Shown in pieces: positions 1-34,532 of a DNA stretch of 34,532 nt; positions within the stretch are counted from its first letter, which is position 1, and each line of letters begins with the position of its first letter. The DNA lies in NCBI GenBank assembly GCA_009783445.1, contig WRFY01000102.1:1-34532 (forward strand), read 5' to 3'. The translations under genes were made by a program, and so were the position numbers. The notes beneath the pieces are model-generated. The model was not told where the DNA came from. It was given only the letters and a program-made list of their open reading frames with translations, and did not search any database. This DNA comes from Candidatus Azobacteroides sp. Lineage in GTDB: Bacteria; Bacteroidota; Bacteroidia; Bacteroidales; Azobacteroidaceae.

Positions 1-2
1 AG

Positions 3-134
3 CCGCCGGTAGTGCCGTTGAGGGCTTCCAGCCCAAGAAAGATGCTGATACTGATTGGGTTTGTGTTTTTGGGGGGAGTTGGAGCGGCAGGGTGGATATT
101 ATTCAAGGATTCCCTATTTTCTTCAAAGGAATGA
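3..134 (+). CDS. C-terminal end of a probable polysaccharide chain-length determinant (Wzz type), partial
   Basis: An open frame runs in from the window edge and stops with TGA at 132-134; about 43 residues are visible. They start with a proline-containing stretch (PPVVPLRASSPRK), continue as one hydrophobic segment of roughly 20 residues (MLILIGFVFLGGVGAAGW) and end in a short charged tail (FKDSLFSSKE). A proline-rich motif leading into a second transmembrane helix near the C-terminus is the usual end of Wzz/chain-length determinant and tyrosine-kinase-adaptor proteins, which sit in the inner membrane and set polymer length. The gene is 69 bases upstream of a nonulosonate operon in the same direction, where such a gene is expected. 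The family call rests on a short tail and on context; another membrane-anchored protein cannot be excluded. Confidence 0.55.
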   Translation, partial: PPVVPLRASSPRKMLILIGFVFLGGVGAAGWILFKDSLFSSKE

Positions 135-203
135 AAAAAATTACAGCTTTTTAATATTGATCATTAATAACTTATTTATTCTTTTAACAAATCATTGTCA
201 ACG

Positions 204-1181
204 ATGAATAGAATATTGCTTACTGGCGCCGACGGATTTATAGGTTCCCATCTAACAGAAATGTTGTTAAAACAAGGTTGTTACGTCAAAGCGTTATCTT
301 ATTATAATTCTTTCAATTATTGGGGGTGGTTGGACAATATCTCTCATCCTAATTTAGACATAATAACGGGGGATGTACGCGATCCTCATTTTTGTAAATA
401 TATAGCCAAAGATATTGATATGACATTTCATTTGGCTGCATTAATTGCTATTCCTTATTCCTATATTGCTCCAGATAGTTATGTAGATACCAATGTAAAA
501 GGCACATTGAATATCTGTCAGGCAGCCAAAGAAAATGGCGTAAAGCGAATTTTGATTACGTCTACTTCAGAAGTTTATGGAACAGCAAAATATGTGCCGA
601 TTGATGAAAATCACCCGAAACAACCTCAATCGCCTTATTCGGCATCCAAGATAGGGGCTGATGCGATGGCGATGAGTTTTTATAATGCATTTGAACTTCC
701 GGTGACAATTGTTCGGCCTTTTAATACTTATGGCCCTAGACAGTCGGCGCGTGCAATTATTCCTACCATCATTACACAAATAGCTAATGGCGTTAAGGAA
801 ATCAAACTAGGAGATTTAACCCCAACAAGAGATTTTAACTATGTAAAAGACATCTGTAAAGGTTTTATCGAATTATCGAAATGTGATGCAGCTATTGGTC
901 AGGAAGTAAATATTTGCAGCAATTACGAAATTTCAATGCGTGATACATTGGAACTGATTGCTCGATTGATGGATTCCGATGTGAAATTTATTGAAGATGA
1001 ACAACGGTTAAGGCCCAAAAACTCGGAAGTATTTCGGTTGTGGGGCGATAATACGAAAATGAAAACATTGACGGGATTTTTGCCTTCCTATAGTTTAGAA
1101 GCTGGCTTACAAGAAACGATCGAATGGTTTACAAATGCAGCAAATAGGGTAAAATACAAATCCGATATTTACAATGTATAA
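204..1181 (+). CDS. legB: LegB-like NAD-dependent nucleotide-sugar 4,6-dehydratase
   Basis: This extended short-chain dehydrogenase of 325 residues should act on a nucleotide-linked GlcNAc, giving the 4-keto-6-deoxy sugar that starts legionaminic acid synthesis in the cytoplasm. The Rossmann glycine motif is GADGFIG at residues 8-14, the SDR active-site pair is Y145 and K149 (YSASK), and TSTSEVYG lies at 119-126. I start at the ATG at 204 because the in-frame TTG at 195 only adds three residues ahead of a normal MNRILLTG beginning. The next gene, an aminotransferase, overlaps it by 8 bases, and the rest of the legionaminic set follows in order, which favours LegB over the similar PseB or a dTDP-glucose dehydratase. 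Base composition is moderate, richer in G+C than the block after position 2320. No convincing promoter is visible in the 69 bases before it. Confidence 0.88.
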   Translation: MNRILLTGADGFIGSHLTEMLLKQGCYVKALSYYNSFNYWGWLDNISHPNLDIITGDVRDPHFCKYIAKDIDMTFHLAALIAIPYSYIAPDSYVDTNVKGTLNICQAAKENGVKRILITSTSEVYGTAKYVPIDENHPKQPQSPYSASKIGADAMAMSFYNAFELPVTIVRPFNTYGPRQSARAIIPTIITQIANGVKEIKLGDLTPTRDFNYVKDICKGFIELSKCDAAIGQEVNICSNYEISMRDTLELIARLMDSDVKFIEDEQRLRPKNSEVFRLWGDNTKMKTLTGFLPSYSLEAGLQETIEWFTNAANRVKYKSDIYNV

Positions 1182-2316
1182 AGATATTATCCGTTTTATA
1201 CAAACACTTTACGGTACGCGAGAAATGATACCGCTTCATGCTCCACGGTTTATGGGGAATGAAAAAAAATATTTGGATGAATGTATCGACAGTACCTTTG
1301 TTTCCAGCGTGGGTAAATTTGTCGACCGTTTTGAAAAAATGGTGACGGAATATACCGGCAGTCAAAAAGCGGTTGTATGTGTAAATGGAACCAATGCTCT
1401 CCATTTGGCATTATTATTGGCAGGTGTTGAGAGGGATGATGAAGTTATCACACAATCGTTAACTTTTATTGCCACTTGTAATGCGATCAGCTATATTGGC
1501 GCTTACCCTATATTTATAGATGTTGATAAAGATACCATGGGATTATCTCCTTCTGCCATTGAAGCATGGTTAAATGCATTTGCATTTGTAAAGAATCATG
1601 CATGTTATAATAAAAAAACAGGTAGGAGGATTAAAGCCTGTGTGCCGATGCATACTTTCGGACATCCGGTCCATTTGGACGAATTGATAAATGTATGCGA
1701 AAAGTATCATTTGGAATTGGTGGAAGATGCTGCGGAAAGTATCGGCAGTTTTTATAAGGGAAAACATACCGGAACTTTCGGCAAGGTCGGGGTTCTCAGT
1801 TTTAACGGCAATAAAACAATCACTACCGGTGGAGGAGGAATGTTATTGTTCAATAACGAGAAATTAGGCGCACATGCCAAACATTTGACAACCCAAGCAA
1901 AAATACCCCATCGTTGGGAGTTTGTGCATGATGAAATAGGCTATAACTATCGAATGCCGAATATTAATGCCGCTTTGGGATGCGCTCAAATGGAATATAT
2001 AGATACGATATTGGCAAATAAACGGGAAACGGCCATGAAATACAAAGAATTTTTCCAAATGGTCGAGGATATAGATTTTTTCGATGAACCCGAAAATTGT
2101 CGATCTAACTTTTGGTTAAATGCTATTTTATTAAAAAATAAAGAAACACGGAATGATTTTTTACAATGCAGCAATGATAATCATGTAATGACACGACCCA
2201 TCTGGTCTTTAATGAATCGATTACCCATGTTTGCCAAGTGTCAAACGGATGATTTGACAAATACAATCTGGTTTGAAGAGAGAGTGGTGAATTTACCAAG
2301 TAGTGCAAGGTTATAA
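1174..2316 (+). CDS. legC: LegC-like PLP-dependent nucleotide-sugar aminotransferase
   Basis: This 380-residue protein of the DegT/DnrJ/EryC1/StrS family should move an amino group from glutamate to C4 of the 4-keto-6-deoxy sugar made by LegB. The PLP-binding lysine is K214 in SFNGNKTITTGGGG, and D185 in VEDAAES would pair with the pyridine nitrogen. Length fits the LegC group, which often carries a short extra N-terminal stretch as here (about 20 residues before PLHAPRFMGNE). Its ATG lies inside the end of legB (8-base overlap), so the two are probably translationally coupled. A second, different aminotransferase of the same superfamily lies at 16204-17424, so the locus can likely make two distinct 4-amino sugars. 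Confidence 0.88.
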   Translation: MYKDIIRFIQTLYGTREMIPLHAPRFMGNEKKYLDECIDSTFVSSVGKFVDRFEKMVTEYTGSQKAVVCVNGTNALHLALLLAGVERDDEVITQSLTFIATCNAISYIGAYPIFIDVDKDTMGLSPSAIEAWLNAFAFVKNHACYNKKTGRRIKACVPMHTFGHPVHLDELINVCEKYHLELVEDAAESIGSFYKGKHTGTFGKVGVLSFNGNKTITTGGGGMLLFNNEKLGAHAKHLTTQAKIPHRWEFVHDEIGYNYRMPNINAALGCAQMEYIDTILANKRETAMKYKEFFQMVEDIDFFDEPENCRSNFWLNAILLKNKETRNDFLQCSNDNHVMTRPIWSLMNRLPMFAKCQTDDLTNTIWFEERVVNLPSSARL

Positions 2317-2320
2317 TAGT

Positions 2321-2962
2321 ATGGAGAAAATCGTAATTATTGGTGGCGGAAGTTTTTTGGGAAATATGATCAATTATATAGAGAGTATGAATGCCTATGA
2401 TATAGTGGGTTATACGGACATTGTCGATAATGGAACTGTCTTATATGTAAAATATATAGGGGATGATTCTGTTTTATTAGACCTCTATAACGAAGGAGTT
2501 ACAAATGCAGCCATTGCGGTTGGCAATAATCTGAATAATACAGTTGTAAAACAAAGGATTGCACGTAATGCAAAAAAAATAGGTTTTTCATTACCTGTTA
2601 TAAAAGGACAGAATGTTATAATCCATAAAGGAGTAAATATTGGAGAAGGGACAATTATAAGGGATGCTGCTATTATACAGAGCAACTGCAACATAGGAAA
2701 TTACATAATGATTGGAGATAATTGTGTAATATCACATGATACTTCAATAGGAGATTTTACACAGGTCGTCTCCGGATGCGTTATAGGTAAAGGATGCAAA
2801 ATCGGGAATAATATTTTTGTGGGATTCTCATCAGTAGTAACTAATGATGTGGTAATTACAGACAATTGTATTATTGGAGCTAAAAGCTTGGTAAATAAAA
2901 ATTGCGAAATTAAAGGCAAATACTTTGGACAACCAGCAAGACTGAAAGAAAAATATGAGTAA
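2321..2962 (+). CDS. legH: LegH-like sugar N-acetyltransferase (PglD family)
   Basis: The 213-residue protein has a small N-terminal Rossmann-like domain (MEKIVIIGGGSFLG) followed by a left-handed beta-helix of hexapeptide repeats from about residue 100 to 200. H139 in VISHD sits where the catalytic base of PglD-type acetyltransferases lies. It should acetylate the new C4 amino group from acetyl-CoA to give a 2,4-diacetamido-2,4,6-trideoxy sugar. A longer frame opens at a GTG at 2303, inside the end of legC, but the ATG at 2321, four bases after the legC stop, gives the normal family start. The strongly AT-rich part of the locus begins about here. Context between legC and the synthase supports the specific LegH role. 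Confidence 0.85.
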   Translation: MEKIVIIGGGSFLGNMINYIESMNAYDIVGYTDIVDNGTVLYVKYIGDDSVLLDLYNEGVTNAAIAVGNNLNNTVVKQRIARNAKKIGFSLPVIKGQNVIIHKGVNIGEGTIIRDAAIIQSNCNIGNYIMIGDNCVISHDTSIGDFTQVVSGCVIGKGCKIGNNIFVGFSSVVTNDVVITDNCIIGAKSLVNKNCEIKGKYFGQPARLKEKYE

Positions 2963-3974
2963 AGGAGTATACATTATTGCGGAAATAGGGCCCAATCATA
3001 ATGGAAATAGTGAGATAGGATTGAAAATGATAGAGGAAATTTCCACGACAGGCGTTAATGCCATAAAATTTCAATTGACCAATCCATATGCATTATATAG
3101 TATGGACTCTTTTAAAGCATCCTATCAGAAAAAAAATGATTCAGCAAAATCTCCATTGGAGATGTCTCTAAGATATCAATTGAAAAGAGAAGATCATATT
3201 AAATTGTATTCTGCATGTAAAGAATGTGGAGTTGATTATATATGTACTGCTTTTGATATTGGAAGTATGACATTTTTAGATTCTCATATTTATATGCCTT
3301 ATTTTAAAATTGCCTCCGGTGAAATATTTTCTTTAGATATCATTGATTATATTTCAAAAAGAAATAAACCGGTTATACTTTCGACAGGAATGGCAACGTA
3401 TTCTGAAATATCAGCTTCAATAGAATTAATTAATCGAAATTTTAAAAAAGATATCACCATTCTACATTGTATATCTAATTACCCTGCGAAATTTGAGGAA
3501 GTAAATCTTTTAAATATGCAGGAAATTATGGAACGGTTTAACTATTCTGTTGGTTTTTCAGATCATACCATAGGAAATGATTGTGCGATTGCAGCAGTTG
3601 CAATGGGTGCAAAAATGATTGAAAAACATGTCACTTTCAATAAAAACGCTGAAGGTCCAGACCATAAGGCTTCTATTGATATTGAAGAGTTGCGTTCTTT
3701 GGTAAATAGCATCCGAAATGTTGAGGTTGCGATAGGAGTTAGAGACAGAATATTTAGCGAACAGCAAAGAGAAATAAGCAAAGTTGCACGTAAAAGTATT
3801 GTAACAGCGTATAAAATTAATAAGGGAAATATTATAAAAGAGGAAGATATATGTTATAAACGTCCCGGAATTGGTTTTCTTCCTATTGAGAAGAATTTAA
3901 TTATTGGGAAAAAGGTTATTATTGATATTGAAGCTGATAAGATAATTAAACCTAAACATATATTATGGGAATAA
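2955..3974 (+). CDS. legI: NeuB/LegI-like N,N'-diacetyllegionaminate synthase
   Basis: This 339-residue enzyme belongs to the NeuB (sialic acid synthase) family, which condenses phosphoenolpyruvate with a 6-carbon amino sugar to make a 9-carbon nonulosonic acid. The N-terminal TIM barrel shows the family start IAEIGPNHNG (residues 8-17) and AIKFQ (36-40); the last 65 residues or so (from KVARKSIVTAYKINKG) form the SAF/antifreeze-like domain that closes the active site of the partner subunit. The neighbouring dehydratase, aminotransferase and acetyltransferase make N,N'-diacetyllegionaminic acid the likely product rather than N-acetylneuraminic acid. Pseudaminic acid is less likely because the hydrolysing epimerase next door is of LegG/NeuC type, not PseG. 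It overlaps legH by 8 bases. Confidence 0.9.
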   Translation: MSKGVYIIAEIGPNHNGNSEIGLKMIEEISTTGVNAIKFQLTNPYALYSMDSFKASYQKKNDSAKSPLEMSLRYQLKREDHIKLYSACKECGVDYICTAFDIGSMTFLDSHIYMPYFKIASGEIFSLDIIDYISKRNKPVILSTGMATYSEISASIELINRNFKKDITILHCISNYPAKFEEVNLLNMQEIMERFNYSVGFSDHTIGNDCAIAAVAMGAKMIEKHVTFNKNAEGPDHKASIDIEELRSLVNSIRNVEVAIGVRDRIFSEQQREISKVARKSIVTAYKINKGNIIKEEDICYKRPGIGFLPIEKNLIIGKKVIIDIEADKIIKPKHILWE

Positions 3975-5071
3975 AAGTTGGATTTATTACTGGTGCGAGG
4001 TCCGAATTCGGAGTAATGAAACAATTGATATTATCAATGTTATCAGATTCTGAATTTGAAGTTAAGCTATATGTTACCGGAATGCATTTATTGAAGAAAT
4101 ACGGTAGTACATATAAAGAAATTGAAAGAACTATTATTCCGATAACAAAGAAAATCCATGCATACGACGAAAAAGATAATTTAAAAATTATTGATTTTAC
4201 CAATATAGTTAATAATCTATTTTTAGTATTGCAAAGTGAAGATATAGATGTATTATATATTGTAGGAGATCGAATTGAAGCATACGGCGCAGCACTTGTT
4301 GCACATTTTTTGAATATACCTATAGCACATTATGCTGGAGGACAAATAACAGAGGGGGCTATTGATAATATTTACAGATATAATATATCCAACTTGGCGT
4401 CTATTCACTTTGTTACGTCTAAATTTGCAGCTGAGAATTTATCAAAGATACCAACAATTAACAGTAGTAATGTGCATTTGGTGGGTTCCACAGCAATTGA
4501 TTCAATATATAAATTTTTGGAAAATCCCATTGATTTAAAATCTATTGATGAACGTTTGATACCGAATGGCTATGCTTTAATGACCTTTCATCCCGCTACA
4601 AAATCAAACGAATCGATTGGGAGTATAATAATACCATGTGTTCAAGAAATATTGGATTTGGGTAAGCAAGTACTTATTACATATCCCAATAATGACAATG
4701 GAAATTCTGAAATTATTGATGCAATTGAACAATGTACCAACGATGACAATGTTTTTCTAATAAAAAATTTAGGTGTAGAAAATTATTATTGCGCAGTATA
4801 TAATTCATCCTTTGTTATAGGGAATTCAAGTAGTGGGATCATTGAGGTACCGTATTTTTCTAAATATACTATTAACATAGGAGATAGGCAAAAAGGTCGT
4901 TTAAAACCAAGATCAGTAATAGATGTTCCTTGTTCTATGGATAAAATAAAAAACACTTTAAATTCTCTTACACTTATAAATTGGATTCCCCCTAAACAGG
5001 AATATCTTTATGGTACGGGAGATAGTATTAAAAAAATTAAAGATTTATTATTGGAGTATTTTAAGAGGTGA
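3965..5071 (+). CDS. legG: NeuC/LegG-like hydrolysing nucleotide-sugar 2-epimerase
   Basis: The 368-residue protein is a member of the hydrolysing UDP-GlcNAc 2-epimerase (NeuC) family with a GT-B-like fold. Visible signatures are GARSEFGVMKQ at residues 10-20, a VGDRIEAYGAA segment, HYAGGQITEG and the GNSSSGIIEVP loop near the C-terminus. In the legionaminic pathway it removes the nucleotide and inverts C2, giving 2,4-diacetamido-2,4,6-trideoxymannose for the synthase encoded just upstream. It starts inside the end of legI (10-base overlap). In biochemical order this enzyme acts before LegI although its gene comes after. A sialic-acid NeuC role is possible from sequence alone, but the pathway context argues against it. 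Confidence 0.88.
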   Translation: MGIKVGFITGARSEFGVMKQLILSMLSDSEFEVKLYVTGMHLLKKYGSTYKEIERTIIPITKKIHAYDEKDNLKIIDFTNIVNNLFLVLQSEDIDVLYIVGDRIEAYGAALVAHFLNIPIAHYAGGQITEGAIDNIYRYNISNLASIHFVTSKFAAENLSKIPTINSSNVHLVGSTAIDSIYKFLENPIDLKSIDERLIPNGYALMTFHPATKSNESIGSIIIPCVQEILDLGKQVLITYPNNDNGNSEIIDAIEQCTNDDNVFLIKNLGVENYYCAVYNSSFVIGNSSSGIIEVPYFSKYTINIGDRQKGRLKPRSVIDVPCSMDKIKNTLNSLTLINWIPPKQEYLYGTGDSIKKIKDLLLEYFKR

Positions 5072-5074
5072 AAT

Positions 5075-6121
5075 ATGAACACTTACGAAAAATATATAAT
5101 AAATATATCCGCTACTATTTTTGATGCATTAGTAGCTCTCGATAAATTAACAGCCGACATCTTGACTCTGTTTGTTGTTGATAATAATTACAAACTTAAA
5201 GGTACGGTGACAGATGGCGATATTAGACGAGCATTATTAAAAGGTATTACTTTAGATGATAGTATCACAACGGTTATGAATAAAAATTTTCACTATTTTA
5301 CTGCTGCTAACATTAATGTGAACCTTGTAAAGAAATGTCGGTATAATAAAATATGGCTACTACCATATTTATCAGATGATGGCGTTTTACAGAAGGTGTT
5401 CAATTTACAAAATCAAATATCTATTCTTCCGGTAGATGCTGTTTTAATGGCAGGTGGAAAAGGAGAAAGATTAAGACCTTTAACTGAAACGACCCCAAAA
5501 CCTTTACTGCCAATAGGGGATAAATGTATTATTGATTATAATGTGGACAGATTAATAAACTACGGAATTTCAAATATATTTGTTACAATAAATTATTTGA
5601 AGGAACAAATAGAAAATCACTTTAGTACTCCAAGAAATGATGTAGAAATAAAATGTATAAGGGAACCTTACTATTTAGGTACTATAGGATCTGTAAAATT
5701 CATTAACCATTTTCGAAATGACAGTATTTTGATTATGAATTCGGATTTATTTACAAATATTAATTTTGAGGAATTTTATTTGCATTTTATAGATAATAAT
5801 GCAGATATGTCTGTTGCAACAATACCATATTCAGTATCTATTCCTTATGGAATTTTCAAGTTTGAGAATCAAAGTATAAAGATAACAGGAATAGAAGAAA
5901 AACCCAAATATAATTATTACGCAAACTCAGGTATTTATTTAATTAAACGCTCTATTTTAAACTTGATTCCAGATGATATTTTTTTTGACGCAACTGATCT
6001 AATTGGTGTGTTAATTTCTAAAGGTTATAGTGTTATCCGTTTTCCCATCGTAGGATATTGGATTGATATTGGGAAATATGAAGATTATAATAAAGCTCAA
6101 GATTTTGTTAAGTATATTTAA
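5075..6121 (+). CDS. ptmE: PtmE-like sugar-1-phosphate nucleotidyltransferase with CBS domain
   Basis: Two parts are visible in 348 residues. Residues 1 to about 115 form a CBS region (FVVDNNYKLKGTVTDGDIRRA at 33-53); residues from about 120 form a nucleotidyltransferase domain with the signature MAGGKGERLRPLTETTPKP at 125-143. This architecture matches Campylobacter PtmE, which makes GDP-glucosamine for a GDP-linked legionaminic route. Its place between legG and legF suggests the same job, so the upstream Leg enzymes may act on GDP- rather than UDP-sugars. The CBS part could bind a nucleotide and control activity. No PtmF, PtmA or PgmL homologue is present; housekeeping GlmS and GlmM could supply glucosamine-1-phosphate. 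The base specificity (GTP or another NTP) cannot be read from the sequence. Confidence 0.8.
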   Translation: MNTYEKYIINISATIFDALVALDKLTADILTLFVVDNNYKLKGTVTDGDIRRALLKGITLDDSITTVMNKNFHYFTAANINVNLVKKCRYNKIWLLPYLSDDGVLQKVFNLQNQISILPVDAVLMAGGKGERLRPLTETTPKPLLPIGDKCIIDYNVDRLINYGISNIFVTINYLKEQIENHFSTPRNDVEIKCIREPYYLGTIGSVKFINHFRNDSILIMNSDLFTNINFEEFYLHFIDNNADMSVATIPYSVSIPYGIFKFENQSIKITGIEEKPKYNYYANSGIYLIKRSILNLIPDDIFFDATDLIGVLISKGYSVIRFPIVGYWIDIGKYEDYNKAQDFVKYI

Positions 6122-6129
6122 TTAAAACT

Positions 6130-6828
6130 ATGTATAAAAACAAAAGAATATTAGCTATTATCCCTGCAAGAGGTGGTAGCAAAGGCATTCCGCATAAAAA
6201 TATAAAGGAATTGAATGGAAAGCCTTTAATTATTTACTCAATTGATATTGCTCGCCAAGTTTTTACAGATGAAAACATCTGCGTGACAACCGACGATCAA
6301 CAAATTATTGATGTGGTTGAGAATTATGGCTTACATGTGCCTTTTGTCCGTCCAGCCTATTTAGCAACAGATGAGGCAACAACTCATGATGTTTTAATGC
6401 ACGCGTTGAATTTTTACGAACAAAAAGGAATATTTTATGATATTATATTACTATTGCAACCAACCTCTCCGTTTCGTTTAAAACAACATCTTGAAGAGGC
6501 TATGGATTTATACACAGATAGTTTTGATATGATCGTTTCGGTAAAGGAAGCCTCTGCAAATCCTTATTACAACCTTTTTGAGGAGGATGAGTTTGGTCAT
6601 TTACATGTATCCAAAGGGAATGGAAAATATACTCGCCGACAGGATGCACCTACGGTATGGGAATACAACGGATCTATTTATGTGATAAATGTAAAATCAC
6701 TTAAGGGAATGAAAATGAGTGATTTCACAAGAAAGAAAAAATATTGCATGCAGGATATTTATTCAATCGATATTGATACTCCATTGGATTGGATGATTGC
6801 CGAAGAGTTTATGAAAAAATATGATTAA
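6130..6828 (+). CDS. legF: LegF/NeuA-like CMP-N,N'-diacetyllegionaminate synthetase
   Basis: This 232-residue cytidylyltransferase should activate the nonulosonic acid with CTP to give the CMP-sugar donor. The nucleotide-binding signature is IPARGGSKGIPHKNI at residues 11-25 (the GGSKGIP form), LLLQPTSPFR is at 107-116, and the C-terminal part carries the expected acidic SIDIDTPLDW segment. It completes the set legB-legC-legH-legI-legG-ptmE-legF. G+C is slightly higher than in its immediate neighbours. A 53-base gap follows before the next gene, the largest gap between position 204 and 15497, so this is a natural boundary between donor synthesis and assembly genes. Confidence 0.9.
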   Translation: MYKNKRILAIIPARGGSKGIPHKNIKELNGKPLIIYSIDIARQVFTDENICVTTDDQQIIDVVENYGLHVPFVRPAYLATDEATTHDVLMHALNFYEQKGIFYDIILLLQPTSPFRLKQHLEEAMDLYTDSFDMIVSVKEASANPYYNLFEEDEFGHLHVSKGNGKYTRRQDAPTVWEYNGSIYVINVKSLKGMKMSDFTRKKKYCMQDIYSIDIDTPLDWMIAEEFMKKYD

Positions 6829-6881
6829 TCTATAGAAAATTTATTATGATTTTTATGATGATGTAAATATTTAGGGGACAT

Positions 6882-8066
6882 ATGGATATTTTTAATAGAA
6901 CAATAAAATTTTTTAATTATCAAATAAATAAAAAAAATTTGGGCAGCCTCTTTTTTTCAATACAATTTGAGAAACAATATGATTATCTGTATCATTTTAG
7001 TGAGCCTGAAAATGACATTGAAAGATCATTTTATCAATATAGATGCCAATGTTTTGTTCAAGGGAAAATAAATGTATTCTTTAAAGAAATTATATCTGGT
7101 GTATTTTTTTTACCATTTATACTGTTTCTTTTGATTAAACGAATTTTAATTAAAAATAAGAGAGAAAAAATTCAAAACATTTATATTGCAACAGGTGCTA
7201 ATAATATAGACAATGAGTATCTTTCAACGAAATTTGGATCAATTAAAGATATTTATTATGCGTCTAACTACTACTTGAGTTATAGAGATTTAGTTATTAT
7301 TGCGAAGCTAATATATAGTCATCCATTTTCACCTTTTTGGTATTTCAAAAATAGCTATAAATTATCAATTTATCGATATATAATTGATAGCTATTCTCCA
7401 GAAAATATTTTGTGTTCTTCAGAATATTCTTTTACTTCATCTTTATTAACTAGTTATTGTGAAATGTTTTCGATAAGACATGTAAATGTCATGCACGGTG
7501 AAAAACTATTTTTTATAAGAGATTCTTTTTTTCATTTCCATGAATGCTTCATATGGGATAATCATTATAGACGATTATTTAATTCATTGAGAGCTTTATG
7601 TGATCAATACTACATTTTTTTGCCTAAAGAGTTTAGATTAAATAATAAAAATAATAAGAAAGTTAGTCTTGGACTTACTTATTATTTGGATTCTGAATCA
7701 AAAAAGGGATTATTAGCAATTAGAAAAACTTTATTATCAATAAACATACCCCCATCTAAAATAGCCATACGATATCATCCGCGATACAATAAGGTAAATC
7801 TAAAATTTATAAATGAAACATTTAAAGATTTTATTATTGAAAATCCTTTTTCTACATCAATTATAGAGTCTTTTTCGATAACGAAATGTGTTGCTTCTTT
7901 GTATTCAACAGTCTTATTTCAGGCATATCTATTTGGAAATAGTATTGTTATTGACGATTATAGTTGTCCTGAGAGATACAATCAATTATTAAAGATGAAT
8001 TATATAATTATGAATAAGCCACATTATAAAATATCTGATTTGTTAAGGAAAAATATTATTCTATGA
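6882..8066 (+). CDS. Unassigned protein, candidate CMP-legionaminic acid transferase
   Basis: I do not recognise this 394-residue protein as a named family. It has one hydrophobic stretch (about residues 66-88) followed by a basic segment, so it may be membrane-associated. Motifs that resemble bacterial sialyl- and polysialyltransferases of the GT-B type (GT38/GT52) are visible: an acidic HGEK at 205-208, an HP motif in AIRYHPR at 295-301, and a serine/threonine motif in ASLYST at 338-343, in the expected order. It directly follows the CMP-sugar synthetase, and neither of the other two clear glycosyltransferases in the locus (GT4, GT2) belongs to a CMP-sugar-using family. From this I infer that it transfers legionaminic acid. 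It is very AT-rich with many A and T runs, and its stop overlaps the next gene by 4 bases. It could instead be a capsule-type transferase with another donor. Confidence 0.5.
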   Translation: MDIFNRTIKFFNYQINKKNLGSLFFSIQFEKQYDYLYHFSEPENDIERSFYQYRCQCFVQGKINVFFKEIISGVFFLPFILFLLIKRILIKNKREKIQNIYIATGANNIDNEYLSTKFGSIKDIYYASNYYLSYRDLVIIAKLIYSHPFSPFWYFKNSYKLSIYRYIIDSYSPENILCSSEYSFTSSLLTSYCEMFSIRHVNVMHGEKLFFIRDSFFHFHECFIWDNHYRRLFNSLRALCDQYYIFLPKEFRLNNKNNKKVSLGLTYYLDSESKKGLLAIRKTLLSINIPPSKIAIRYHPRYNKVNLKFINETFKDFIIENPFSTSIIESFSITKCVASLYSTVLFQAYLFGNSIVIDDYSCPERYNQLLKMNYIIMNKPHYKISDLLRKNIIL

Positions 8067-9295
8067 GAATATTACATATATGTGATTACATTTCGATAAA
8101 TGAAGATCCTGAGTTTTCAAGAAATATATCAGGTTATGGATATATGGTTCTTTGCATTGCAAAATCCATTTCTGCATTACATGATATAGAGAATCTAGAT
8201 CTATTAACCTTGAATTGTTTTACAAAAGGTCGTAAAATTGATGAAGTGCAGATAGTGAAAAGAAACATTATGGATTTACTAAAAGATATTAAAATAAAAT
8301 ACATTTTTAGATCAATTGGTATGCTTCTTAGATATAGACCTAATTTTTTTTGGAGCATTAGAATATTTTTTTATTATTTGAGTTTGGGGCATGTAGAATC
8401 TATAATCAAAAATGGAAAATATGATTTAATTCATTTTCATGGTATTGATTTTTTAACAGAATCAATGATTAATTATTGCAAAAAGCATAATATGAAATTT
8501 TTAGTTACTTTGCATGGCTTATATTCTTTTCATGAAGAGACAAATGTTACTTGGCTACAAATTAAAAATGAACGTAATTTTTTAAAGAGAATAATTATTG
8601 ATGAAATACCTGTTACCGTGATTAGTACCGGCATAAAAAATGTAATTTTAAACTATTTAAATGCAAACGTCATAGATTGTATTCATATAGTCCCCAACGG
8701 GACTGATATTGAATATACAAAATATAATAACATTAATATTAGAAATTTACATAATATAAGAGAAGAAGAAAAAATAATGTTGTGTGTGGGTAATATATCC
8801 GAAAGGAAAAATCAACTACAAATAGTGCGAGCATATAGAAAACTAGAGGAGAAGATAAGAAATAAATTAATAATTTTATTTTTAGGCATTAATCACGTTA
8901 CTGATTTTGAAGTTGAAATAAAGCAAAATGGTATGAAAAATCGATTAATTTTATGTGGTAATATATCCAAAGATATATTACCGCAATATTACTCTCAAGC
9001 AAATTATACGATATTAACCAGTATATCAGAAGGATTTGGATTATCTATAATAGAAGGCTTTGTTTTTGGATTGCCTAATCTTACTTTTAGCGATCTTGCT
9101 GCTATCCCTGATATATTTGATCCTCAGGCTATGTTTTTAATAGATAATAGAGATGATGATTCTTTGACAAAGGGAATTGCTGAGTTTATTCAAATAAAGT
9201 GGGATAGTGAATATATAAAACAATATTCGCGTAACTTTTCTTTGGAAAAAATGGCAAAAAACTATAGTGATATTTATAAAAAAATCATTCAATGA
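8063..9295 (+). CDS. Glycosyltransferase family 4 (GT-B fold)
   Basis: The 410-residue protein has the two-domain layout of GT4 enzymes. The N-terminal half shows LIHFHGIDFLTESM at 122-135 and a following LVTLHGLYSFHEE; the linker has VPNGTDIE at 210-217; the C-terminal half has CVGNISERKNQ at 241-251 and the donor-binding EX7E motif with E323 and E331 (SEGFGLSIIEG). Such enzymes retain anomeric configuration and usually use UDP- or GDP-sugars at the cytoplasmic face of the membrane. The sugar it adds cannot be told from sequence. It overlaps the genes on both sides by 4 bases, so it is part of the coupled assembly block. It is among the most AT-rich stretches of the window; one sampled line (8401-8460) has 11 G/C in 60. 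Confidence 0.88.
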   Translation: MRILHICDYISINEDPEFSRNISGYGYMVLCIAKSISALHDIENLDLLTLNCFTKGRKIDEVQIVKRNIMDLLKDIKIKYIFRSIGMLLRYRPNFFWSIRIFFYYLSLGHVESIIKNGKYDLIHFHGIDFLTESMINYCKKHNMKFLVTLHGLYSFHEETNVTWLQIKNERNFLKRIIIDEIPVTVISTGIKNVILNYLNANVIDCIHIVPNGTDIEYTKYNNINIRNLHNIREEEKIMLCVGNISERKNQLQIVRAYRKLEEKIRNKLIILFLGINHVTDFEVEIKQNGMKNRLILCGNISKDILPQYYSQANYTILTSISEGFGLSIIEGFVFGLPNLTFSDLAAIPDIFDPQAMFLIDNRDDDSLTKGIAEFIQIKWDSEYIKQYSRNFSLEKMAKNYSDIYKKIIQ

Positions 9296-10518
9296 TTACC
9301 CTCTCTCATAAGAATTATTCATTTATAGATATTTTTTTCCCTTTTATTATTATTTTAGCTCCTTATTCAATATTGGGATTCAAACAAATTATCCTTACCA
9401 TTTTATTTTGTTATGCAATTTATTGCGTTTGCACAAATAGATGTAAAATGTATGTTCATAAGTATTTGTTTTTCTTTATTATAACATATACATTCATTCA
9501 ATTATTAAATATATTTCGACATCCATGGTTGCCTTTTTTCACAAATATGAACAATTTCATAATGCCATGGTTTATATTATTTATTATAAGTACGATAGCG
9601 TACAAAATCAATAAGACTAATTTATACAGAATATATTCAATCGTTGGATTTGTAGTTGCAACTACTTTATATCTTCAATCAATTGGTTTATTGATTTTTA
9701 ATATTCCTGCCAGACCAATCAATTTATTGCCAGTGTCTGCTGACGATTTTCACTTTTGGAACTATTTTCGTGGTGAAAGGCCTTCTGCATTTTTTCCAGA
9801 GCCACAAGCATATGCTTCATTTATGCTTCCTTTACTGTTTTTGACACTGAATAGAAGGAAATTTATTTATTCTACATTTATTGGGGGTTCCATTTTTTTT
9901 TCAACATCAAGTCAAGGAATTTTATTAGTTATTATTTTATTAATATTCATGTTTGTTATACATCCGAATAAATGGTATCTCAAAATTGCATATATAGCTT
10001 TTATAATAATAATCGTTGGCGCATTTTTAGTATTACCTGTTTTTAATTTTGCGTATGAGAAAATAATTAAGATTTTTAATCCTGAGTTATTAAAAGATAA
10101 TATAAGGTTAGTACGTGGGTATTTGATATATTCTACCTTCAATGCTAATGACCTTTTGCTAGGAATCGGAGATGGAAACCAACAAATGTATGTGGAGAAT
10201 AATCTTTATTTATTTTGGGATTGGGCGAAAGCTCATATCAGTGATAACGAACAGTTAATGGGATATTCTACAACTATAGCACGCATATTAATTGCAGTAG
10301 GTCCATTGCCGTTACTATTTTTTATACAAATGATATATAAAATGTATAAATATGATGATAAAATTATGAGGCCGTTATTAATAATCATACTTTTTTCTTC
10401 TTTTGCCCAAACACTACTATTTAATTCTTGGTTTTTTTTTTACTACCTGTTTTATATAGGTTATTGTGATAAAGAAAAATACGGTGAAAACTTTTATATA
10501 TTTAAAATAAAATCATAA
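9292..10518 (+). CDS. wzy: O-antigen/capsule polymerase, Wzy-like
   Basis: This 408-residue protein is strongly hydrophobic with about ten predicted membrane segments and one larger loop in the second half, the layout of Wzy polymerases and the O-antigen ligase superfamily. A typical polymerase-like segment is GERPSAFFPEPQAYASFMLP around residues 160-180. Wzy proteins are hard to tell by sequence identity, so the call relies on topology and on having exactly one such gene in a locus that also has a Wzx flippase and a probable Wzz. It would join repeat units at the outer face of the inner membrane. The gene contains T runs of 9 (9893-9901) and 10 (10432-10441) bases. Its ATG lies inside the GT4 stop, and its last base is the first base of the next gene. 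Confidence 0.75.
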   Translation: MITLSHKNYSFIDIFFPFIIILAPYSILGFKQIILTILFCYAIYCVCTNRCKMYVHKYLFFFIITYTFIQLLNIFRHPWLPFFTNMNNFIMPWFILFIISTIAYKINKTNLYRIYSIVGFVVATTLYLQSIGLLIFNIPARPINLLPVSADDFHFWNYFRGERPSAFFPEPQAYASFMLPLLFLTLNRRKFIYSTFIGGSIFFSTSSQGILLVIILLIFMFVIHPNKWYLKIAYIAFIIIIVGAFLVLPVFNFAYEKIIKIFNPELLKDNIRLVRGYLIYSTFNANDLLLGIGDGNQQMYVENNLYLFWDWAKAHISDNEQLMGYSTTIARILIAVGPLPLLFFIQMIYKMYKYDDKIMRPLLIIILFSSFAQTLLFNSWFFFYYLFYIGYCDKEKYGENFYIFKIKS

Positions 10519-11045
10519 TGAAAGGGATAAATTCATATAGGGTAACGTGTTTACGACAATTTTGCTGGGATATTATTGTCAATGGCATTATTGCATCATA
10601 TTTTTTCCCTAATTTTATAAGACTATTTTTCTATAAGTTACTCAAATTTAAAATATCAGCTACAGTTCATGCAAAATGTTATTTTGGATCCAATAAAATA
10701 AAAATAGGTAAACGTACATATATAAATAGGGGTTGCCTCTTCGATAATGAAAATGGAGCTTTCATTGAAATTGGAAATGATTGTGCCATAGGATATAATG
10801 TTTCATTTTTGACAACCAATCATGATATTACTAATCATAATAGGAGAGGTGGAAAAGTGATCTCTAAAAAGATATGTATAAAAGATGGGTGTTGGATAGG
10901 GGCTAACTCAATTATATTGCCTGGTGTTACGGTTGAAGAAGGATGTGTTATTGGTGCAGGTTCAATAGTAACAAAAAATACGGAAAGTAACTGCATCTAT
11001 TTAGGTATCCCATCTAGAAAATATAAAAATATTACTTTTTCATGA
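10518..11045 (+). CDS. Hexapeptide-repeat acyltransferase (WcaF/maltose O-acetyltransferase type)
   Basis: The 175-residue protein starts with about 45 residues containing a hydrophobic, aromatic segment and continues as a left-handed beta-helix made of hexapeptide repeats up to the C-terminus (for example IKIGKRTYI, CWIGANSIILPGVTV, CVIGAGSIV). H102 in TTNHD is the catalytic histidine position of this family. It probably O- or N-acetylates a sugar in the repeat unit. Its exact acceptor is unknown, and it is distinct from LegH, which has an extra Rossmann-like domain. Start and stop codons overlap both neighbouring genes. Confidence 0.85.
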   Translation: MKGINSYRVTCLRQFCWDIIVNGIIASYFFPNFIRLFFYKLLKFKISATVHAKCYFGSNKIKIGKRTYINRGCLFDNENGAFIEIGNDCAIGYNVSFLTTNHDITNHNRRGGKVISKKICIKDGCWIGANSIILPGVTVEEGCVIGAGSIVTKNTESNCIYLGIPSRKYKNITFS

Positions 11046-12142
11046 AAATTGGATTGATTACAACACATTACGCTATTAATTACGGCGCAGCATTACAAGC
11101 GTATGCTCTATATAAAGAGTTAGAAAAATTTGGCAGGAGTGAAATTGTGAATATTGTTATTAATACTGCAGTCAGTGGTAGAAAGATAAATTATAAAATA
11201 GATTCTATCCATAATATCTTATTAAGTTGCTTTACTTTATTTAATTTTAAATATCGTAAACAATTTTACGAAAAAATCAGATTATTTGATCGGTTTATAA
11301 AAACAAAATGTAAGCTTTCGAGTGAAATTTATACATCATATGATGATGTTAGACAGCGACTTCCTTTTTATGATTATTTAGTATGCGGTAGCGATCAGAT
11401 ATGGAATTTGAACCTATTACAAAATCCTATTTTCTTTTTACGTTTTGAAGATATATATCCCAATACTAAGTATATTGCTTATGCCCCAAGTGTAGCGGAA
11501 AAACTTACAAAAGAACAATATAACATATTGGCTGAAAATATAAAACATTTTTCGGCAATATCAGTAAGGGAAAAAGAAGGAGTGGACGAAGTGCAAAAAT
11601 GCACGAATAAAATTGTAAAGAATGTGCTAGATCCTGTATTTCTACTTGAAGCTAAGGATTGGGAATTAATTATGGAACCGGTAGAAGATATAAAGGTACC
11701 TTATATTCTATTATATACGATAGCAGGGAACAAGGAATATACGAGAGTTGTTAACATAATTCGTAAAATATATCCATATCTTGTTGTTTGTATCAGTACC
11801 CATGCATATAATAAGTTTAATGCTGATATGTGTATCTACGATACGTCTCCGGAGAATTTTTTGTGGTTAATACGAAATGCAGAATTTGTGTGTACGAGCT
11901 CTTTTCATGCTACAGCCTTTTCAATAATATTTGAAAAACAATTTATTGCTATTCCGGACAAAAGAAGAAGTTCTAGGCACGAATCGTTGTTACAACAATT
12001 AGGTATTGAAAATAGATTAGTATTTCACTCTAAAGATATTAAATCAATTGATCACTTGGGAATTGATTTTATTTCTGTTAGAGAAAATTTAGTAAGATTA
12101 AGGCAAGAATCCATTAATTTTTTAAAAGAGTCATTATGTTAG
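11042..12142 (+). CDS. Polysaccharide pyruvyl transferase family protein
   Basis: The 366-residue protein carries the typical features of the polysaccharide pyruvyl transferase family: an N-terminal NYGAALQAYAL at residues 13-23, CGSDQIWN at 115-122, YAPSVA in the middle, and SSFHATAFSI around 286-295 with H289. Known members add pyruvate as a ketal to sugars using phosphoenolpyruvate, but many members in capsule loci have no proven reaction. Here the gene overlaps by 7 bases with an iron-sulfur protein resembling the F420 hydrogenase beta subunit. This pairing recurs in bacterial polysaccharide loci, so the two probably work together. The function is therefore firm as a family call and open as a reaction. 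Confidence 0.85.
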   Translation: MKIGLITTHYAINYGAALQAYALYKELEKFGRSEIVNIVINTAVSGRKINYKIDSIHNILLSCFTLFNFKYRKQFYEKIRLFDRFIKTKCKLSSEIYTSYDDVRQRLPFYDYLVCGSDQIWNLNLLQNPIFFLRFEDIYPNTKYIAYAPSVAEKLTKEQYNILAENIKHFSAISVREKEGVDEVQKCTNKIVKNVLDPVFLLEAKDWELIMEPVEDIKVPYILLYTIAGNKEYTRVVNIIRKIYPYLVVCISTHAYNKFNADMCIYDTSPENFLWLIRNAEFVCTSSFHATAFSIIFEKQFIAIPDKRRSSRHESLLQQLGIENRLVFHSKDIKSIDHLGIDFISVRENLVRLRQESINFLKESLC

Positions 12143-13266
12143 CAGATAAGTATTCTTGTACAGGGTGTGCTGCTTGTTTTGATGCGTGTAAATTTTCTTC
12201 CATAAACATGGAGTATGAAGAAGGTTTTCTATATCCATTGATAGATAAAACTAAATGCACAAAATGTATGTTATGTACTAAGGTTTGTCCAATTTTGAAT
12301 AAACAAAATTTTAATAATGATAATATTCAAAAAACTTATATAAGTTGGAATAAAAATAAAAAACAAAGGAAGAGATCGTCTTCAGGAGGACTATTCCCTG
12401 CCTTTTCAAAGTACTTTATCGACAATGGAGGTATAGTTATAGGAGCAGGATATGATGAAAATATGCACTTGAAACATAAATGGACTGATAACCAAAACGG
12501 TTTAAAATGTTTTTCCGGATCAAAATATTTACAAAGCGATACCAAAGGAATATATTTTCAAACTAAGCAATTTTTGGATAAAGGAAAATTAGTTTTTTTT
12601 AGTGGTGTCCCTTGTCAAATATTAGGATTATTCAGTTATCTCGGAAACAACTATGATAACTTATTTGCATGTGAGGTTTTCTGCCATGGAGTACCATCTC
12701 CCGAAATATTCAAGGATTATATATCGTATTTGGAGAAGGATGGGAATAAGATAATTGGATTCGATTTCAGAAGTAAAATATTAACATGGTCAAAACCATG
12801 CGTAAAATTATCTTATAAAGGACGATTGCCTAAATATACACTTTTTAGCATGTGTAATTTTATAACATGGTTTGGATTACATCTCTCAGTAAGGGAGTCC
12901 TGTTTTAATTGTCCATGTAGAACATTGAAAAGAAATGCTGATCTAAGTATAGGTGATTTTTGGGGTATAGAAGATGTTGATGCTTCATTAAAAAGACGTA
13001 ATGGCATATCTGCTTTAATCATAAATTCGAAAAAAGGGGATTTTTTATTTGAACAAATATCTGAAAACTTATTCTTTAAAAAATGCACATTAAATCAGAT
13101 TATTAAGAAAAATAAATGGCTAATTGCAAATTACGATCATCCCATAGAACGAGAAAAGTTTTTTCATACTTGGAAAGAACAAGGTATAACAGGACTTATA
13201 AAAAGATATCCTAGTGCTAAAATTAGTTCAAAACTAATAAATAGGCTAAAAAGCTTTATTCAGTGA
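12136..13266 (+). CDS. Iron-sulfur protein related to coenzyme F420 hydrogenase/dehydrogenase beta subunit
   Basis: The first 55 residues of this 376-residue protein form a double 4Fe-4S ferredoxin domain: C8, C11, C14, C18 and C41, C44, C47, C51. The remainder resembles the FrhB/FpoF-type domain; a third cysteine group is CFNCPC with C256, C259 and C261, followed by SIGDFWG. FrhB-type proteins bind flavin and pass electrons. Coenzyme F420 is not expected in Bacteroidota, so the natural electron partner here is likely something else. Its start overlaps the pyruvyl-transferase gene and its stop overlaps the flippase gene, so it is embedded in the assembly operon. A role in redox modification of a sugar or lipid-linked intermediate is an inference only. 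Confidence 0.85.
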   Translation: MLADKYSCTGCAACFDACKFSSINMEYEEGFLYPLIDKTKCTKCMLCTKVCPILNKQNFNNDNIQKTYISWNKNKKQRKRSSSGGLFPAFSKYFIDNGGIVIGAGYDENMHLKHKWTDNQNGLKCFSGSKYLQSDTKGIYFQTKQFLDKGKLVFFSGVPCQILGLFSYLGNNYDNLFACEVFCHGVPSPEIFKDYISYLEKDGNKIIGFDFRSKILTWSKPCVKLSYKGRLPKYTLFSMCNFITWFGLHLSVRESCFNCPCRTLKRNADLSIGDFWGIEDVDASLKRRNGISALIINSKKGDFLFEQISENLFFKKCTLNQIIKKNKWLIANYDHPIEREKFFHTWKEQGITGLIKRYPSAKISSKLINRLKSFIQ

Positions 13267-14675
13267 GGATTCAGAAATCACTATCAAATGCCATTATCTA
13301 TTCTGGAATGTTATTTTTGCAAAAAGCAATTTCATTTCTAATGTTGCCTGTTTATACAGCCATCCTTTCTCCAGGAGAATTAGGCATTGTTAATATGGTG
13401 GTGTCTATTGGTTCTTTCTTCATTTTGTTATTCAACTATGCTTTAGACGAAGCTGCAGTTAGGTTTTATTTTGAAAATAGAACTAACATTTATCTTTCAA
13501 AAAAAATTGTAGGTACAATTGTATGCTTAAGTCTATTAATATGCAGTATAGGAGGAGTAACTCTTTTTCTCTTTAAGGATTTCATATATAAATATTTTAT
13601 CCCTGATATAAGTTTAGGATTAATTATATTAAGCATTATAATTGTTATAACATCACCAATATTTAGTATTCACCAAAAACTATTACGTATAAAAGAAAGA
13701 GCTAAGGAGTATGTCATTTCATCTTTTTCATATTCTATGATGCAAATTACTTTTACTTTAATATTTGTAATGGGACTAGGGATGAGTTCTTTTGGTTATC
13801 TGCTTGCAATGACTATTACTTCTTTTATTGCATTTGTCTGTTCTCTGTTCTTTATAAGGAAAGATGTGAAATTTGTGATCGAAAATAAAATGGCTATTGC
13901 AGCTTTAAAATATTCTACACCAATAGTTCCTCATACTATTTCATCATGGGGATTGTCTAATTTTACTCAAGTATTCTTAGGTCGAATGAAATCTAGTATA
14001 ACTGTTGGTGTTTTTACTGCTATGAGTTTTTCTGGAACGATAGTTCAAGTTTTATTTATGTCTTTGATTAATACTTGGCAACCTTGGTTATATGCTAAAA
14101 TGGACAACCATGATTATCTTTCAATTAAAAAACTATCAAAAGTAATATTACTTATATTTATTACGGTAGGATTTTTACTTTCGCTCTTTTCTAAAGAAAT
14201 CGCAATGTTGGTCATAAATTCTCGATATCATTCGAGTATAATAATCGTTCCTTTTATTATAGTAAGTAACCTATTTATGGTTGTGGGAGGATTATATGTT
14301 TTTGTACTGTATTATGAAAAAGCGAGTACAAAATATATATTCTATTCAACGTTAGCTGGAGTAATTGTAAATATTTTACTTAGTATTATTTTGATTCCTG
14401 TGTATGGTATTTTAGGTGCCACTATTGCGATAGCTATAGCTAATTTGATTATAAGTTTATTAAGGCAAGTAACAGTTTCAAAAATTTTGAAGCAACAAGT
14501 TTATACATTCGATATTTATTTGATTATTTTACTTAATTTATTAGCCTCCGTTTTTGCTATAAAACTGGACTTTTCTTTCTTGTTTAAATCATATATGTTA
14601 TTAGTTGACACTTTCATAATTATATTCTTATATAAAAATCTATTAAAATCATATATAAATAAATCTTTTAATTGA
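13263..14675 (+). CDS. wzx: Lipid-linked oligosaccharide flippase, Wzx-like
   Basis: This 470-residue integral membrane protein of the polysaccharide transporter branch of the MOP superfamily has roughly 12-14 membrane segments spread over its whole length. The N-terminus (AIIYSGMLFLQKAISFLMLP) and the LGATIAIAIANLI segment late in the protein are typical. It would flip the undecaprenyl-linked repeat unit across the inner membrane. The start is a GTG at 13263 within the stop of the previous gene (4-base overlap); no ATG gives a better start, and this one keeps the first helix intact. It pairs logically with the Wzy-like polymerase and the probable Wzz. Confidence 0.88.
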   Translation: MRIQKSLSNAIIYSGMLFLQKAISFLMLPVYTAILSPGELGIVNMVVSIGSFFILLFNYALDEAAVRFYFENRTNIYLSKKIVGTIVCLSLLICSIGGVTLFLFKDFIYKYFIPDISLGLIILSIIIVITSPIFSIHQKLLRIKERAKEYVISSFSYSMMQITFTLIFVMGLGMSSFGYLLAMTITSFIAFVCSLFFIRKDVKFVIENKMAIAALKYSTPIVPHTISSWGLSNFTQVFLGRMKSSITVGVFTAMSFSGTIVQVLFMSLINTWQPWLYAKMDNHDYLSIKKLSKVILLIFITVGFLLSLFSKEIAMLVINSRYHSSIIIVPFIIVSNLFMVVGGLYVFVLYYEKASTKYIFYSTLAGVIVNILLSIILIPVYGILGATIAIAIANLIISLLRQVTVSKILKQQVYTFDIYLIILLNLLASVFAIKLDFSFLFKSYMLLVDTFIIIFLYKNLLKSYINKSFN

Positions 14676-14684
14676 ATTATCGTT

Positions 14685-15497
14685 ATGGATAAAAAATTGG
14701 CTGTAATAATGTCTATATATAAGAATGACAAATTACAGTATGTAACTCGGTCAATTAATAGTATATTGGAGCAAACATATTCAGACTTTGACTTTTATAT
14801 TCAAATAGATGGAATAATAAGTGCTGAGGTGGAAAATTATTTAGATAATATAAAAGATACGAGATTAATTCTCTATAAAAGGGATGTTAATAAGGGATTA
14901 GCATCCTCTTTAAATGAATTGCTAAGCAGAGTACTTATATATAGTTATTCGTATATTGCAAGGATGGATGCTGATGATGAATCTCTCTCTATGCGTTTTG
15001 AAAAGCAAATAAATTATTTTAAAGAACATGAAGATATAGATTGTTTGGGTACTTGGGCTATCGAAATAAATTATCGTGGTGAAGAATATTATAAAAAAAA
15101 GATGCCATTAAGCCATGAAGACTGTTTTTTCTTTTTTAAAAAACGAGATTGTTTAATTCATCCTACAGTTATGTTTAAACGTTCTTACTTCGAAAAAGCA
15201 GGACTATATCCTGAAGATACTTATTTTGGAGAAGATACTATGATGTGGCTAAAGGGGTTCAAAAATAATTGTAGATTTTCAAATATACCAGATTATCTTT
15301 TTAAATTTCGTGTGGACGAAGACTTTTTTAAACGTAGACGGGGTTGGAAGCATGCAAAATCGATATTTAAACTTAGGTATAAAGTTAATAAAGCTTTGAA
15401 TTATGGAATAATAGCCTATCTTTATTCATTATTATATGCATGCATGAAAATAATGCCAACTAATGTTATGAATTTTATATATAAAACTATTAGATAA
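14685..15497 (+). CDS. Glycosyltransferase family 2 (GT-A fold)
   Basis: The 270-residue protein begins with the nucleotide-binding strand of GT2 enzymes (LAVIMSIYKNDKLQYVTRSI), and its metal-binding DXD motif is DAD at residues 95-97 in IARMDADDES. It resembles AmsE/WcaA-type capsule transferases, which usually invert and use a UDP-sugar. It starts nine bases after the flippase stop. It is the last gene of the AT-rich block: the 72 bases after it separate it from the initiating transferase, where base composition begins to change. Donor and acceptor are unknown. Confidence 0.87.
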   Translation: MDKKLAVIMSIYKNDKLQYVTRSINSILEQTYSDFDFYIQIDGIISAEVENYLDNIKDTRLILYKRDVNKGLASSLNELLSRVLIYSYSYIARMDADDESLSMRFEKQINYFKEHEDIDCLGTWAIEINYRGEEYYKKKMPLSHEDCFFFFKKRDCLIHPTVMFKRSYFEKAGLYPEDTYFGEDTMMWLKGFKNNCRFSNIPDYLFKFRVDEDFFKRRRGWKHAKSIFKLRYKVNKALNYGIIAYLYSLLYACMKIMPTNVMNFIYKTIR

Positions 15498-15569
15498 ATA
15501 TGAATATTCCCTTTTTCTTGTTATACTGAAAAATCATTATACGTTACATGCTTAAAACAGGTCATTAAA

Positions 15570-16196
15570 ATGGGAAAAGTAGCTAAAATAATAAAGAGAA
15601 AACGATTTATGTTCCGTTTCTTTGATGTCTTTTTCTCCTTTTTCGGCCTCATCTTATTATCTCCTATATTTTTCATTATTGCCATATGTATTGTTTGCGA
15701 CAGCAAAGGAAGAGTATTTTACAAACAAACGCGTGTAGGGAAAGACGGAATTGATTTCAAACTATACAAATTCAGAACAATGACTGTCGGTTCCGATAAA
15801 GGTAGTTTAATAACCATAGGTGCACGCGACAGTCGAATCACTAAAGTAGGTTATTTTTTACGCAAATATAAATTAGACGAGCTTCCGCAACTGATCAATG
15901 TTTTGCTTGGCAACATGAGTTTGGTTGGACCCCGTCCAGAGGTTCGAAAATATGTTGATTTATATGACGACGACCAACGAAAAGTGTTGCAAATACGTCC
16001 CGGAATTACGGATTATGCATCGATCCATTACAAAAATGAAAATGAATTGTTAGCGAATGTGGCTGATCCGGATAAAATGTATATTGAACAGATACTTCCT
16101 CAAAAGATAAATTATAATATGCCTTACATCAATAACTATACTTTAGTAGAATATTTCAAGATTATTTTTTTAACATTTTGGAAAATTTTTAAATAA
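15570..16196 (+). CDS. Initiating sugar-phosphate transferase (PglC/WcfS/WcaJ catalytic domain type)
   Basis: This 208-residue monotopic phosphoglycosyltransferase has a single N-terminal membrane segment (about residues 16-43) and the catalytic domain only. Signature elements are YKFRTM at 66-71, the catalytic DE pair D103-E104 in LDELPQL, and MSLVGPRPE at 116-124. It should load the first sugar phosphate onto undecaprenyl phosphate. The next two genes encode an aminotransferase and a 4,6-dehydratase, so the primer sugar is probably an acetamido-amino-trideoxyhexose: AATGal, as made by the WcfR/WcfS system of Bacteroides fragilis, or a bacillosamine-type sugar, as used by PglC. The 72-base gap upstream is the second longest inside the locus and could hold an internal promoter, but I see no clear match. 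Confidence 0.9.
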
Positions 16197-16203
16197 ATAG
16201 TTT

Positions 16204-17424
16204 ATGCTTATTCCATTTTCACCTCCTTACATAGACCAACGTATGATTGACGAAGTGGTCGATACTCTCCGTTCGGGATGGATTACTACCGGACCAAAAA
16301 CCAAAAAGTTTGAACGAGAATTAGCAGATTATTGCGGTAATCAAGCGACTTTGGCTGTCAATTCCAACACTTTTGGGATGGAGATTGTTTTGCGTTGGTT
16401 TGGAATACGGGAAGGGGATGAGGTAATCATTCCTGTTTACACGTACTGTGCGACAGCTAATGTGATCGTTCATTGCGGAGCTACTCCTGTAATGGTGGAC
16501 GTCTGTCCAACTGATTTGAATATATCAATCGAAAATATTCGGAAAGCAATCACTTCCCGCACGAAGGCAATTATTCCAGTCGATTTAGGCGGATTGCCTA
16601 TTGATTACGATGAATTGTTTTCATTGGTACAATCCAAAGAAGTTCGCACACTGTTTTCATCGATTACGAAAGAACAGGAACTTCTGGGCAGAATACTGAT
16701 TTTGTCCGATTCGGCACATTCGATTGGAGCAGAATACAAGGGTCGGAAAACGGGTAGTTTAGCCGATATATCGGTATTCTCTTTTCATGCTGTAAAGAAT
16801 CTGACCACGGCGGAGGGTGGAGCTATCGCTTTGAATTTGCCATTGCCGTTTGATAATGAAAAAGTATACCAGTATTTGTGTGCATTAACGCTTCATGGAC
16901 AAGACAAGGATGCTTTGGCAAAGACAAAAAAAGGCGCTTGGCGTTATGATGTAATTACTTCCGGTTATAAAGGGAATATGACTGACATTATGGCCTCTTT
17001 GGGTTTAATTGGATTGGAGCATTACGAAGATGAAGTCTTAAAAATCCGAAAACATATTTTCGATCAATATTCAGCAGCTTTAATAAAATACGCATGGGCT
17101 GAGCTTCCTGTATATGAAACGCCGGATAAAAAAAGTTCATACCACCTGTATTGTCTTCGTATAAAGGGCATTTCGGAAAAGCAGAGAGATGATATTATCC
17201 AACGTATTTTCGATCGCGACGTTTCGGTAAATGTCCATTATCAACCGTTGCCTTTACTGACGGCTTTTAAGGATGAAAAACATCCAATAGAAGATTATCC
17301 GGTAGCTTACGACAGTTATTGTCGTGAAATCACTTTACCAGTCTGGTACGGTTTGACTGATGAAATGATTGATCAAGTAATTGATGCTGTTGTTCAATCG
17401 GTAGAAGAGGTTATCGGATTTTAA
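16204..17424 (+). CDS. DegT/DnrJ/EryC1-family aminotransferase, WcfR/PglE-like
   Basis: This PLP-dependent sugar aminotransferase has 406 residues. It begins MLIPFSPPYIDQRMIDEVVD, has D169 in LSDSAHSIGAEY as the ring-nitrogen partner, and K198 in SFHAVKNLTTAEGG as the internal aldimine lysine. It should aminate C4 of the 4-keto sugar made by the dehydratase encoded next. Location between an initiating transferase and a FlaA1/PglF-type dehydratase points to WcfR-like AATGal synthesis or PglE-like bacillosamine synthesis; sequence alone does not settle the C4 stereochemistry. It differs clearly from LegC at the other end of the locus, so the two should feed different sugars. The gene is seven bases after its upstream neighbour. 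Confidence 0.88.
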   Translation: MLIPFSPPYIDQRMIDEVVDTLRSGWITTGPKTKKFERELADYCGNQATLAVNSNTFGMEIVLRWFGIREGDEVIIPVYTYCATANVIVHCGATPVMVDVCPTDLNISIENIRKAITSRTKAIIPVDLGGLPIDYDELFSLVQSKEVRTLFSSITKEQELLGRILILSDSAHSIGAEYKGRKTGSLADISVFSFHAVKNLTTAEGGAIALNLPLPFDNEKVYQYLCALTLHGQDKDALAKTKKGAWRYDVITSGYKGNMTDIMASLGLIGLEHYEDEVLKIRKHIFDQYSAALIKYAWAELPVYETPDKKSSYHLYCLRIKGISEKQRDDIIQRIFDRDVSVNVHYQPLPLLTAFKDEKHPIEDYPVAYDSYCREITLPVWYGLTDEMIDQVIDAVVQSVEEVIGF

Positions 17425-17455
17425 GGAAAATTTAGAAATAGAGAATTCAACTAAC

Positions 17456-19435
17456 ATGTTAAAGAACTTACAACATCGAATAGTCGATAAATATTTGTCG
17501 ATTATTTTTACGAAACTGCAAAAGCTTCCCTATTTGCCAAAAAGAATGGTGTTTGCTATGGATATGTTTATCGCTGCCGCCTCCTTTTTTGTTTCGTATT
17601 ACATTCGCTATGCTTTTTTAGCGGATGGGTCTGCATTTCGCTTCTTTTATATCAATTTGCTTCTGTATATTGCGACAGCAGGGTTTTTCTTCTTCGCTTT
17701 CAATACCTATTCCGAATTTGTCCGCTTTTCTTCATTCCGGAATATCATGCGCATTTTTCTGGCCTTATTCTGTGCCAATGCATTTTTGTTGCTGGCTTTC
17801 CGACTGATGCCTCATGCGTTCCATTATTCGGTTTATACCAAGGTCGGATTTATCATCAGTTTTCTGTTGTCGTCGTGCAGCATATTCCTTTTCCGAATGC
17901 TGGTTCGCATTTTATACGACTACATGTTCGGAGCGTTTGTGAAGAAGAAAAAAACTCCCATGCTGATCTACGGAACTGATTCCGTACAGATCGGGATCGC
18001 CAAAATGATTCGCGCCAATGAATATTTGCCGTATACCGTAGCTGGATTTATTTCGCCCAACCGACAAACCCAGCATCACCGCATTGTGGGCTGCCGCGTG
18101 TATTCGCTGGAAGAAGTTTTCAACAAACTCGTCCCTTTTCGCGGCATCAAAACCGTGTTGTTGCGCACGGAAGAATTGCAACCGGAAGAGAAGAAAACGT
18201 TGTTGCGGCATTTTTCGGAACACAAAATCGAATTGCTGTCCGCTCCATCTATTGAAAATCTGAGCAATGTTCGAAAGATACGGAAAATCAACATCGAAGA
18301 TTTACTTCAACGAAATCCCATCAAAATAGAGACAGAATCGATTGCCCAGAATCTGAAAGGGAAAACCGTACTGATCACAGGCGCAGCCGGATCTATCGGC
18401 AGCGAAATTGCCAAGCAACTTTGTCAGTTCGATTTGGGTCTGTTGCTGTTGTGCGATACGGCCGAAAGTCCGCTCCATCAACTTTATTTAGAAATAAGCG
18501 AAAAGCATGCGCTGGTAAAGTTTATTCCCATTGTGGCCGATGTGCGCAATAAAGAACGAATGAAAGGTATTTTTGAAAAATACAAGCCGCAAATTATTTA
18601 TCATGCAGCCGCTTACAAACACGTTCCGTTGATGGAACTGTATCCCAGCGAAGCCGTGTTTACCAATGTTTTTGGAACGAAAGTAATCGCCGATTTGGCA
18701 GTTGCCTACCAGGCGGAATGCTTTGTAATGATCTCGACCGATAAGGCAGTGAATCCGAGCAACGTAATGGGCGCCTCCAAACGCATAGCCGAGATTTACA
18801 TTCACAGTTTATCGACTTTTTTGAAAAAGAGCCGTCCGTCCGATTTGCAACCGCGATTTATCACCACCCGTTTCGGCAACGTTTTGGGTTCCAACGGTTC
18901 GGTAGTTCCGCTCTTCACCAAGCAAATAGCCGAAGGCGGTCCGGTTACAGTCACCGATGCCGAAATCATTCGTTATTTTATGACCATTCCCGAAGCCTGC
19001 AGTCTGGTATTGGAAGCCGGCAATTTCGGAAAAGGAGGCGAAGTGTTTGTCTTCGATATGGGAGAACCGGTCAAAATCAAGGATATGGCTGAAGAGATGA
19101 TTCGTCTGTCGGGTTTTGAACCTTACAAAGATATTGACATTGTCTATACCGGTCTTCGTCCGGGCGAAAAACTGCACGAAGAATTGCTGTACGACAAGGA
19201 AGTAACGAAATCGACCTACAACGAAAAGATTATGATAGGTAGTGTACGCGAATACGATTATGTTCAAGTGACGGGTTGTTTGGATCGCTTGCGGCACATC
19301 GCCAACCACTACAATGAAAAAGAAATTGTGCGGATCATGAAAAAAATTGTGCCCGAATACATCAGCCAAAACTCAGAGTTTGAAATATTGGATAAAGAAG
19401 CGCGGGTTCGCCCTCTTGAATCGCTGAACTGTTGA
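17456..19435 (+). CDS. Membrane-bound nucleotide-sugar 4,6-dehydratase (FlaA1/PglF/CapD/WbpM type)
   Basis: The 659-residue protein has about four N-terminal membrane segments (roughly residues 25-155), a CoA-binding-like Rossmann domain, and a C-terminal SDR dehydratase domain from about residue 300. The cofactor motif is GAAGSIG at 309-315. The usual active-site tyrosine is replaced by M438 in VMGASK with K442, the SMK variant known for PglF/WbpM dehydratases. It should turn UDP-GlcNAc into UDP-2-acetamido-2,6-dideoxy-4-keto-glucose, the substrate of the preceding aminotransferase. It is the last gene of the polysaccharide locus; a convergent operon follows. G+C is much higher than in the middle of the locus (30 of 60 in the line at 18721), so it belongs to the conserved flank. 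Confidence 0.93.
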   Translation: MLKNLQHRIVDKYLSIIFTKLQKLPYLPKRMVFAMDMFIAAASFFVSYYIRYAFLADGSAFRFFYINLLLYIATAGFFFFAFNTYSEFVRFSSFRNIMRIFLALFCANAFLLLAFRLMPHAFHYSVYTKVGFIISFLLSSCSIFLFRMLVRILYDYMFGAFVKKKKTPMLIYGTDSVQIGIAKMIRANEYLPYTVAGFISPNRQTQHHRIVGCRVYSLEEVFNKLVPFRGIKTVLLRTEELQPEEKKTLLRHFSEHKIELLSAPSIENLSNVRKIRKINIEDLLQRNPIKIETESIAQNLKGKTVLITGAAGSIGSEIAKQLCQFDLGLLLLCDTAESPLHQLYLEISEKHALVKFIPIVADVRNKERMKGIFEKYKPQIIYHAAAYKHVPLMELYPSEAVFTNVFGTKVIADLAVAYQAECFVMISTDKAVNPSNVMGASKRIAEIYIHSLSTFLKKSRPSDLQPRFITTRFGNVLGSNGSVVPLFTKQIAEGGPVTVTDAEIIRYFMTIPEACSLVLEAGNFGKGGEVFVFDMGEPVKIKDMAEEMIRLSGFEPYKDIDIVYTGLRPGEKLHEELLYDKEVTKSTYNEKIMIGSVREYDYVQVTGCLDRLRHIANHYNEKEIVRIMKKIVPEYISQNSEFEILDKEARVRPLESLNC

Positions 19436-19490
19436 ATAACGACCTATAAATAACCTTACGCTTTAGCCTATTAGGCGCATCATTAGAAGA

Positions 19491-19509
19491 TTGCGGGTAC
19501 ATCCCGCAA
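19491..19509. terminator. Hairpin between convergent operons, possible bidirectional terminator
   Basis: TTGCGGG (19491-19497) and CCCGCAA (19503-19509) form a perfect seven-base stem around a five-base TACAT loop. It lies 55 bases after the dehydratase stop and 53 bases from the stop of the convergent TPM gene, the expected place for a shared terminator. No T tract follows on either strand, so simple intrinsic termination is uncertain. Confidence 0.4.
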
Positions 19510-19562
19510 GGACAGGACTTCTCATGGAAAACTTAATTTACAGTTTATAATTTCTACTTCTT

Positions 19563-20834
19563 TCACCATCCTCCTCTGGCTCCGCCGCCGCCTGTGCGGC
19601 CTCCGCCCCAGCTGCCTCCACCGAAACCGCCTCCTCCAAAGCTGCCTCCACCACTTCTGCCGCCCGCCCCAGATGAAAAAACAATCATGGGAATGGCGTA
19701 CGACACGATCGCCGTTTTCAGGCAATTCATGCACTGATAAGTCTTTTCGCCTTGTCCGTTGGAATAGGAAGTGGCATTTTTGACAATGCGGTCGCTGGTC
19801 AAACAATACGTGCGCGCATGACAATTGGGACAAACCTGATAGGGCGTATGAGGATTGTCGTAGGCAAAAGTGGTATGGTAATCGCATTGCGGACAGACCC
19901 ACACATCGTAATCGACCGATTTCAATTCGTTTTCCTTCGCTTGCGCTTCCGTTAGATAAGCGGCTTTGGTTTCCGGACTTTGTTTGTTCATTGCGCACTG
20001 GCAATGAGGACAAAGGGGAGGAGTATCTCGAATCGCTTTCAATCGCATAAAGTAAACAATGGCAAAAAAGATCATCACTAAAGGAAAAAGAAAAGCGCAG
20101 AAAAGGACGCACCCTTTGTTGGAATTGAGCCGGTCATACTGTTCTTCCTTCGATTCTATTTTTGAGTTGGAACGGAAAGCGAGAAGAAATCCACCCAATA
20201 CGAGGCCGGAAATAACCAAATAAACCATCAGAATTTGCCAAAGGGTCGATTTCCATTGTCCCTGCTGCGCGTCTCTTTCCTGCACAGCTATTTCCTTCAC
20301 TGCATCTGGATTTAACAAATAGGTACACACTTTAGTCATCCCGTTGAGGACCGCCTGATCGAAATTCCCTTCTGCTAAGAGAGGACTCATCTCGTTTCGC
20401 ATCACCCGCGAAAGAGTGATATCCGGCAAAACGCCTTCCAAACCATAACCTGTATGAAATTTCATTTGCCGCTGGTCTTTGACTAAGAGAAAAAGCAAGC
20501 CATTGTCTTTTTGCCGTTTACCGATGCCCCATCGGGTGAAAAGAGCAGTGCTGAAATCGTCTATATCGGCGTCCCCAATCGATTTCAACAACACAACAGC
20601 AATTTCGGCCGTAGTAGAATCTTCTACATTCCGAATCAGCGTATTCAATCGTTGTTCAGCTTGGGGCGAAAGGATGCCGTCGGGATTGCTTACATAATCG
20701 TATTTATTTTTCAGCTGATCGTTAGGTACTTGATCTACCGTCCACGTTTGGCCTTGTATTGGAAGCAACGTTAGAAACAATCCCGCAGGAATTGCAAGAA
20801 ATTTAAAAACGCAAGTGAAAAGTTTTTGCCTCAT
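19563..20834 (-). CDS. TPM-domain membrane protein with zinc ribbons and glycine-rich tail (YgcG-like)
   Basis: This 423-residue protein starts at the ATG ending at 20834; an in-frame TTG upstream would run into the stop of the previous gene. Residues 1-28 look like a signal peptide. Residues about 45-175 form a TPM domain (YVSNPDGILSPQAEQRLN, then GIGKRQKDNGLLFLLVKD and GYGLEGVLPD), which faces the periplasm in related proteins and in some has phosphatase or photosystem-repair roles. Two membrane segments follow (about 200-220 and 241-263). After these come cysteine pairs at C275/C278, C314/C317, C335/C338 and C368/C371, likely zinc ribbons, and the last 35 residues are almost all glycine, serine and aromatic or basic residues. 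Function in this organism is unknown. It is the last gene of a three-gene operon. Confidence 0.82.
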   Translation of the reverse strand: MRQKLFTCVFKFLAIPAGLFLTLLPIQGQTWTVDQVPNDQLKNKYDYVSNPDGILSPQAEQRLNTLIRNVEDSTTAEIAVVLLKSIGDADIDDFSTALFTRWGIGKRQKDNGLLFLLVKDQRQMKFHTGYGLEGVLPDITLSRVMRNEMSPLLAEGNFDQAVLNGMTKVCTYLLNPDAVKEIAVQERDAQQGQWKSTLWQILMVYLVISGLVLGGFLLAFRSNSKIESKEEQYDRLNSNKGCVLFCAFLFPLVMIFFAIVYFMRLKAIRDTPPLCPHCQCAMNKQSPETKAAYLTEAQAKENELKSVDYDVWVCPQCDYHTTFAYDNPHTPYQVCPNCHARTYCLTSDRIVKNATSYSNGQGEKTYQCMNCLKTAIVSYAIPMIVFSSGAGGRSGGGSFGGGGFGGGSWGGGRTGGGGARGGW

Positions 20835-20845
20835 TTTATATCCGA

Positions 20846-21538
20846 TCAAATTTTTGTTAAATCTTTAAATAGAACTTCTAAATCTCCGGTTTCATCGCGC
20901 GGGAGGTCGGCTATGATTTCTCCGTGGTGGATGATTAGTACCCGTGTAATAAGGATCGACACTTCTGATAAAGTATGGGAAGAAAAAAGAATTCCTTTCT
21001 CTTTGCTCAGAGAGTGAAGCAAAAAAAGCATTTCTTCCGTTTGACGGGGATCTAAACCGGAAGTAGGTTCATCCAAAATCAGCAAATCCGGATGATGGAT
21101 GATCGCCTGCGCCAAACCTAAACGCTGCCGGTAACCTTTCGACAATTGTCCGATTTTTTTGGAAACCTCCGTTTGAAGTCCCGTTTGCCGGACCACCTTC
21201 CTCGCCTCTTCTCGAATAGAATCCATTGCATAAAGCCCAGCTACATATTCCAAATATTCAAGAACATACATTTCGTCGTAAAGCGGATTGTTTTCGGGAA
21301 GAAATCCCAAATGGGATTTGTATTCCAAATCGTTTTTTTTCAGTTCGATTCCATTGATTTGAACCGAACCGGCATTGAAAGGAATGCAACCGGCAATGAT
21401 TTTCATGACCGTAGATTTTCCTGCGCCGTTCAAACCCAGAAAGCCTACAATTTCACCCTCCCTCATGGAAAAAGACGCCTCTTTCACCGCTGGCAAGGAA
21501 CCATAATTTTTAGATATGTTGCATACTTCTAAAATCAT
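20846..21538 (-). CDS. ABC transporter ATP-binding protein, GldA-like
   Basis: A complete ABC ATPase core is present in 230 residues: Walker A GLNGAGKST at 35-43, signature LSKGYRQR at 132-139, Walker B LLILDEP at 152-158 and a switch histidine in SSHTLSE. The sequence resembles GldA and other drug/gliding-type exporters (GFLPENNPLYDEM near the Q-loop). GldA-type proteins are commonly about 300 residues; this one stops soon after the nucleotide-binding core and lacks the longer C-terminal part. No permease gene lies beside it, so its membrane partner must be encoded elsewhere. It overlaps the HAD gene upstream by four bases and ends 11 bases before the TPM gene start. Substrate unknown. Confidence 0.88.
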   Translation of the reverse strand: MILEVCNISKNYGSLPAVKEASFSMREGEIVGFLGLNGAGKSTVMKIIAGCIPFNAGSVQINGIELKKNDLEYKSHLGFLPENNPLYDEMYVLEYLEYVAGLYAMDSIREEARKVVRQTGLQTEVSKKIGQLSKGYRQRLGLAQAIIHHPDLLILDEPTSGLDPRQTEEMLFLLHSLSKEKGILFSSHTLSEVSILITRVLIIHHGEIIADLPRDETGDLEVLFKDLTKI

Positions 21539-22161
21539 TGCGACTCGAACAAATAACAGAAATCTTCTCCGTTTTGAGCTAAATAAGTCTCGAATCCCAA
21601 ATGCTTCCCCATTTCCACATTGGCTATTCCATCGTCGATGAATAAAGTTTCGGAAGGGTTCATGCCCGAATCTTCGATCATCTTCTGGAAAATTTCAGGA
21701 TGGGGTTTTACGCATTTCATTTGATAAGAAAGGTAAAGTCGATCGAAAAAATCGGACAAGCTCTTACCCTCCTTCGAAAAGTTGGGCGATAAAGCCCATT
21801 TCATGATCACCGGATTGGTATTGCTCAACAAATAAAGATTGTAACCCCGAACCTTCAAATCTTTCAGCATCTTCAATTTATACTCCGGGCAATCTTCGAT
21901 AAAGCCCATCCATCCCCACACAATATCGTCGTTTGAAATGTATTTTCCTGCTTCCGCTCGAACGGCGTCGTAAAATGCTTCTTCTCCCAATATCCCTTCC
22001 TCCAATTCCAAAAAAATCCCTTTTTGATGATAAGGATCGAGCAATTCTTCGGCCCGTTCTACTCCCAGCGATAGAAACCGGCGGACAGCTTCCTTCTGGT
22101 TCAAGGTTAGGATAACGCCTCCCAAATCGAAAACAATGTTTTTGATTCCTTTTAAATACAT
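21535..22161 (-). CDS. HAD-family hydrolase (subfamily IA, YihX-like)
   Basis: The 208-residue protein shows the four HAD motifs: nucleophile D12 in VFDLGGV, S113-N114 in LLSNTNP, K152 in KCVKPHPEIF, and D176-D177 in LFIDDG. Between motif I and II lies a helical cap. In place of the usual DxD, motif I reads DLG, as in the YihX-type branch that often acts on sugar phosphates. It probably hydrolyses a small phosphorylated metabolite in the cytoplasm; the substrate cannot be predicted. It is the first gene of the minus-strand operon, divergent from the aminopeptidase gene, with 118 bases between their starts. Confidence 0.87.
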   Translation of the reverse strand: MYLKGIKNIVFDLGGVILTLNQKEAVRRFLSLGVERAEELLDPYHQKGIFLELEEGILGEEAFYDAVRAEAGKYISNDDIVWGWMGFIEDCPEYKLKMLKDLKVRGYNLYLLSNTNPVIMKWALSPNFSKEGKSLSDFFDRLYLSYQMKCVKPHPEIFQKMIEDSGMNPSETLFIDDGIANVEMGKHLGFETYLAQNGEDFCYLFESQ

Positions 22162-22190
22162 GTTTGATGCATTAATCTAATTTTTATTCA

Positions 22191-22198
22191 CAAAGATA
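22191..22198 (-). promoter_or_regulatory. Bacteroidota -7 promoter element upstream of the HAD gene
   Basis: On the minus strand these eight bases read TATCTTTG, an exact match to the TAnnTTTG -7 consensus of Bacteroidota primary sigma factor promoters. They lie about 30 bases upstream of the HAD start codon. No good TTTG -33 element is seen at the right distance, so this is only a tentative call. Confidence 0.4.
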
Positions 22199-22279
22199 TG
22201 TTTTTTCGATAGATTATTATAACTTTACCCTCTAAAATAAAGGAAAGAAACCGATTGTTTCTATTAAAATAACGATTAT

Positions 22280-23662
22280 ATGTTTGCACGAGAAGTTTAT
22301 ATCAATAGACGGGAAGAGTTAAGAAAAACGGTTAATTCAGGAATAATCCTTTTGTTAGGAAATGGAGAGGCTGCTATAAATTATAGCGGAAATGCATATC
22401 CGTTTCGTCAGGACAGTTCGTTTATTTACTATACCGGATTGGATGCGCCCGATTTAGCGTATCTTTTAGACATCGATCAAGACAAAGAGTATTTGTTTGG
22501 CGATGAATGGAGCGTGGACGACGTCATCTGGATGGGCGATCTTCCTTCGCTGAAAGAAAGGGCTTTGCAGGCGGGCATCGGATCGACCCTCCCCCTTTCG
22601 CAATTGCCGGTTGCAATAGCCGGCTGTAAAAATCGGGAAATTCATTATTTGAAACCTTACCGTTACCGCAATCAGTTGTTTTTAAGTGAACTTTTAGATA
22701 AAAAAGGGGAACAGATAACGACCGGTTATTCGGAAGTCTTAACGAAAGCGGTGATTCGAATGCGGTTGATCAAATCGGCAGAAGAATTGGCCGAAATGGA
22801 AGAGGCTGGAAAAATCGGTTATGCCATGCACCTGACAGCCATGAAAATGTGCCGACCGGGGGTATCGGAAAGAGAAATCGCAGGAGTTATCGAAGGATTG
22901 GCTGTCGCGCAGGGTCGAGGCGCCTCTTTCGAAACCATTCTTTCGATGAATGGTCAAACCCTTCATAATCACGATCACAGCGGAATTTTATCAACCGGTC
23001 GGTTGATGTTGTGCGATGCGGGAGCGGAAAACGTTCATTACTATGCTTCTGATTTTACGCGGACAACGGCCATCGGCGGAAAATATACGCAGCGGCAAAA
23101 AGATATTTATACGATTGTGCTGCAAGCCTTGAACGATTCGATGGCTTTGGTTCGACCCGGAGTGACTTACAAAAGCGTTCACCGAAACGCCTATAAAATT
23201 ATTTTCGAAGGATTGCGCGATTTGGGATTGGTGAAAGGCGATACGGAAGAAGCGCTCAATGCCGGAGTTCCGGCTTTATTTATGCCGCACGGATTGGGAC
23301 ATGCCTTGGGATTGGATGTTCACGATATGGAAAATTTGGGTGAAACATGGGTTGGTTATGACGATGAAGTTGAACGGGATACGTTGTTTGGCTACAGCAG
23401 TCTCCGTTTTGGCAAACGCTTGGAGGCGGGACATGTTATAACCATTGAACCGGGTATTTATTTTATTCCGCGATTGGTGGAAAAATGGGAAAAAGAAAAA
23501 ATAAATGTCGATTTTATTCATTTTTCTAAAGTGAAGCAATATTTGGATTTCGGCGGTATCCGTTTGGAAGACGATGTGGTGATCACGGAAAACGCTTGCC
23601 GACTCGTATATGGAAAACGCTTGCCGGTAACAATCGAAGAGGTAGAGTCGATTGTACAATAA
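22280..23662 (+). CDS. pepP: Xaa-Pro aminopeptidase (aminopeptidase P, M24B family)
   Basis: This 460-residue metalloprotease has an N-terminal AMP_N-type domain (about residues 1-150) and a C-terminal pita-bread catalytic domain. Probable metal ligands are D246 and D258 (DAGAENVHYYASD), H341 in PHGLGHALG, E390 in TIEPGIYF and E430 in GGIRLEDD; the LDVHD motif follows the histidine. It would cut the first residue from peptides with proline in second place, in the cytoplasm. The spacing D246 to D258 is one residue longer than in E. coli PepP as I recall it. The gene is divergent from the HAD gene and 16 bases ahead of the branching enzyme gene, with which it may be cotranscribed. Confidence 0.92.
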   Translation: MFAREVYINRREELRKTVNSGIILLLGNGEAAINYSGNAYPFRQDSSFIYYTGLDAPDLAYLLDIDQDKEYLFGDEWSVDDVIWMGDLPSLKERALQAGIGSTLPLSQLPVAIAGCKNREIHYLKPYRYRNQLFLSELLDKKGEQITTGYSEVLTKAVIRMRLIKSAEELAEMEEAGKIGYAMHLTAMKMCRPGVSEREIAGVIEGLAVAQGRGASFETILSMNGQTLHNHDHSGILSTGRLMLCDAGAENVHYYASDFTRTTAIGGKYTQRQKDIYTIVLQALNDSMALVRPGVTYKSVHRNAYKIIFEGLRDLGLVKGDTEEALNAGVPALFMPHGLGHALGLDVHDMENLGETWVGYDDEVERDTLFGYSSLRFGKRLEAGHVITIEPGIYFIPRLVEKWEKEKINVDFIHFSKVKQYLDFGGIRLEDDVVITENACRLVYGKRLPVTIEEVESIVQ

Positions 23663-23678
23663 CAAAAAAATAATATAC

Positions 23679-25712
23679 ATGAAAAACAATCAATTAACTC
23701 CTATGAAGTCTCTCGGATTGATTAAAAATGATCCATGGCTCGAACCTCATCGTTCGGCGATTGAAGGGCGTTATGCTTATTTTTTGCAAAGAGAAAACGA
23801 CTTGACGCAAAATGGAAAAATGAGCTTGAGCGATTTTGCTTCGGGGTACCTTTATTTTGGTTTGCATCGCTTGGAAACCGAATGGGTCTTCCGGGAATGG
23901 GCGCCCAACGCAACCCATATTTACTTGATCGGCGACTTCAACGATTGGAAAGAGCGTCCGGAATACCAACTTCAGCCCATGGATTTGGGCATTTGGGAAA
24001 TCCATTTGCCTGCGGAAGCGCTTCATCACAAAGATTTATACAAATTAAAGGTGTATTGGAACGGAGGATCGGGCGAACGAATTCCAGCCTGGGTGCGGCG
24101 AGTGGTGCAAGATGAAAAAACCCATATTTTCAGCGCGCAAGTCTGGAATCCATCGTCTCCTTATGAGTTCAAAATAAAACAATTCGAACCCAATACCCAA
24201 CCGCTTCTGATTTACGAAAGCCATGTCGGTATGGCAGGACGGGAAGAGAAAGTGAGTACCTATAAGGAATTTATGCAACAGATACTTCCGCGAATCCGGG
24301 ACAACGGCTACAACGCCGTCCAATTGATGGCCATTCAGGAACATCCCTATTATGGTTCTTTTGGGTATCATGTGTCTAACTTTTTTGCGGCTTCTTCGCG
24401 TTTCGGCGATCCGGAAGATTTAAAAGAATTGATTGATACGGCTCATGGCATGGGTATTTCTGTGATCATGGACTTGGTACATTCCCATGCCGTTAAAAAC
24501 GAACTGGAAGGATTAGGACGGTTCGACGGCTCTTACGATCAATATTTTCATAGCGATTCCCGCAGGGAACATCCGGCGTGGGATTCGCTGTGTTTCAACT
24601 ATGCTCGAAACGAAGTGCTTCATTTTCTTTTATCCAATTGTAAATTTTGGTTGGAAGAATACAAATTCGACGGTTTTCGGTTCGACGGAGTGACTTCCAT
24701 GCTGTATAAGAGTCACGGTTTAGGCGAAGCATTCAGTAATTATAGCGACTATTACAATCTGAATCAGGACGGAGACGCCATTTGTTATCTTACTTTGGCC
24801 AACCAGTTGATTCACGAAATAAATAAAAATGCCATTACCATTGCGGAAGAAGTAAGTGGAATGCCGGGTTTAGCTGTTTCTACTCAAGAAGGCGGTTATG
24901 GTTTCGATTACCGGATGGCCATGAATATTCCCGATTACTGGATAAAAATCATCAAGGAAGAAAAGGATCAGGATTGGCGTCCGTCGCAAATTTGGTGGGA
25001 AACGACCAACCGGAGAGCGGACGAAAAAACCATCAGTTATGTCGAAAGTCACGACCAGGCTTTGGTAGGAGATAAAACCATTATTTTTCGTTTAATTGAT
25101 GCAGATATGTATTGGCACATGACAGTGGGCGATTCGAACATCATGGTCGACAGGGGAATTGCCTTGCATAAAATGATTCGTTTGGCGACGGCCTCTACGA
25201 TCAATGGCGGTTATTTGAATTTCATGGGCAATGAATTCGGTCATCCCGAATGGATTGATTTTCCCCGTCGCGACAACGGTTGGTCGTATAAATATGCGCG
25301 CAGGCAATGGGACTTGGTCGACAATCCCAATTTGAAATACAAATATTTGGGCGATTTCGACCGTGCCATGATCCATTTGATAGGCGGAAAGAAAAACTTT
25401 CAAGCCATCCCTGTTCAAAAAGTCTGGGACAGCGACGGCGATCAAATATTGGCTTTCCGGCGGGATGATTTGGTTTTTGTTTTCAATTTCAATCCAGTTC
25501 AGTCGTTTACCGGTTATGGTTTTTTGCTGCCTCCGGGTAAGTATAAAATTATTTTGGATACCGATCATCCTCGTTTTGGCGGATTCGGTTTGAACGACGA
25601 CACCATAGAACATCAGACCATTCCCGATCCTCTTTACGAAGGAGAAAAGAAGGAATGGCTGAAATTGTATTTACCGGCGCGCACAGCCATCGTATTGAAT
25701 CAAATCAAATAA
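23679..25712 (+). CDS. glgB: 1,4-alpha-glucan branching enzyme (GH13)
   Basis: The 677-residue protein has an N-terminal CBM48 domain (VFREWAPNATHIYLIGDFND), a GH13 barrel and a C-terminal all-beta domain. Catalytic residues are D336 (nucleophile, in GFRFDGVTSMLY), E390 (acid/base, in ITIAEEVSGMPG) and D459 (in YVESHDQAL). It would make alpha-1,6 branches in glycogen. The motifs and length resemble the eukaryotic-type branching enzymes (GBE1-like) rather than classical E. coli GlgB, a form that Bacteroidota often carry. I use the ATG at 23679; a TTG-started extension at 23652 would overlap the aminopeptidase gene. No glycogen synthase or phosphorylase gene is next to it in the window; a mannose-6-phosphate isomerase starts four bases after its stop. 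Confidence 0.92.
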   Translation: MKNNQLTPMKSLGLIKNDPWLEPHRSAIEGRYAYFLQRENDLTQNGKMSLSDFASGYLYFGLHRLETEWVFREWAPNATHIYLIGDFNDWKERPEYQLQPMDLGIWEIHLPAEALHHKDLYKLKVYWNGGSGERIPAWVRRVVQDEKTHIFSAQVWNPSSPYEFKIKQFEPNTQPLLIYESHVGMAGREEKVSTYKEFMQQILPRIRDNGYNAVQLMAIQEHPYYGSFGYHVSNFFAASSRFGDPEDLKELIDTAHGMGISVIMDLVHSHAVKNELEGLGRFDGSYDQYFHSDSRREHPAWDSLCFNYARNEVLHFLLSNCKFWLEEYKFDGFRFDGVTSMLYKSHGLGEAFSNYSDYYNLNQDGDAICYLTLANQLIHEINKNAITIAEEVSGMPGLAVSTQEGGYGFDYRMAMNIPDYWIKIIKEEKDQDWRPSQIWWETTNRRADEKTISYVESHDQALVGDKTIIFRLIDADMYWHMTVGDSNIMVDRGIALHKMIRLATASTINGGYLNFMGNEFGHPEWIDFPRRDNGWSYKYARRQWDLVDNPNLKYKYLGDFDRAMIHLIGGKKNFQAIPVQKVWDSDGDQILAFRRDDLVFVFNFNPVQSFTGYGFLLPPGKYKIILDTDHPRFGGFGLNDDTIEHQTIPDPLYEGEKKEWLKLYLPARTAIVLNQIK

Positions 25713-25715
25713 GCA

Positions 25716-26693
25716 ATGCTTTATCCATTAAAATTCGAACCTATTTTGAAATCCATCCTCTGGGGAGGGGACGAAATTTGTAAATTCAAACAAATAGACC
25801 CTCCAAGGGATGGAATCGGCGAAAGCTGGGAAATATCGGGAGTTTCCGGCGATATTTCTGTTGTAAGCAATGGCAACTTGAAAGGGAAGTCCTTGAACGA
25901 GCTGATGGATTCTTACGGAGAGCAATTGCTGGGCCAGCCGGTTATGAAGCGTTTCGGTACTACCTTTCCCTTGTTGATTAAATTCATCGATGCGAAACAA
26001 CCGCTTTCTGTTCAGGTACATCCAAACGACGAACTGGCGCAAAAACGACATCATTCTTTTGGTAAAACTGAAATGTGGTATGTCGTAAAAGCGGACGAAG
26101 GCGCTTTTTTGTATTCCGGATTTTGTGAAGAAATAAATGCGGAAAAATACATGCAAAGCTTGCAGGACGATTCGTTTATTCGTTATTTACAAAAACACAA
26201 TGTAAAATCGGGCGATGTTTTTTTCTTGCCTGCCGGCCGCGTGCATGCTATCGGAGCCGGATGTTTTATAGCCGAAATTCAGCAAACGTCGAACATTACC
26301 TACCGGATTTACGATTATAACCGGAAGGACGCTCAGGGAAATTTTCGCGAACTTCATACGGAACAAGCCAAAGAGGCGATTGATTACCGATTGTATTCCG
26401 ATTACCAATTGAATTATTCTCCGGGAGCGGCAGAGGTACAGGAATTGATAAAATGTTCTTATTTCACAACTCGCCTGATCGAAGGAGGCGAAGGGAAATC
26501 GATTCAGTTGACGCACGAAGATTCGTTTGTAATTTACATTTGCTTGCAAGGAAAATTGCAATTGACCGATTCGCAACGAAACGCGGCGAATCTCCGGCAA
26601 GGAGAAACGCTCTTGGTACCAGCTGCAAACAGCCGGCAAATCGAGCTGAATTTAGAAGAAGAAAGTAAATTGCTGGAAACATTTGTGTCCTGA
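25716..26693 (+). CDS. manA: Type I mannose-6-phosphate isomerase
   Basis: This 325-residue cupin-type metalloenzyme interconverts fructose-6-phosphate and mannose-6-phosphate. Probable zinc ligands are Q100 and H102 in SVQVHPND, E119 in GKTEMWYVV and H177 in LPAGRVHAIG. Length and motifs fit the shorter ManA form common in Bacteroidota and Firmicutes. It follows the branching enzyme by three bases and is probably in the same operon. It could supply mannose- or fucose-type precursors for surface glycans, but it is a normal housekeeping gene and nothing in the sequence ties it to the polysaccharide locus 6 kb away. Confidence 0.92.
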   Translation: MLYPLKFEPILKSILWGGDEICKFKQIDPPRDGIGESWEISGVSGDISVVSNGNLKGKSLNELMDSYGEQLLGQPVMKRFGTTFPLLIKFIDAKQPLSVQVHPNDELAQKRHHSFGKTEMWYVVKADEGAFLYSGFCEEINAEKYMQSLQDDSFIRYLQKHNVKSGDVFFLPAGRVHAIGAGCFIAEIQQTSNITYRIYDYNRKDAQGNFRELHTEQAKEAIDYRLYSDYQLNYSPGAAEVQELIKCSYFTTRLIEGGEGKSIQLTHEDSFVIYICLQGKLQLTDSQRNAANLRQGETLLVPAANSRQIELNLEEESKLLETFVS

Positions 26694-26728
26694 ATTTACC
26701 TCATAAATTATTATATTACAACAAATCA

Positions 26729-27475
26729 ATGACTAAACAAATAAAGCGCTTTATTTTCAAAACGTTTGGATTAAAGAACTATCTCCGCATTCTTCAACGA
26801 ACTTATTTTTTATTGTACCGAACAGGATTATTAAAATTCAATTCAAATTTTGCTTATCATTATTTTGTAAAACACTTGATCAACAAGGGGGATGTCATTC
26901 TTGATATTGGAGCGAATTTGGGGTATTATTCCTTTTTATTTTCCCGATGGACCGGCGATTCTGGAAAAGTTTTCGCGGTCGAACCCATTGCCGTATATAA
27001 TGAGGTTTTTAATGAGAAAGCGAAAAAACGGAAGAATATCATTCTCTATCCCTACGCTTTAGGAGCGGAAGAAAAAACGGTCGAACTGGTTACTTCCCCT
27101 CAAACCGGATTTTTAAATACGGGATTACCGCACATTTATGATCCGCAGCAAGACGGAGAAATTGAAAATCAGGAATTTAAATTTGAAGCTCAAATGAAAA
27201 GACCTTCCTTCCTGTTTGAAAATCTGGACAGAATCGATTATATCAAATGCGACATTGAAGGATTTGAATACCCTGTTCTTTCGGATATGAAAGAAATAAT
27301 CCGGAAACACAAACCCAAAGTTCAGGTGGAAGTATGGCCGAACAATGAAAAGAAATTACTGGAACTATTGAATGAATTGGGCTATAAACCCTATAAACTG
27401 TATAAATACTGTTTAACGCCTCAAACGGAGAACGAACCATTGCTTCCGGGCGATTATATTTTCATCTGGGGATAA
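26729..27475 (+). CDS. FkbM-family SAM-dependent methyltransferase
   Basis: The 248-residue protein contains the SAM-binding motif VILDIGANLGYYSF at 56-69 (D59, G61, G65), an acidic residue after strand 2 (E85 in FAVEP), and the FkbM-family motif YIKCDIEGFEYPVL in the second half. FkbM-type enzymes usually methylate hydroxyl groups of sugars or natural products. The acceptor here is unknown; a cell-surface glycan is a reasonable guess given the ManA gene before it and the glycan locus in the same window, but this is inference. It is 35 bases after manA and is followed by a 338-base gap. Confidence 0.85.
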   Translation: MTKQIKRFIFKTFGLKNYLRILQRTYFLLYRTGLLKFNSNFAYHYFVKHLINKGDVILDIGANLGYYSFLFSRWTGDSGKVFAVEPIAVYNEVFNEKAKKRKNIILYPYALGAEEKTVELVTSPQTGFLNTGLPHIYDPQQDGEIENQEFKFEAQMKRPSFLFENLDRIDYIKCDIEGFEYPVLSDMKEIIRKHKPKVQVEVWPNNEKKLLELLNELGYKPYKLYKYCLTPQTENEPLLPGDYIFIWG

Positions 27476-27731
27476 TTTGCTTCTTTTTACGGATCGTTTT
27501 TCGCGCCTCAAACGGCAAAACTTTTTCCTTCTCTTTGTGATTTTCCCGCAGAAGCGTTGGACGCGCTATTTGCTCGATAACTCCATCCCTCATTCCGAAA
27601 GAAACCCAAATAGACAAATTATAAATGAATTGTTGCAAATTTTGATAAAATAAGGGAGTTCGGCGGGTAATGTAACTAAATTAGGGTGATAATTCTGCCC
27701 TTTTCATGCCTGTTTGTTTATTAAAAAAGAT

Positions 27732-27739
27732 TATTTTTG
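27732..27739 (+). promoter_or_regulatory. Putative -7 promoter element for the RHS module
   Basis: TATTTTTG matches the Bacteroidota -7 consensus TAnnTTTG. A TTTG at 27713-27716 could be the -33 element, but the 15-base spacing is shorter than the usual 19-21. The element ends inside the left arm of the palindrome at 27738-27754, about 75 bases before the RHS start codon. Confidence 0.4.
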
Positions 27740-27754
27740 TCCAAAATTTGGACA
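27738..27754. promoter_or_regulatory. Perfect interrupted palindrome, candidate operator
   Basis: TGTCCAAA (27738-27745) and TTTGGACA (27747-27754) are exact reverse complements separated by a single A. The arms are too close to form a hairpin in RNA, so a DNA-binding dimer is the natural reader. It overlaps the putative -7 element and lies where transcription would begin, a typical repressor position. No regulator gene is seen nearby. Confidence 0.5.
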
Positions 27755-27813
27755 TATCAATAATTTAATGTCGCTTTAATAAATCATAAAAAAAATTTTA
27801 AAAACATCGATTA

Positions 27814-30800
27814 ATGAAGAAACTATTGTTCATTGCCTTATTCGGCTTTATGTATATGGTAGAAGGCCGTATTTATGCACAAAATTATACTGAGTTTTTA
27901 AATAGACAGGCAAGCGTTCCCATTCCCAGCCCGAACGTGGCTGCGTTGAATAAATTTGTAGAATTTCCAGTCAATCATTTCAATGGGCAGGTAGATGTAT
28001 CGTTTCCGTTGTATGAAATAAAATTAAAAAATGTCAGCATACCCATTCGATTGAAATACAACACAAGCGGACTTAAGGTCAGTGAAGAGGCCAGCTGGGT
28101 CGGTCTGGGTTGGGCTTTGGATGCCGGCGGAGTGATCTATCACCAAGTAAATGGGAGAGATGATATTATCAATAAAAATTTGTACGACGATTACGGCTAT
28201 TATTTACCTTATGTAAACAAAGTCGATAATGAAACGTACGATATAAATAAAAATTTAGGAGGGGTCTCTTTGTCCGGAGCAAAAATTCCGAATAAAAACG
28301 GACAAATGGAAGATATTGTCGACCGATTCACAAATAACTATTATAAAATTAATGGCGAACCGGACGTATATATTTACAGCATGGGCAACTATTCGGGTAA
28401 ATTTATCAATTGGGACAAGAACAATACGGGGGTTGATCTCAGTTGCAACAATATGATTTTTAAGCAATATATGGGAACTACTGCTGCGGGAGACAGTATT
28501 ATTGCGACGGATCCGGATGGAAATATATACCGATTTAAAAATATTGAGACGAGTATTTCATCAAGAAGCAGCGATAAGACTACTTCAGCCTATTATCTTA
28601 GCGAGATTGTATCGCCGAATAAAGAAAACATTAAATTTTCTTATAAAACATTCAAACAGCTAATAAATGATAACCGGTGGGAAACTTCTTTCACGGGCGA
28701 TACGCAGGGTCATGGTTTGAATGACGGATATTTTCCTTCCATTCCCTCTTTATGGGAAGAATGTTCAGCTACGTATCAAATGCTCAACAGCGGTAGTTCT
28801 GTTTCTTCTTCCAGTAGCGCTCTCCAGGTAAGTACGGTTCGATTGGGAGCCTATTCTTTTACCAATGCACTGTATTTGGATAAGATTGAATTCCCCAATG
28901 GAACGATAGAATTTGTAAAAAGTCCGCGATTAGATGCCTTTGGGTTGAAGTTGGATAAAATCAACATCAAAAACGCCAATAATCAATTAATAAAAACATA
29001 CGAATTTCAATACAACTATTTTGAAAGTACAACCCCTGCTAACGGACAGGATGTAAGTACTGCTACTTCCACCACGGGGTCTACCAAGAATTATCCTGCA
29101 GATTATTTGAAAAAACGTTTGAAATTAGTATCCTTTTCAGAAGGAAATTACAGTAGCGGGCAAATCTACAGTTTCACTTACAATGAAAGCGAAAAATTGC
29201 CTTATAAAACTTCTTTTTCCCAAGATTTTTGGGGTTATTACAACAAGCAAGGCAATACTACTTTAATTCCAAGTTATGCTTTATATGCTTCTGCATTAGG
29301 AATGCCGGATGGATTCGGCGGCGGAGCTTTAGGAACTTTAACAACGGCGAAAAGAAATGTAGACGTAAATGCGGTAAAAGCATTTATGTTGAAAGAAATA
29401 ACACATCCGACCAAAGGAAAAACGGCTTTCACTTTTGAAGCCAATACATGTTCAAACTCATTTATTGCTTCTAATGAAATTGTTACAAAACGTTTTTCGG
29501 CGACCGATATAGGAACCGGTTATGCACGGACCTCTTTTACATTCAACGAAAAAAAGACGGTGGATATAACGGTGAATTTGTTTTTGGGATCTAACTTGAA
29601 ATATTCTACAGTATTGACGCAAAGGTTGGGATCGCCATACGAATATCCGAATGAGTTTTATGCAGTCGTAGAAAGATTGGACAAAACAAGCAATCAATGG
29701 ATACTTTTTGATCTCAAATATTGTTGGGGTGGAAATTCATGGAGTAGTTACAACACCAATAATTATACAGGATGGGCTAAGGGAGTTACATTTGACCCCG
29801 GAACTTACCGGCTTACAGCCAACCTACCGGATCCATGGGCGCAATATGGAGGTTTAGGATCGACCATGGCAGATATTAATTTATCGTATGATACGCTTGT
29901 TTACACTACATCTAATTACGTAGGCGGGCTAAGGATCAAACAAATAATCCGTACGGATGTGACGACAAATAAAAGTATGACCACCAACTACACTTACGCA
30001 CAGGGTATATTGGCAACGCGTCCCATATTTATGTACAGTATGATAACGGAATTACCTCCGAATGGCGCTATTACTTGTCCGGGAAATGGCGTCAAATACG
30101 TTCTTGCCGCTACTCCAGCCTATCCCTATTCCTTTTCTGCCAATGGAAATCTGGTAGGTTATCAGCGCGTTACTGAAACGTATTCCAATGGCGAAATAGG
30201 GCATATAGACTACAATTATATGATGAACAATGATGTGTTAAGTTTGGGGGCCTATTGTCCGCAGGGAACTCCTTTCACTCCAAAATTGACCAATGGTTTT
30301 CTGCAGTCAAAAATAGTTTATAATAATCAAAATTTGTATATTGATAGAAAAACATACGAGTACGCAATTGTAAATGCTAAAGTTTATTGGGGATTCAAAG
30401 TCGATTCATGGGCGGCAATTATGCCGTGTGGAGTAACGGTCCCTTCTTACCATGACGTTATGGCTTCTCATATGAAAGTTTACTTCTACCCCATCGTTCA
30501 AGGAAAATTGCTAACCAAACAGGAAGAGGAAGAAGATTACAGTTCGGGACAAATTCCGCCGTTGCAAAGAAAAACAGAATACGAGTACAATGCTTATTGC
30601 CAATTGGTCGCGAAAAAGATAGACAACAGCGTTTACGGTAAAGTGATCGAAACCTATAAATATGTACCCGAAAAAGCCGCAGAATCGGGAGGAGTCTATA
30701 CGCAAATGAAAAATTTGAATATCCTCTCGCCTTTGATTGAAACGCAGACGGATCAGAGCGGTGCGGTGACCAAGCAGATTACAAATTATTCCCAACCATA

Positions 30801-31287
30801 TACCAATGTTTTTACGCCTTCTAATTTTCAGTTAGGGTTTGGAAGCAGCGCCACCGCGCCTGAAACACGCATTACCTTCGATAAGTACGATAAATACGGC
30901 AACCCCAACAGCATCAATAAGGACAACGCCGGCAGCGTTATCTATCTGTGGAGTTACAATGGATTGTATCCGGTAGCTGAAATTCGAAATTCGGATTACG
31001 CAACGGTGAATGCGGCCTTGTCGACCGTAGGTTTGGGTTCCATAGAGTCCTTAGCGGCCAATGCCAATCCGGATAAGGCTAAATTAGACAATTTGCGGGA
31101 TGTGAGTACGCTGGCCAACGCCCATATCACGACTTGCAAATATTCCCTTCTGGTAGGTATTTTGGAAGTCACGGCTCCCAACAGGATTACTACCTATTAT
31201 GAATATGATGCTTTCAATCGGTTGAAAACCGTTAAAGAAGGAAATAAGAAAACGCTTGAAGATTACGAATACCACTATAAGAATTGA
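27814..31287 (+). CDS. Exported RHS/SpvB-like repeat protein
   Basis: This 1157-residue protein begins with a signal peptide (MKKLLFIALFGFMYMVEG, likely cut after YAQ at residue 23). A region typical of large Bacteroidota RHS proteins follows: FPVNHFNGQVDVSFPLYEIK (51-70) and SWVGLGWALDAGG (94-106). The middle is a long beta-rich region, and the C-terminal quarter has YD-type repeats (EYEYNAYCQLVAKK, FDKYDKYGNP, YYEYDAFNRLKTV). It ends in YEYHYKN and has no T9SS sorting domain and no evident toxin domain of its own. RHS proteins form beta cocoons that enclose C-terminal effectors. It is first in a run of three exported-protein genes; a palindrome and -7-like element precede it. Its stop codon is formed within the first unit of a GAATTGA tandem repeat. 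Confidence 0.8.
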   Translation: MKKLLFIALFGFMYMVEGRIYAQNYTEFLNRQASVPIPSPNVAALNKFVEFPVNHFNGQVDVSFPLYEIKLKNVSIPIRLKYNTSGLKVSEEASWVGLGWALDAGGVIYHQVNGRDDIINKNLYDDYGYYLPYVNKVDNETYDINKNLGGVSLSGAKIPNKNGQMEDIVDRFTNNYYKINGEPDVYIYSMGNYSGKFINWDKNNTGVDLSCNNMIFKQYMGTTAAGDSIIATDPDGNIYRFKNIETSISSRSSDKTTSAYYLSEIVSPNKENIKFSYKTFKQLINDNRWETSFTGDTQGHGLNDGYFPSIPSLWEECSATYQMLNSGSSVSSSSSALQVSTVRLGAYSFTNALYLDKIEFPNGTIEFVKSPRLDAFGLKLDKINIKNANNQLIKTYEFQYNYFESTTPANGQDVSTATSTTGSTKNYPADYLKKRLKLVSFSEGNYSSGQIYSFTYNESEKLPYKTSFSQDFWGYYNKQGNTTLIPSYALYASALGMPDGFGGGALGTLTTAKRNVDVNAVKAFMLKEITHPTKGKTAFTFEANTCSNSFIASNEIVTKRFSATDIGTGYARTSFTFNEKKTVDITVNLFLGSNLKYSTVLTQRLGSPYEYPNEFYAVVERLDKTSNQWILFDLKYCWGGNSWSSYNTNNYTGWAKGVTFDPGTYRLTANLPDPWAQYGGLGSTMADINLSYDTLVYTTSNYVGGLRIKQIIRTDVTTNKSMTTNYTYAQGILATRPIFMYSMITELPPNGAITCPGNGVKYVLAATPAYPYSFSANGNLVGYQRVTETYSNGEIGHIDYNYMMNNDVLSLGAYCPQGTPFTPKLTNGFLQSKIVYNNQNLYIDRKTYEYAIVNAKVYWGFKVDSWAAIMPCGVTVPSYHDVMASHMKVYFYPIVQGKLLTKQEEEEDYSSGQIPPLQRKTEYEYNAYCQLVAKKIDNSVYGKVIETYKYVPEKAAESGGVYTQMKNLNILSPLIETQTDQSGAVTKQITNYSQPYTNVFTPSNFQLGFGSSATAPETRITFDKYDKYGNPNSINKDNAGSVIYLWSYNGLYPVAEIRNSDYATVNAALSTVGLGSIESLAANANPDKAKLDNLRDVSTLANAHITTCKYSLLVGILEVTAPNRITTYYEYDAFNRLKTVKEGNKKTLEDYEYHYKN

Positions 31288-31306
31288 GAATTGAGAATTG
31301 AGAATT
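31281..31306 (+). repeat. GAATTGA heptamer tandem repeat, about 3.7 units
   Basis: GAATTGA occurs three times in a row (31281-31301), followed by a partial GAATT. The RHS gene stop codon TGA is at 31285-31287, inside the first unit, so loss or gain of later units would not change the RHS protein. The repeat lies 15 bases before the ATG of the next gene and could alter spacing between the two genes. Confidence 0.8.
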
Positions 31307-31320
31307 ATAAATTAAAAGTG

Positions 31321-32469
31321 ATGAAAGCATATTTTTATAAAATATTTTTTTTGCTGTCGGGTATTCCGGGAATGCTTTCGGCGCAGCATATTTTGCAAAG
31401 CGAGTTGAATTTACCCCGTTCGGGCGATGAAATCGTCAAACAGCAGGTAGAGTATAAAGACCCCGGACGTTCGGGCGAAAATGTTCTTTGGGACTTCGGC
31501 GAATTGAAGCCGGTCAACGATGAATATACCTTATCGTACTCCGAACCGGTTCTGGTACAGGATTCGATCGATGCTCAAAATTCCTTCTATATCTTGGGGT
31601 TGGATACAATACGGCTGAAAGACCTGAGTCATGGAAGTTTGTTGATGGGCGCCGAACATTATACGACGTATTACTACTACCTGACCGGCAACCGCCTCTG
31701 GGTGTTGGGGCATGAAAATCCGACGGCGCTGTTGCGTTACAATCCGTCCTTATTGGCCGGCTTCTACCCGATGCGCTATCAGGACAGTTGCCTGTACGAC
31801 TATCAGGCCGAAGGCATCTATTCGTCTACGGTTCCTTTTACTTCAGGAGGAGAGGTACAAATAAAAGCGGACGCTTACGGGATGATGATTCTGCCTTCGG
31901 GCGATACGCTTCGCAACGTCCTTCGCACCCACGCGATGCAAACCATCCGTCAAACTTTTTCAATGGGCGGCGACGAGACCGTCGAACAGTCTTCCTCCAT
32001 CGAAACCTGCAAGTGGTATTCCAAGGGCTACCGTTACCCCATCTTCGAAACCCTCCGGTCGACTCTCCTGACAGACTCGACGGAAACGGTCAATTTTGAA
32101 ACGGCCTTCTTCTTTCCGCCGCAGGAACATTATTATCTGGAAGAAGACCCGGAAAACTTAGCTTTGCAGGAAGAAGAGGCCGACCGCATTTTCGATCCCT
32201 GGGCGGGTTTGACTTACAATATTTATCCCAATCCGGTGAAAAATGCGCCCTTGGAAGTGGAACTGTATTTGCCCCGTCCGGCCGATATCCGGATACAGCT
32301 TCGCAACACGCTGGGGTTGGTTCAAATGGATCAGTTCAAAGGTTCTTTCCCGATCGGCGTCTGCCGTTTTTTAATTGACGCGTATACTTTAACGGTAGGT
32401 AATTACATTCTCGATATTTGGCTGAACGAAAAATTAATCAGTGAAATTATATTAAAACGATCATTTTAA
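31321..32469 (+). CDS. Exported protein with T9SS type A sorting domain
   Basis: The protein has 382 residues from the ATG at 31321; an in-frame TTG at 31291 lies within the heptamer repeat and would add ten residues ahead of the signal peptide, so I reject it. Residues 1-20 are a signal peptide ending in LSAQ. The central 270 residues are not recognised. The last 85 or so begin NIYPNPVKNAPLEVEL, the hallmark of the type A C-terminal sorting domain used by the type IX secretion system (gliding/Por), which carries cargo over the outer membrane and often anchors it there. It lies between two RHS genes and may be part of their secretion or assembly, by context only. Confidence 0.82.
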   Translation: MKAYFYKIFFLLSGIPGMLSAQHILQSELNLPRSGDEIVKQQVEYKDPGRSGENVLWDFGELKPVNDEYTLSYSEPVLVQDSIDAQNSFYILGLDTIRLKDLSHGSLLMGAEHYTTYYYYLTGNRLWVLGHENPTALLRYNPSLLAGFYPMRYQDSCLYDYQAEGIYSSTVPFTSGGEVQIKADAYGMMILPSGDTLRNVLRTHAMQTIRQTFSMGGDETVEQSSSIETCKWYSKGYRYPIFETLRSTLLTDSTETVNFETAFFFPPQEHYYLEEDPENLALQEEEADRIFDPWAGLTYNIYPNPVKNAPLEVELYLPRPADIRIQLRNTLGLVQMDQFKGSFPIGVCRFLIDAYTLTVGNYILDIWLNEKLISEIILKRSF

Positions 32470-32480
32470 ATACAATTCTT

Positions 32481-34532
32481 ATGAAACGAAATAAATTATT
32501 CATAACGTCGTTTATTGCCTTATTCGTATTCCTAAATACGATCGCGCAAGCGCAGACGACAGCCAGTCAGGATCAAAACTATATTCGGACTCGAACATAT
32601 ACCTCTGAAGATGGGAGCAAATATTTGGATGCAGTACAATATTACGACGGGTTAGGACGTCCGGTTGAACAGGTACAGGTAGGCATTACCCCTTCTCTCA
32701 AGGATTTGGTAAGCTATCAGGAATATGACGCTTTCGGTCGGGAAGACAAAGCCTGGTTGCCGGCCGCGTCGCTCAACAATAAGGGAGCGTTCATTCCACT
32801 CAGTACTTACAAAACGAAATCATCGGAAACTTATAATGGCAGTAACACCATAAGCGACGCAGAGCCGTACGCTTATCCGGTTTATGAAACTTCTCCCCTA
32901 AGTCGGGTGGTGCAACAATACGGACCGGGAAAAATGTGGCATCAAAACGGTAAGGCCGTGAAAACCGCTTATCAAACCAATCTTTCTTCTTTTGCGGTTC
33001 CTTATTTTACCACGGCAGAAGCTAAAACAACGGTGAGCATCACCCGTTCGGGAAATTATGGCGTAAGTCAATTGTATGTAATAGAAACGACGGATGAAGA
33101 CGGCAACCTCTCTTACGAAGCGATCGACAAACTGGGTAGGTTGGTTTATACCAAACAAATGGACGGCGGCACAGCGATAGAAACCTGTTATGTCTACGAT
33201 AACTTCGGCAACCTTCGGGCGGTGTTGCCTCCCCTAGCTATCTTTGCATCCGGCACATGGACGGAATCGACTCAGGCATTCAAGGATTATGCTTATGCCT
33301 ACAAATACGACAACCGCAACCGTTGCATTGCTAAGAAAATGCCCGGAGCAGATTGGATTTACTACGTCTACGACAATGCCGACCACTTGATATTTACGCA
33401 AGATGGTGAAAATCGGAAGGTAAGCCGATGGCAATTTTCGATTCCCGATGCACTGGGTCGGGTCGTACTGACAGGGGTCTGTAAAAATTCGTTGGATTAC
33501 GCGGCTAACCCCTTGGGAACCGCAGTAGTCAAGGCCGCCTACAACACGAGCCGCACCGGTGTACATAACTGTTATACAATTACAGGCATAACGCTTACAA
33601 CTCCGGGTGATTACCACTCATTCTATTTCTATGACGACTATTCTTTTATGGGAATGTCATCAGAAGCGCCTAATAATGCAGATACGCAATACAATGCAGA
33701 ATCGGGCTATGGCGCCCGTTACACAGGAGGATACAAAGGAATGCTTACCGGAACAATCGCCGCTCAATTGGAGCCGGATGGAAACGTATGCATAGTTTCT
33801 CCCTATCTCTATACGATCTTGTATTACGACAACCGCAACCGTCTGATTCAGACCAAAAGCAAGAATCACATAAGTGGAATGGAAAAAGAATACATGGCCT
33901 ACGACTTTGCGAATCATCTGACAGGCAGAAAGCATATTCATTTGGCTAAGACCACGCAAACGGAAATTTATGTCCACACTTACGACCACGCTGGACGGCT
34001 GACGAAAACAACTCATCAACTGAACGGCGGAACGGTTGTCACCCTGGCCGAAAACGCTTACGACGAATTGGGCCAGCTAAAAACCAGTCAAAAGCACGGT
34101 TTAGCGAATCTGAAAACAACCTACGATTATAATATACGGTCATGGATATCATCTATCAATAATCCGCTGTTTACAGAGGATATGTATTATACCTCAGGAC
34201 AGATGGATGCCAAAGGATATTATAACGGCAACCTTACGGGAATAAGCTGGACATTTCCGGGAACAACCGATCCGTATGGGTGTTCTAAATTGGGATATAA
34301 CTTCACTTACGACAATCTGTCGAGAATAAAAACAGCCAAATTCTGGAGGTGCGGTTCCTATAACCAAACGGACGACAAAAGCATGCAAGCGATCACTTAC
34401 GACAAGCAGGGTAATATCCTGACTTTGCAGCGCAGCGGAAAAACAACGGCAACCGCTTGGGGGCTGATAGACAACCTGACGATGACCTACAGCGGCAATC
34501 AGTTGCTGACGGCGAATGATGCCGTTGCCAAT
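32481..34532 (+). CDS. DUF6443-type RHS repeat protein, 3' end outside the window
   Basis: The frame opens at ATG 32481, eleven bases after the previous stop, and I read it without a stop to the window edge (684 codons). A signal peptide (MKRNKLFITSFIALFVFLNT, likely ending AQAQ) is followed by a DUF6443-type N-terminal domain (VQYYDGLGRPVEQVQVG, YQEYDAFGREDKAWLP). YD repeats then continue: YVYDNFGNLRAV, YKYDNRNRCIAKKMPGAD, YDELGQLKT, YDNLSRIKT, YDKQGN. In Bacteroidota such proteins often run past 1000 residues with an RHS core and a variable C-terminal tip that can be a toxin. That part is not in the window, so no effector function can be claimed here. Confidence 0.85.
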   Translation, partial: MKRNKLFITSFIALFVFLNTIAQAQTTASQDQNYIRTRTYTSEDGSKYLDAVQYYDGLGRPVEQVQVGITPSLKDLVSYQEYDAFGREDKAWLPAASLNNKGAFIPLSTYKTKSSETYNGSNTISDAEPYAYPVYETSPLSRVVQQYGPGKMWHQNGKAVKTAYQTNLSSFAVPYFTTAEAKTTVSITRSGNYGVSQLYVIETTDEDGNLSYEAIDKLGRLVYTKQMDGGTAIETCYVYDNFGNLRAVLPPLAIFASGTWTESTQAFKDYAYAYKYDNRNRCIAKKMPGADWIYYVYDNADHLIFTQDGENRKVSRWQFSIPDALGRVVLTGVCKNSLDYAANPLGTAVVKAAYNTSRTGVHNCYTITGITLTTPGDYHSFYFYDDYSFMGMSSEAPNNADTQYNAESGYGARYTGGYKGMLTGTIAAQLEPDGNVCIVSPYLYTILYYDNRNRLIQTKSKNHISGMEKEYMAYDFANHLTGRKHIHLAKTTQTEIYVHTYDHAGRLTKTTHQLNGGTVVTLAENAYDELGQLKTSQKHGLANLKTTYDYNIRSWISSINNPLFTEDMYYTSGQMDAKGYYNGNLTGISWTFPGTTDPYGCSKLGYNFTYDNLSRIKTAKFWRCGSYNQTDDKSMQAITYDKQGNILTLQRSGKTTATAWGLIDNLTMTYSGNQLLTANDAVAN

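Follow-up and report, generated by a model that had tools for sequence, protein, structure and literature searches.

The open reading frame at positions 6882-8066 of the plus strand probably encodes an inverting, membrane-associated GT-B glycosyltransferase that transfers legionaminic acid (Leg) from CMP-Leg to a lipid-linked oligosaccharide, and we assign this reading a probability of about 0.84. Positions refer to the window, which is the whole 34,532-nucleotide stretch of DNA analyzed here. Translation of the frame gives a protein of 394 residues that closes with a stop codon, and the strand opposite carries many stops. The assignment as a candidate CMP-Leg transferase draws on this frame, an AlphaFold2 model, a fold match to glycosyltransferase family GT38, and genetic linkage to the nonulosonate synthase gene neuB. 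Leg, a bacterial relative of sialic acid, occurs in many bacterial surface glycans, and few dedicated Leg transferases are known. Those named in the literature consulted comprise Maf4 (putative), TFUB4_00887 of Tannerella forsythia, and promiscuous sialyltransferases.

The seven genes upstream of the candidate, all on the plus strand, constitute a complete GDP-type CMP-legionaminate pathway. They encode the nucleotide-sugar 4,6-dehydratase LegB (195-1181; TIGR04180, 500 bits, above cut-off), the aminotransferase LegC (1174-2316; TIGR04181, 568 bits, above cut-off), a LegH-type (NeuD/PglD-like) acetyltransferase with PglD_N and hexapeptide repeats (2303-2962; TIGR03570, 132 bits, below cut-off), the nonulosonate synthase LegI/NeuB (2955-3974; PF03102, 272 bits), the hydrolysing 2-epimerase LegG/NeuC (3965-5071; TIGR03568, 318 bits, above cut-off), a PtmE-type nucleotidyltransferase with a CBS domain for activated-sugar supply (5075-6121; PF00483 and CBS), and the CMP-legionaminate synthetase LegF (6130-6828; PF02348, 84 bits). 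The LegI/NeuB gene is the single strong neuB match of the genome, and LegF is its only clear CMP-nonulosonate synthetase, the one other match being weak and partial. Leg is taken as the donor here because it is the only nonulosonate that the genome appears able to make.

A gap of 54 bp separates legF from the candidate, whose 3' end overlaps by 4 bp the gene for a GT4 glycosyltransferase (8063-9295, +; PF00534). Further downstream follow genes for a Wzy-like polymerase (9292-10518, +; PF04932, E 2.5e-4, below cut-off), a hexapeptide acyltransferase, a PF04230 protein (polysaccharide pyruvyl transferase; 11042-12142), an FrhB-like protein, a Wzx flippase (13263-14675, +; PF01943, 71 bits), a GT2 glycosyltransferase (14685-15497, +; PF00535, 58 bits), a PglC-like initiating sugar-phosphate transferase (15570-16196, +; PF02397, 196 bits), an aminotransferase, and an FlmA-like dehydratase. 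An earlier note on this DNA had listed only GT4 and GT2 transferases for the locus; both are present, but the PglC-like enzyme makes the list incomplete. The GC content is 25-32% over about 2.4-15.6 kb, against 40-47% for most sequence beyond 18 kb, and this low value suggests a horizontally acquired polysaccharide island. Within it, the PF04230 gene and the following gene for an FrhB/FdhB-like iron-sulphur protein (together 11042-13266) form a pair that recurs in many loci of the candidate's family (L095, L098, L102-L106). Elsewhere in the window, two adjacent frames at 27814-31287 (1157 aa) and 31291-32469 (392 aa) have no Pfam match at 1e-5, and their identification as the type IX secretion proteins PorU/PorV was dropped for that reason.

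Structure prediction points to a GT-B fold. The AlphaFold2 model, built with 22 sequences, reached a pLDDT of 88.8 and a pTM of 0.86, and the first two Foldseek ranks were taken by 5wcn and 5wc6, both of the GT38 polysialyltransferase of Mannheimia haemolytica (MhPST). Against MhPST, VIA-align gave Z 15.8 over 271-273 residues, covering residues 88-391 of the model. The next folds were those of UDP-GlcNAc 2-epimerases (Z 12.4) and TagF (Z 11.1). The earlier expectation of a GT-B fold, as opposed to an unrelated one, is thus borne out by a confident model whose nearest solved structure is that of a sialic-acid-polymerising enzyme. A TagF-like phosphotransferase, or another GT-B enzyme with a different activated substrate, would also fit parts of this picture: GT-B folds are alike, the epimerases and TagF reach Z 11-12, TagF and TarL rank high in the Foldseek results, and TagF too has an active-site histidine (H444N structures are among the matches). 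Such an identity is nevertheless very improbable, given that the polysialyltransferase is ahead by 3-5 Z units, that the genetic linkage is to CMP-nonulosonate genes, and that R-x-HP is a CMP-ulosonate signature (PMC12887879).

Relatives of the candidate emerged from profile-based rather than single-sequence searches. The latter, run with the 394-residue protein, recovered none in plasmids, phages, viral contigs, genome contigs, 100 relatives, or 395 genomes of the class, and weak matches (L002-L007) were rejected as unrelated frames, for example, a NusB-like protein and transporters. The Pfam match DUF6249 (E 0.038) was put down to chance similarity in a short hydrophobic stretch, and a PDB sequence-profile search yielded nothing beyond chance hits, one a viral polymerase and the other an adhesin. 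The earlier statement that the protein matches no known family holds at the sequence level for Pfam, NCBIfam, PHROGs, and PDB. To extend the comparison, frames were taken from the legB loci of 393 same-order genomes and searched, which yielded two clear relatives with 35-38% identity. A GTDB-wide profile scan with the three-sequence alignment returned 22 loci; they belong to Bacteroidota, to Bacillota, with Streptococcus suis 10581 among them, and to one MAG each of Chlorobi and Bdellovibrio. Run against the 393 genomes of the order, the enlarged alignment recovered four strong members and a further two that are very distant, and the relatives of the candidate number about 24 in total.

Two members deserve separate mention. 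The one in Phocaeicola paurosaccharolyticus JCM 15092 (L115:9935-11084) lies in two overlapping frames, which indicates either a broken gene or a draft-assembly error. The S. suis 10581 member (L099) and its counterpart in a Lachnospiraceae MAG (L098) are almost identical, which suggests that distant Bacillota recently exchanged the locus.

The family has no model in Pfam, NCBIfam, or PHROGs, and its newness is judged against these three libraries. The closest approaches are sub-threshold. PF07388 (A-2_8-polyST) matched five of the 24 members, with a best E of 2.1e-4 and a best score of 21.4 bits against a cut-off of 23.3, obtained for a relative; TIGR04326 (surface carbohydrate biosynthesis protein) showed weak similarity to four of the 24 (best E 8.6e-4). 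Neither model matched the candidate itself, and when a single PF07388 protein from Bacteroidia (L132) was compared at the profile level by hhalign, the score was not significant. The candidate likewise has no match to GT52 (PF07922), and a whole-genome search with PF07922 found none, although that model matched nothing in the control genomes either. Structures of GT52 and GT80 were absent among the 50 structural matches listed, and some relationship to these families may exist. A literature search located no characterised enzyme of the family, nor anything on the S. suis 10581 locus or on the placement of the family in CAZy. At the level of sequence families, the earlier description of a new branch of nonulosonate transferases is therefore a fair one.

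Conservation within the family points to residues that may form a CMP-binding active site. The motifs to which the earlier note had drawn attention, HGEK (205-208), HP (299-300), and LYST (340-343), are found at these positions in the translation. Among the 24 aligned relatives, H205, G206, R297, H299, and P300 are invariant, as are E181 and D358; E207 is retained in 23/24, K208 in 22/24, and R301 in 20/24, and positions 342 and 343 each hold S or T in 24/24. In the CDP site of MhPST, cytosine is bound by K289 and P292, ribose by E323, and phosphate by H291, S339, and T340; K293 matters for activity, and E153 serves as the base. The candidate residues R297, H299, P300, R301, S342, and T343 follow the same order and a similar spacing as K289, H291, P292, K293, S339, and T340, with 43 residues from H to S in the candidate and 48 in MhPST. 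Sialyltransferase families share the (K/R)xHP motif with retaining Kdo transferases (PMC12887879, 2026), and together with its conservation and the MhPST match this marks RYHPR (residues 297-301; 7770-7784, +) as the predicted CMP-binding motif. On similar grounds, namely conservation and the counterpart S339/T340, YST (residues 341-343; 7902-7910, +) is predicted to contribute a phosphate-binding S/T pair.

The likeness to GT38 covers RxHP-R and the S/T pair; HGEK is not itself the D/E-D/E-G motif of GT38. No literal D/E-D/E-G motif is conserved in the family alignment, and MHG (204-206) or E181 could fill its role. Candidates for the catalytic base are H205 within HGEK (7494-7505, +), on account of its conservation, and E181 (7422-7424, +), on account of its presence in 24/24 relatives and the secondary structure of the model. 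Retaining Kdo enzymes also need a QxxxD motif. Across residues 227-357, no Asp is common to all 24 relatives, and because the QxxxD nucleophile is missing, an inverting reaction is the one predicted.

The motif combination does not appear to be a chance occurrence. The pattern HG...[KR]xHP...[ST][ST] with the candidate's spacing was sought in 476 frames (300-520 aa) of 56 leg-locus stretches and turned up in four, two of them true and two distant relatives of the candidate, against none in reversed sequences. A further shared trait lies towards the N terminus. The Kyte-Doolittle 19-residue maximum of the candidate, 2.21, falls at residues 70-88 (7089-7145, +), the second best being 1.23, and a hydrophobic stretch occupies this position in 24/24 relatives (maxima 1.29-3.19). 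This hydrophobic helix with its invariant proline (P78) probably serves membrane attachment and fits an enzyme acting on a lipid-linked acceptor at the membrane.

Genomic context ties the family to nonulosonate synthesis. We considered 25 distinct family loci, each counted once (the window, L050, L113, L094-L112, L114, L115, and L122). In 21 of them, neuB lies within 20 kb, and the count is 18 of 22 once three loci that came from the leg searches are left out; for L100, L103, and L107, neuB was found with extra flank (about 17, 12.5, and 14 kb). Of the other four, L105 and L106 carry a CMP-sugar synthetase at a distance of about 11-14 kb, but their assemblies lack neuB; the contig of L096 spans just 5 kb, and in L094 neuB is placed on a different contig. 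L105 (with L123) and L106 (with L125) are rumen Bacteroidales MAGs. As a control, the surface-polysaccharide family PF04230 was surveyed in 99 genomes of the order, where, with the window's own gene left out, 2 of 35 genes lay within 20 kb of neuB. The Fisher p values of 3e-10 (21/25 vs 2/35) and 4e-9 (18/22 vs 2/35) serve as a guide only, since the control represents one order with fragmented assemblies. As the reading in the earlier note requires, the homologues are thus mostly in CMP-nonulosonate loci, with neuB in 21/25 and a CMP-sugar synthetase only in two more.

The control bears equally on the idea that Leg is moved by the GT4 protein (8063-9295) or the PF04230 protein (11042-12142) and that the candidate does something else. 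Both genes belong to the operon and neither has an assigned substrate; however, PF04230 genes neighbor neuB in just the 2/35 control cases, the GT4 protein has no profile similarity to the candidate family, and this division of labor is highly unlikely. Roughly half of the loci (L050, L094-L096, L098, L100, L102-L108) have a relative of the window's GT4 on the same stretch, often adjacent, from which one might guess that the sugar handled by GT4 adjoins Leg.

Linkage is closest where a member directly adjoins the CMP synthetase gene, as in the window, L113, and L112. The same arrangement appears in the very distant relatives L126 and L127, which were found by sequence alone and sit directly after a CMP-nonulosonate synthetase-type gene, with a 314-bp gap in L126, whose locus has a NeuB-type gene, and a 7-bp overlap in L127. 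By hhalign, L126 aligns with the family at probability 97 and E 9e-11 over 218 columns, pairing QHG with MHG, KLHP with RYHP, and YST with YST.

Not every locus indicates the same donor. Several Bacillota loci contain neuA/B/C without legB, and in loci such as L098, L099, and L104 bacillosamine-type genes accompany neuA/B/C, again without legB; members in such loci may use Neu5Ac, or else Leg from a UDP route. Such loci, including that of S. suis 10581 (L099), and the two with a CMP-sugar synthetase and no neuB (L105, L106), would suit a family of general CMP-ulosonate transferases that draw, in the window or in other loci, on Neu5Ac, Kdo, or another CMP-sugar rather than on Leg. For the window this is an unlikely reading, as the whole Leg set lies immediately upstream together with the only strong neuB of the genome. 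Dedication to Leg, rather than to Neu5Ac or another CMP-sugar, may not extend to the whole family, and the donor of other members may differ.

For the candidate, Leg transfer remains the preferred reading, and a sequence of events can be proposed. The products of the seven genes directly preceding the candidate would make CMP-Leg, and the candidate, docked on the membrane through helix 70-88, would attach Leg to an undecaprenyl-linked oligosaccharide before Wzx flipping and Wzy polymerisation of the repeat unit. R297, P300, and H299 would hold CMP by its cytosine and phosphate, the catalytic base would be H205 or E181, and the reaction would invert configuration at C2. On balance, we also lean towards viewing the members as a glycosyltransferase family of their own, marked by a membrane-docking N-terminal part and an HGEK active-site motif and dedicated to legionaminic and related acids in Wzx/Wzy-type polysaccharides of Bacteroidota and Bacillota, including the capsule-type locus of S. 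suis 10581. A recognizable cross-phylum family of about two dozen members offers concrete genes for assay, makes it easier to predict from a genome that surface sugars contain nonulosonates, and could be a source of enzymes for the production of Leg glycosides.

Comparison with known systems places the candidate among, yet apart from, enzymes that use CMP-ulosonates. It resembles the retaining Kdo and Pse transferases of GT99, GT107, GT118, and GT140 in its predicted GT-B fold and in the HP motif, which binds CMP in those enzymes (PMC12887879), whereas the QxxxD of the retaining Kdo families GT99, GT107, and GT140 is not conserved in the candidate family. Within Bacteroidota, the nearest functional precedents are GtfS and TFUB4_00887 of T. 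forsythia, which were shown by knockout to be Pse and Leg-derivative transferases acting on a surface glycan (PMC6388019). They share with the candidate the phylum of origin and a reported HP motif, but they measure 445 and 442 aa and are reported to carry D/E-D/E-G and DXD motifs, a separation that follows published descriptions only (PMC6388019). Three proteins of 445-468 aa with QHG, KxHP, and ST motifs, encoded in leg or Pse-type loci (L075:6936-8273, -; L126:7581-8987; L068:2818-4191, -), may be GtfS-type nonulosonate transferases of Bacteroidota; those of L126 and L075 are related to each other (E 6e-61). The nearest structural counterpart is the GT38 enzyme MhPST (5wc6/5wcn), with which the candidate shares the predicted GT-B fold, the order of (K/R)-x-H-P-(K/R) and S-T, and the expected use of a CMP-nonulosonate donor. 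The two differ in that identity is 13%, MHGEK stands in place of a literal D/E-D/E-G, and the candidate has a helical N-terminal part of ~90 residues that includes the hydrophobic helix and lies outside the structural match. Unlike MhPST, moreover, the candidate belongs to Wzx/Wzy-type loci and would be expected to add a single residue rather than to polymerise.
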